From Ridgeia piscesae (taxonomy: Eukaryota; Annelida; Polychaeta; Sabellida; Siboglinidae): 64,000 bases of DNA. The notes below the pieces were generated by a model. The model was not told where the DNA came from, did no database searches, and saw nothing but the letters and a program-made list of their open reading frames with translations. Positions 1 to 64,000 of the stretch are shown here, piece by piece. How positions within the stretch are numbered: the stretch's first letter is position 1; the number at the start of each line of letters is the position of its first letter. The stretch covers positions 97,579 through 161,578 of the forward strand of contig JAODUO010001691.1 of the NCBI GenBank assembly GCA_025642075.2, given 5' to 3'. The translations under genes and the position numbers were made by a program.

Positions 1-3000
1 GAGACTAGGATGACTATGAATGTGATGAGGGTGACTATGAATGAGACTAGGATGACTATGAATGTGATGAGGGTGACTATGAATGAGACTAGGATGACTA
101 TGAATGTTATGAGGGTGACTATGAATGAGACTAGGATGACTATGAATGTGATGAGAGTGACTATGAATGAGACTAGGATGACAATGAATGTGATGAGGGT
201 GACTATGAATGAGACTAGGATGACTATGAATGTGATGAGGGTGACTATGAATGAGACTAGGATGACTATGAATGTGATGAGGGTGACTATGAATGAGACT
301 AGGATGACTATGAATGTGATGAGGGTGACTATGAATGAGACTAGGATGACTATGAATGTGATGAGGGTGACTATGAATGAGACTAGGATGACTAGTTGAT
401 GAGGGTGACTATGAATGAGACTAGGATGACTATGAATGTGATGAGGGTGACTATGAATGAGACTAGGATGACTATGAATGTGATGAGGGTGACCATGAAT
501 GAGATAGGATGACTATGAATGTGATGAGGGTGACTATGAATGAGACTAGGATGACTATGAATGTGATGAGGGTGACTATGAATGAGACTAGGATGACTAT
601 GAATGTGATGAGGGTGACTATGAATGAGATAGGATGACTATGAATGTGATGAGGGTGACTATGAATGAGACTAGGATGACTATGAATGTGATGAGGGTGA
701 CTATGAATGAGACTAGGATGACTATGAATGTGATGAGGGTGACTATGAATGAGATAGGATGACTATGAATGTGATGAGGGTAAAGAAGAGTGGATGATAT
801 GAATGTGATGAGGGGTTGAATGAGATAAAATTTTGAATTGATGAGGGGCAAAGAATGAAAGGAATATGAATGTGATGAGGGTATAGAAAGAACTAGGATA
901 TATAATGGATGAGGGTGATAGAAAAGATGGGTGATAGAAGGAAGGGGGCATGAAGAATAGGAGCTTGAATGTAAGGGTCTTGAAGAGATGGATGACTATG
1001 AATGTGATGAACATGAAGAGTAGGGTGCTATGAATTGATGATATATGAAGAAAGGTATATGAATGGTGAGGGTATTATAATGGATAGGGTACTTGAATGG
1101 ATGAGGGGACTATGAATGAATAGGAGCTAGAATGTGATGAGGGGGACATGAATGAGATAGGATGACTATGAATGTGATGAGGGTGACTATGAATGAGACT
1201 AGGATGACTATGAATGTGATGAGGGTGACTATGAATGAGACTAGGATGACTATGAATGTGATGAGGGTGACTATGAATGAGATAGGATGACTATGAATGT
1301 GATGAGGGTGACTATGAATGAGATAGGATGACTATGAATGTGATGAGGGTGACTATGAATGAGATAGGATGACTATGAATGTGATGAGGGTGACTATGAA
1401 TAGATAGGTGACTATGAATGGATAGGGGACTATGAATTGGGTAGGTGACTATGAATGAGACTAGGATGACTATGAATGTGATGAGGGTGACTATGAATGA
1501 GATAGGATGACTATGAATGTGATGAGGGTGACTATGAATGAGATAGGATGACTATGAATGTGATGAGGGTGACTATGAATGAGATAGGATGACTATGAAT
1601 TTATGAGGGTGACTATGAATGAGATAGGATGACTATGAATGTGATGAGGGTGACTATGAATGAGAAGGATGACTATGAATGTGATGAGGGTGACTATGAA
1701 TGAGATAGGATGACTATGAATGTGATGAGGGTGACTATGAATGAGATAGGATGACTATGAATGTGATGAGGGTGACTATGAATGAGATAGGATGACTATG
1801 AATGTGATGAGGGTGACTATGAATGAGATAGGATGACTATGATTGATGAGGGTGACTATGAATGAGATAGGATGACTATGAATGTGATGAGGTGACTATG
1901 AATGAGATAGGATGACTATGAATGTGATGAGGGTGACTATGAATGAGACTAGGATGACTATGAATGTGATGAGGGTGACTATGAATGAGATAGGATGACT
2001 ATGAATGTGATGAGGGTGACTATGAATGAGATAGGATGACTATGAATGTGATGAGGGTGACTATGAATGAGATAGGATGACTATGAATGTGATGAGGGTG
2101 ACTATGAATGAGATAGGATGACTATGATTGATGAGGGTGACTATGAATGAGATAGGATGACTATGAAGTGGGGGGCATAAAGGATAGGATGTATGAATGA
2201 GAGACATAAAGGATAGGGTGATATAATTATAGGGGACTATAATAATGGATGACATGAAGTATGAGGGGACTATGAAAAATAGGGTACTATATGGAGAGGG
2301 TACTAGAATGGCTGGATGATATGAATGTGGAGGGTATATGAATGAGAAATCTATAATTGATGAGGGGGGATATGAATTGGATGACAGTTAGAGGGGACTA
2401 TGAAAGTAGGGTATATGAAGTGGGGGTGCATGAATAATGGGTGTTAAGGGTAGGGGGACTATGAATGAGAAGGGTGACTATGAATGTGATGAGGGTGACT
2501 ATGAATGAACTGGATGACTATGAATGTGATGAGGGTGACTATGAATGAGACTAGGATGACTATGAATGTGAGAGGTGACTATGAATGAGACTAGGATGAC
2601 TATGAATGTGATGAGGGTGACTATGAATGAGACTAGGATGACTATGAATGTGATGAGGGTGACTATGAATGAGACTAGGATGACTATGAATGTGATGAGG
2701 GTGACTATGAATGAGACTAGGATGACTATGAATGTGATGAGGGTGACTATGAATGAGATAGGATGACTATGAATGTGATGAGGGTGACTATGAATGAGAT
2801 AGGATGACTATGAATGTGATGAGGGGATATGAATGAGACTAGGATGACTATGAATGTGATGAGGGTGACTATGAATGAGACTAGGATGACTATGAATGTG
2901 ATGAGGGTGACTATGAATGAGATAGGATGACTATGAATTTATGAGGGTGACTATGAATGAGATAGGATGACTATGAATGTGATGAGGGTGACCATGAATG

Positions 3001-3606
3001 AGATAGGTGACTATGAATGTGATGAGGGTGACTATGAATGAGATAGGGTGACTATGAATGTGATGAGGGTGACTATGAATGAGATAGGATGACTATGAAT
3101 GTGATGAGGGTGACTATGAATGAGATAGGATGACTATGAATGTGATGAGGGTGACTATGAATGAGATAGGATGACTATGAATGTGATGAGGGTGACTATG
3201 AATGAGATAGGATGACTATGAATGTGATGAGGGTGACTATGAATGAGATAGGATGACTATGAATGTGATGAGGGTGACTATGAATGAGATAGGATGACTA
3301 TGAATGTGATGAGGGTGACTATGAATGAGATAGGATGACTATGAATGTGATGAGGGTGACTATGAATGAGATAGGATGACTATGAATGTGATGAGGGGGT
3401 GGGCTAAAGACTTTTTGATGAGGGTGACTATGAATGAGACTAGGATGACTATGAATGTGATGAGGGTGACTATGACTATGATGAGGGTGACTATGAATGA
3501 GACTAGGATGACTATGAATGTGATGAGGGTGACTATGACTATGATGAGGGTGACTATGAATGAGACTAGGATGACTATGAATGAGACTAGGATGTCTGAA
3601 TGAAGT
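1..3606. repeat. 42-bp minisatellite (two diverged 21-bp halves)
   Basis: About 85 units alternate ATGACTATGAATGTGATGAGG-like and GTGACTATGAATGAGACTAGG-like 21-mers; a common variant (GAGATAGG) loses one base. Open frames here are artefacts of the 42-bp period. Two blocks (about 780-1130 and 2165-2470) are much more degraded than their surroundings and look like low-quality consensus or old repeats. The array probably lies in the UTP20 intron after exon 29. Confidence 0.95.
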
Positions 3607-3650
3607 GAGACTCGAGTGGGTTTGAGCAAAGGAAAATGATGACAAAAGGG

Positions 3651-4143
3651 GTGGACAGGGGACAGGGGATGTGACAGCGTGGGGACAGGGGATGTGACAG
3701 CGTGGGGACAGGGGATGTGACAGCGTGGGGACAGGGGATGTGACAGCGTGGGAACAGGGGATGTGACAGCGTGGGGACAGAGGATGTGACAGTGTGGGAA
3801 CAGAGGATGTGACAGCGTGGGAACAGAGGATGTGACAGCGTGGGGACAGAGGATGTGACAGTGTAGGGACAGGGGATGTGACAGCGTGGGAACAGGGGAT
3901 GTGACAGTGTAGGGACAGGGGATGTGACAGCATGGGAACAGGGGATGTGACAACGTGGGGACAGGGGATGTGACAGCGTGGGAACAGGGGATGTGACAAC
4001 GTGGGGACAGGGCATGTGACAGCGTGGGGACAGGGGATGTGACAGTGTGGGAACAGGGGATGTGACAACGTGGGGACAGAGGATGTGACAGCGTGGGAAC
4101 AGAGGATGTGACAGCGTGGGAACAGAGGATGTGACAGCGTGGG
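3651..4143. repeat. 23-bp G-rich minisatellite
   Basis: About 21 units with the core GACAGGGGATGTGACAGCGT; variants change GGGGAC to GGAAC, and CAGC to CAAC or CAGT. Not adjacent to a recognised exon: 530 bp separate it from exon 29. Confidence 0.95.
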
Positions 4144-4674
4144 AGAATAAGGAAAACAGTATCAGGGTTGCCCTGGCGCTGAACTTTTGGCAGGAGGAAG
4201 AGAAGATGAGTTACCTTGGTTGTCCACTCCACGTGACAAAGATCTTGAGTAGACTGGTGGGACTGTAGACACCTTCATATGACAACTTTGTCACCTGTAG
4301 ACAACAGTGTCATTGTCAACCGAGACCACGCAGAGGACAATTACACAACTACCCTCTGAACAATCACTGCTTAACTACAAGCAACTCACAGTTACCTACG
4401 TAGGATCTCAATTGACAGGAATAAACGATGGAATGTTACATCACACACTTCAAGCAGTTTTATAAATAGAAATTGTTTGTAAAATATTTTCCTAAACACA
4501 TAGCTCCTATTACCGCCAGATATTTTTACGCTATTAATTTCTCAAGTTATTTTTACAGTTTACCGAAAAACTATACTGACACGAGAATTTCCATCAGACT
4601 GACGCAGCGTATTCAAAGAACACAATATGACGACGTCTCTCTTTGACCCCAAGTGACCTCTGACCTGCACTGAC
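4144..4674. other. UTP20 intron sequence without recognised feature
   Basis: Unique, AT-moderate intronic sequence downstream of exon 29 in transcript sense. No exon, RNA gene or repeat was recognised. Confidence 0.5.
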
Positions 4675-4752
4675 CTGTGGCCAGACAAGGGCCGTGAAGA
4701 TGGCGTCCACCTCGCTGGCTGTGTATGGATAGGTGAGGAACGACTGGAAGAA
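4675..4752 (-). CDS. UTP20: UTP20 exon 29 (last exon in window)
   Basis: Twenty-six codons, [20 protein letters not shown] then ALVWPQ; acceptor tttcag, donor CAG|GTCAGT. It matches the family E(I/V)DA(V/I)F---VWPQ motif. The next exon must lie beyond the left edge. Confidence 0.92.
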
Positions 4753-5599
4753 CTGAAAGAATGGACGAGTTCACTTGGTTACATACACAGTTGTTACATG
4801 AGAGTACACGATTAACTGCAGTGTAACTCAGGAGATTCTCCGAATGTCACTGGAGAGATTGTTGCGAGAACTACCAGTAATTAGATATGGACGTCGGCGT
4901 CACGACGAAGCATATTAGAGAAAATATCGGAATAAAAATGTGACGCATATAAAAACTGACAATAAAGCAACATTTTGAGTTTTATAAATGGTAAATATAA
5001 AATTAAAGACAACATAGAAACCCAAGAACCAATAAATTCCCACAGAACTGACAGCTGTAGATAAGCACGATGACCAAAGGGCTGACATATCTGAAGTGGG
5101 CCTAAATTACTTGAACTGGGCTAATGTTGCTAGTAGCAGGCTAAACGTATAGAAGTATCTATTTGCCTAACTACTGGGTGAATAAAGATTTACTACACAA
5201 TATTTGAGTGAACAGCCTTGGCCAAGACAAAATTCCCGTCATTTGGATGTAAGCAGTGATGTTAATTACATCAACAATTAGCCATTAACATTACATTAAA
5301 TGAAGACCACGGAGTATAAACAACATCATGATTATTTCGGTGAAATGCCACCATTATTTTACCTGATTAATGCGAGTCATGAACGCTGCCCGCAATGACT
5401 TGAGCGAGTTGACTACTCCCGTTGCCACCAGGTGTCTCTGCTCGAGCATGCGTGTGCACAGTGCGGCGAGGCACACAAGGATGTGAAGGATATTGGGCAG
5501 GTAGACCTCAATGAGACTACCCAGTTTCTTCAGGACCACTTCAATAGTGCTGACCACACTGGACGCAACACAACAGTTGAGCAACTGACAATATCGAGC

Positions 5600-5662
<63 letters not shown>

Positions 5663-5830
5663 GGCGTGCGTGCGTGCGTGCGTGTGTTGTGCATGTGTTG
5701 CGAGTGTGTTGTGAGTGTGAGATGCACATATGCGTATGTGTGTGTATGTGTGTGTGTGTGTGTTTGTGTGTGTGTTGTGAGTGTGTGTGTGTTTTGAGTG
5801 TGTGTGTGTGTGTTTTGAGTGTGTGTGTTT

Positions 5831-5903
<73 letters not shown>

Positions 5904-8900
5904 GCATGTGTTGTGAGTGTGTTCTGAGAGTGAGACGCACATATGTGTATGTGCGTGTGCGTCTGTGTGTTTGTATTTGTGTAATTGTGTGTTGTGCATT
6001 TGTTCTGAGTGTGAGACGCACGTATGCGAATGTGAGTGGATGTGTGTATGTGTGTGTGTCTGTGTGTGTTTGTACATCCATAGTCACATCCTAGATCCAC
6101 TGCAGTTCAAGTCCCGGGCAAACCTGTTAAATCTAACACCACCTAGACTTCTCTGGGAAGCATTCAGCCATACTGCAATTACCACATAAACCATACACAC
6201 CCAGATATCCACCACTGTCTATAGCCAGCTACTCATTCATACAGCCTAGTGAACTGGACCAACACAAAGTGAATGCATTTACACCGAGTCTGAAACTGGA
6301 ATTTATTGATTGTTCTAATCACTGTGCCACTATGCTCAACATCCAAGCCACTTACCCCTGCTGTTTCTTGATGGGAATGATCTGTGACAGATCGACATGA
6401 TCTGTCAGCTCTTTCACCTTTGTGTTGACATCATCTGAGGAAGACAACAGCAGATGGTGACAATGTATGAAAAGTAACTGACATCACACTGAGCTCACTC
6501 TTGTTTTGTGACAATGTAATTCAAAGTGACGATGTATGACAACCTGTGACCTGATATTTTGTCAGTGTTGCACTTGAGTTTTGTATTGTGTTACTTGAAA
6601 ATATGCCAAAGTTGTGCAATGTGACAATTTTGTACTGTGTCACAAACCAATTTGCTACGTGACGTGGTGTGACGTCGTGTTGTGACATCAGTGTGTGACA
6701 ACATGGCGCGTGAAAGAAAACGTGTTGTAACAATGTAGTGCATAATTGAGATGTGACAACATGGTGTGTCAATGTCATGTGACAACATGGCATGACAACA
6801 TGAAGTGACAATGTATTACAAGTCAATGTGCTGTGTGTCGTGGTGTGACAACGTGGTGTGTAAAATGTGGTATAAGAACATTCTGTGACAATGTGGTGTG
6901 ACAACATTGTGTAACAACGTGGTTTGATGACATGATGTGACAATATGGCGTCGCTATATTATATGACAATGTGGTGTGACAACATTATATGACAATGTAG
7001 TTTGATGACATGAAGTGACAATACAATGTGGCTACATTGTATGATAATGTGCTTTGACAACATTATGACAACATTAAATGACAACATGCTGTGACAACAC
7101 TCACCTGATACGAGGTGTAGGAAGGGGTGGAAGACAAGGTCGAGGAAGACCTTGACCTCGCCGGGTTGCGACCCCGCCAGGAACCTTAGGATCATGTTCT
7201 TGCGCATCTGGACATGTTTGTGGCCTGCCGTGTCCTTGCCGGACTTCGCTTGCATCTTGCCATACAGCAGTCTGATCGCCAGACACATGGGGGGACACAT
7301 GGTCTTGGTTAGTTACATTGCATTTATATTTGAAATTTACAGACAAAATTTTTTTTTTTCAACTGCACAACTGCATTGTATTATTGTCAACCGAAGAGCA
7401 TTTAGTTCAATGATACCGTGATGGTTGTATTACGTTAAACTGTATAAGACCGAATTCAATTACGCTATAACCATCTAGTGTAAACAACAAATAGATGTAC
7501 ATTTAAGATCAAAAAGTGAGCATATCTAGGCAGGTCTGATACCTAAAGTAAAAACTCTAATGTCATATTTAATTAGACACACAACATACAAACATCAAAT
7601 TAAAAAATAAGATTCTTGAAATAAAATACAAGTCAGCAAGACGGACATATGAACCATGTCTACTGACTGTGACACAACATTCATTATCAGAGTACTATCC
7701 TGGCTATTAAGTTTAATTATTAATGTATTAATTAAAATGTAATATATCCATAACTGTACCCAGACACAATAAATATAGTTATTATTAAACACAGTTATTA
7801 AGCAGCATTATGCTAACGCAATGCAAAACACTCAATTTATTCCAGTGCTCAATGCATTGTCGACAGAGTTTCAATGCGATCAAGGATGATAAGATGCAAG
7901 GAAGCAATCCCACCTCATGAGGACTGGGATCAGCCCTGGTCGATGTTCACTGAGGATGATCGAGTTCTCCTCAGCAATGCTAAACATCACCAGCTCATTC
8001 TTGAAGCTTTTGTCATCCAAAAGTCGCTCAAAGTTCTCACTGTAACAAAATATTTCTAATAGACATACGATTCTGAGACATGTCTCCGAATGCAATTATT
8101 GCACTGTGCTGGGAGCAGGCATTGTTTCATGAGCATAAATAAATTCTGTCACTTTAATATGTCTATAAAATTATGCTGAAACAGAGTGTTTGTCTCGGTA
8201 AACATTTGTGGAAAGTTTCTATATTTTGGCAAGTGTAGAGGGTCTATACAATTACAATGAACAGATGAATCATGAATGTCAGGTTTGTTTGTCTGGGAAA
8301 CCAGAGAGTGACACAGGACAAGGGTTCAGTGTCCTATAGGGTTTGGATTTTAGGGCTCACATTCCCAAGGGCCTGCAAAATGGAGCAGTCAACTTTTAAT
8401 ATATTCAGCCAATTTCAATTCTAAACTTGCACGAGTCATTGCGTAAAATAACTACGGAATGATCCCTAGCAATGCTCTATAGAGAAATGAATGGCGTCAA
8501 TAAATAACTGGTCCCTAACTGGAGAACACACTTGTCCAACCGACCTGTATGGTGTGAGACACTTGTGACTGTACGTCATGATACAATCAAATGCCACCTT
8601 CTGAACTGACCCGTCAGGATGCTGCAGTAACTGAAATAACAAACAGTGATTGGTCAAATGACTACTAAAATCATCACATTAAATTTATGGTCATGTTAAA
8701 CAAACTCCTTGTGGCAAAAAACCTTCAGAAAAACGTTCATCTGCTTTTGGTGTTGAATACTTTTTTATTTTAATTACAAACACGAAATCTGTACAGTAAA
8801 AAATTATGTAATACTTAAACTGAACAGAATGAAATGCGATGTAACATTACATCAATCTATTTTACTTTGTCACACATGTTTATGCTCACGTCATAATAGA

Positions 8901-11900
8901 GGGATGACAACTTGGGTTCCAAGTAAACCGACTTGGGTTGCTTGAACTTGGAGAAAAGAGTCAGATGAACCACAAGTGTCCTGAAACACAGAAACGCAAC
9001 AACTAGGTCAGGTCAGAGGTTACGACAGGGTGAAAGGTCAAATACGAAAACATGGCTGACAGGTATGGTTAGGAGCTCTGCTTGGTAGAGTTATTCTGTG
9101 ATATGTCATTCAGGTATGTTATTATATTCCTTTCAAGGTATGGATAAAAGGTGAAAACGGGATCGCCCCATCGGATGATGTCTTTCTTTTTCTTCAGCAA
9201 CTTTAACAAACTTTAAAGTGTCAACATAGCAGAATTTACTTATCAAACACCACAGTATTTAACACACCACATGCTACTCATCTGTTGTGTACATACAGAG
9301 GAATAGCCACCCAATTGACCAAGCCTCCAAAACAACCCTGTGACCACAACTCACTTATTTGATGCCCGTCTCCATTCTGTGCCTACTGCACTCTCGTCTG
9401 ATTGGTCAGTTGGTTCCACGACATCATCATCATCTTGAGTGTCATTGACATCGACGTTAGTCGTGTCACCTTGACAGCGACGCACGTCCTGCATCTGGGC
9501 CACGTTGATGTCCGTCGGTCGATGCTCATTGCTGCAAAAGTGTGGGGGGAATGGTGGAAAAGGGTGACCAGAAGGGTTGGAAAAAGTGAATTCAGGTGAA
9601 ATGACAGCTGATTGAAGTCTCCAGTCAGCTGTCATTTAGAGGTCAAGGTAGGATTATTTTAAAATATTGTTTTCATTTAGTATTTTCTGACATATTGGCA
9701 ACTAGCATCTTATTTCTCAACCATTCTCCTTAATTTGAATGCTTTTTCATATTTACATTTATGTGTGGGTAAAATCTATGTATTTTTGTTACATGTAGTT
9801 AAAGTTATGTATTTTTGCTACCAATCGATATATACTGACTGTCAATGAGTCACCTGAATGCATATCCTATAAAATTGTTGTTCACTGGGCAAAAACCTGT
9901 GCAAAGTCATTAGCAAACTAACTTAAATAAAAAATGTATTAAGTGTTAAGAGGCATATAAATATAAAGTCGTTGTGATAGCTATTATGCAATCCATATGG
10001 AAAATTCATGTCTTTACAAACACCTTGAAAATGCAAATGAGGTTCACGACCCTTGACTGCAGTTAGATTATACGTGAAAATAAGACTTACTCGATAAACC
10101 GGAAGAGAAGCGGAGAAATGATGCGGGTCTTTGTCTCACAGATGCCCGGGAAAAGAAGCATCGTCTGCCACAACAACTGTCGCACGTTCGCATAGTCAGG
10201 GTTCTCCGTCTGATTCACCAGCGCCACCTGGTAGTGACCAAACAACTCGGACAGGTCGAAGGTCATTTTATCATCAGACTTGTCTTCTACTTGACTCGTG
10301 TTGGTCACACTCTGTCGCCTGCCGTGTTGTTTTGGCTGCGTGAGTGATCTCTCTGTGAGAAACCATCGGGATTATGGGCAGACACGAATGATAGGAACCA
10401 CAGATAGATTTCGTAGAAACTCCATACAATATCAGATGTTTTTGAGACATCATTCCGTGACAAACTTGTGGGGAATTTTTCTTCTTCTTCAACCAGATAA
10501 CACAGACGAAAAACAGTTTTCTAGAGTAATGAAAAATAACGTTTGCTATAATGTAAACTTTTTCTGTAAATATCCCCTACCGTATTGTAACAATAAAATA
10601 AAATATGCATATTATGAAAACTTCTTTATGGTGTGAACCATACTCCTGATAAAAACTTAATCAACAAGGAATTCAAATACTGTTTGAGATCTGTACTGTT
10701 ACACACCAGACACTTTCATCTAAATCTAAACAGCCAGTGTAATTACATTCATTGTTTACTTCTATAAGAAATCCTTTCCAGCTTCAATCGTCTAGTTCTG
10801 ACTGACGTTTTGTTTACACAGTAAAAACTAACAATAGAAATCAGCTGAAACTTCTACCCAGCTCTGCAATTATTAAAAAACTTACCTTTACAACCTTGCT
10901 TGTTTTACCCCCCCCCCCATAGCCCGCTGGGATATCATCCATCTGTTGACAACTGGAATATTGCTTATCGATTTTGAGATTGGGCAGTACGTTTGTCTCG
11001 ACAACCACATAACAGAAATCATACAATCGGACCTCACCAGACAAATCAGCCGCCATATCGAGGTGTTTCCCAAAGACATCCCAGAATTCTTCCCGGGTCA
11101 TGTGATCGGCATGTGACTTGATGAGCTCCATCACAGGCTGCCACAACATCTTGAAGTTGACGCGGACATTCCGAGAAGGTATCGCAGTGCCACCTACAGG
11201 CAACACAAACAAGTAAACGGGGTCAACGAACTGTGCACACAAGCTACAAATGATGCTACGGTATGCTATGATTTCACTAATAATGCTATAATTAATAATG
11301 CTATAATTAATTAAGTAAGTCTTCTAGACGAAGTTGGATCACATTTTACTTAACTTCTCCTTGTTAATGCCATTGACCATGTGTACAGTAGAACCCCTCA
11401 TTTACGACCGCCCCCCCAAAGCGGAGTGGAGCGGTCTTAAAAGAGGGGTGGTCTCTCATGAGGGGTTTGGTTACTTTGATGTTTTGGATTAATTCATACA
11501 TTTACGCATATCATAATAAGTAATGTCCACATAGCATGTATGCCTGCGATAAAATGCTAAGTAGTGAAATACACACAAAAAAGTTTAAAAAAAGTAGACA
11601 ACACATTAAGAACAACAAAATTATCTATTCTGTTTATTTTATGTGTGACATGTTTCAGTATAAGTTTAATTTGGAATTGTTTTTTATAAATAATATTATC
11701 TGATAAAAAGTATCCTCATTTAATTTATTTCAAATTCAGTCTGAGGGGCTAAGTGCTGCCACCTCACGGCGTCTGGTTAATTGCACCGTGGTCGCCATTT
11801 TATTGTTCTTTCCAGCCGAGAAACTTCCCCTCTAATAACTCATATTACATTGTATTGCTAGGTCATCAAATGAAATCATTAAAATTCCTGTGAAGAATAA

Positions 11901-14900
11901 AATTCACAAATCAAAATCGTGCTAAACTAAAGTCGACATCGCCGGCAGCGGTTACGCGTAGGCCGTAGATTACCGTGGCATTACGTCGATATTTTATCGC
12001 GGTGTCGCTAAATCTGGATTCCGGTTTTATCCTAAACTAACCTAAAACTTAGCCTAAGTTTCTAAACTTTAATCATACACAATATGTATATTACAGTAAT
12101 CACAGAGCTATGCGTAGCCATCGACGATGTCCATGTCCGCCATGATGTCTTGCCGGTGAGTTCTTACGCGAGTCTGTTTAGTGAATTTTATTTGTTTCAA
12201 TAATGTAAGTGATTAAATTTTATACCATAGTGTATGTTTATAAATATATAAGATATGTGAGGAAAGTCTAGCAGCTGTTAGTTGTCATTTTCAAAGTTCG
12301 GTCAGAAAGTAAAAGATCGCCAAAATGAATGGTCATTATCATGCGATTTTTTGTTTTTGTGGCATTATGCACGTCTGTGCCCCGTTAGTCACGCGTTTAA
12401 TAAGAGTTCGTTGCGAAATTTAGGTTAAAAAATGTGCTGGCCACCTATCGGGTGGTCGTTCGTCAGGGGTAAAAGTCAAATTGCTGTAGTCGCTGGTCGC
12501 GTTTGCCGGGTGGTCGTTGATGAAGGTTCATTTATACAGCGTAGACAGTCCGTAAGTGAAAAAACAGTCATAAAAAGTGGGTGGTCGTTAAACAGGGTGG
12601 TCGTTCATGAGGAGTTCCACAGTACCAAACTTTCAAGTGAAGGATACAAAAATGTTACATATCTGTCCCATGGAAAAATGCATGGCTAAACTCACACATC
12701 ACACCAAAATTTTAATAAGGTCTGATGCCACATTGTCTTGACTGTGCCTTCTTCTTCCTATCACAGTATGACCCAAGAGACAGACGTACCTGACTGTATG
12801 ACCCAAGAGACAGACGTACCTGAATGTATGACCCAAGAGAAAGACGTACCTGACTGTATGACCCAAGAGACAGACGTACCTGACTGTATGACCCAAGAGA
12901 CAGACGTACCTGACTGTATGACCCAAGAGACAGACTTACCTGACTGTATGACCCAAGAGAAAGACGTACACGAATGTATGACCCAAGAGACAGACATACC
13001 TGAATGTATGACCCAAGAGAAAGACGTACCTGACTGTATGACCCAACAGACAGACGTACTTGGCTATATGACCCAAGAGACAGACGTACCTGACTGTATG
13101 ACCCAAGAGACAGATGTACCTGACTGTATGGCCCAAGAGACAGACGTACCTGACTGTATGGCCCAAGAGACAGACGTACCTGACTGTATGGCCCAAGAGA
13201 CAGACGTACCTGACTGTATGGCCCAAGAGACAGACGTACCTGACTGTATGACCCAAGAGACAGACTTACCTGACTGTATGACCCAAGAGACAGACGTACC
13301 TGACTGTATGACCCAAGAGACAGATGTACCTGACTGTATGGCCCAAGAGACAGATGTACCTGACTGTATGGCCCAAGAGACAGACGTACCTGACTGTATG
13401 GCCCAAGAGACAGACGTACCTGACTGTATGGCCCAAGAGACAGATGTACCTGACTGTATGGCCCAAGAGACAGATGTACCTGGCTGTATGGCCCAAGAGA
13501 CAGATGTACCTGGCTGTATGGCCCAAGAGACAGACGTACCTGACTGTATGGCCCAAGAGACAGACGTACCTGGCTGTATGGCCCAAGAGACAGACGTACC
13601 TGGCTGTATGGCCCAAGAGACAGATGTACCTGACTGTATGGCCCAAGAGACAGATGTACCTGGCTGTATGGCCCAAGAGACAGACGTACCTGACTGTATG
13701 ACCCAAGAGACAGACGTACCTGACTGTATGGCCCAAGAGACAGACGTACCTGACTGTATGGCCCAAGAGACAGATGTACCTGACTGTATGGCCCAAGAGA
13801 CAGACGTACCTGACTGTATGGCCCAAGAGACAGACGTACCTGACTGTATGGCCCAAGAGACAGACGTATGCTGTATGACCTAAGAGACAGACGTACCTGA
13901 CTGTATGACCCAAGAGACAGACGTACCTGACTGTATGGCCCAAGAGACAGACGTACCTGACTGTATGGCCCAAGAGACAGACGTACCTGACTGTATGGCC
14001 CAAGAGACAGACGTACCTGACTGTATGACCCAAGAGACAGACGTACCTGACTGTATGACCCAAGAGACAGACGTACCTGACTGTATGACCCAAGAGACAG
14101 ACGTACCTGGCTGTATGACCCAAGAGACAGACGTACCTGACTGTATGGCCCAAGAGACAGACGTACCTGACTGTATGACCCAAGAGACAGACGTACCTGA
14201 CTGTATGACCCAAGAGACAGACGTACCTGACTGTATGACCCAAGAGACAGACGTACCTGACTGTATGACCCAAGAGACAGACGTACCTGACTGTATGACC
14301 CAAGAGACAGACGTACCTGACTGTATGACCCAAGAGACAGACGTACCTGACTGTATGACCCAAGAGACAGACGTACCTGACTGTATGGCCCAAGAGACAG
14401 ACGTACCTGGCTGTATGGCCCAAGAGACAGACGTACCTGACTGTATGACCCAAGAGACAGACGTACCTGACTGTATGGCCCAAGAGACAGACGTACCTGA
14501 CTGTATGGCCCAAGAGACAGACGTACCTGACTGTATGGCCCAAGAGACAGACGTACCTGGCTGTATGGCCCAAGAGACAGACGTACCTGACTGTATGACC
14601 CAAGAGACAGACGTACCTGGCTGTATGGCCCAAGAGACAGACGTACCTGACTGTATGACCCAAGAGACAGACGTACCTGACTGTATGGCCCAAGAGACAG
14701 ACGTACCTGACTGTATGGCCCAAGAGACAGACGTACCTGACTGTATGACCCAAGAGACAGACGTACCTGGCTGTATGGCCCAAGAGACAGACGTACCTGG
14801 CTGTATGGCCCAAGAGACAGACGTACCTGACTGTATGACCCAAGAGACAGACGTACCTGACTGTATGACCCAAGAGACAGACGTACCTGGCTGTATGGCC

Positions 14901-17316
14901 CAAGAGACAGACGTACCTGACTGTATGACCCAAGAGACAGACGTACCTGACTGTATGGCCCAAGAGACAGACGTACCTGGCTGTATGGCCCAAGAGACAG
15001 ACGTACCTGCTGTATGACCCAAGAGACAGACGTACCTGACTGTATGACCCAAGAGACAGACGTACCTGACTGTATGGCCCAAGAGACAGACGTACCTGAC
15101 TGTATGACCCAAGAGACAGACGTACCTGACTGTATGGCCCAAGAGACAGACGTACCTGGCTGTATGACCCAAGAGACAGACGTACCTGGCTGTATGACCC
15201 AAGAGACAGACGTACCTGGCTGTATGACCCAAGAGACAGACGTACCTGACTGTATGACCCAAGAGACAGACGTACCTGACTGTATGGCCCAAGAGACAGA
15301 CGTACCTGGCTGTATGGCCCAAGAGACAGACGTACCTGGCTGTATGACCCAAGAGACAGACGTACCTGGCTGTATGACCCAAGAGACAGACGTACCTGAC
15401 TGTATGACCCAAGAGACAGACGTACCTGACTGTATGACCCAAGAGACAGACGTACCTGACTGTATGACCCAAGAGACAGACGTACCTGACTGTATGACCC
15501 AAGAGACAGACATACCTGACTGTATGACCCAAGAGACAGACATACCTGACTGTATGACCCAAGAGACAGACGTACCTGGCTGTATGCCCCAAGGGGCAGC
15601 TGGTTGACCACAACGTCTGCGTCCAGCTTGCGTATATGCAAGAGTTTGTCCCTTGACGTCTGGACACTGAGGGGCACTTGCTCTGCCTCCAGACAGATCC
15701 GAAACACACCCGGCTGGGAGACACCCTGGTGGGGAAAGCAATTGGGGGTCAATAGGTCACATTATTTAAAAAACCGTGACTAAAGTAGTTGTATCAAAAT
15801 TCAAGGTGACTGCCAAGTACCAAATCAAGATTTTTCCACTCATCTGGTTTGATTAAGTTACTTTAATAATTCACTAGTATCTAACCACCCACTTAACCAA
15901 AATTACCTATAAGTTAACACATCAATCTAACCTCTTCAAATACTGACAATTATTTCTGAAAAGTAATGTATGACAATAAAATACTTCCATCAACACGTTT
16001 GATTACTTCAATCGATTGTTAATTTTTTTTGGCAAAATGTCCGTTTGTTTGGTTACTTCGATCAATTATTAATTAAATATTCTGCGTGTGGAGAAAGAAG
16101 TGGTTTACCTGCATCTCGTCCAGACAGGGCATAGGTAAACTGAACTGACAGAAGATCTCCAGCGTCAGCTGCCGGACCTAGAACATGTCAAATGTCTTTT
16201 GTTTACTTAATGTTCTCAGACATCCTACAAATTTGCAACAAATTAAATTTTTCCGTGCTGCTTTTTACAAACAATTTTATTATTGTTTAACAATTTTTTT
16301 CTTTCACAACTAACACGTTTACTTACACATCAACGTTTCGACCAACATCGGTGGCATTCATCATAAACAGTATCTCTACTGCTCGCCAGATGGCGTAGTA
16401 AGCAGACTGTCCCAAACAGTGACTGAGTCTTTAGCCCCCCTGTGTCTCTCTTCATAACTGGTAGTCTTTTTAATCCAGATGGCTTCTTTTACCCACCGCA
16501 CACACGTGTCTGTCTCTCGATCCACCACTTTCGCTCCCTCCGAGTATATCATGCAGTTATGTCTGTCCATTTTTTATTATTATTCTTTTTAGCTTCCAGT
16601 ATATTATACTACTATTTATTGGAATTATTCTTTGTTTTATTATCAATATATTCAGATTAATTTATTGCTATATATAGACTCACTTTCTATTTTAAATGTT
16701 TGATCATTTACTGCTGCTATAGTGTGCCTCTAAATGGCTAGAATGGCGTTATTTATTAACTATAGCTAATAAAACATGCAGAGGAGTGACCAATATATGT
16801 AAACTGAATGTTAAAAGGATGTTTTGTTTCATTTAGACTGCTGATAATTTCATTATTTATGTCTAGGCGTCTAAATATACAATGACGATTTGTAATGGTT
16901 AAACATTTTAGCTACATTTTGATTTTCGATGCTATGCTAAAGAGCAACACTGCAACTGGCCAATGACATCATTGTCAAATTGTTTGTTGTTGCAGATCTA
17001 ATAAACATAACCTATAATACCAACCAAACTGAAACTACAGAACTGCCCTCTGCAACAACAAGCTCCCAGCTATCCCCAACAATACCTGTGAGTATGGTGA
17101 CGACAGGTTTTCCTGCATTGGTTGAAACAGCTGTCTGAAAGTGTCTTCAGAGAGGAGATCATTCCTCGTGTCACCATCAGCGTTGCTGAAGTACAGGTGG
17201 GCAACCCTCAGACATGGCACACTAGACGGCCACCGACTGCAACAGGTAATCCCAGGTATGATTATTACAGGTAATCTCAGATATATATATATATATATTA
17301 CAGGTAATCCCAAATA

Positions 17317-17356
<40 letters not shown>

Positions 17357-17435
17357 CAGGTAATCCCAGGTATGTATATTACAGGTTAATATATATTTAT
17401 ATATATTACAGGTAATCAGGTATGTTTATTACAGG

Positions 17436-17471
<36 letters not shown>

Positions 17472-19094
17472 CATTACAGGTAATCCCAGGTATGTTTATT
17501 ACAGGTATTCCTGGTATGTATATTACATATAATCCCAGGTATGCATGTTACAGGTTTTCCTGGTATATATATATATTACAGGTAATCCCATACGTTTATT
17601 ACATGTAATTCCAGGCATGTCTTTTACGGGTAATCCAAGGTACATGTTTGTTACAGGTAATATCAGGTATATCTATTACAGGTATTCCCAGGTATGTTTA
17701 TTACAAGTAATCCCAGGTATGTTTACCACAGGTAATCCCAGGAATGTCTATCATATGTCTACCGGTATTCCAGGTAGGTATCATATATTGGCTGCTACTG
17801 ATACACCTGTATGCTACACATTTGTTCCTCACTTCATACCACAGATGGCTTAATCACACTTAGTGATGGAAAGAAATACAGACACTTGCTATTGCTGTAA
17901 GTGTAGTAATCAATTACATTGCTAAAGTAATCTTTATCATGACTACAATAACAATGGCATTGCAAAAATACACCTCTTTTTCAGCAGTGCCTGACATCGA
18001 TCTATGTCTACTTCTATGACAAAACATATCATATCAGATCATTTATTGTAATTACTTCCAGTCCACCACTGAACCCGTGAAAACATCAGAATGTGCCACC
18101 AGCATCTGTGACCTCTGACCCCTCTGACCACACACATCTGGATAAATCATTTCTAGGCAATTTATATACTGCCATTGGCCACCATCCAGCTTGTATGTTA
18201 TGGGATGTCAGTGGCACCGAGTTAGTTTACTACAGGAGCTGACCGTTTGATTGCACCAGGAATGTTGGCCAATACGCCAACAAGACAAGTTTGGTGTCTC
18301 TGCCTGCTTGGAAATAATAAAACTATGTCACTAGGTGGCGCCACCATTTTGTCTCTATCAAAGAAGTGTTTCGCTAAGAATTTTCCATGTGTACTGTACA
18401 CTTAATAGAACAAATACAGTATATTTGTTTGCATCTGTCCAAGCAGTCAGTGCGCAGTAACTACCAGGAATCTGTACAATTTAGTAATACATTAACGTAA
18501 TCACAACGACATCCCGAAAGAAATCAAATGTCTCACCGTACGAGTGAAATGATGAAGGTGAGGGAGACAGTCTTGTAGAAGGTGACTGACTCATGTAGTT
18601 GGTGCAGTGTAGAGAGACATTCAAACAACACACACAGACTCGACTCTGAAACAACAGGAAGTCAGTCGTCTTGGTCGTAACTAAAACAGCTGCCAAGAAA
18701 AATGCAAGGCTACCCCTTTTGTTCGTTCTATGGCTGCCACATGTCAAAATCCTCGAAGCATCAACCATCTAACTTGTTCTTTCTTTAGTCACCAATATTT
18801 TTATTTCTACATGACCCTAAACAAAAAGGAATTCAGAAGTAAAAATATATTAATAATAAGGGAATATTTTAACCAATATTGCATTGCTAACATTACTTCA
18901 AGAGGCATCATCTGCTGACGTAAGTGAAATGTAGTATTGCTGATATTATGTCATAAAATTTGATGATTTAATCAATTGATCAGGGTATGGTATTATTAAT
19001 GCCATTTCAAAATCACATATACATCCAGATGTTGTCATTGCCATAAGATATATGTATATATGTATACATATATATATGTGTATGTGTATGTATG

Positions 19095-19128
<34 letters not shown>

Positions 19129-22100
19129 TGTATGTATGTATGTATGTATGTATGTATATATATATATATATACATACATATAATGAAAATAAGTTTGTAG
19201 AGATTAACCAAAAGAAGCCTCAAAATATACACAAGTATTAGTATCTTATTTGTTAATCTAACAAATTAATAATTGTTATTAAAATACATAACATAGGAAT
19301 GCATCTTTGACCATGTCTCAGTGGTCACATGACAACATGTGGACATTCCAACGGTCACTCACTGATGACGGAGGGTGGACAACACAACTGGTCATCTCCT
19401 AACTTCATCTGCAGCTGTGTGAAGACCTTGGTCAAACTGTCCAGTGCCAGGACAGTGTCCAGTGGCTGGAGGTGGGGCAGACAATGTAGGAGGGCCCACA
19501 GTGTGTCCAAGTCTGACAACTGACCACTCAGTCGGTCCAGTTCACTGACCACCCAAGTAGGGAATGATCTGGACGAGTGCCTGGTTGATGCTGGTCCTCT
19601 GAAATGGTTCAGAACAGTTTACTACATGGATGATGGATGTGACACCCCTAACAAAACACCATGAAAGAATGATGTGTCACCCCTAACAAAAACCATGAAA
19701 GAATGATGTGTCACCCCTGACAGGACATGAAAGAATTATGTGGTAGCCCTGCAGAACATGAAAGAATGATGTGGCACCACTGACAGAACATGAAAGAATG
19801 ATGTGTCATCCCTGACAGAACATGAAAGAATGATGTGGCACCCCTAACAAAACACCATGAAAGAATGGTGTGTCACCCCTGACAGAACATGAAAGAATGA
19901 TGTGGCACCCCTGACAGAACATGAAAGAATGACGAGGCCACCCTGACAGAACATGAAAGAATGATGTGACACCCCTGATAGAACATGAAAGAATGATGTG
20001 ACATCCCTGACAGAACAAAAAAGAATGATCAGGCACCGCTGACAGAACATGAAAGAATGATGTGGCAGTCCTGAAAGAACATGAAAGAATGATGTGGCAA
20101 CCCTGGCAGAACATGAAAGAATGATGTGGCACCCCTGACAGAACATGAAAGAATGATGAGGCACCCCTGACAGAACATGAAAGAATGATGTGGCAGCCCT
20201 GACAGAACATAAAAGAATGATGAGGCACCCCTGACAGAACATAAAAGAATGATGAGGCACCCCTGACAGAACATGAAAGAATGATGTGGCAGCCCTGACA
20301 GAACATGAAAGAATGATGTGGCACCCCTGATAGAACATGAAAGAATGGTGTGGCAACCCTGGCAGAACATGAAAGAATGATGTGGCAACCCTGGCAGAAC
20401 ATGAAAGAATGATGTGGCAACCCTGGCAGAACATGAAAGAATGATGTGGCACCCCTGACAGAACATGAAAGAATGATGTGGCAACCCTGGCAGAACATGA
20501 AAGAATGATGTGGCACCCCTGACAGAACATGAAAGAATGATGAGGCACCCCTGACAGAACATGAAAGAATGATGTGGCAGTCCTGAAAGAACATGAAAGA
20601 ATGATGTGGCAACCCTGGCAGAACATAAAAGAATGATGTGGCAACCCTGGCAGAACATGAAAGAATGATGTGGCACCCCTGACAGAACATGAAAGAATGG
20701 TGAGGCACCCCTGACAGAACATGAAAGAATGATGTGGCAGCCCTGACAGAACATGAAAGAATGATGTGGCACCCCTGATAGAACATAAAAGAATGATGAG
20801 GCACCGCTGACAGAACATGAAAGAATGATGTGGCAGTCCTGAAAGAACATGAAAGAATGATGTGGCAACCCTGGCAGAACATGAAAGAATGATGTGGCAA
20901 CCCTGGCAGAACATGAAAGAATGATGTGGCACCCCTGACAGAACATGAAAGAATGATGTGGCAGCCCTGACAGAACATGAAAGAATGATGTGGCAACCCT
21001 GGCAGAACATGAAAGAATGATGTGGCAACCCTGGCAGAACATGAAAGAATGATGTGGCACCCCTGACAGAACATGAAAGAATGATGAGGCACCCCTGACA
21101 GAACATGAAAGAATGATGTGGCACCCCTGACAGAACATGAAAGAATGATTTGGCACCCCTGACAGAACATGAAAGAATGATGTGGCACCACTGACAAACA
21201 TGAAAGAATGATGTGGCACCCCTGACAGAACATGAAAGAATTATATGGCACCCCTGACAGAACAAGAAAGAATCATGTGGCACCCCGTGAAAACATGAAA
21301 GAATCACGTGGCACCCATGACAGAACAAGAAAGAATCATGTGGCACCCCTGACAGAAGAAAGAACTTACGTGACACCCTTGGCAAAACATTTTGGGTCAA
21401 CTAATTTGACGTATGTTACACTATTTTGGTTTATTAAAACAATTACTGACAAACAGAACAACCATTTTAACGTTGACAAATTAAACTGACACATTTGCAA
21501 GGTTGATCGTTTCAATGTTACACCAACAGGACATAGTTCATAGTTGTCATCCTAAACACAATCTATTTGTGTCATCACTGTCATGCCAAATAATATTGCA
21601 AACTAATAATAAAAATAAATGAAATATATACAACAGAGTTTAACTACATTCATGAAAAACATCAAATGTAGTAAGCAGCAACAAAATCACTCATTTGAGG
21701 GCTGTACAATGCAGCATACCTGTTTATGACAGGGGTGAAGTCAAGGGGGTATCCAGCAGGGGTCTGACTGTCACCCTCTGTCGGCACCTTGTGCTGTAGC
21801 AGGGCCAGCAACAAATACAAGACGTCCTCCGTGGGGCTGTCACCTCCAGTGGTGACACAGTCAATCTTCATGACACAGTCGTGACAGTAGCGCAGGGTCG
21901 CAGGCAGCAGGTCCTGGTGATGAAAACAGGAAATAAAAACCAAGATTTGGAAAACAATGATATCCAGCATCAAGCAACACATAATGTTGACACTGGATGT
22001 CCTTTACATTCATCATGGCTTGGCATTTCGTATACGAATGACAAAGGTGGCAGCTAAAGAAAAAAGGGTGTCGAGCATAATTTATGTAGAGACCCATCCA

Positions 22101-25100
22101 CCCGTCATTTGGATGGGTAAAAACCGTTGTGGACGGGTAGAAATATGGGTGAACGGGTAAAAAAATGAAGGAGGAAAAATAGCTCTTCCAAAACCATAGA
22201 TATTGTCAATTATGCCTCAAAAGTGACAGTGTAAATGGTGTCACATGTGTGTTTGTAGTTCATTTTAGATCATCAGACACATTTAAAGTTTGTAAACTGC
22301 AAACTGCCTTAACAGTTAACATCCATGTGTCCACCATGTGGCACAAAGCCCTGGTGTCCAGACACACCACAAATGCAGGGATTCCCCACTGTAACTTAAT
22401 TAGAATGTTAAATTGGTCTCATGAAACCGACCGCAAGCTCCATCAACTAGTGGCTGTTACCTGCAACCAGTAGACCACATAATTGTGTGTAAAGTTACGT
22501 GGCTCTGTGAAACCGACCCAAGGTATTTGAAAATCACCGCTTAACACAGTCACCATCTCTGAGCGCCACACATTAGCATTTTGTTACATCGTATGTATGA
22601 ACATGTGATCTATTTCTGGGACATGGTGAAACAATCTATTGCAATTTTTAAACGGGAGAATGCCTTTCCCCCCAAACATCATTGGGTATGTTGGCTAGTT
22701 TTATATATTTCCTATTATGCATTTCCCATTTCCTGCATATGTGTAAATTAAGTTAGGGTGTTATCTATCATGTATTTGTTTTATTTGTGTAAAAATTAGA
22801 AAACAAGCCTGATGGTCTTCCTACTTATACACTGATACCATCAAAGGTCTTAGCGGTAAAATAACCAGCCAGCGGCTACAATCACCAATCAACATATCCA
22901 AGTGGTTTCAATAGCAAAGAATATGCTGCTGTAAGCCTTGCTAACACAGTTTAACTTCATTTGACTGAAACCCTCAGATCAAATTTGCAAAAGAAAACTC
23001 TAGCACTGAGCTCTCTCTCTCTCTCTGCGTACCTTTTCAAATAGTGGCAGTCCAAAGAGACGTCTGATGAAATTAAACACCTCCCTGCGACTGTAACTGC
23101 TGCTAAATGCCTACAATAAGAGTAAAAGTAAGTTGTCATGTGTCGGCTGTAGATGCTGAAATTCACAAGATAACGAAACTGAAGCTGCATCATAAATGGC
23201 AGTCCTCTCATAAATTCCAAACCAATATGAAAAATGCACAACATTGACAAATAAATACATATACACGGCTGATTCATCAATTTGTTTCATATTTTATTTC
23301 ACGTCTGCTTAAAATGCTGTGAAAACATTTAAAACCAACACCCACTTGAACATAATTTGTTGGTGTCTCAAAGAAATGATCACCCATATAATTATACCAT
23401 GTCAATTTGGTATTTCTTGTGTGTTCGCATTATTACTGTTTGAAAACGAATGATCATATCTTAGTAAAAAATGTATAGAATTAATTAAATACTAATAACG
23501 ATAAAAACTAAAATAATAAAAAAAATTCTTACCGCATTTATGAGGCTTGACCGATGTTGTGGAGCAAGGGGACACCTGGTGGCTAAGAGAAGAGATGCTA
23601 CAATATCAAGCACCAATGACGACTTGTGAATGGCGTCTCCTTTCAACTGTTTCAACAGCATCTGCAACAAAGACCAAGTGAGACCCAACAAAGACCAAGT
23701 GAGACCGCAACAAAGACCAAGTGAGACGGCAACAAAGACCAAGTGAGACGGCAACAAAGACCAAGTGAGACGGCAACAAAGACCAAGTGAGACGGCAACA
23801 AAGACCAAGTGAGACCGCAACAAAGACCAAGTGAGACCGCAACAAAGACCAAGTGAGACGGCAACAAAGACCAAGTGAGACGGCAACAAAGACCAAGTGA
23901 GACCACAACAAAGACCAAGTGAGACTGCAACAAAGACCAAGTGAGACCACAACAAAGACCAAGTGAGACCACAACAAAGACCAAGTGAGACCGCAACAAA
24001 GACCAAGTGAGACCGCAACAAAGACCAAGTGAGACTGCAACAAAGACCAAGTGAGACTGCAACAAAGACCAAGTGAGACTGCAACAAAGACCAAGTGAGA
24101 CGGCAACAAAGACCAAGTGAGACTGCAACAAAGACCAAGTGAGACCCAACAAAGACCAAGTGAGACCACAACAAAGACCAAGTGAGACCCAACAAAGACC
24201 AAGTGAGACCGCAACAAAGACCAAGTGAGACGGCAACAAAGACCAGTGAGACCACAACAAAGACCAAGTGAGCTGCAACAAAGACCAAGTGAGACCGCAA
24301 CAAAGACCAGGTGACACTGCAACAAAGACCAAGTGAGACGCAACAAAGACCAATGACGACTGCAACAAAGACCAAGTGACACTGCAACAAAGACCAAGTG
24401 AACTGCAACAAAGACCAAGTGAGACTGCAACAAAGACCAAGTGAACTGCAACAAAGACCAAGTGAGACTGCAACAAAGACCAAGTGAGACTGCAACAAAG
24501 ACCAAGTGAGACGCAACAAAGACCAAGTGAGACGGCAACAAAGACCAAGTGAGACTGCAACAAAGACCAAGTGAGACGCAACAAAGACCAAGTGAGACGG
24601 CAACAAAGACCAAGTGAGACCACAACAAAGACCAAGTGAGACCGCAACAAAGACCAAGTGAGACCGCAACAAAGACCAAGTGAGACCGCAACAAAGACCA
24701 AGTGAGACCGCAACAAAGACCAAGTGAGACGGCAACAAAGACCAAGTGAGACGGCAACAAAGACCAAGTGAGACGGCAACAAAGACCAAGTGAGACCGCA
24801 ACAAAGACCAAGTGAGACCGCAACAAAGACCAAGTGAGACCGCAACAAAGACCAAGTGAGACCGCAACAAAGACCAAGTGAGACCGCAACAAAGACCAAG
24901 TGAGACCGCAACAAAGACCAAGTGAGACCGCAACAAAGACCAAGTGAGACCGCAACAAAGACCAAGTGAGACCGCAACAAAGACCAAGTGAGACCGCAAC
25001 AAAGACCAAGTGAGACCGCAACAAAGACCAAGTGAGACCGCAACAAAGACCAAGTGAGACCGCAACAAAGACCAAGTGAGACCGCAACAAAGACCAAGTG

Positions 25101-28100
25101 AGACCGCAACAAAGACCAAGTGAGACCGCAACAAAGACCAAGTGAGACCACAACAAAGACCAAGTGAGACCCAACAAAGACCAAGTGAGACCAACAAGAC
25201 CAAGTGAGACCCAACAAAGACCAAGTGAGACCGCAACAAAGACCAAGTGAGACCGCAACAAAGACCAAGTGAGACCGCAACAAAGACCAAGTGAGACCGC
25301 AACAAAGACCAAGTGAGACCACAACAAAGACCAAGTGAGACCACAACAAAGACCAAGTGAGACCGCAACAAAGACCAAGTGAGACGGCAACAAAGACCAA
25401 GTGAGACCGCAACAAAGACCAAGTGAGACCGCAACAAAGACCAAGTGAGACCGCAACAAAGACCAAGTGAGACGGCAACAAAGACCAAGTGAGACTGCAA
25501 CAAAGACCAAGTGACACTGCAACAAAGACCAAGTGACACTGCAACAAAGACCAAGTGAGACTGCAACAAAGACCAAGTGAGACTGCAACAAAGACCAAGT
25601 GAGACTGCAACAAAGACCAAGTGACACTGCAACAAAGACCAAGTGAGACCGCAACAAAGACCAAGTGAGACCGCAACAAAGACCAAGTGAGACCGCAACA
25701 AAGACCAAGTGAGACCGCAACAAAGACCAAGTGAGACCGCAACAAAGACCAAGTGAGACCGCAACAAAGACCAAGTGAGACCGCAACAAAGACCAAGTGA
25801 GACCACAACAAAGACCAAGTGAGACCGCAACAAAGACCAAGTGAGACCGCAACAAAGACCAAGTGAGACGGCAACAAAGACCAAGTGAGACCGCAACAAA
25901 GACCAAGTGAGACCGCAACAAAGACCAAGTGAGACCGCAACAAAGACCAAGTGAGACCGCAACAAAGACCAAGTGAGACGGCAACAAAGACCAAGTGAGA
26001 CTGCAACAAAGACCAAGTGACACTGCAACAAAGACCAAGTGAGACTGCAACAAAGACCAAGTGAGACTGCAACAAAGACCAAGTGAGACTGCAACAAAGA
26101 CCAAGTGAGACTGCAACAAAGACCAAGTGAGACTGCAACAAAGACCAAGTGAGACTGCAACAAAGACCAAGTGAGACCGCAACAAAGACCAAGTGAGACC
26201 GCAACAAAGACCAAGTGAGACCGCAACAAAGACCAAGTGAGACCCAACAAAGACCAAGTGAGACCGCAACAAAGACCAAGTGAGACCACAACAAAGACCA
26301 AGTGAGACCGCAACAAAGACCAAGTGAGACCGCAACAAAGACCAAGTGAGACCGCAACAAAGACCAAGTGAGACCGCAACAAAGACCAAGTGAGACCGCA
26401 ACAAAGACCAAGTGAGACAGCAACAAAGACCAAGTGAGACCACAACAAAGACCAAGTGAGACGGCAACAAAGACCAAGTGAGACCACAACAAAGACCAAG
26501 TGAGACCACAACAAAGACCAAGTGAGACCGCAACAAAGACCAAGTGAGACCGCAACAAAGACCAAGTGAGACCACAACAAAGACCAAGTGAGACCAGCAA
26601 CAAAGACCAAGTGAGACCACAACAAAGACCAAGTGAGACCACAACAAAGACCAAGTGAGACCGCAACAAAGACCAAGTGAGACCACAACAAAGACCAAGT
26701 GAGACCGTGACAAAGACCAAGTGAGACCGCAACAAAGACCAAGTGAGACCGCAACAAAGACCAAGTGAGACCGCAACAAAGACCAAGTGAGACCGCAACA
26801 AAGACCAAGTGAGACCACAACAAAGACCAAGTGAGACGCAACAAAGACCAAGTGAGACCGCAACAAAGACCAAGTGAGACCACAACAAAGACCAAGTGAG
26901 ACCACAACAAAGACCAAGTGAGACTGCAACAAAGACCAAGTGAGACCACAACAAAGACCAAGTGAGACCGCAACAAAGACCAAGTGAGACCACAACAAAG
27001 ACCAAGTGAGACCACAACAAAGACCAAGTGAGACCACAACAAAGACCAAGTGAGACCACAACAAAGACCAAGTGAGACCCAACAAAGACCAAGTGAGACC
27101 ACAACAAAGACCAAGTGAGACCACAACAAAGACCAAGTGAGACCACAACAAAGACCAAGTGAGACCGCAACAAAGACCAAGTGAGACCACAACAAAGACC
27201 AAGTGAGACCACAACAAAGACCAAGTGAGACCACAACAAAGACCAAGTGAGACCGCAACAAAGACCAAGTGAGACTGCAACAAAGACCAAGTGAGACCAA
27301 CAAAGACCAAGTGAGACCACAACAAAGACCAAGTGAGACCGCAACAAAGACCAAGTGAGACCACAACAAAGACCAAGTGAGACCACAACAAAGACCAAGT
27401 GAGACTGCAACAAAACCACCCTAAAGAGAAGCCCATACATTTGTGTGCTACAAAATGAGTAGAGAAAAATAAAACTTGAAATGTAGAATATAGAAATACT
27501 TGTTGGCATTACATTATGGGGCATCAACACAACTGTGGTATTTGAAAACCATTAATCTTTTTTAACACAAACAAGTAACAGAAGAACCTTTCAAAATTAT
27601 ATAATTTTTGTTTAGATTTTCCCTGACGTGATCTAATTACGTTATCATTAAACAAAATGGAAGACTTTCTAGATTAAGGAAATTTGGGAGCAGCTGTAAA
27701 AAGAAGGAACATTTGGGATCTTACACATACCTTGACCACATTGTCCACCGTGTCCGTCACCAGAAGGCCATCTTTGTAGCTGACCCATACCTGCACCAGC
27801 GTAAGCAGACCGGTCAGGTGATCTCTGACCTGTGACCTTGACTTAACCTTTGCCCTCTGCCATTTCTGATGAGTGGACTCTATGCATGACTACAAACAGT
27901 AGCACAGGTCAGCCTGAACATGGTCTTGAATCAATGCATGTAAGTAATTGTATTGTGCATTTATAGCTTGCTGAATGCAAACTATAAATATACTTTACTG
28001 ATTCATCTTTTGAGATAGAAGCCATAAAAGGTTGGTATTTTTGCCTGATACCATACAACATTCAATTTATTTTCTTAAAACACATTCACCTTTAAAAAAG

Positions 28101-31100
28101 ATCATAATTACAAATGCATTATTAAAACTGGCTGTAAATTGTTTCTAATGATGCAAGCAGAAATCAACATTTTCACGCCTGCAAATGCGTGCTGTCAATT
28201 GTCACAATCGGAGGTGTGTTTCTAGAATGACTTCGGATGAACCTGAACGATATACACGCCTGTATTCTGTACCCACCAATAGAGGGCACCACACACACAG
28301 CGAGTGTTGCGGTGTGGTGTGGTCCGCCATCAAAGTCCACGTGTGGACCAGCGCTTCGAGAACGAGGTCATAATTCAGAGATGCAGAGCCGAGTTTAGAC
28401 AGCAACACTGGCAACACCTGTGTAATGATATAACGCAACTAGCAACACAGACATACTCATGAAAACAAAGTGTACTCGTGAACTTCGTTAATATAATATT
28501 CGTGTATTTTATTTGGCATAGCGCTACATTGAGTATTGCCTGTGGCACTTCTGGCATTTTGTGTTGATGAGCTTAAAAACGACAACACACTGGGAGGTGA
28601 AAATAGGTAATATAACATCTCAAAATATGTTAACATGTAACAAGAAGTTGTCCAGATTACTGAACATTTCTTAGGATAGTTCTTTATCCAATCAAAAGTT
28701 TTCATTTTTCATATCCAAAAACAAGATCTTTCTTTTTACCTGTAGAGGCTTTCTTCTGATGTTTCTTCAGTACTAATGATGAATGACGTCATTAGTACTA
28801 GCTACCCCACATGTACGATGATGTCATTCATCATTAGTACTGAAGAAATCAGCGTGTAACCTCTACAGGTAAAAATATTTTGTTTTTGGATATAAAAAAT
28901 TAAAACTTTTGATTGAAAAAAAGTGACCCAATTAACATGTAACAGGAAGTGATCCAGTTGACATGTAACAGGAAGTGATCCAGTTGACATGTAACAGGAA
29001 GTGATCCAGTTGACATGTAACAAGAATGATCCAGTTAACATGTTACAAGAATGATCCAGTTAACATGTTACAAGAATGATCCAGTTAACATGTAACAAGA
29101 ATGATCCAGTTAACATGTTACAAGAATGATCCAGTTAACAAGTTACAAGAATGATCCAGTTAACAAGTTACAAGAATGATCCAGTTGACAGGTAACAAGA
29201 AATGATCCAGTTGACAGGTAACAAGAAGTGATCCAGTTAACATGTAACAAGAAGTGATCCAGTTAACATGTAACAAGAAGTGTTCCAGTTGACATGTAAC
29301 AAGAAGTGATCCAGTTGACAGGTAACAAGAAGTGATCCAGTTAACATGTTACAAGAAGTGATCCAGTTGACATGTAACAAGAAGTGACCCAAGTTGACAT
29401 GTAACAAGAAGTGATCCAGTTGACATGTAACAAGAAGTGATCCAGTTGACATGTAACAAGAAGTGATCCAGTTAACATGTAACAAGAAGTGATCCAGTTA
29501 ACATGTAACAAGAAGTGATCCAGTTGACATGTAACAAGAAGTGATCCAGTTAACATGTAACAAGAAGATGCCCATTACAAGGTATCCAACATGTAACAAG
29601 AAGTGATCCAGTTGACATGTAACAAGAAGTGTTCCAGTTGACATGTAACAAGAAGTGTTTCAGTTGACATGTAACAAGAAGTGATCCAGTTGACATGTAA
29701 CAAGAAGTGATCCAGTTGACATGTAACAAGAAGTGATCCAGTTGACATGTAACAGGAAGTGATCCAGTTGACATGTAACAAGAAGTGTTCCAGTTGACAT
29801 GTAACAAGAAGTGATCCAGTTGACATGTAACAAGAAGTGATCCAGTTAGACATGTAACAAGAAGTGATCCAGTTGACATGTAACAAGAAGTGATCCAGTT
29901 GACATGTAACAAGAATGATCCAGTTAACATGTAACAGGAAGTGATCCAGTTGACATGTAACAAGAACTGTTCCAGTTAACATGTAACAAGAACTGTTCCA
30001 GTTGACATGTAACAAGAAGTGTTCCAGTTGACATGTAACAAGAAGTGATCCAGTTAACATGTAACAAGAAGTGATCCAGTTAACATGTAACAAGAAGTGT
30101 TCCAGTTGACATGTAACAAGAAGTGATCCAGTTGACATGTAACAAGAAGTGTTCCAGTTGACATGTAACAAGAAGTGATCCAGTTGACATGTAACAAGAA
30201 GTGATCCAGTTGACATGTAACAAGAAGTGATCCAGTTAACATGTAACAAGAAGTGATCCAGTTGACATGTAACAAGAAGTGATCCAGTTGACATGTAACA
30301 AGAAGTGATCCAGTTGACATGTAACAAGAAGTGATCCAGTTAACATGTAACAAGAAGTGATCCAGTTAACATGTAACAAGAAGTGATCCAGTTAACATGT
30401 AACAAGAAGTGATCCAGTTGACATGTAACAAGAAGTGTTCCAGTTGACATGTAACAAGAAGTGATCCAGTTGACATGTAACAAGAAGTGATCCAGTTGAC
30501 ATGTAACAAGAAGTGATCCAGTTGACATGTAACAAGAAGTGATCCAGTTGACATGTAACAAGAAGTGATCCAGTTGACATGTAACAAGAAGTGTTCCAGT
30601 TGACATGTAACAAGAAGTGATCCAGTTGACATGTAACAAGAAGTGATCCAGTTACAGTAACAGAAGTGTCAGTTACATGTACAAGAAGTGATCCAGTTGA
30701 CATGTAACAAGAAGTGATCCAGTTGACATGTAACAGGAAGTGATCCAGTTGACATGTAACAAGAAGTGATCCAGTTGACATGTAACAAGAAGTGACCCAG
30801 TTGACATGTAACAAGAAGTGATCCAGTTGACATGTAACAAGAAGTGATCCAGTTGACATGTAACAAGAAGTGATCCAGTTGACATGTAACAAGAAGTGAT
30901 CCAGTTGACATGTAACAAGAAGTGATCCAGTTGACATGTAACAAGAAGTGATCCAGTTGACATGTAACAAGAAGTGATCCAGTTGACATGTAACAAGAAG
31001 TGATCCAGTTGACATGTAACAAGAATGATACAAATGACATGTAACAAGAAGTGTTCCAGTTGACATGTAACAAGAAGTGTTCCAGTTGACATGTAACAAG

Positions 31101-31651
31101 AAGTGACCCAGTTGACATGTAACAAGAAGTGTTCCAGTTGACATGTAACAAGAAGTGTTCCAGTTGACATGTAACAAGAAGTGATCCAGTTGACATGTAA
31201 CAAGAAGTGATCCAGTTGACATGTAACAAGACGTGACCCAGTTGACAGGTAACAAGAAATTATCCAGTTAACATGTAACAAGAAGTGATCCAGTTGACAT
31301 TTAACAAGAAGTGATCCAGTTGACATTTAACAAGAAGTGATCCAGTTGACAGGTAACAAGAAATGATCCAGTTAACATGTAGCAAGAAGTGATCCAGTTA
31401 ACATGTAACAAGAAGTGACCAGTTAACATGTAACAAGAAGTGTTCCAGTTAACATGTAACAAGAAGTGATCCAGTTAACATGTAACAAGAAGTGATCCAG
31501 TTGACATGTAACAAGAAGTGATCCAGTTGACATGTAACAAGAAGTGACCAGTTGACATGTAACAAGAAGTGACCCAGTTGACATGTAACAAGAATGACCA
31601 TTGACATGTAACAAGAATATACACATATATACATATATACAATATATACAC

Positions 31652-31682
<31 letters not shown>

Positions 31683-34600
31683 CACACAATTACATGTATA
31701 CTGTATATGAATGTGACCAGTTATATATATACACACAACACATATACATGTATATATATATATATAAACACACACACACATACATTTACAAAGCCCCTAT
31801 CACAAGTTCACCACTGTGTCCAGCCCCTAGATGCCTCACCTGGTCAGTGGCGCTGTGAAACTGCTCCTGGACTCCTTTAACCATCTCAAACAGCAGACAG
31901 CCGACACCAGTGACTTGCTGTCGACACAAGACAATGACACTGTGTTAATATGGTGACACAGCTAGACATTCATCACTTGTGATAAGCTATGTGCTAGTCA
32001 TCATCACCAGTGACATTTCCAATGTTTCTAGTGTTACACTTGGACAAATTGCCATTATAAAATCTACGTACACCTGCATGAGAAAATACGAAATGAGTCA
32101 CATTTACTAATCATGTATATTGATGAATAATACCAGAGGGTGGCAACTTGAAAAAACAACTGTATCCACTGCCTGTCATTGTTTCTTCAGATTATTTGAG
32201 GCGCCTGCAACATTGTCATTTTGCAGTGCTGATTGGCTCTTGAAAATGTATGGGTTTTGTCATTTCTGGTGACAACACCCTGTATTGTCCCAGCGAGCAA
32301 CAGTCATGCAAGTAACTTAACTCATCCATTATTGAGTAGCAAAGAAGTAAGTTCACATATCATACAGTCATGATGACTGCTCAGTGCTTTAAACTTTACT
32401 CCCTGGCAGACACCAACAACACCTAACTTTCACTGCCATGCTGCCACTAATGTGTGAAGACTACTTGTATGAAATAGCCACCACTGTCTACTTATTCTTA
32501 GAGCTGACGGTGGGATTTTAAACCAGGCTCTCTCATTTGTGAGTCCAATACTGCAGCCACGGCGATACTGTACTCCACACAACCACAGGTGACCACTCAG
32601 ACACACCTTGCACTCAGTACTTACGTCGGGCGTGTCTTCCAGGGACGTGAACATGTAGTCAAACAATTCCGCCTCATCCTTCACCTGCATAGAGTGTATG
32701 CAAAACCAAATTGTTTAGTTCATGATGGTAACCATGTCATGTGGTATATCGCAATTTCTAAAGGGTCATCATCACTCAACGCACTCTTACATATATACAT
32801 TGGGGTCACAGGAAGACGGCACAAAATGTGCCATGTGACCACCATGTAACAATATATTTCTGTTTGTTTGCTTATGTAGAATATGATGTTGTTGTTGCGA
32901 AATAAAATGTATTTGATTTGATATACTATTTTCGGAAATGTGTCATTTAATATATTTCGGATCCTGTATGGTTATTATTTTAGATCAGTGGTACTTTATT
33001 ATCGTTAATTTCACATCATCATGTCCCAAAAATAAACACTCTGCATCATACAAGTTCCTGGACATAAATAAAGAATCACCTTTCTCATGAGGAAAGCAAA
33101 GCTTTCCGCCGCAAATGTATTGATGTATTCCTGGTATTTGCTGCTTAACAATGGACAGAACAACCTGAAAGAAAAAACCATAACAAAGTTAAATAATAAA
33201 TGAAAACTATCCCAACAATGTATCAGTCTGTCTTTTATTGCAAGAAAATATTCTCTTCAAGTCATAGATCTACTAAAACAATTCAGTTATCACCTTGTCG
33301 TGTACTTTTGAAAATAGTAACAAAAGATAACAATAGAAAGATACCTTTCCTTAGCAGACTGAAACATTATTAAAACCATTAAATGCAGATTGTATTGTTC
33401 AGTTAACCAAAAAGGCCGACATACACTTCGTCATGGGAGGTCTCATTAATTACAAAAAATTGTCATACTATGTAGAGCTACTGGATGGGAAATAAACTGC
33501 AGCAGCAGCAAAACACAACTGTTTCACTATTAGTTATTTATTTCTTAATAATACATCCTGGGGCCGGTTTCATAGACCCTGCTTACGACGTCATAGCGGG
33601 CGATAACTCGTCGAAAGTGTAAAACGTCGTAAAGTTACTCCAGTTGCGTTTTACGAGTCTGCTCCATAGTTGCCCAATGTATTTAGTAGGGCGTAACTTT
33701 ACGCCAGTTGAAATATTTGCATGATGCTCCCTAAGTTCATTGATGCTCCCGACACGCCCACTCTCAACTTATTATTTTTACTGTTTACGTTGGATATCCT
33801 ATACATTCACCATCGCTTGTCAATTGCTATACGAACGGCAAAGGCGGCAGCTAAAGTAAATAGGGTGTCTACAGACACCACAAATACAGGGATTCCCCAC
33901 CGCGACCTAATTATGTCAATTCTACGTCGATGTGTTAACGTGAATGCTAAATTGGTCTAATGAAACTGGCTGTAAGCTACACTGAATAGTCGTTGTTAGC
34001 TGCAACCAGTAGACTACATAATTGCTTGTAAAGTTACACGGTTTTATGAAACTGGGCCCTGGGCCCTTTAGTAACATTGTTAAGAGCTCTTAGGCCAAAT
34101 GTTGCACTATAACATCAATTTGAATCCATAACAGTGATCCTGAATATCTTAAAACTGTCAACACCACGACGTGCCAGCGGGGCAATGTCACTTGTGTGTC
34201 ATGGAAATAGTGTCCTCCATAATATGGCGATGGATATTTGCGGTTTATTAAACTCATTAAATTTAACAAAAGGTTTGTTTAATGATGAATTTCACTTAAG
34301 AGCTCTTTATCTTACTGAAACGATCCCTGGCTGCTTTCCCATTGAAACTACTGAAAGAAATGGCACATTTACGAGATCGCCCTTAATCGGCACACACAAA
34401 ACACTCACGTGTACACACGCTGAATGTCCTTGACCATGAGTCGCCAGAGAAACTTGAAGAGGTAGGCGAGGCACGTGAAGGCCTGCTCTAGGACATCCAC
34501 ATGGTGATGACACTTGTGCAGCAGAGCCACGATGACAGCAAAGAACCGATCAAAGTACGGGTAGAAGTCACTCTGTAAGTCCCGTGCCAACTGCACCACG

Positions 34601-36041
34601 AGACTGTAGGGAAAAGGGTTAAATAATTCAATGTGAGCCTTGGAAAAGGGTCATCACCAACAAGTCAGTGTACAGCTGTGGGAAAGGGTTAACTACATGT
34701 CACTGCAAGACTTGAAAAACAGTTAAATACAAGTCAGGACATAGCAGTGGGAAAGGGTTAAATACAAGTAACCATTGAGCTTTGGGGAAGGGTTAAACAG
34801 ATAATTAATTAAGTTGTGATGAGAGCATAACACCATGGAACACATGAGGAGACTACAGTTGAAATAAGGAATCTTGGACCCAAGGATTCCCTAAAACATT
34901 GAAGCCTTTTAAATTTTTTCTGATTAAGAAAAACATGCATTGGTGGAAAATGTCTGCCACCATCTACCATGGCAGGAGACAATGACAGGAGGCAAGGTGT
35001 AATATATGCAAGGGTATTTTTAAGCGACATAATCAGTTCGTGGTTTTTTTTATTGCAAAATCAAGTTAATCAGTATAAGTTATAACTATTGTAGCGTCCT
35101 GACCGCCAATAAATGTTTTATCGAAACAGAACTGACTTCGTAATGTTAAACGTCGAATGTTTATAAGAATCCCGACGCTGTCACTCAAATCGCCGCGAGT
35201 GACACCCACCCTTTGACCTTAACCAACTGGGAGCCGTGCACCTGGCTGGGTGTGGCGTTAGTGGCGTCAACTTGTGTTCACGTGATACTGCATCACGTGA
35301 TCATGCATTTCCTTCTGGGCTTTTAGCAACACCTACAATGGTTTCGGAAACGCCTCGTGGCGATGTGTACACAGAGTTAAGCGCCCTTACTGCGTCTATT
35401 TTCAACCCCTAAATGGTACATGAAAACATATTTTGACGGTCTTTACGCTATAATAGGTATAATTTATACCGTATAACATGATTTTGCAATAAAAAGTCAC
35501 GAACTGATCATGTCGCTTTAAACGATTGCCAGCACAGACGCTGGCTACAAAACTTACTCCAGCATAGGTTGGAGGGCGAGGTTTCCCGGTACTTTAAGGT
35601 GCTTCTCCAGCGCATTAACTATACTGTCCTGAAACACGCAATTCATCGGTTACGTCACATAACACATGCACATTTAAATGTATGGTCATATCTAGCAGCA
35701 GTGTCCGCCTAGAAAAGGTGTACATGGCGCTTTCTCTGTTTAATTATGACAGCTAGTGGCGTAGTTGCAGCTAACGTACCCGGTAGTAGTCATGCAAGCT
35801 GCTGAGAAAATGCGACGGGAATAAAACTGACCACGCTTCAGATTGACAAATGCCAATTTATAATTCAACTAATACCACATCCGTCTATTTTTATATTATT
35901 ATCCTACACAATTATTTGGCCCTGTACAATTATCTGGCACTAAATATGGCAGTGTAGTACTTCAACCAACCTTTAAGGAATAATAATTTATTCTGCAGTA
36001 ACACCTCATCAATTAAAGTACATGGTTATAATATACAGCTG

Positions 36042-36093
<52 letters not shown>

Positions 36094-39000
36094 CATACAA
36101 AACACAAAGTGTCCCCAATAGACAGGTATCTTCTATGGACAGGTGTCCCCAATATACAGGTGACAACTACTGAACAGTCTACTCTAAGGCAGGATTCATA
36201 GTATTACAAAATAAATAATGTAAATATATTATGTGAAATTAAAATGTGAAATTAAAACGTTTTGCAGGTACTAATAAAATATTCAACTTTGTTAGTGTTT
36301 CATAAATCATCACCTGGTGATGTACAAGCTGCGCAAAAGCTCTGGACTTCATGGGAGATTTCAAGGCGGAAATTCACTGAAACAGAATAAAATGTATCTT
36401 TAAATAAACTGCTACTAATTTGTTTTAATTACATACCTCTAAACCACTTTTGTTCATGGATAAGATGTGGTTCTTTCATGTAACCAATGGCGTTAATCAG
36501 TTTTTCAAGATTTGCTCAATTATAATCCAGTCGCAGGACATATGTGCTATAGAAGTGATCTTATTATTATAAAAATTCATAACGTTGCATATCAGCAAAA
36601 CATTATTAAAAAACAGTTACACTCAACCAGTAGTAACCCTCTTTACATTCCTCAGGTTAAAACGAAAGCCAGGACCCGAGCTTTCTCGGTTGCCGCACCA
36701 ACGGTGTGGAATTCGCTTCCTGCCAGTGTTAAATCAGAAGGAATATACCTGGGTAGTTTCATTCCGCCAACGTCTAAAAACCTATCTCTTTCATGCTGCC
36801 TATCCTCCTTAGCCTCCTAGCTTCTTCATCCATCCATTGACGACTCACACATTGTTTTACGATTACGAGTTTGCTTAATCCCTTGGTTTTGTCGCACCAC
36901 TGAGTTTGATCTTCGAGGATATTGGTGCAAAAGAAGTCATTATTATTATTATAAAAATCCTAACTATAATGCTATGCATGGCTGAATAGAACTTTCAAAT
37001 AAAAAAGTAATGAACTGTCTTGTAGTTGTACTAACCAAAATGTTGTGTACAGTTGAGTTCGACCCATTTTGCCAAAGCTTCACCAAAGAATGTGTCAGAT
37101 TCCTAAAAATTGTAAAATAATGTCAACAATTTACAAAACATCATTGTGCAATGCCGCAAGGCACAAACAGCACGAAAGACATACTTTCACATATAAAAAA
37201 AATTTTTGGGTTATATTCAATTTCGTATATGAATAGCTTAATGGTTCACAAATGCAACTCTAGTAAAGTACAATATCATGATATGTGATTAATTTTTATG
37301 GTACACTGTAAAATGAATATAAATGACATAGTATACTAGTACAAAACAGTTTAAAACAGCATAGTTATATAAATGATCAACTACACCATACAACTATGTA
37401 ATAAGTTTTAATAAAAATAACTGGTAGAAAACAGACTACAAACTATTTTTTATTAATTTTATTTCATATCTACCCATAGGCCAGCAGGAAAACTATATCA
37501 TCATTACAGACGTGAGACAACTTTTTAAAATATGTCCTGTTCTGTCACTTACCTGTGGTGTAGACGAGAACCTCTTCAGGCGCCGAACAACATCTATGTT
37601 GATATTTGCAAGTCTCTCACTAAAGGTTTGAAACTGAAAAAAGATTACAAAGTCGCAAGTGAAAATCTACCTTTTGCAACTGTATAGAACCTAATAAACC
37701 TACAGTAAATTAATAATAATAAAAATTACAAAGGGAAAATCCAACATTATGACATATAGAGAGATAGAGTGAAGAGTTGGACAGGGACGACAGCTACAAG
37801 TTGTGAGATTGAGATACACAAGGAACAGTATTAAGTAAGAGTTGTTACCTAACAACACTTATCTTGTTAATTAGCATATGCCTCTGAGGCTCCGACTGAA
37901 ATTAACTATGTCATATCTGAACTGATATAATGTACTACATGCAGTCTGTATGTAAACATGAACCCCACTGTGTAACATTTCAAGTGGAGAAAAGGATGTC
38001 AGCACCAGAAGCATCCTGGCAGAGTGCCAATTTGATGCATTCTTCATTTGAAAAAAACACAAGCAGTGTCTTAATTATCTTAATTAATTGCTTACTGTGT
38101 TTGACAAGATATCACTTTTGATCACTCTTACTTAATACAGCTCCTGTTAATCACCCATCTATAGAATCGTTTATCTATCATGCTTGTTGCTGGACTAGCT
38201 TGCTTCACCAGCAAATCTGTGGCTCTGCAGCATTTTCGGAACCATAACTTAATTAATCAGTTAGGTTATCGCTGAACAGGATTCCTGTCAGCCAAACATC
38301 AAGTGTTGCAAGTTTTAGAACATTGATTAGCTGCAATTTTTGTACTGGGTATGTGGTGTTCATATAGAAACCCTCTCTTGTCTCCTGTAAAGGCTGAGGC
38401 TGGGCCAGCAGTAGTCGAACAGAACTCAATCACCAGCATCATAATATGCAGCGGTCATCTTTTTAACTCCTTATACTTCCTTTGACAAATGTATCATCAC
38501 TTATCAGCATGTAATCTTTCAAGTTACATCAATGCCTGATGCCCTCCGATTAATCTGCTTGAATTAATCTATGTATGAATGAAGATCGAATATATATATA
38601 TATATACATATTTATACATATACATATATAGTCATGCCTCTTCATAACGTTACTCGCTATAATGTGAATTGGACATAACGCATTCAGTCGTTGATCCAGA
38701 ATTTCTGCCGCCAAACAAAATTTAATGTAGAAGTACAACTGCGTTGCTGAGTTCATTTGTTTGTTGTGTGCTCTGCCTCTGGCTTCTGCTCTGCTGTTGG
38801 CATTGTGGCACAAATCTGATTATATTTCACATCAATCTATTGTGTAACTAACACTTTGTCTGTGTGATGATTTCTCAACTGTTTATTTAAAATGTGACCA
38901 ATTTGTTTGATTGCGTTTAATTAGCTTTCATTTGTTTTGCTACAACATCAATCGTGTTTGTCACCTGCCAGTTCCCTGTGGCTTCTATGTAAGGGTGCTG

Positions 39001-40253
39001 CTTGTAAATTGCAATTAAATTGCTTAAGAAGCGGATGGTGGCACACAATATGATACTAGAATGAAATGGCAGGCTAACAGAGCATAACAAAAGTTACGTT
39101 TTTATTACGTTTATGAAAAAAACATTTACTTGTGCGCCAAAATACGAATTCGTCAACTGCATATGAACTGCGGTGAATTGCATTATATTATATCAAAATT
39201 TGTATTTTGGGATTGATTGAAAGATGAGCCAACAGTGAGCGTAATTACTATAGATATTAATATTTGGCCGACTTCGGCAATGTATCAATTAATTTGTGTT
39301 ATGGCTGCTGAGAGAAAGGCTATTTTAGACCGTGACAGCAGTACTATATTATCGCTCATTTTGCATCATCAGATGAGGCGTGTTGGATCTTAATTTATTT
39401 TTAAAAAAAACACCATTCGTGAGTTTTACTCAGTTCACCATTCGACTGTGTGTAATATTTTAACATAATACACATTGGTGTTGGTTGTCAATGTCAATTA
39501 GTTTTATAAATCATGAATAGACCATGCAACCAGCACATTGGCTTCAGTTGGTTTTGTGGCATTTTGGGGGGTGGGTGGTGGCGCCTCTGGCGGAATATAA
39601 TGTATAACGTGCCTCATTTATAATGCAGTTCCATTTCATGGACACCAACTATCACGTTATACTGAAACGCGACTGCATAATAGAAAGATTGCTAGTCAAG
39701 CAGGTTACATGCCGCAAAAATATTGATCATTGATGATTTCCTCGAATATTAACTAATAATTATTATCTACTAAAAAAAGTATATGTAAAATCACATCATC
39801 ACAGGCTTATGAAGGACGATTTGGCCCATGTAGCTCGCTGGCACCTGCTGCAGATACGGTTGATTCGGCCTATGCGAGCGCAAGTAAGCCAAACTTCACC
39901 GATTGCAGAAACGGACGATGGGCCGAATCTATAGATTCCCCGTCTAAGAATCAGGATATATTTACCGCGACAGTGATAACATTATGATGCAGCCATTGCA
40001 GAAACTTGGACAGCAGACCATACCACTTTTTACAACCAACGACGTTTGCTTGTGGTCGTAGAACTGTCTTATGAAACGTTCGCATAAACACAAGTTTACT
40101 AACTACAATATCCAATTATCGCTCACTTCGCGACGATTCTAACGTTTGACAATAAATGTTTGTATCTACAAACTATACGACATTATTCACATTGCACAGG
40201 TGATTTACCTTAAAGGTGTTTTCGCTTTGGTGGTGGGATGATTTATTTTTCAT
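4675..40253 (-). CDS. UTP20: UTP20, small-subunit processome component 20 homolog (5' 29 coding exons, 3' end outside window)
   Basis: UTP20 is a very large nucleolar HEAT/ARM-repeat scaffold of the SSU processome (U3 snoRNP), needed for early 18S pre-rRNA cleavages; that role is family knowledge. Twenty-nine exons on the minus strand give about 1190 codons in conserved order, against roughly 2800 residues for the human protein. Recognisable stretches include [15 protein letters not shown] at the start, [57 protein letters not shown] and [14 protein letters not shown]. The start ATG at 40253-40251 was chosen because its exon matches the family N-terminus and splices in phase to the next exon. 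Introns carry most of the minisatellites. Two single-base frameshifts (about 11165 and 36335-36338) break the frame and look like assembly errors or recent lesions. The gene runs off the left edge after the exon at 4675-4752; no further exon was found in 1-4674. Confidence 0.95.
5363..5558 (-). CDS. UTP20: UTP20 exon 28
   Basis: Reads [20 protein letters not shown] and ends [14 protein letters not shown]. The acceptor gtccag at 5559-5561 is preferred to an upstream AG at about 5585: it keeps phase and gives family spacing ([13 protein letters not shown]). Donor CAG|GTAAAA. A long TG microsatellite begins about 40 bp upstream in transcript sense. Confidence 0.92.
5601..6070. repeat. (TG)n microsatellite tract with three imperfect GTGAGTGTGAGA(C)GCAC-type inserts
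   Basis: Long runs of TG are interrupted by three related segments containing GTTGTGCATGTGTTGTGAGTG-like text followed by GAG-TGCACATATG. The compound unit appears to have been duplicated about three times. It sits in the intron between UTP20 exons 27 and 28. Confidence 0.9.
6356..6434 (-). CDS. UTP20: UTP20 exon 27
   Basis: Reads [20 protein letters not shown] then IKKQQ; acceptor cctcag, donor GG|GTAAGT. It corresponds to the family stretch ending DLSKVLPL-RQ. Confidence 0.9.
6500..7100. repeat. Degenerate GTGACAACATG-type array after the exon 26 donor
   Basis: Many irregular copies of TGTGACAACATGG and TGTGACAATGTGG, best preserved near 6720-7090. In transcript sense the array starts within ten bases of the GTGAGT donor of exon 26, whose following bases (GTTGTCACAGCATGTTGTCA) already have the repeat text. 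Confidence 0.75.
7105..7271 (-). CDS. UTP20: UTP20 exon 26
   Basis: Reads [20 protein letters not shown] and [20 protein letters not shown]; among the most conserved UTP20 stretches (LYGRM, LRFLAGTQP). Acceptor gatcag, donor CAG|GTGAGT. A degenerate GTTGTCA-type array starts a few bases after the donor. Confidence 0.96.
7914..8039 (-). CDS. UTP20: UTP20 exon 25
   Basis: Reads [20 protein letters not shown] and ends [11 protein letters not shown]. It matches the family RLL-D-SFK-E--FSI-E--- and LFPILMR motifs. Acceptor gttacag, donor AG|GTGGGA. Confidence 0.95.
8545..8630 (-). CDS. UTP20: UTP20 exon 24
   Basis: Reads [20 protein letters not shown] then SHKCLTPY; the DCIMTY motif is diagnostic. 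Acceptor atttcag, donor CAG|GTCGGT, phase 2. Confidence 0.95.
8890..8980 (-). CDS. UTP20: UTP20 exon 23
   Basis: Reads [20 protein letters not shown] then [10 protein letters not shown]. It matches FSKF-NP--LYLE-KL in the family. Acceptor gtttcag, donor GAC|GTGAGC. Confidence 0.94.
9355..9531 (-). CDS. UTP20: UTP20 exon 22 (acidic insert)
   Basis: Starts [20 protein letters not shown], followed by an acidic stretch ([19 protein letters not shown]). The family has an acidic low-complexity linker at the same place. Acceptor tttgcag, donor AA|GTGAGT. Confidence 0.94.
10091..10352 (-). CDS. UTP20: UTP20 exon 21
   Basis: Contains [20 protein letters not shown] and [20 protein letters not shown], ending SPLLFRFIE; acceptor ctcacag, donor GA|GTAAGT. 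It matches the family LLW-AL--FP and SPLFLRFI motifs. Confidence 0.95.
11038..11193 (-). CDS. UTP20: UTP20 exon 20, with -1 frameshift
   Basis: Starts VALRYLLGM in phase 0 from exon 19. It then must change frame to read [20 protein letters not shown], both parts being family hallmarks. One base is missing near 11164-11168. The exon ends AADLS, donor CTG|GTGAGG, in phase 1, correct only after that shift. Confidence 0.92.
11386..12622. mobile_element. Non-autonomous pogo/Tigger-like DNA transposon, TA target site
   Basis: The left end CAGTAGAACCCCTCATTTAC is matched in inverse orientation by the right end, whose complement starts CTGTGGAACTCCTCATGAAC; each is flanked by TA. CAGTAGAAC ends with a TA duplication are typical of pogo/Tigger elements. 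Several GGGTGGTCGTT subterminal repeats lie inside the right end. There is no transposase ORF, so it is a 1.24-kb deletion derivative in the UTP20 intron 19. Confidence 0.65.
12766..15590 (-). repeat. 30-bp minisatellite made of the UTP20 exon 19 5' splice site
   Basis: About 94 copies. On the minus strand each unit runs GTACGTCTGTCTCTTGGGTC then ATACAGTCAG, so every junction reads CAG|GTACGT, the authentic donor of exon 19, preceded by text like the exon's last codons (CTTGGGGCATACAGCCAG). Variants include GTACAT, GTATGT and, in at least two distal units (around 12934 and 13264), the full consensus GTAAGT. Because 30 is divisible by three, the exon frame stays open (VRLSLG(S/P)YSQ), apart from a 3-bp loss near 13869 and a 1-bp loss near 15009. 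Plus-strand variation is mainly ATGACCC/ATGGCCC and TGACTG/TGGCTG. Confidence 0.95.
15576..15725 (-). CDS. UTP20: UTP20 exon 19, whose 3' end is the seed of the 30-bp array
   Basis: Fifty codons, [20 protein letters not shown] to [13 protein letters not shown]; acceptor ccaccag, donor CAG|GTACGT. It aligns with the family stretch (Y/S)R(E/D)KLLH(L/I)RKL--DVV. Splicing from this first donor joins VALRYLLGM in exon 20, as in the family. The last exon bases and the first intron bases are repeated about 94 times downstream in the transcript, in a unit of ten codons that keeps the exon's frame open. Confidence 0.93.
16109..16177 (-). CDS. UTP20: UTP20 exon 18
   Basis: Twenty-three codons, [20 protein letters not shown] then EMQ; acceptor ttctag, donor CAG|GTAAAC. 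It matches the family (K/R)-LLT-RIL--F motif. Confidence 0.92.
16321..16580 (-). mobile_element. 3' fragment of a Penelope-like retroelement (C-terminal tail)
   Basis: The minus-strand peptide at 16376-16570 contains [25 protein letters not shown] and VWDSLLTT. This resembles the C-terminal part of Penelope-like GIY-YIG proteins (pattern A-V-DRE-------KEAI-I-K then WD-LL). The following text, GCCACCGATGTTGGTCGAAA then CGTTGATG, is a frequent 3' motif of such elements. It is truncated and has no RT domain. It lies in the intron before UTP20 exon 18. Confidence 0.6.
17086..17236 (-). CDS. UTP20: UTP20 exon 17
   Basis: Reads [20 protein letters not shown] and ends [11 protein letters not shown]; acceptor gttgcag, donor CACAG|GTATTG, phase 0 out. 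A TTACAGGTAATCCCAGG-type array begins at its acceptor. Confidence 0.92.
17241..17770. repeat. About 25-bp array (TTACAGGTAATCCCAGGTATG) with AT interruptions, at the exon 17 acceptor
   Basis: Degenerate copies of TTACAGGTAATCCCAGGTATG are separated by TA-rich runs. In transcript sense the last copy (CCTGGGATTACCTG) runs into TTGCAG, the acceptor of exon 17, so the array again begins at a splice site. Confidence 0.8.
18537..18645 (-). CDS. UTP20: UTP20 exon 16
   Basis: In the phase set by exon 15 it reads [20 protein letters not shown] then [15 protein letters not shown]. This matches the family segment after LPHIRPL. Acceptor gtttcag, donor ACG|GTGAGA. A different frame gives a longer but unrelated ORF. 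Confidence 0.9.
19046..19176. repeat. (TATG)n / (TA)n microsatellite
   Basis: Runs of TGTATGTATG flanked by TA-rich text, in the intron between UTP20 exons 15 and 16. Confidence 0.9.
19363..19598 (-). CDS. UTP20: UTP20 exon 15, 20-30 bp downstream of the 32-bp array
   Basis: Contains [10 protein letters not shown] and [20 protein letters not shown]. Acceptor atttcag, donor ATCA|GTGAGT, phase 1. The 32-bp minisatellite lies directly upstream in transcript orientation. Confidence 0.92.
19630..21375 (-). repeat. 32-bp minisatellite next to UTP20 exon 15, acceptor-like units
   Basis: About 54 units. In transcript sense each carries CATTCTTTCATGTTCTGTCA then GG, that is a pyrimidine-rich tract and CAG|G. 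Variants TGTCAG, TGCCAG and TTTCAG keep the AG. The array ends about 30 bp before the authentic acceptor (CATTTCAG). Giant open frames through it are period artefacts. Confidence 0.93.
21720..21913 (-). CDS. UTP20: UTP20 exon 14
   Basis: Starts [20 protein letters not shown] and ends [11 protein letters not shown]; donor AACAG|GTATGC in phase 2, which fits exon 15. Reading through the donor continues open for about 19 codons, so a longer exon end is a weaker alternative. Confidence 0.9.
21993..22512 (+). mobile_element. MITE copy B (family also at 33561-34059), rearranged
   Basis: Segments 21997-22077 and 22340-22510 match the element at 33561-34059 in order and orientation, including ACCACAAATGCAGGGATTCC and the terminal GTGAAACCGACCCA. 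The reading frame LD(I/V)LYIHH-L---IR--K-AAK--RVS is conserved between copies. About 260 bp between the two matching parts have no counterpart, and the left terminus is lost. Confidence 0.6.
23033..23110 (-). CDS. UTP20: UTP20 exon 13
   Basis: Twenty-six codons, [20 protein letters not shown] then LPLFEK; acceptor ttgtag, donor AAG|GTACGC. It aligns with the family F-F-F--V-FA-K-F-QLFLP region. A (CT)n tract lies just inside the following intron. Confidence 0.92.
23533..23661 (-). CDS. UTP20: UTP20 exon 12, fused at its acceptor to the 22-bp array
   Basis: Forty-three codons starting [20 protein letters not shown]; donor GCG|GTAAGA. The acceptor TTTGTTGCAG directly before the exon is the last unit of a 22-bp array of about 170 copies, so the array begins exactly at the splice site. 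Confidence 0.92.
23662..27415 (-). repeat. 22-bp minisatellite made of the UTP20 exon 12 3' splice site
   Basis: About 170 units. In transcript sense the core is TCACTTGGTCTTTGTTGC followed by AGTC, GGTC or variants. The unit touching exon 12 reads CTTTGTTGCAG|ATG and is the functional acceptor. One variable position decides whether a unit carries an AG (GTTGCAG, plus-strand gactgc) or not (GTTGCGG, gaccgc; GTTGTGG, gaccac). Occasional deletions give 21- or 20-bp units. Confidence 0.95.
27731..27889 (-). CDS. UTP20: UTP20 exon 11
   Basis: Fifty-three codons from [11 protein letters not shown] to [18 protein letters not shown]. An internal AG at 27830 could act as an acceptor, but the longer form is open and fits the family length better. 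Donor AAG|GTATGT. Confidence 0.88.
28277..28417 (-). CDS. UTP20: UTP20 exon 10
   Basis: Forty-seven codons starting [20 protein letters not shown], ending CVWCPLL; phase 0 at both ends; acceptor ttacacag, donor TTG|GTGGGT. Confidence 0.9.
28690..28915. repeat. Long imperfect palindrome, about 100-bp arms
   Basis: The left arm 28690-28793 (starting AATCAAAAGTTTTCATTTTT) pairs with the right arm 28817-28915, around a loop of about 23 bp. The arms share AACATCAG/CTGATTTCTTCAG-type text and CCTGTAGAGG. A copy of the neighbouring 26-bp repeat lies on each side (28626-28655 and from 28925), so it looks like a MITE-type insertion into the array edge. Confidence 0.75.
28920..31618. repeat. 26-bp minisatellite
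   Basis: About 103 units of GATCCAGTTGACATGTAACA then AGAAGT. Variants swap TTGACA/TTAACA, GATCC/GTTCC/GACCC and AAGAAG/AGGAAG. Copies near 29000-29230 are shorter and more degenerate. It lies in the intron between UTP20 exons 9 and 10, more than 200 bp from either exon. Confidence 0.95.
31619..31790. repeat. TA/CA-rich microsatellite
   Basis: Mixed (TA)n, ACATATATACA and (CA)n runs between the 26-bp array and exon 9. Confidence 0.85.
31840..31917 (-). CDS. UTP20: UTP20 exon 9
   Basis: Twenty-six codons starting [20 protein letters not shown]. It matches the family's GVG-LLFEM-KGV motif. Acceptor cgacag, donor CAG|GTGAGG. The intron after it carries the 26-bp minisatellite. Confidence 0.95.
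32625..32684 (-). CDS. UTP20: UTP20 exon 8
   Basis: Twenty codons, [20 protein letters not shown], phase 0 at both ends; acceptor atgcag, donor GAC|GTAAGT. It continues the family alignment after FLMRK. Confidence 0.9.
33080..33164 (-). CDS. UTP20: UTP20 exon 7
   Basis: Peptide [20 protein letters not shown] then SFAFLMRK. It matches the family's AAESF-FLMRK motif. Acceptor ctttcag, donor AAG|GTGATT, ending in phase 0. Confidence 0.95.
33561..34059 (+). mobile_element. MITE copy A with GGGCC(G/C)-GTTTCAT terminal inverted repeats
   Basis: The left end GGGGCCGGTTTCATAGA and right end TTTTATGAAACTGGGCCC are inverted repeats. The interior shares long segments with 21993-22512. An ORF of about 79 codons includes [20 protein letters not shown] and [10 protein letters not shown], both echoed in the other copy. 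GGGCC-GGTTTCA ends are common in invertebrate MITEs. No transposase was recognised. Confidence 0.65.
34409..34603 (-). CDS. UTP20: UTP20 exon 6 ([10 protein letters not shown] motif)
   Basis: Begins [20 protein letters not shown] and contains [19 protein letters not shown], among the best-conserved UTP20 segments. Acceptor ccctacag and donor AC|GTGAGT. The sequence just upstream of this acceptor recurs three more times (34600-34800), each with the TTAACCC-TTTCCC core. Confidence 0.96.
34600..34805 (-). repeat. Four degenerate copies of the UTP20 exon 6 acceptor region
   Basis: In transcript sense the motif TTTAACCCTTTTCCCTACAG at the exon 6 acceptor recurs as TTAACCCTTTCCCACAGCTG (about 34672), TTAACCCTTTCCCACTGCT (34744) and TTAACCCTTCCCCAAAGCTC (34778). 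Spacing is about 35-70 bp. Confidence 0.65.
35030..35521. mobile_element. MITE with about 75-bp terminal inverted repeats and TTAA flanks
   Basis: The left GCGACATAATCAGTTCGTGG is mirrored by the right end, whose complement is GCGACATGATCAGTTCGTGA. The similarity continues through ATTGCAAAATCA and TATTATAGCG. TTAA occurs at both outer ends, as in piggyBac-type insertions, although only four bases support that. No coding capacity. Confidence 0.75.
35558..35628 (-). CDS. UTP20: UTP20 exon 5
   Basis: Peptide [20 protein letters not shown] then PML, with a split D codon at the donor GA|GTAAGT. It aligns with the family stretch before the [11 protein letters not shown] motif. Acceptor gtttcag. 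Confidence 0.93.
36045..36094. repeat. (CA)n(TA)n microsatellite
   Basis: A CA run followed by a TA run in the UTP20 intron between exons 4 and 5. Confidence 0.9.
36314..36376 (-). CDS. UTP20: UTP20 exon 4, with +1 frameshift
   Basis: Acceptor tttcag, donor CAG|GTGATG. The first part reads [13 protein letters not shown] in the phase set by exon 3. The last part reads AQLVHHQ in the phase required by exon 5. The two frames differ by one base at an A4 run on the plus strand (36335-36338). Removing one base of that run would join them, so the extra base is either an assembly error or a real lesion. Confidence 0.88.
36600..36960 (+). mobile_element. 3' end of a non-LTR retrotransposon (LINE) ORF2, frameshifted
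   Basis: The peptide [20 protein letters not shown] then [16 protein letters not shown], followed in another frame by [17 protein letters not shown] and a stop, is the classic C-terminal tail of CR1/L2-like reverse transcriptases. The 3' end carries an ATT microsatellite tail. TTATTATTATAAAAAT occurs on both sides (36561 and about 36943), a possible target-site duplication. It is severely 5' truncated and opposite in orientation to UTP20. Confidence 0.75.
37036..37102 (-). CDS. UTP20: UTP20 exon 3
   Basis: Acceptor ttttag; peptide [20 protein letters not shown] then HF; donor TTTG|GTTAGT, leaving phase 1. It matches the family region rich in F(F/E)G-L-KW-ELN-T-HF. Confidence 0.93.
37553..37633 (-). 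CDS. UTP20: UTP20 exon 2
   Basis: Acceptor tttcag; 27 codons starting [19 protein letters not shown]; donor CAG|GTAAGT. It aligns with the conserved (F/L)TFAERL region of the family. Phase 0 at both ends. Confidence 0.93.
38630..39675. mobile_element. Degenerate Tigger/pogo-like element (candidate)
   Basis: The left TAGTCATGCCTCTTCATAAC then GTTA is loosely mirrored by the right end, whose complement reads CAGTCGCGTTTCAGTATAAC then GTGA. TA flanks both. CAGTC(G/A)-CCTC-TATAACG ends resemble Tigger elements. The interior has no ORF. It lies in UTP20 intron 1; the match is weak. Confidence 0.4.
40209..40253 (-). CDS. UTP20: UTP20 exon 1 (start codon)
   Basis: Fifteen codons, [15 protein letters not shown], then donor AAG|GTAAAT. 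Length, composition and the SENTF(K/R) ending match the short first coding exon of vertebrate UTP20. Exon 2 follows in phase 0. Confidence 0.88.
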
Positions 40254-40324
40254 TGTGGAATTACTTTGTTACAGATGCATCTTACAACATAAACTTTGCC
40301 ATGTGGCTACGAGGATTACCAAGA

Positions 40325-40338
40325 TCCCCACAATGCAT
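40325..40338 (-). promoter_or_regulatory. Candidate ZNF143/SBF-like promoter motif upstream of UTP20
   Basis: In UTP20 sense the text is ATGCATTGTGGGGA, about 70-85 bp before the start codon. It resembles the TGCATT(C/G)TGGGA core of ZNF143/Staf sites found near many housekeeping promoters. This is only a motif match. Confidence 0.3.
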
Positions 40339-41529
40339 TTCGCAACACGATTTGGTTATTTCTATTCCCACTACGCGACGCCACTAACAGGCAATTTCAT
40401 GGCACCCGAACGCCTCCACAAAGGCCGGGCAAGGAAATTACATTTCTTTCTTTATGAACAATTTTTTTTTCGGTTTGGTGTTTTTATTCGTATTATAATA
40501 TGAATAGTATACATTATAGACATATACATCATAATTAATACAACTGTATTATCAGCACAACAGTAAATAATGCACGAAAAGTCGGCTAAATGCGCCTCTA
40601 TAATTATTTCAGCTTGACCATCGACAATCGTGCGCCGCTGCTGTATGTCGGCGCCGTTGCGATACAACTCACTTTCTACTTGCCTTCGCGCAACACATGT
40701 ATTGTTACATTTACGATGTTATGGAAATAGTATACAACAATGTTATTAAACCAAACAAAATATATAATAACTCTTGGTAGTGAATTGTGTAGCAAAGATC
40801 TACGTTGCGTCGTAATTCCGTAATATTTTAGTTTTTACATAGTCAATTATGTCATAATTGACGTTAGTGTTATTATAATTACCTATCAAATCATTTTGAA
40901 ATTAATTCACTGACATGATGGAATGCATTACCGAATTTATCAATATTTTATATGTGATCGTCGCATCATGTTGTATAAATAAAAAATATATATAAATAAA
41001 TATATAAAGTCACTCTTCACGGCAGAAACACCACGGAATAATTTACCAGAAACGTCAGTGTTTACAGCAACAATGAAACAAAAACTAACATAATAAAACA
41101 GGTTTTACGTCATTGCACTATACAGATAGCTGTATGTAATCTATACATTTCTTTCGTTCGAACGTAATTATTAATGTTATATTATAAATATCACATCAAA
41201 CATGCTGTCAACCGTATATGTATGCAGGCTACAGTGATCACTCGCAGACGAACCTGCATTATTGCAACGTCGACAAAACTGGCGAATGTATGCTTAATTG
41301 GAATAATTAATTAAGTGAAAACACTAGTCAGTACGGTGTACATACATATGCAACATATGCAGGTGTTTGTTATAGTGTGCAGGTCCATTTGTGTATTGAT
41401 TACACCAGGCGGTCCGTAGGCGTAGATAATACATACGTGCTTGTGAATCACCCACGGCACAGCGGCACAGAAGAGTTCATTTAGGTTTGGGTGCTTGCAA
41501 CTTCTGCTTCTGTTAAAAAAACGCACTCT

Positions 41530-41530
<1 letters not shown>
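40339..41530. other. Divergent intergenic region, UTP20-proximal part
   Basis: AT-rich, unique text with no convincing ORF or RNA gene. A strong donor-like ATTG|GTAAGTG on the minus strand near 41790 could end an untranslated UTP20 5' exon, but no matching acceptor before exon 1 was convincing. Confidence 0.4.

Positions 41531-41610
<80 letters not shown>
41531..41610. repeat. (TA)n microsatellite
   Basis: About 80 bp of uninterrupted TA in the intergenic region. Confidence 0.95.
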
Positions 41611-42129
41611 ATTACTATGATGTCGCTGGTAACATTAATTAAATTCCAATTTAGTTTGGCCATCACTGTATCTTTACAATGCATATTTTTAAATCGTTTG
41701 ATTATATGAATTAAATAAACTGCGTTTCCTTAAACTCTTATGTTAAATTGTCACTCAGCAACTAGATGCCGATGAAATAACAGTAATCACTTACCAATCC
41801 ATAGTCTCGCTTATAATCGACCCACGCTCGGCTGCGTAACTTCGCCGAGTTGAGGGGCTAAAAGGTGCTGCTGCTGGGTAATCGAGGCCGACCAATGCGG
41901 AGTTGTGCACCCAGGCCGCAAGATGAAGCAATACACGCAGACTAGTGGAGGAGACGATATACATATATTTTTTGTGATTGTAATTGAGTCAAAGACGTCG
42001 TTCCAATATAATCGTTGTTACATGTGTGCTTCCGCCGTATCAATTTTTGTCTGCATTTTTGTAGGCGCTTATGCGAAATGCAAACACGCTAACGATTAAC
42101 GTCCATTATAAAACAGTCTTGCGTTAATA

Positions 42130-42604
42130 GCAACATGTAACCAGGCGACGGCTACAGCGACGAAGAAGCCATATTCGCGACGACGATTTGAATCGCGTTA
42201 ATGGCTGTTGTTTTTGGCGTTTGCAATTGATTTACATAATACAGAACGTCTTGGCTATATGCGAGGCAGTAACACAGAGGCTGTTGTGGCACAGGTGACT
42301 TGCGTGCAATGCCAGCAATGTCTTCTAATGCCAGTTTGTTTGCAATGCAATAAACCACATGATGCACATCAATTGATCTTTTTTTACCCCGAAACGCACA
42401 CCTAATTACACCATATCTGTTCTTTTTTCTCTTCCACAAATAGCATTGACCATTTGCAGATAAACAAAACTTGTTTTCTGTGCTTTTTCTAGCAGTCCTG
42501 CCGCTACGACGATGGCGTACATCATGCAAAAAGGCACCCAACATCGGTGACTGCGTTGCCATGGATTTGCATAAACTTTTGCAGAGCACTGTTGATTTTC
42601 CCAT
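42130..42604 (-). pseudogene. Relic of a zinc-binding-loop / His-Me finger (HNH-like) endonuclease family gene
   Basis: The minus-strand frame from 42604 reads GQCYLWKRKKNRYGVIRCAF then RGKKRSIDVHHVVYC. It matches the C-LW----N-YG-I------------H(H/R) first half of the zf-His_Me_endon fold. About 42300-42310 the frame changes by one base and continues ASHLCHNSLCVTASHIAKTF then a stop a few codons later. SHLCHN--CV---H is the hallmark second half with the zinc ligands (C, H, C, C, H) and the catalytic-type His. The frameshift and early stop indicate a decayed copy. In animals these proteins occur as poorly characterised, often multicopy genes; whether this one was mobile is unknown. Confidence 0.7.
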
Positions 42605-42897
42605 TGGCGGCCATGTTAACGTTTTGTCAGATTATAAGGAAACTGGATCTTATTTCGTTCTTATTTCTTGACTATTGCTAAATCTCCAAATGTTATCATT
42701 GAACTTATTGAACCTGTAATGCAATAAAAATGTTGTGACGATCCGCCGCGATCTCATTCTTATATCTTGCTTATTCATAATTCGCCACGTTTTGAGCATT
42801 GAACCAATTAACCTGTTTGAATGGATTATGTTTTATAGTCTTCTTCTAGGAATCCAGTTTTACATTGTTTAATTTTTGGAATTATAACTACGCAACT

Positions 42898-43229
42898 GAG
42901 TTATTAATGCAATACACACTAATAAAAAGGGTATATTAGAAAGCGTGGTAATTTAATTGTTTCGCAATAGTCCTTTTCTTATTGTTTATATTTCATTTGT
43001 GTCCTTAGGCTTTGGGAAGGTGCGAACGTAATCGACTTCCAATTGTTGCTTATAGCTATATTGAGTACATCTTTTCGTTGTATCTTTGATTTATGGGCTG
43101 TGTGAACGTGGTTTGAGGCATGCCATATAGAGTAATCGAATGTGAACTCGTGCATTGCGTTGTTGACCAGATTCCTCCTTCTTTGATTTGTTAACACCCT
43201 TAATGTTCTTTATTGTTTCACAGAGCCAG
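42898..43229. repeat. Dispersed direct duplication, copy 1
   Basis: Begins TTATTAATGCAATACAC and ends near TTAACACCCTTAATGTTCTT. It is about 330 bp and aligns in the same orientation with 43628-43963, with many substitutions and small indels. It contains conserved text such as TATATTGAGTACATCTTTTC and GTGCATTGCGTTGT. Function unknown; could be an unclassified transposon fragment. Confidence 0.75.
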
Positions 43230-43326
43230 CGTAGATTTTATACTATTCCAGGACTCTGAGGCATCTCAATTTAAAATTAAATTATAATCGGAAACAGAAG
43301 ACGTATGATATCTTCCACGTTTGAAA

Positions 43327-43346
43327 CACACACGCACGCGCGTATA

Positions 43347-43391
<45 letters not shown>

Positions 43392-43425
43392 ACACGCATG
43401 CTCGCACGTAAGCACACGCGCGCGC
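43327..43425. repeat. (ACGC)n microsatellite
   Basis: Tandem ACGC units, partly degraded, lying between the two copies of the 330-bp duplication. Confidence 0.95.
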
Positions 43426-43627
43426 CTGTCCTATTGCAAGTTCCAAGCAGGAAAGTAGCATCGATCACGCAAAACAGTGAACTATTAAAAGAATCGACAC
43501 TTAAGATTATATAATCAACTGTAAGCCAATCAAACTACAAACGCACAGGCATATAACATTAATGCAATGCAATAAATACGCTTTGACAATCATTTGTGAA
43601 CTAATTCTTATTTATTTCCTAATAATA

Positions 43628-43963
43628 AAGTTATTAATGCAATACACTATATTGAAAAAGGGTAGACGGCGTGGTAATTTGCTTCACAATAGTTTATATT
43701 AAATTTGATTTGAATCCGTTGGCAGATGCGAACTCGATCGACCAGCTTTGCTATATTGAGCACATCTTTTCGTGTTGTTTCTTTGATTTATGAACGTTTT
43801 GAGGCAGGCCATAGTAATCGGCTGTCTACTCGTGCACTGCGTTATAGAGCAGATTCTTTCTTTCATGTTTTTTCTTTGATTTGTTACGACGCATTGAAAC
43901 AACGTACGGCAATTGAGTTAACACCCTTGTTGTTGTTGCGTTTTTTATGGTTTTACAGCCGTT
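43628..43963. repeat. Dispersed direct duplication, copy 2
   Basis: Begins TTATTAATGCAATACACTAT and ends near GAGTTAACACCCTTGTTGTT; direct counterpart of 42898-43229 (for example TATATTGAGCACATCTTTTC). Confidence 0.75.
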
Positions 43964-44317
43964 ACTTTAAACGATGTAATCATCACGTCATGAGCACATA
44001 AGAGATCAGTCGTTGGGCTCGACTGCAGAAAGCTTTAATTTAATCAAAGCACTACATTTGGGTGAACAATGCCACCATTTGATGCTGGCGAGTAACTACA
44101 AAAGAAATCCGTTATGCCTATAATCCCTTTCTTCCGATGACATCACTAAAGAAGAGCTGAGCAGATCTGGCGTGTAAAATTTGCCTCAGATCAGCGTACA
44201 TGCCTTATGATAATCACAGTTAGTACATTTGTTAACATAAATCTCCTACAAGAAACAACAAATTGGCATGCATTATTCTCAAAGTAAATGGTTTTGGACA
44301 AACGTCTTTCCGTTATA

Positions 44318-44600
44318 CAGTCATAAGCCACGGGAACAACTAGTTGTAATCAATCATTTGCCCGTCACCGTCACAACCCTCACACATATTTAGAAATACT
44401 TCTTAGATAAGCAGACACTGCTTACAACTAAAAAAATAAAACATGATGTTTAAAACAACCGACAAGCTATAAAGGCATATGCCTTGGGAACAACTTGTGA
44501 TCAATCAATGATTTTGCACACCATGTATAGTATACCTTTATCCTCACACATAATATTATTTACATATACATCTTAGATAAGCATACAAACAAATAAAAAA
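44318..44600. repeat. Two degenerate direct copies, about 115 bp
   Basis: CATAAGCCACGGGAACAACT...CTTAGATAAGCAGACAC (about 44322-44423) recurs as CATATGCCTTGGGAACAACT...CTTAGATAAGCATACAA (about 44476-44589). Origin unknown. Confidence 0.6.
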
Positions 44601-45320
44601 TAATTAGTTGTGGATGTGTAATGGTAAAATAATTTGTGAAGAGATATGTCTTATTGCCACTTTAGATTTACTTGCATTACATGTAGAGTATACAACTAGT
44701 GCTGCACTAGACAATGCTCGTTCGCCAATTTGTTTATGGCCAATTCAAAGGCACCGAGATGGATGCGCACGTGACCCATAAATGTGTTTGGTCAGATTTG
44801 GCTCAGGGGCGGGTTCCAGCCTAGGGCATTAGACAACTTGACCAATTACATAACAGTACTTATGATTGGTCCGATTACCCGTGAGATTCTGAGAGAAAAT
44901 CCTTAAACTGTACACTCATGCAACCAATAACTACAACTAAAGGTAAAGCCTATCTCCACTTAATTGGTACAAGAGTAACGGTACAAGCCTCCACTTACTC
45001 CACTTGCACACGAATAACGGAAATACTTTTATTTATGCTATGCTCAAAACGGACAAAACAAAGGGAAGGTGGAACCGAAACAATAAGGTACAACAAAAAC
45101 CAGCTCATCGCATGTATATGCTGCTGCACAATGATTAATATATGGCTAGCATCCCGCAAATAGGGAGAGATCGCTGCTATACAAAATAAAAATCGTTATA
45201 AAACAGAGACCGCTGATGAAAACAAGTCTTACCAACCATGCACTGTTATACACTGCATAGTATTTACGGTACTTAACACAGTATGTTGAACAAAAACGCT
45301 GTGTTACATCATATAAATAT
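44601..45320. other. Intergenic sequence without recognised feature
   Basis: Unique text with short non-conserved ORFs. No RNA gene or promoter element was recognised. Confidence 0.4.
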
Positions 45321-45322
45321 AG

Positions 45323-45466
45323 GCCGATATCACTGCCACACAGGCCGAGATCACTGCCCCATAGGGCCGAGATCACTGCCGCATAGGCCGAGATCACAGG
45401 CCGAGGTAACCAAAACAGGCCGCGATCACTTAGGCCAAGATCGCGAAAGGCCGAGATCTCCGGGTA
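45323..45466. repeat. Short minisatellite, GGCCGAGATCACTGCC unit
   Basis: About eight imperfect 18-20 bp units of AGGCCGAGATCACTGCC-CAT, degrading to the right, in the intergenic region upstream of TSG101. Confidence 0.9.
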
Positions 45467-45651
45467 CCGTTTAAAGAGGGCAAATATTCCACAAAGAGTG
45501 CCAACCTTACTCATTAGTAATTAGTACTGGTAATAACTGTAATAATAATACAAACAATGATGTCGTACCCTAAGTTACCAAAATAAGATAAAAAAATAAA
45601 ACCACAATTTCTTTTACATGTTGCTGGCAAGTTTTTATCACATAGAAGATC

Positions 45652-45786
<135 letters not shown>

Positions 45787-46394
45787 TTATTATAGGTATG
45801 TGTATTTTCTTCATTTTAGATTTCTAAAAACACTTGTGAGTGATTTGTTGAATGCAATTTTTCTATCAGCTTGTTACATATTAGTATTAACCATTATACC
45901 TGCACATATATTTACATTACTTGTTTTTTATCAGTATATTGTGTAGAACAATTCCACAAAGTTGCACTGACCCATGTTATAGATTGCTGGAGATGTTAAC
46001 CTGTGAAATGTGAATAATAATTTGGTGTAGTCTTAATTCATTATTTTTAAGAAGCCGTCACAAAAAGTCTAAGTCCTAAATTTCAAACTGCCACAATTTG
46101 AAATCTGTTTATGCTACAGTACTTAAGTTTCAGGTTATTTCTTATATTAAGATAGGCTTTCATCAAGCCAATTCATTAAACATTAATTTTGTTGAGTAGT
46201 TCAGCTGAACAGAAGGATATAGTTATGGCAAGCAACCTGCATAGACATCACGTAGAGGTGAAAATTAAGAACAAAGGATCATTTAAATGTTGTCATTTCA
46301 ATGTCAAACATATTGTTGAAAATCTGAAAGTCTGGGATGAATTGGATTTGTTGTTGCAGGCGAGACTAGTGGTGTTCTTTGACATTTCTGGAAG

Positions 46395-46433
46395 ATGTCA
46401 CATGAGGCCTATCTTAGGAATTCACTTGCCAAG
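46395..46433 (+). CDS. TSG101: TSG101 exon 1 (start codon)
   Basis: Thirteen codons, MSHEAYLRNSLAK, then donor AAG|GTAGGA. It splices in phase 0 to YKYPD in exon 2, matching the family N-terminus (short M...QLKK..SKYKY). A longer overlapping ORF on this strand is in another frame and unrelated. Confidence 0.85.
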
Positions 46434-49400
46434 GTAGGATCACATTATTCACTGTGATTTGTGTTTCGTTATCCCATTTTAGATTATATGTGGCAGTTTT
46501 ATAGTAAAATTTCATGTTTCTGTAATGTGAACATCTAAAAATGTATTAATTTATTTTATTATAATATATATGTATACATATTATATAATCACATGTACAC
46601 CCATGACAAATATTTACAACACATACATGCATGTAATTTTTCACATGCATTATATTCACACGCATTTATACTATTTTTATTAGTGCTTAAGAGTAGTCAT
46701 AACTACTGTGTACATACTCCAAAAACAAATGTAGTGCTGGCCGTTTACATATAGAACACATTTCCAGATCTACCTAAACATATGCCGAACATCACTTGCA
46801 TGTTCATTTCAGTACAAGTATCCAGATATTGCAAAGCGCGATATCCTGAAAGTGTTCAATTCTTACAATGACCTCAGACCTGTTCTCGACTCCTTTGGTA
46901 AGTTTTATAACTCAAAATAATTAAAGCAAAGGTCTGAGCTTGCATATTTTGAAGGATTTAGGCGTTATAGAAGTTTTATATTTAAAAATTATTATTCACA
47001 ATTATTATTTTGGTGTCTACTCAAATGTAAATTCCTTTAGTGTCTAATAATCAGGTAAATTAATAGTTACCTGGTAATTTGATCAAACGTTTTAGTTTTT
47101 CATATCCATATCGACAATAATACTTAACTTTCGTATTCATCTTCATACCTATTTTCTGTTGGCACTTGTGAACCACCAATCCACACATATTGTGCCATTG
47201 CTCATGCGTAGCCTAGTACTGATCAGGTAGAGTGTGATTCTCATTACACAGTGGCCATGTGTTGGTGTTTCAGTGTTCAACGATGGGACAAGGAAGGAAT
47301 TGCTCTGTCTGGATGGCACAGTACCTGTGCCTTATAAAGGTACATTCAGCCACAGTTCAACTGACTGCAAAAACAGATTGTAAACAGTAGCGGGCTCAAA
47401 GATAAAAGTAGCCTTCCTACAGTAATTACACAGCAAATTATGTGTTCACTTTTCATTGCCTTTATGTACATTTGTAAGTCGTTTGTACTGGCAAAGCCCA
47501 CAATTCTGTCACAATTTATAAAAACAACATTTCTTGGTGTTTTTACAGGTTTCTGTTGCCCTAAATAGTATTATTCTACTAACCATGATGCACTTGAAGT
47601 AATATCATATGTTGTGTTCATATGTTGTGTGATTAATTGTTTACTGAATCTGTATTATGTGTGACAATGTGATTAGCTGGCATACTTGAAACAAATGTTG
47701 TATTGGCCGTCATACCTGAGATGTGGGTTGTGTGATTGGCTGTCACAAGTATGAGAAGTGTTGTGTAACTGGCTATCACTCATGGGTGAGAGAACTGTTA
47801 TGTGATTGGCTGTCACATATAAAAGAAGCAGTGTGTGATTGGCTATCATGAGTGAGACAAGTGTTGTGTGATTGGCTGTCATGAGTGAGACGAGTGTTGT
47901 GTGATTGGCTGTCATGGGTGAGACGAGTTTTGTGTGATTGGCTGTCATGAGTGATACGAGTGTTATGTGATTGGCTATCATGAGTGAGAAGAGTGTTGTG
48001 TGATTGGCTGTCATGAGTGATACGAGTGTTATGTGATTGGCTATCATGAATGAGACGAGTGTTGTATGATTGGCTGTCATGAATGACACAAGTGTTGTAT
48101 GATTGGCTGTCATGAATGAGACAAGTGTTGTGTGATTGGCTATCATGAATGAGACAAGTGTTGTGTGATTGGTTATAATGAGTGAGAAGAGTGTTGTGTG
48201 ATTGGCTATCATGAATGAGACAAGTGTTGTGTGATTGGTTATAATGAGTGAGAAGAGTGTTGTGTGATTGGCTATCATGAATGAGACAAGTGTTGTGTGA
48301 TTGGCTATCATGAATGAGACAAGTGTTGTGTGATTGGCTGTCATGAGTGAGACGAGTGTTGTATGATTGGCTGTCATGAATGAGACAAGTGTTGTGTGAT
48401 TAGCTATCATGGGTGAGGCGAGTGTTGTGTGATTGGCTGTCATGAGTGAGACAAGTGTTGTGTGATTGGCTATCATGAGTGAGACAACTGTTGTGTGATT
48501 GGTTATAATGAGTGAGAAGAGTGTTGTGTGATTAGATGTCATGAGTGAGACGAGTGTTGTGTGATTGGCTGACATGAGTGAGACAAGTGTTGAGTGATTG
48601 GCTGTCATGAGTGAGACGAATGTTGTGTGATTGGCCGTCATGAGTGAGATAAGTGTTGTGTGATTGGCTGTCATGAGTGAGACAAGTGTTGTGTGATTGG
48701 CTGTCATGAGTGAGACAAGTGTTGAGTGATTGGCTGTCATGAGTGAGACGAGTGTTGTGTGATTGGCTGTCATGAGTGAGACAAGTGTTGTGTGATTGGC
48801 TATCATGAGTGAGACAAGTGTTGTGTGATTGGCTGTCATGAATGAGAGAAGTGTTGAGTGGCTGATAGTTATACGTGTGATGTGCTCGCAGGGAACACTT
48901 ACAACATCCCGATATGTCTGTGGCTGATGGACAGGCACCCATTCAACCCCCCAATGGTGTTTGTGAAGCCCACCAGTACCATGATGCTCAAGACTGGTCG
49001 ACACATCGACGGCACCGGGCGCGTCAACCTGCCATATCTGCACGAGTGGAAACCTGTAAGTTACAGAAGTCACTGCATGGTCAGACAAATTTGGCAATTT
49101 CACTTAGATATTCAAAAATAAACATTGCTAAGGAAGTCACCATGTGATTGAATTCTCATTAACTCCTGAAAATCATATTTTAAAAAGATTCCCAAATTCA
49201 GTTAATACATTTATATTGTGAATGTAGTGTCTATGTACGCATAAAATGGATTTTGTTAAAAACTTCTTTTTGTTCGTGCAGCCACAGACAGGCTTCAAGT
49301 TGTTTCTTCCTATCAAGACCAACTTCACTGAGGTTCATGTTGTTTCTTCCTGTCGAGACCAATTTCACTGAGGTCCATGCTTCTTCCTATCGAGACCAAC

Positions 49401-52400
49401 TTCACTGAGGTTTATGTTGTTTCTTCCTATCAAGACCAACTTCACTGAGGTCCGTGCTGTTTTTTCCTGTGCAGACAAACTACACTGAGGTTCATGTTGT
49501 TTCTTCCTGTGCAGACAAACTTCACTGAGGTTCATGTTGTTTCTTCCTGTGCAGACAAACTTCACTGAGGTTCATGTTGTTTCTTCCTGTGCAGACAAAC
49601 TTCACTGAGGTTCATGTTGTTTCTTCCTGTGCAGACAAACTTCACTGAGGTTCATGTTGTTTCTTCCTGTGCAGACAAACTTCACTGAGGTTCATGTTGT
49701 TTCTTCCTGTGCAGACAAACTTCACTGAGGTTCATGTTGTTTCTTCCTGTGCAGACAAACTTCACTGAGGTTCATGTTGTTTCTTCCTGTGCAGACAAAC
49801 TACACTGAGGTTCATGTTGTTTCTTCCTGTGCAGACAAACTTCACTGAGGTTCATGTTGTTTCTTCCTGTGCAGACAAACTTCACTGAGGTTCATGTTGT
49901 TTCTTCCTGTGCAGACAAACTTCACTGAGGTTCATGTTGTTTCTTCCTGTGCAGACAAACTTCACTGAGGTTCATGTTGTTTCTTCCTGTGCAGACAAAC
50001 TACACTGAGGTTCATGTTGTTTCTTCCTGTGCAGACAAACTTCACTGAGGTTCATGTTGTTTCTTCCTGTGCAGACAAACTTCACTGAGGTTCATGTTGT
50101 TTCTTCCTGTGCAGACAAACTTCACTGAGGTTCATGTTGTTTCTTCCTGTGCAGACAAACTACACTGAGGTTCATGTTGTTTCTTCCTGTGCAGACAAAC
50201 TACACTGAGGTTCATGTTGTTTCTTCCTGTGCAGACAAACTTCACTGAGGTTCATGTTGTTTCTTCCTGTGCAGACAAACTTCACTGAGGTTCATGTTGT
50301 TTCTTCCTGTGCAGACAAACTTCACTGAGGTTTATATTGTTTCTTCCTGTGCAGACCAACTTAAATGAGATTCATGTTGTTTCTTCCTATCCAGAGTCCA
50401 GACCAACTTCACTGTGGTTCTTGTTGTTTCTTCCTGCCTCAGACCAACTTCACTGAGATGTTTTTTGTTTCTTTCAGCCCCAGGCTCACCTGCTTGGACT
50501 GTTCCAAGTGTTGATCACTGTGTTTGGAGAGGATCCCCCAGTCTACTCGAGGACTGGTGAGATGACAACCATGTTTTCTTCCTGGGACTCGATGTGTTTT
50601 TTGTAGACTAGTATCTGCAAATGGTTTAATGGCAAAACATGATAAATGCCAGTTTGGGTTATTTCTACTGGGCAACATTTCAGAAGTCATAAAGGATTTG
50701 CAGCTACTCTCACAAAAATGTTGTAGATTGGTTGACTGGCTGGGCTGGACAGGGCTGACTCGCTGGTTTTATAGGCTGTATTAATGAGTTCTGGGTAAAC
50801 TGAAAGTCTTGATAATAATGTAAAACTCCACCTCTGTGGTAATCACAGGTTTCTACAATGGTTTGAAATTGAATGATGATGCTTGTGTATGCTCCCAACA
50901 GTGTTTTTCTAATAGGCATCTGATAAAAAACATGGCAATATTGCTCCACTCAGAATGGATAATGATTCTGAAGATTATGCAAATTCATGGTTTATATATA
51001 GCTATCAATCATCATCTACTTTTTAACTTATTTGTTACGCTACTTCTTAACATTCTAAGTTCATCTTGTCTGGGGTTATTCACCTATTTCAAAGTTCATT
51101 TATTTCCTAGGACAACTGCCCTCTTATCTATTTGTTGGTGATGTACTTAAAAAACACTGTAGTTATTTATAATTATTTATTACATATTTTATATACCTAT
51201 TGTTCTGTACCTATTACCTATATGGCCTGTGTCCTACCTGCCAGACTAAACGGTGATCAGTTCACCAGGTGGAGCCACCATAAATTAGTGTTTTATTGCT
51301 TTATGGAATCTTTTTTCTAACATTTTGTGTGTACATATTTTCCTTCTAGACAGTTTGATTTTGCGTGCCAAGTTTTCAGGAATTATTCTACCATCCGAGG
51401 AAAGAATAGTAAACAACCTTTATTTGTCTTAATTTCTTCATTCATTACAGGTTCTTGCCAGTCTTAGGGGTTGTTAAGGATGTAAAATGGGCATTAGTTG
51501 ATTGCCTGCGACATTACACATTGTGTTCAGCAGTAGTTCTGAGCCACATATACAATACACTGATTAATTCAGTTGGTGACGCTTTATGTAACATGCATTG
51601 TGAAAAAATCTTCAATATATATGTAAAATTATATCTCGCAGTAAAAGCTGTGCCTTTGACACCCCAGGACCCCCGACTCCCGGGTCTGGGGTGCAGATAA
51701 CAGAGGAAGACATCTGTCGTGCATCTCTGCTGTCAGCCGTGAAGGACAAACTGAGGAGGCGGGCTCAGGAGATGTTGTCTCAGAGCCATGTGAGTGAAGT
51801 GTTTATGGTGTCAAATGGTCATACAAGTAACTGTATAGACGTAGTGTTATGCTCACTTCAGACAGACAGACATACAGAGGATGTAAAGAGACAATATTGA
51901 AGGAACATTGTAGGTTATGTATCAGATAGTGTTAAGAGGACTATAAATAAGTGGAATAAATTATCTGCCTGTTATGTAAATTCACTGCCATGTGTCACTG
52001 TGACAGGGACAGTTGTACTTAGTGTGTGTCGTTGTGTGATTGTGACAGGGACAGTTGTACTTAGTGTGTGTCATTCTGTCACTGTGACAGGAACAGTTGT
52101 ACCCTGGTGTGTGTCATTGTGACTGTGACAGGGACAGTTGTACTTAGTGTGTGTCATTGTGTCACTGTGACAGGGACAGTTGTACTTAGTGTGTGTCATT
52201 GTGTCACTGTGACAGGGACAGTTGTACTTAGTGTGTGTCATTGTGTCACTGTGACAGGGCAGGGACAGTTGTATTTAGTGTGTGTCATTGTGTGATTCTG
52301 ACAGGGACTGTTGTACTTAGTGTCTGTCATTGTGACTGTGACAGGGACAGTTGTACTTAGTGTGTGTCATTGTGTCACTGTGACAGGGACTGTTGTACTT

Positions 52401-55400
52401 AGTGTGTGTCATTGTGTCACTGTGACAGGGACAGTTGTACTTAGTGTGTGTCATTGTGACTGTGACAGGGACAGTTGTATTTAGTGTGTGTCATTGTGTG
52501 ATTCTGACAGGGACTGTTGTACTTAGTGTCTGTCATTGTGACTGTGACAGGGACAGTTGTACTTAGTGTGTGTCATTGTGTCACTGTGACAGGGACAGTT
52601 GTATTTAGTGTGTGTCATTGTGTGATTCTGACAGGGACTGTTGTACTTAGTGTCTGTCATTGTGACTGTGACAGGGACAGTTGTACTTAGTGTGTGTCAT
52701 TGTGTCACTGTGACAGGGACTGTTGTACTTAGTGTGTGTCATTGTGTCACTGTGACAGGGACAGTTGTACTTAGTGTGTGTCATTGTGACTGTGACAGGG
52801 ACAGTTGTATTTTGTGTGTCATTGTGTGATTTCCTTTTTACAGGGGGACTTGGGGGTTTTACTTAGTGTCTGTCATTGTGACTGTGACAGGGACAGTTGT
52901 ACTTAGTGTGTGTCATTGTGTCACTGTGACAGGGACTGTTGTACTTAGTGTGTGTCATTGTGTCACTGTGACAGGGACTGTTGTACTTAGTGTGTGTCAT
53001 TGTGACTGTGACAGGGACAGTTGTACTTAGTGTGTGTCATTGTGTCACTGTGACAGGGACTGTTGTACTTAGTGTCTGTCATTGTGACTGTGACAGGGAC
53101 AGTTGTACTTAGTGTGTGTCATTGTGACTGTGACAGGGACAGTTGTACTTAGTGTGTGTCAGTGTGACTGTGACAGGGACAGTTGTACTTAGTGTGTGTC
53201 ATTGTGACTGTGACAGGGACAGTTGTACTTAGTGTGTGTCATTGTGGCTGTAAGGGGCTTTGTACTTAGTGTGTGTCATTGTGACTGTGACAGGGACAGT
53301 TGTACTTAGTGTGTGTCATTGTGACTGTGACAGGGACTGTTGTACTTAGTGTGTGTCATTGTGACTGTGACAGGGACTGTTGTACTTAGTGTGTGTCATT
53401 GTGACTGTGACAGGGACAGTTGTACTTAGTGTCTGTCATTGTGACTGTGACAGGGACTATTGTACTTAGTGTGTGTCATTGTGACTGTGACAGGGACAGT
53501 TGTACTTAGTGTGTGTCATTGTGACTGTGACAGGGACAGTTGTACTTAGTGTGTGTCATTGTGACTGTGACAGGGACTGTTGTACTTAGTGTGTGTCATT
53601 GTGACTGTGACAGGGACTGTTGTACTTAGTGTGTGTCATTGTGACTGTGACAGGGACAGTTGTACTTAGTGTCTGTCATTGTGACTGTGACAGGGACAGT
53701 TGTGCTTAGTGTGTGTCATTGTGACTGTGACAGGGACTGTTGTACTTAGTGTGTGTCATTGTGACTGTGACAGGGACTGTTGTACTTAGTATGTGTCATT
53801 GTGACTGTGACAGGGACTGTTGTACTTAGTGTGTGTCATTGTGACTGTGACAGGGACTGTTGTACTTAGTGTGTGTCATTGTGACTGTGACAGGGACTGT
53901 TGTACTTAGTATGTGTCATTGTGACTGTGACAGGGACAGTTGTACTTAGTGTGTGTCATTGTGACTGTGACAGGGACTGTTGTACTTAGTGTGTGTCATT
54001 GTGACTGTGACAGGGACAGTTGTACTTAGTGTCTGTCATTGTGACTGTGACAGGGACAGTTGTGCTTAGTGTGTGTGTCATTGTGACTGTGACAGGGACT
54101 GTTGTACTTAGTGTCTGTCATTGTGACTGTGACAGGGACTGTTGTACTTAGTGTGTGTCATTGTGACTGTGACAGGGACAGTTGTACTTAGTGTGTGTCA
54201 TTGTGACTGTGACAGGGACAGTTGTACTTAGTGTCTGTCATTGTGACTGTGACAGGGACTGTTGTACTTAGTGTGTGTCATTGTGACTGTGACAGGGACA
54301 GTTGTACTTAGTGTGTGTCATTGTGACTGTGACAGGGACAGTTGTACTTAGTGTCTGTCATTGTGACTGTGACAGGGACAGTTGTACTTAGTGTGTGTCA
54401 TTGTGACTGTGACAGGGACTGTTGTACTTAGTATGTGTCATTGTGACTGTGACAAGGACAGTTGTACTTAGTGTGTGTCATTGTGACTGTGACAGGGACT
54501 GTTGTACTTAGTGTGTGTCATTGTGACTGTGACAGGGACAGTTGTACTTAGTGTGTGTCATTGTGACTGTGACAGGGACTGTTGTACTTAGTGTCTGTCA
54601 TTGTGACTGTGACAGGGACAGTTGTACTTAGTGTGTGTCATTGTGACTGTGACAGGGACTGTTGTACTTAGTGTGTGTCATTGTGACTGTGACAGGGACA
54701 GTTGTACTTAGTGTGTGTCATTGTGACTGTGACAGGGACAGTTGTACTTAGTGTCTGTCATTGTGACTGTGACAGGGACAGTTGTACTTAGTGTCTGTCA
54801 TTGTGACTGTGACAGGGACTGTTGTACTTAGTATGTGTCATTGTGACTGTGACAAGGGACAGTTGTACTTAGTGTGTGTCATTGTGACTGTGACAGGGAC
54901 TGTTGTACTTAGTGTGTGTCATTGTGACTGTGACAGGGACAGTTGTACTTAGTGTCTGTCATTGTGACTGTGACAGGGACAGTTGTACTTAGTGTCTGTC
55001 ATTGTGACTGTGACAGGGACTGTTGTACTTAGTGTGTGTCATTGTGACTGTGACAGGGACAGTTGTACTTAGTGTGTGTCATTGTGTCACTGTGACAGGG
55101 ACAGTTGTACTTAGTGTCTGTCATTGTGACTGTGACAGGGACTGTTGTACTTAGTGTGTGTCATTGTGACTGTGACAGGGACAGTTGTACTTAGTGTGTG
55201 TCATTGTGACTGTGACAGGGACAGTTGTACTTAGTGTCTGTCATTGTGACTGTGACAGGGACAGTTGTACTTAGTGTCTGTCATTGTGACTGTGACAGGG
55301 ACTATTGTACTTAGTGTGTGTCATTGTGCCTGTGACAGGGACTGTTGTACTTAGTATGTGTCATTGTGACTGTGACAGGGACTGTTGTACTTAGTATGTG

Positions 55401-58400
55401 TCATTGTGACTGTGACAGGGACTGTTGTACTTAGTGTGTGTCATTGTGACTGTGACAGGGACTGTTGTACTTAGTGTGTGTCATTGTGACTGTGACAGGG
55501 ACTGTTGTACTTAGTGTGTGTCATTGTGACTGTGACAGGGACAGTTGTACTTAGTGTGTGTCATTGTGACTGTGACAGGGACTATTGTACTTAGTGTGTG
55601 TCATTGTGACTGTGACAGGGACAGTTGTACTTAGTGTGTGTCATTGTGACTGTGACAGGGACTGTTGTACTTAGTGTGTGTCATTGTGCCTGTGACAGGG
55701 ACAGTTGTACTTAGTGTCTGTCATTGTGACTGTGACAGGGACAGTTGTGCTTAGTGTGTGTCATTGTGACTGTGACAGGGACTGTTGTACTTAGTGTGTG
55801 TCATTGTGCCTGTGACATGGACAGTTGTACTTAGTGTGTGTCATTGTGACTGTGACAGGGACAGTTGTACTTAGTGTGTGTCATTGTGACTGTGACAGGG
55901 ACTGTTGTACTTAGTGTGTGTCATTGTGCCCGTAAAAGGGACTGTTGTACTTAGTATGTGTCATTGTGACTGTGACAAGGACAGTTGTACTTAGTGTGTG
56001 TCATTGTGACTGTGACAGGGACTGTTGTACTTAGTGTGTGTCATTGTGACTGTGACAGGGACAGTTGTACTTAGTGTCTGTCATTGTGACTGTGACAGGG
56101 ACAGTTGTACTTAGTGTGTGTCATTGTGACTGTGACAGGGACAGTTGTACTTAGTGTGTGTCATTGTGACTGTGACAGGGACAGTTGTACTTAGTGTCTG
56201 TCATTGTGACTGTGACAGGGACTGTTGTACTTAGTGTGTGTCATTGTGACTGTGACAGGGACAATTGTACTTAGTGTGTGTGTCATTGTGTCACTGTGAC
56301 AGGGACAGTTGTACTTAGTGTCTGTCATTGTGACTGTGACAGGGACTGTTGTACTTAGTGTGTGTCATTGTGACTGTGACAGGGACAGTTGTACTTAGTG
56401 TGTGTCATTGTGTCACTGTGACAGGGACAGTTGTACTTAGTGTGTGTCATTGTGACTGTGACAGGGACTGTTGTACTTAGTGTGTGTCATTGTGACTGTG
56501 ACAGGGACAGTTGTACTTAGTGTGTGTCATTGTGACTGTGACAGGGACAGTTGTACTTAGTGTCTGTCATTGTGACTGTGACAGGGACTGTTGTACTTAG
56601 TTGTGTCATTGTGACTGTGACAGGGACGTTGTACTTGGGGGCCCGGTGACCCGGAAAAAAGGGACAAGTTTTACTTAAGGTGGCGGGCATTTTGGGAAGG
56701 GTGAATTATTGGGTCCTGTAGTTTTTCCTTTTTTTTCTGGTTCCCTTTTAAAAGGGAAAGGGGGGTGAGGTCTAGCACTTCTTGTTTCTAGTTGCCCTCC
56801 ACTGTTTCTTGTCAGCAACCACCTTGTACAGGGAGGGGGGAGGTCTAGCACTTCTTGTTTCTAGTTGCCCTCCACTGTTTCTTGTCAGCAACCACCTTGT
56901 ACAGGGAGGGTGAGGTCTAGCACTTCTTGTTTCTAGTTGCCCTCCACTGTTTCTTGTCAGCAACCACCTTGTACAGGGAGGGGGGAGGTCTAGCACTTCT
57001 TGTTTCTAGTTGCCCTCCACTGTTTCTTGTCAGCAACCACCTTGTACAGGGAGGGGGGAGGTCTAGCACTTCTTGTTTCTAGTTGCCCTCCACTGTTTCT
57101 TGTCAGCAACCACCTTGTACAGGGAGGGTGAGGTCTAGCACTTCTTGTTTCTAGTTGCCCTCCACTGTTTCTTGTCAGCAACCACCTTGTACAGGGAGGG
57201 TGAGGTCTAGCACTTCTTGTTTCTAGTTGCCCTCCACTGTTTCTTGTCAGCAACCACCTTGTACAGGGAGGGTGAGGTCTAGCACTTCTTGTTTCTAGTT
57301 GCCCTCCACTGTTTCTTGTCAGCAACCACCTTGTACAGGGAGGGTGAGGTCTAGCACTTCTTGTTTCTAGTTGCCCTCCACTGTTTCTTGTCAGCAACCA
57401 CCTTGTACAGGGAGGGTGAGGTCTAGCACTTCTTGTTTCTAGTTGCCCTCCACTGTTTCTTGTCAGCAACCACCTTGTACAGGGAGGGTGAGGTCTAGCA
57501 CTTCTTGTTTCTAGTTGCCCTCCACTGTTTCTTGTCAGCAACCACCTTGTACAGGGAGGGTGAGGTCTAGCACTTCTTGTTTCTAGTTGCCCTCCACTGT
57601 TTCTTGTCAACAACCACCTTGTACAAGGGGGGGGTGAGGTCTAGCACTTCTTGTTTCTAGTTGCCCTCCACTGTTTCTTGTCAACAACCACCTTGTACAA
57701 GGAGGGGTGAGGTCTAGCACTTCTTGTTTCTAGTTGCCCTCCACTGTTTCTTGTCAGCAACCACCTTGTACAGGGAGGGGTGAGGTCTAGCACTTCTTGT
57801 TTCTAGTTGCCCTCCACTGTTTCTTGTCAGCAACCACCTTGTACAGGGAGGGGTGAGGTCTAGCACTTCTTGTTTCTAGTTGCCCTCCACTGTTTCTTGT
57901 CAGCAACCACCTTGTACAGGGAGGAGTGAGGTCTAGCACTTCTTGTTTCTAGTTGCCCTCCACTGTTTCCTTTTCAGCAACCACCTTGTACAGGGAGGGT
58001 GAGGTCTAGCACTTCTTGTTTCTAGTTGCCCTCCACTGTTTCTTGTCAGCAACCACCTTGTACAGGGAGGGTGAGGTCTAGCACTTCTTGTTTCTAGTTG
58101 CCCTCCACTGTTTCCTTTTCAGCAACCACCTTGTACAGGGAGGGTGAGGTCTAGCACTTCTTGTTTCTAGTTGCCCTCCACTGTTTCTTGTCAGCAACCA
58201 CCTTGTACAGGGAGGGTGAGGTCTAGCACTTCTTGTTTCTAGTTGCCCTCCACTGTTTCTTGTCAGCAACCACCTTGTACAGGGAGGGTGAGGTCTAGCA
58301 CTTCTTGTTTCTAGTTGCCCTCCACTGTTTCTTGTCAGCAACCACCTTGTACAGGGAGGGTGAGGTCTAGCACTTCTTGTTTCTAGTTGCCCTCCACTGT

Positions 58401-61400
58401 TACTTGTCAGCAACCACCTTGTACAGGGAGGGGTGAGGTCTAGCACTTCTTGTTTCTAGTTGCCCTCCACTGTTACTTGTCAGCAACCACCTTGTACAGG
58501 GAGGAGTGAGGTCTAGCACTTCTTGTTTCTAGTTGCCCTCCACTGTTACTTGTCAGCAACCACCTTGTACAGGGAGGGGTGAGGTCTAGCACTTCTTGTT
58601 TCTAGTTGCCCTCCACTGTTACTTGTCAGCAACCACCTTGTACAGGGAGGGTGAGGTCTAGCACTTCTTGTTTCTAGTTGCCCTCCACTGTTTTTTCAAC
58701 AACCACCTTGTACAAGGGGGGGGTGAGGTCTAGCACTTCTTGTTTCTAGTTGCCCTCCACTGTTTCTTGTCAGCAACCACCTTGTACAAGGGAGGGGTGA
58801 GGTCTAGCACTTCTTGTTTCTAGTTGCCCTCCACTGTTTCTTGTCAGCAACCACCTTGTACAGGGAGGGGTGAGGTCTAGCACTTCTTGTTTCTAGTTGC
58901 CCTCCACTGTTTCTTGTCAGCAACCACCTTGTACAGGGAGGGGTGAGGTCTAGCACTTCTTGTTTCTAGTTGCCCTCCACTGTTTCTTGTCCCAAACCCC
59001 CTTGTACAGGGAGGGTGAGGTCTAGCACTTCTTGTTTCTAGTTGCCCTCCACTGTTTCTTGTCAGCAACCACCTTGTACAGGGAGGGTGAGGTCTAGCAC
59101 TTCTTGTTTCTAGTTGCCCTCCACTGTTTCTTGTCAACAACCACCTTGTACAAGGGGGGGGTGAGGTCTAGCACTTCTTGTTTCTAGTTGCCCTCCACTG
59201 TTTCTTGTCAACAACCCCCTTGTACAGGGAGGGGGGAGGTCTAGCACTTCTTGTTTCTAGTTGCCCTCCACTGTTTCTTGTCAACAACCACCTTGTACAA
59301 GGGGGGGGTGAGGTCTAGCACTTCTTGTTTCTAGTTGCCCTCCACTGTTTCTTGTCAGCAACCACCTTGTACAGGGAGGGGTGAGGTCTAGCACTTCTTG
59401 TTTCTAGTTGCCCTCCACTGTTTCTTGTCAGCAACCACCTTGTACAGGGAGGGTGAGGTCTAGCACTTCTTGTTTCTAGTTGCCCTCCACTGTTTCTTGT
59501 CAGCAACCACCTTGTACAGGGAGGGTGAGGTCTAGCACTTCTTGTTTCTAGTTGCCCTCCACTGTTTCTTGTCAGCAACCACCTTGTACAGGGAGGGGTG
59601 AGGTCTAGCACTTCTTGTTTCTAGTTGCCCTCCACTGTTTCTTGTCAGCAACCACCTTGTACAGGGAGGGTGAGGTCTAGCACTTCTTGTTTCTAGTTGC
59701 CCTCCACTGTTTCTTGTCAGCAACCACCTTGTACAGGGAGGGTGAGGTCTAGCACTTCTTGTTTCTAGTTGCCCTCCACTGTTTCTTGTCAGCAACCACC
59801 TTGTACAGGGAGGGTGAGGTCTAGCACTTCTTGTTTCTAGTTGCCCTCCACTGTTTCTTGTCAGCAACCACCTTGTACAGGGAGGGTGAGGTCTAGCACT
59901 TCTTGTTTCTAGTTGCCCTCCACTGTTTCTTGTCAGCAACCACCTTGTACAGGGAGGGTGAGGTCTAGCACTTCTTGTTTCTAGTTGCCCTCCACTGTTT
60001 CTTGTCAACAACCACCTTGTACAAGGAGGGGTGAGGTCTAGCACTTCTTGTTTCTAGTTGCCCTCCACTGTTTCTTGTCAACAACCACCTTGTACAAGGA
60101 GGGGTGAGGTCTAGCACTTCTTGTTTCTAGTTGCCCTCCACTGTTACTTGTCAGCAACCACCTTGTACAGGGAGGGGTGAGGTCTAGCACTTCTTGTTTC
60201 TAGTTGCCCTCCACTGTTACTTGTCAGCAACCACCTTGTACAGGGAGGAGTGAGGTCTAGCACTTCTTGTTTCTAGTTGCCCTCCACTGTTTCTTGTCAG
60301 CAACCACCTTGTACAGGGAGGAGTGAGGTCTAGCACTTCTTGTTTCTAGTTGCCCTCCACTGTTTCTTGTCAACAACCACCTTGTACAGGGAGGAGTGAG
60401 GTCTAGCACTTCTTGTTTCTAGTTGCCCTCCACTGTTACTTGTCAGCAACCACCTTGTACAGGGAGGAGTGAGGTCTAGCACTTCTTGTTTCTAGTTGCC
60501 CTCCACTGTTTCTTGTCAACAACCACCTTGTACAAGGGGGGGTGAGGTCTAGCACTTCTTGTTTCTAGTTGCCCTCCACTGTTTCTTGTCAACAACCACC
60601 TTGTACAGGGAGGGTGAGGTCTAGCACTTCTTGTTTCTAGTTGCCCTCCACTGTTACTTGTCAGCAACCACCTTGTACAGGGAGGGGTGAGGTCTAGCAC
60701 TTCTTGTTTCTAGTTGCCCTCCACTGTTACTTGTCAGCAACCACCTTGTACAGGGAGGGTGAGGTCTAGCACTTCTTGTTTCTAGTTGCCCTCCACTGTT
60801 ACTTGTCAGCAACCACCTTGTACAGGGAGGGGTGAGGTCTAGCACTTCTTGTTTCTAGTTGCCCTCCACTGTTTCTTGTCAGCAACCACCTTGTACAGGG
60901 AGGGTGAGGTCTAGCACTTCTTGTTTCTAGTTGCCCTCCACTGTTTCTTGTCAGCAACCACCTTGTACAGGGAGGGGTGAGGTCTAGCACTTCTTGTTTC
61001 TAGTTGCCCTCCACTGTTTCTTGTCAGCAACCACCTTGTACAGGGAGGGTGAGGTCTAGCACTTCTTGTTTCTAGTTGCCCTCCACTGTTTCTTGTCAAC
61101 AACCACCTTGTACAAGGAGGGGTGAGGTCTAGCACTTCTTGTTTCTAGTTGCCCTCCACTGTTTCTTGTCAACAACCACCTTGTACAAGGGGGGGGTGAG
61201 GTCTAGCACTTCTTGTTTCTAGTTGCCCTCCACTGTTTCTTGTCAGCAACCACCTTGTACAGGGAGGGTGAGGTCTAGCACTTCTTGTTTCTAGTTGCCC
61301 TCCACTGTTTCTTGTCAGCAACCACCTTGTACAGGGAGGGGTGAGGTCTAGCACTTCTTGTTTCTAGTTGCCCTCCACTGTTTCTTGTCAGCAACCACCT

Positions 61401-64000
61401 TGTACAGGGAGGGGTGAGGTCTAGCACTTCTTGTTTCTAGTTGCCCTCCACTGTTTCTTGTCAGCAACCACCTTGTACAGGGAGGGGTGAGGTCTAGCAC
61501 TTCTTGTTTCTAGTTGCCCTCCACTGTTTCTTGTCAGCAACCACCTTGTACAGGGAGGGGTGAGGTCTAGCACTTCTTGTTTCTAGTTGCCCTCCACTGT
61601 TTCTTGTCAGCAACCACCTTGTACAGGGAGGGTGAGGTCTAGCACTTCTTGTTTCTAGTTGCCCTCCACTGTTTCTTGTCAGCAACCACCTTGTACAGGG
61701 AGGGGTGAGGTCTAGCACTTCTTGTTTCTAGTTGCCCTCCACTGTTACTTGTCAGCAACCACCTTGTACAGGGAGGGGTGAGGTCTAGCACTTCTTGTTT
61801 CTAGTTGCCCTCCACTGTTTCTTGTCAGCAACCACCTTGTACAGGGAGGGTGAGGTCTAGCACTTCTTGTTTCTAGTTGCCCTCCACTGTTTCTTGTCAG
61901 CAACCACCTTGTACAGGGAGGGGTGAGGTCTAGCACTTCTTGTTTCTAGTTGCCCTCCACTGTTTCTTGTCAGCAACCACCTTGTACAGGGAGGGTGAGG
62001 TCTAGCACTTCTTGTTTCTAGTTGCCCTCCACTGTTACTTGTCAGCAACCACCTTGTACAGGGAGGGGTGAGGTCTAGCACTTCTTGTTTCTAGTTGCCC
62101 TCCACTGTTACTTGTCAGCAACCACCTTGTACAGGGAGGAGTGAGGTCTAGCACTTCTTGTTTCTAGTTGCCCTCCACTGTTTCTTGTCAGCAACCACCT
62201 TGTACAGGGAGGGGTGAGGTCTAGCACTTCTTGTTTCTAGTTGCCTCTAGTATTGTGCTGCAGTGTGTTGTAGAGTGATGTAGGTGTGTTGTCATGTACT
62301 AGTATTGTGCTGTGGTGTGTTGTAGAGTGATGTCAGTGTGTTGTCATGTACTAGTATTGTGCTGTGGTGTGTTGTAGAGTGATGTCAGTGTGTTGTCATG
62401 TACTAGTATTGTGCTGTGGTGTGTTGTAGAGTGATGTAGGTGTGTTTTCATGTACTAGTATTGTGCTGCAGTGTGTTGTAGAGTGATGTCAGTGTGTTGT
62501 CATGTACTAATATTGTGCCGTGGTGTGATGTAAGTGATGTAGGTGTGTTGTCATGTACTTGTGTTGTGCTGTGGTGTGTTGTAGAGTGATGTCAGTGTGT
62601 TGTCATGTACTAGTACTGTGCTGTGGTGTGTTGTAGAGTGATGTCAGTGTGTTGTCATGTACTAGTACTGTGCTGCAGTGTGTTGTAGAGTGATGTAGGT
62701 GTGTTGTCATGTACTAGTACTGTGCTGCAGTGTGTTGTAGAGTGATGTAGGTGTGTTGTCATGTACTAGTATTGTGCTGCGGTGTGTTGTAGAGTGATGT
62801 CAGGTGTGTTGTCATGTACTAGAATTGTGCTGCAGTGTGTTGTCAGAGTGATGTCAGGTGTGTTGTCATGTACTAGAATTGTGTTGTGGTGTGTTGTAGA
62901 GTGATGTCAGTGTGTTGTCATGTACTAGAATTGTGCTGTGGTGTGTTGTAGAGTGATGTCGATGTGTTGTCATGTACTAGTATTGTGCTGCGGTGTGTTG
63001 TAGAGTGATGTGGAGCGGACCATCATGATGCTGCAGGAGAAGGATGATGAGACTCAGCAGGTGATCCACAAGATGGAGACCCGAGGGGAGGTGAATGTGG
63101 ACGAGGCCGTCGTGCCGACAGCTCCCCTGCACAAACAGTGAGTGCCTTCATGCATGCACACACACAGTTGTGTAAACACATGCATGTGTGACTGTGTGCA
63201 CTCATACTCACATGCACACACAGATAGACACAGTGAAAGTTTCCTTTTGGGATAGATGGACATTTTAGTAGAAAGAAAAAGGTACGTTATATCTTACAAG
63301 ATAACATCTCATATATTCAACTTTGATGTAGTCGGACTTTTCACAGTTGAAAGATCCACATGTTGCTAAAAAGGCAGTTATCAAATGTGTATGTGTCAGT
63401 CCTTTTACACCGAGGGTATTTGATGCTAATTTTTTAACATAATATTATTTATACTGGAGGGTATAAGGCACCATAAATTGCATTTAATAAGCTCAAAACT
63501 ATTTTAATGTTACGCTTGCAAAATATTCAGATTATAAAAATATTCAAATTGAAAACAACCATTCCTGGCACAAATTGCAAAAGTGCCACCCATATTTGTA
63601 ATTATCTTTGAAGTTAGCAAGTTTGCACCGGACTGATCGCAAAGTGGGGCGATGAACACCTGATTCAGTAAACTTTCTGCCAATAATTAACACTAGATGT
63701 CTAAAAGTTTACATATATAATTAGCTTTTTTTACCTATAATTTTTTTATAGATAGTAATATATCCTGAGAGTGAAAAAAAGTATTTGAAACACTTTCTAA
63801 TGTATTTGTATTTAAATACATTTAAATTTATTAGACTTCATGGCTGATTCTGTGTAGTGGAGCACCGAGTCACCGACATCGTGTTAATTGACTGTGACAT
63901 GTTCTAGGCTGCTGAACACATTTGCGGAGGAGCAGGCGATTGAGGACGCCCTGTACTACCTCAGTGACGCCCTATACCGAGGCAAGATTGGCATCGAACA
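46395..64000 (+). CDS. TSG101: TSG101, ESCRT-I subunit with UEV domain (3' end outside window)
   Basis: TSG101 binds ubiquitinated cargo and P(S/T)AP motifs through its UEV domain and assembles ESCRT-I on endosomes (family knowledge). Eight coding exons are identified: the start exon, UEV exons at 46813, 47274, 48892 and 50478, a short linker exon at 51668, a coiled-coil/PTAP exon at 63004 and the start of the steadiness box at 63908. The UEV has LPYLHEW where active E2 enzymes carry the catalytic cysteine, as expected for an inactive E2 variant. PTAPLHKQ and LLNTFAEEQAIEDALYYL identify the C-terminal part. Two oddities stand out. The proline-rich linker is reduced to about ten residues (GPPTPGSGVQ). 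The coiled-coil segment between RRRAQEMLSQSH and SDVERTIMML, about 35 residues in relatives, was not found in the 11-kb repeat-filled intron and may be lost or misassembled. Confidence 0.95.
46813..46897 (+). CDS. TSG101: TSG101 exon 2 (UEV, first helix)
   Basis: Reads YKYPDIAKRDILKVFNSYND then LRPVLDSF; acceptor atttcag, donor TTTG|GTAAGT, phase 1. It matches the UEV start KYKY---...LKPVLDS. Confidence 0.96.
47274..47339 (+). CDS. TSG101: TSG101 exon 3 (UEV)
   Basis: Reads VFNDGTRKELLCLDGTVPVP then YK; acceptor gtttcag, donor AAAG|GTACAT. It carries the conserved FNDG and GT(V/I)PVPY strand; the tyrosine contributes to the PTAP pocket in relatives. Confidence 0.97.
47690..48860 (+). repeat. 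33-bp minisatellite before TSG101 exon 4
   Basis: About 35 units of TGTGATTGGCTGTCATGAGT then GAGACGAGTGTTG, with variants (GTTATAATG, AATGAG, ACAAG). It starts about 350 bp after exon 3 and ends about 35 bp before the exon 4 acceptor. The acceptor region GTGTGATGTGCTCGCAG may be a diverged copy of the unit core. Confidence 0.93.
48892..49055 (+). CDS. TSG101: TSG101 exon 4 (UEV core)
   Basis: Reads GNTYNIPICLWLMDRHPFNP, PMVFVKPTSTMMLKTGRHID and LPYLHEWKP; acceptor ctcgcag, donor CCT|GTAAGT. Tyr replaces the E2 active-site Cys before LHEW. A 33-bp array ends about 35 bp upstream of the acceptor. Confidence 0.98.
49300..50460 (+). repeat. 40-bp minisatellite with a strong 3' splice site in each unit, before TSG101 exon 5
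   Basis: About 29 units containing TTCATGTTGTTTCTTCCTGT then GCAGACAAACTTCACTGAGG. TTGTTTCTTCCTGTGCAG is a near-ideal acceptor. The array ends in GAGATGTTTTTTGTTTCTTTCAG, the authentic acceptor of exon 5. At its left start, GTTCGTGCAG is followed by CCACAGACAGGC, which resembles the exon 5 start CCCCAGGCTCACC. Middle units are nearly identical (TTCACTG/TACACTG variants), so the array was recently homogenised. Confidence 0.95.
50478..50556 (+). CDS. TSG101: TSG101 exon 5 (UEV C-terminal helices)
   Basis: Reads PQAHLLGLFQVLITVFGEDP then PVYSRT; acceptor ctttcag, donor ACTG|GTGAGA, phase 1. It follows a 40-bp array whose every unit carries a strong acceptor-like TTTCTTCCTGTGCAG. Confidence 0.97.
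51668..51789 (+). CDS. TSG101: TSG101 exon 6 (very short linker plus start of coiled coil)
   Basis: With the phase left by exon 5 it reads GPPTPGSGVQITEEDICRAS, LLSAVKDKLRRRAQEMLSQS and H; acceptor caccccag, donor CAT|GTGAGT. ITEEDICRASL matches the family (I/T)SEDTIRASL. Relatives carry roughly 60-80 linker residues rich in P, Y and G before this point; here only about ten are present and no other in-phase proline-rich exon was seen in 50557-51667. Confidence 0.9.
51985..56640 (+). repeat. 40-bp minisatellite in the large TSG101 intron
   Basis: About 115 units of GTGACTGTGACAGGGACAGT then TGTACTTAGTGTGTGTCATT, with two main binary variants (GGACAG/GGACTG and GTGTGTC/GTCTGTC). Early units carry an extra GTCACT and are longer. 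It begins about 200 bp after exon 6. Confidence 0.95.
56641..56765. other. Junction of two arrays, probable low-quality consensus
   Basis: Text such as GGGGGCCCGGTGACCCGGAA and TTTTTCCTTTTTTTTCTGGT, full of homopolymers, sits exactly between two homogeneous arrays. It resembles an error-rich consensus and may mark a collapsed or artificial join. Confidence 0.5.
56766..62245 (+). repeat. 72/73-bp minisatellite in the large TSG101 intron
   Basis: About 75 units. Each contains GAGGTCTAGCACTTCTTGTT then TCTAGTTGCCCTCCACTGTT, TCTTGTCAGCAACCACC and TTGTACAGGGAGGG(G)T. Three AG dinucleotides follow pyrimidine-rich text in each unit (TTGTTTCTAG, TTTCTTGTCAG, CTTGTACAG), so units are acceptor-like on the plus strand. 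Variants: TTACTTGTC for TTTCTTGTC, CAACAACC for CAGCAACC, and G-run length. Confidence 0.96.
62246..63011 (+). repeat. 52-bp minisatellite overlapping the 3' splice site of the TSG101 coiled-coil exon
   Basis: About 14-15 units of TAGTATTGTGCTGCAGTGTG then TTGTAGAGTGATGTAGGTGT and GTTGTCATGTAC. The last copy contains the functional acceptor TGTGTTGTAG and the first exon bases AGTGATGT, after which the exon continues GGAGCGG. Every unit therefore carries a copy of the exon edge. Confidence 0.95.
63004..63137 (+). CDS. TSG101: TSG101 exon (coiled coil end, PTAP motif)
   Basis: Reads SDVERTIMMLQEKDDETQQV and ends VPTAPLHK; acceptor gtgttgtag, donor CA|GTGAGT. The PTAP motif before the steadiness box is conserved in the family. 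The first eight exon bases (AGTGATGT) and the acceptor before them are part of the 52-bp repeat unit immediately upstream. Confidence 0.93.
63138..63907. other. TSG101 intron without recognised feature
   Basis: A short CA-rich stretch after the donor, then AT-rich unique text. No exon or repeat family was recognised. Confidence 0.5.
63908..64000 (+). CDS. TSG101: TSG101 exon (steadiness box, cut by window edge)
   Basis: Acceptor ttctag; reads LLNTFAEEQAIEDALYYLSD then ALYRGKIGIE to the window edge. It matches the family L-AEE-AIEDT-YYL--AL--G segment that packs in the ESCRT-I core. Confidence 0.95.

Follow-up and report, generated by a model that had tools for sequence, protein, structure and literature searches.

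A tandem array built on a 5' splice site of UTP20, and further arrays concentrated at splice sites of the same and a neighbouring gene

Introduction

How the spliceosome chooses among equal 5' splice sites is a long-standing question, and an exon of UTP20, a ribosome-assembly gene, offers a natural experiment on it. This one real exon has 94 near-identical donors spaced 30 bp apart. A few of them surpass the authentic one, and the same genes also contain acceptor arrays nearby. Which donor would be used, and how could such an array have arisen? We addressed both points within a window of 64,000 nucleotides, the whole stretch of DNA analysed here. The reading that we consider likely is that a tandem duplication spanning the junction expanded neutrally, that the donor nearest the exon wins, and that the other copies are decoys ignored in splicing.

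The repeat unit contains an exon-intron junction

Typed exon peptides from the window matched human UTP20 (PDB 7mq8_SP) at residues 109-257 and 667-869 and more weakly at 419-544 (E 9.8e-68 overall), and the similarity was collinear in order; the two UTP20 pieces tried against Pfam had no match. The exon that bears the array, read from 15725 to 15576, aligns from residue 667. Its frame is open between the acceptor CACCAG/ and the donor CAG/GTACGT, and the introns on either side measure about 1.36 and 4.38 kb. As to its numbering, ten coding exons were located upstream, and the gene may in fact begin beyond these.

The array starts within the 3' end of this open exon on the minus strand, and each unit joins about 18 last exon bases to about 12 first intron bases (Table 1). 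TRF reported a single array with a period of 30, 94.4 copies and 96% matches. A preliminary description of this DNA had taken the donor, with the last exon codons, as the repeat unit and had estimated about 94 copies. The first statement agrees with our unit list, which matches the exon end plus the intron start, and the second with the TRF figure and a count of the authentic site plus 93 copies.

Table 1. Positions in the window of the UTP20 exons, the donor array and its units, and other arrays beside splice sites
Feature	Position	Strand	Properties
Degenerate 26-bp array	6750..7099	-	5 bp after a UTP20 donor; zero decoys match or exceed the donor
Next UTP20 exon	11038..11193	-	Starts VALRYLLGM (human VPLRYLLGM); apparently one base short against the human frame (partly by eye)
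30-bp donor-type array	12766..15593	-	Authentic junction copy and 93 intronic copies (TRF, unit list, 9-mer counts)
Decoy donor, unit 88	12934..12942	-	CAG/GTAAGT; U1 match better than authentic
Decoy donor, unit 77	13264..13272	-	CAG/GTAAGT; U1 match better than authentic
27-bp unit, no. 57	13859..13885	-	Donor destroyed
29-bp unit, no. 19	14996..15024	-	All donors from here out of frame as assembled
Authentic 5' splice site	15570..15578	-	CAG/GTACGT; first intron base 15575; flanking exons align to human UTP20
UTP20 exon	15576..15725	-	150 nt, 50 codons, ends LPLGAYSQ; phase 0 on both sides
25-bp array	17281..17758	-	Stops 44 bp from acceptor; acceptor resembles a diverged unit
32-bp array	19636..21357	-	Stops 37 bp from acceptor; 51 decoy AGs score at or above authentic
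22-bp array	23664..27418	-	Stops 2 bp from acceptor of the exon starting at 23661
33-bp array	47727..48860	+	Stops 31 bp from TSG101 acceptor; zero decoys match or exceed authentic
40-bp array	49294..50457	+	Stops 20 bp from TSG101 acceptor; acceptor-like sites (TTTCTTCCTGTGCAG) in units
52-bp array	62247..63011	+	Unit covers a TSG101 acceptor plus some 8 exon bases (TTGTAG/AGTGATGT)

Most copies hold a donor no weaker than the authentic site

We scored splice sites by predicted pairing energy with the 5' end of U1 and by a weight matrix. Counting the authentic site, the donor 9-mers were CAGGTACGT (77), CAGGTACAT (9), CAGGTATGT (3) and CAGGTAAGT (2), and three were damaged (units 57, 84 and 87). 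Thus 81 of the 93 intronic copies equal or exceed the authentic donor, nine are slightly weaker and three are damaged. Five decoys are predicted to outpair the authentic donor (-7.9 kcal/mol), two of them clearly. These two are the distal CAG/GTAAGT sites, at -12.1 kcal/mol, which had already been singled out as better than the authentic site and which our predicted pairing confirms as stronger. The other three are GTATGT copies (units 1, 2 and 86) at -8.3 kcal/mol, so that the two decoys nearest the exon surpass it marginally.

The GT is invariant across the 91 full-length units, and donor positions +4 and +5 are among the more variable columns. At unit position 7, the exon copy carries G, in contrast to T or C in each of the 91 full-length copies. 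Such a difference would be expected if the copy at the edge escapes homogenisation.

Arrays lie close to many other splice sites

The neighbouring gene encodes a UEV domain (PF05743, E 1.5e-28) and we take it to be TSG101 rather than a paralog; two other pieces of its exons had no Pfam match. Across the introns of UTP20 and TSG101, 13 of 21 arrays have their own splice site no more than 45 bp away, where 2.9 were expected (P about 5e-8). The 45-bp cut-off was picked after the distances were known; the concentration is also significant at 10, 20, 60 and 100 bp, and a threshold-free Fisher combination gives a P of 5e-10. The 21 arrays include two small ones counted as misses, and the ratio is 13 of 19 without them. 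Left out were two TSG101 arrays (51993-56636 and 56762-62245) in an uncertain intron where an exon seems to be missing, dinucleotide and tetranucleotide arrays, arrays of fewer than 4 copies or less than about 100 bp, and the rows of TRF output around 36 and 45 kb. Exon edges in both genes are our own, placed without transcripts; the donors of I8 and I34 are ambiguous and that of I22 is weakly placed.

Ten of the 13 anchored arrays sit at acceptors. The 22-bp array comprises some 170 units with 32 AG sites that score at or above the authentic acceptor, and the 40-bp array has two such acceptor-like sites. In the 22-bp array the first AG-bearing copy lies 271 nt from the exon, but the median distance of these copies (1863) is close to that of the others (1995), and we do not claim that they were purged near the exon. 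The units of the splice-anchored arrays do not all include the boundary itself.

On another contig, an array in SMC3 begins within about 10 bp of a donor. In a random 200-kb sample, three of 28 predicted exons were 45 bp or less from one of 31 arrays, and SMC3 is the sole one of the three confirmed as a gene. Two innexin-intron arrays in the sample are not near splice sites (103 and 185 bp), and an array in an EphR-like gene, at 46 bp, falls just outside the cut. Taken together, with the random sample lending weak support, these data suggest that intronic tandem arrays can concentrate around splice sites. This has implications for the way in which introns lengthen.

Reading frame does not point to a graded set of isoforms

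A period of 30 bp invites the idea, raised in the preliminary description, that use of successive donors adds ten residues (VRLSLG(S/P)YSQ) at a time and yields a graded set of UTP20 isoforms. The in-frame part of this claim holds for the first 18 of the 93 copies, which are open and in frame, and fails for the other 75 as assembled, where the 29-bp unit 19 shifts the frame; 16 of these 75 also lie past a stop. Nearly every donor 9-mer is identical to the authentic one or better, and human minisatellites at exon boundaries often accompany alternative transcripts (PMC2812944, excerpt), both of which would suit such isoforms. However, in minigenes the exon-nearest donor is favoured (PMC9225289, excerpt), and about half of the units differ by a non-synonymous Ser/Pro change (48:43, n = 91), and these 91 units gave no evidence that the peptide is constrained. 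Moreover, the unit length is divisible by 3 in just three of the 13 anchored arrays, in which we found no sign of selection on frame, and so the in-frame period of 30 bp looks accidental. The other large donor array of UTP20, in intron I31, has a period of 32 and an in-frame TAG directly after the donor. We therefore find no support for the graded set and regard it as improbable.

The position or copy number of the array could instead be an assembly artefact. Long arrays are readily collapsed or stretched, and the assembly contains indel errors and garbled stretches (about 56637-56761, and within 1-3594). The 29-bp unit itself may be a consensus error, because mitochondrial COX1 in this assembly shows at least three frame changes (read by eye) and the next UTP20 exon also appears to lack a base. 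Nevertheless, the flank on the exon side, the one side to which this check applies, had one full-length genome match among the 40 of 287 candidates that were scored, and splice-anchored arrays that differ markedly in sequence are found repeatedly on this contig and also on a second one. An artefact of position or copy number is very unlikely, although the exact number of copies could be off.

We hold a function for the donors to be equally improbable, whether as U1 sites that suppress premature intronic polyadenylation or as spares that rescue loss of the authentic site. The many strong donors and the invariant GT are what one would look for, but homogenisation explains the uniformity, variation at +4 and +5 falls within the donor, and most anchored arrays are at acceptors. 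The least credible alternative is occasional translation of the entire array, either as a repeat domain in the protein or through intron retention. Read-through from the exon does stay open for 769 codons, but the Ser/Pro-variable peptide shows no sign of constraint, and in the alignment human UTP20 passes directly from the sequence of this exon to that of the next.

A probably neutral array with putative decoy donors

In the neutral reading, a short tandem duplication of about 18 exon and 12 intron bases across the UTP20 junction would have been followed by expansion and homogenisation, giving 93 copies that are now all intronic, with the 30-bp period a coincidence. Splicing would most likely use the copy nearest the exon alone and pass over the other 93. 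We infer this outcome because a short exon (150 nt) between long introns is an exon-definition setting, which among equal donors favours the one closest to the acceptor of the exon. The same process would have produced the arrays at many acceptors and a few other donors of the genome.

Minigene work is consistent with this choice. Where exon definition applied and both donors were strong and identical, splicing went exclusively to the upstream one; among near-equal donors genome-wide the upstream site was preferred, in 60% of all such events, and the strict exon-definition class leans upstream too (PMC9225289, excerpt). Other observations count against the decoy reading: five decoys, among them the two nearest the exon, are predicted to pair better with U1, and alternative transcripts often accompany human boundary minisatellites. 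Donor strength also settles 86% of events, and weak identical donors with larger exons led to exon skipping instead (both from PMC9225289, excerpt). An older, intron-centred rule favours the downstream donor. The eight of 21 arrays that lie away from splice sites likewise count against the neutral reading, as do the innexin and EphR-like arrays of the random sample. Taken with the regular splicing reported in lancelets, the minigene choice fits the proposal of the preliminary description that the array is a donor ladder the cell must ignore.

Somewhat doubtful, by our estimate, is a wider proposal that introns of this lineage grow mainly via minisatellites seeded at splice junctions, at acceptors more than donors. 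Arrays that include the junction may be self-buffering, because a gain or loss of units would always keep an equivalent splice signal next to the exon. Lancelets would then be a convergent case, with decoys ignored via exon definition in both.

Comparison with known systems

In structure, the UTP20 array is a mirage minisatellite, a type known from lancelet genes. Its unit is of minisatellite size and includes the exon-intron boundary (30 bp with CAG/GT, 93 copies plus the authentic one), and the copies carry the splice signal; the host, a taxonomic rather than structural point, is not a lancelet, judging by mitochondrial order and an innexin. Mirages have been described in lancelet Adh3, the globins BflGb6 and BflGb9, TnC and PGBD5, where excerpts report regular splicing undisturbed and without aberrant mRNAs (PMC3087553, PMC3902484). 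The lancelet arrays resemble ours in their boundary-spanning units, in splice signals within copies and in affecting both 5' and 3' boundaries, and in BflGb6, as apparently here, the edge copy escapes homogenisation (PMC3087553). Mirages are also marked by length instability between alleles or somatic cells; for UTP20, no second allele turned up among the 40 of 287 candidates scored. One lancelet repeat array stands as an exon in the JGI annotation, which its authors doubted (PMC3902484). Unlike the excerpted lancelet cases, the array here has about 93 donor copies, against 2 to 7 in the globins and PGBD5, occurs in another animal group, and has company, as arrays adjoin 13 splice sites in UTP20 and the adjacent TSG101. 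From this it seems that mirage minisatellites of large size also occur outside lancelets.

Recent human paralogs carry comparable tandem repeats, minisatellites with units of 30 bp on average that reach exon-intron boundaries and alter gene structure. In contrast to the single-copy UTP20, they have about 4 repeats on average and lie in recent segmental duplications. There they are associated with new introns and with alternative transcripts, for which 66% of the intron modifications show support (PMC2812944, excerpt). Within the excerpts of openly licensed PMC literature, we recognised cases called mirage in lancelets, and boundary minisatellites also in these human paralogs. In a nematode, a minisatellite has been connected with alternative exons (PMC4039745, excerpt), and the excerpt on cone-snail introns mentions only simple repeats (PMC3862624).

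The Rogers model, as excerpted, has introns gained through tandem duplication of AG/GT sites (PMC3087553), and potato RdRp is a case of such gain (PMC4974935). Both share with UTP20 a duplication across a proto-splice site. However, UTP20 gains no intron; an existing one grows.

Alternative donors in tandem, for instance GTNNGT, are two sites a few bases apart. Competitors are adjacent there as in UTP20, which has 93 of them 30 bp apart. The exon-definition proximity rule likewise concerns identical donors behind one exon, two in the excerpted minigenes (PMC9225289) against 94 in natural UTP20.

Observations on the host

The mitochondrial genes were found, by eye from translations, in the order nad3-nad2-cox1-cox2-atp8 on one strand. 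Other lophotrochozoans, e.g., phoronids, share this order, and the lancelet order differs. A tRNA program run with the bacterial code found none at the mitochondrial loci. A search for the GFP family gave 0 matches, but its control matched in no genome either, so that it carries no weight for or against a lancelet host. The order agrees with the molluscan one in the excerpt of PMC11488289. On these grounds the host looks like a mollusc-type lophotrochozoan, with a mollusc likely rather than proven. The genome also contains an innexin match (PF00876, E 5.6e-37).

The 30-bp donor array of UTP20

UTP20 was identified on the minus strand from a piecewise match to human UTP20 in PDB (E 9.8e-68). 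The window covers contig bases 97579-161578 and reaches the contig end (assembly total, 628 Mb). Of the 41 typed UTP20 exon cores, 40 could be placed between contig bases 57600 and 161578; a script then listed, from genomic sequence alone, the splice sites that scored best for them. At the opposite end of the window, on the plus strand, lies a UEV-domain gene (E 1.5e-28), which we take to be TSG101.

Coordinates of the arrays and neighboring features (window positions unless stated)
Feature	Position	Strand	Remarks
Array-bearing UTP20 exon	15725-15576	minus	ends LPLGAYSQ, then CAG/GTACGT
30-bp donor array	15593-12766	minus	begins 18 bases within the exon
Donor array of UTP20 intron I31	contig 82708-84791		outside the window; 32-bp unit, ~65 copies
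Dispersed repeat	~16289-16568		intron upstream of the array exon
Fold-back element	~28610-28890		UTP20 intron
Inter-array segment	56637-56761		between arrays 51993-56636 and 56762-62245
41-bp array	1-3594		blocks of degraded units, e.g., ~781-1150 and ~2165-2460

The preliminary description had proposed that this donor is multiplied about 94 times, and a unit-anchored count bore this out, giving the authentic copy and 93 further copies spaced at 30 bp throughout, except for one unit of 29 bp and one of 27 bp. Among these 93, the 9-mer is identical to the authentic one in 76, carries GTACAT in nine, GTATGT in three and GTAAGT in two, and is damaged in three. With a weight matrix, 81 of the 93 score at least as high as the authentic site. 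Both GTAAGT copies, also described earlier, are indeed stronger donors; splicing at them, 2.3 and 2.6 kb downstream, would produce exons of ~2.5 and ~2.8 kb.

By its structure, the array is of the mirage minisatellite type named from the lancelet Adh3, globin, TnC, and PGBD5 genes, for which regular splicing is reported, together with somatic length instability for Adh3 (PMC3087553, PMC3902484). Boundary repeats are also described in human paralogs but are smaller than the UTP20 array (PMC2812944). Some 93 donor copies, and a host outside the lancelets, are new as far as the openly licensed literature we searched extends.

Reading frame and consensus errors

In the sequence as assembled, the suggestion that the copies remain in frame held only for the units nearest the exon. 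Alternative donors up to unit 18, counted outward, would insert 30 to 540 nt in frame and free of stops, whereas from unit 19 onward the insertion is 2 mod 3 as assembled, and from unit 78 onward it additionally includes a stop. The next UTP20 exon starts VALRYLLGM (VPLRYLLGM in human) and then needs one extra base to hold frame. In the mitochondrial contig (C3158, 15,640 bases; L027, L028), translations read by eye showed at least three frame switches in COX1, which points to indel errors in the consensus or to a nuclear copy; by eye, the order is nad3, nad2, cox1, cox2, atp8 on a single strand, in agreement with the gene order given for molluscs in PMC11488289. Lancelets have a different order. 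Given these frame switches and the missing base in UTP20, the lone 29-bp unit may be a consensus error, and the true number of in-frame donors could lie anywhere between 18 and nearly all. A TSG101 exon, of ~32 residues going by the human sequence, was expected between 51788 and 63004; none was found there by eye, and it may have been lost in assembly. The inter-array segment resembles garbled consensus, and the degraded blocks of the 41-bp array look like poorly corrected long-read consensus.

Predicted donor choice

A duplication across the exon-intron junction would create two equal donors. When minigenes under exon definition offered two identical strong donors, splicing reportedly used the upstream one exclusively, while weak donors combined with larger exons led to exon skipping; genome-wide data also lean to the upstream donor when the two are near-equal, and the downstream donor is preferred under intron definition (PMC9225289). 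With an exon of 150 nt and flanking introns of ~1.36 and ~4.38 kb, the first donor should win, and the extra copies would therefore be invisible in mRNA and free to multiply. The GTAAGT copies would be disfavored by their resulting exons, which are long for exon definition. Splicing of the array exon thus most likely uses the first donor. Counting against the decoys being ignored, 66% of intron modifications at human exon-intron boundary minisatellites are reported to have alternative-transcript support (PMC2812944).

Arrays at other splice sites

In UTP20 and TSG101, 21 arrays could be placed in introns for which the donor and the acceptor were both known. If each array sat at a random position in its intron, 2.9 would be expected no farther than 45 bp from a splice site of that intron; the count was 13 (P ~5e-8). 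For a limit of 10 bp, 0.7 were expected and eight observed. This concentration, counted in two genes, is likewise new within the openly licensed literature searched. Ten of the anchored arrays are at acceptors, where by the same logic the copy nearest the exon would win, and three are at donors. In I31, 35 decoys score at least as high as the authentic donor; since the unit is 32 bp, most would break the frame, and an in-frame TAG immediately past the donor means that decoy use or retention would truncate UTP20. In the remaining donor array, that of I17, the units are degenerate and no decoy is as good as the I17 donor. Decoys equal to or better than the authentic acceptor number 51 in I7, 32 in I5, 31 in the last TSG101 array, and two in TSG101 intron T3. 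The remaining six acceptor arrays have none, so not all anchored arrays are true mirages.

Across 20 arbitrary stretches of other contigs (L007-L026), minisatellites (period at least 10, at least three copies) cover 48,284 of 200,000 bases (~24%), unevenly, with shares in single 10-kb stretches ranging from 0 to 98%. The genome has an innexin gene (PF00876, E 5.6e-37), as a protostome would; with the mitochondrial gene order, this points to a likely mollusc or else a close lophotrochozoan relative. One intron of the innexin gene holds two arrays, neither near either intron end. In an EphR-like gene an array ends 46 bp from an acceptor, and in SMC3, on another contig, one starts ~10 bp or less from a donor.

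Two further repeats lie in UTP20 introns. The fold-back element is a long inverted repeat like a miniature transposon. The dispersed repeat, found in some 39 other contigs among the matches listed (mostly 76-82% identical), is probably a transposon remnant.
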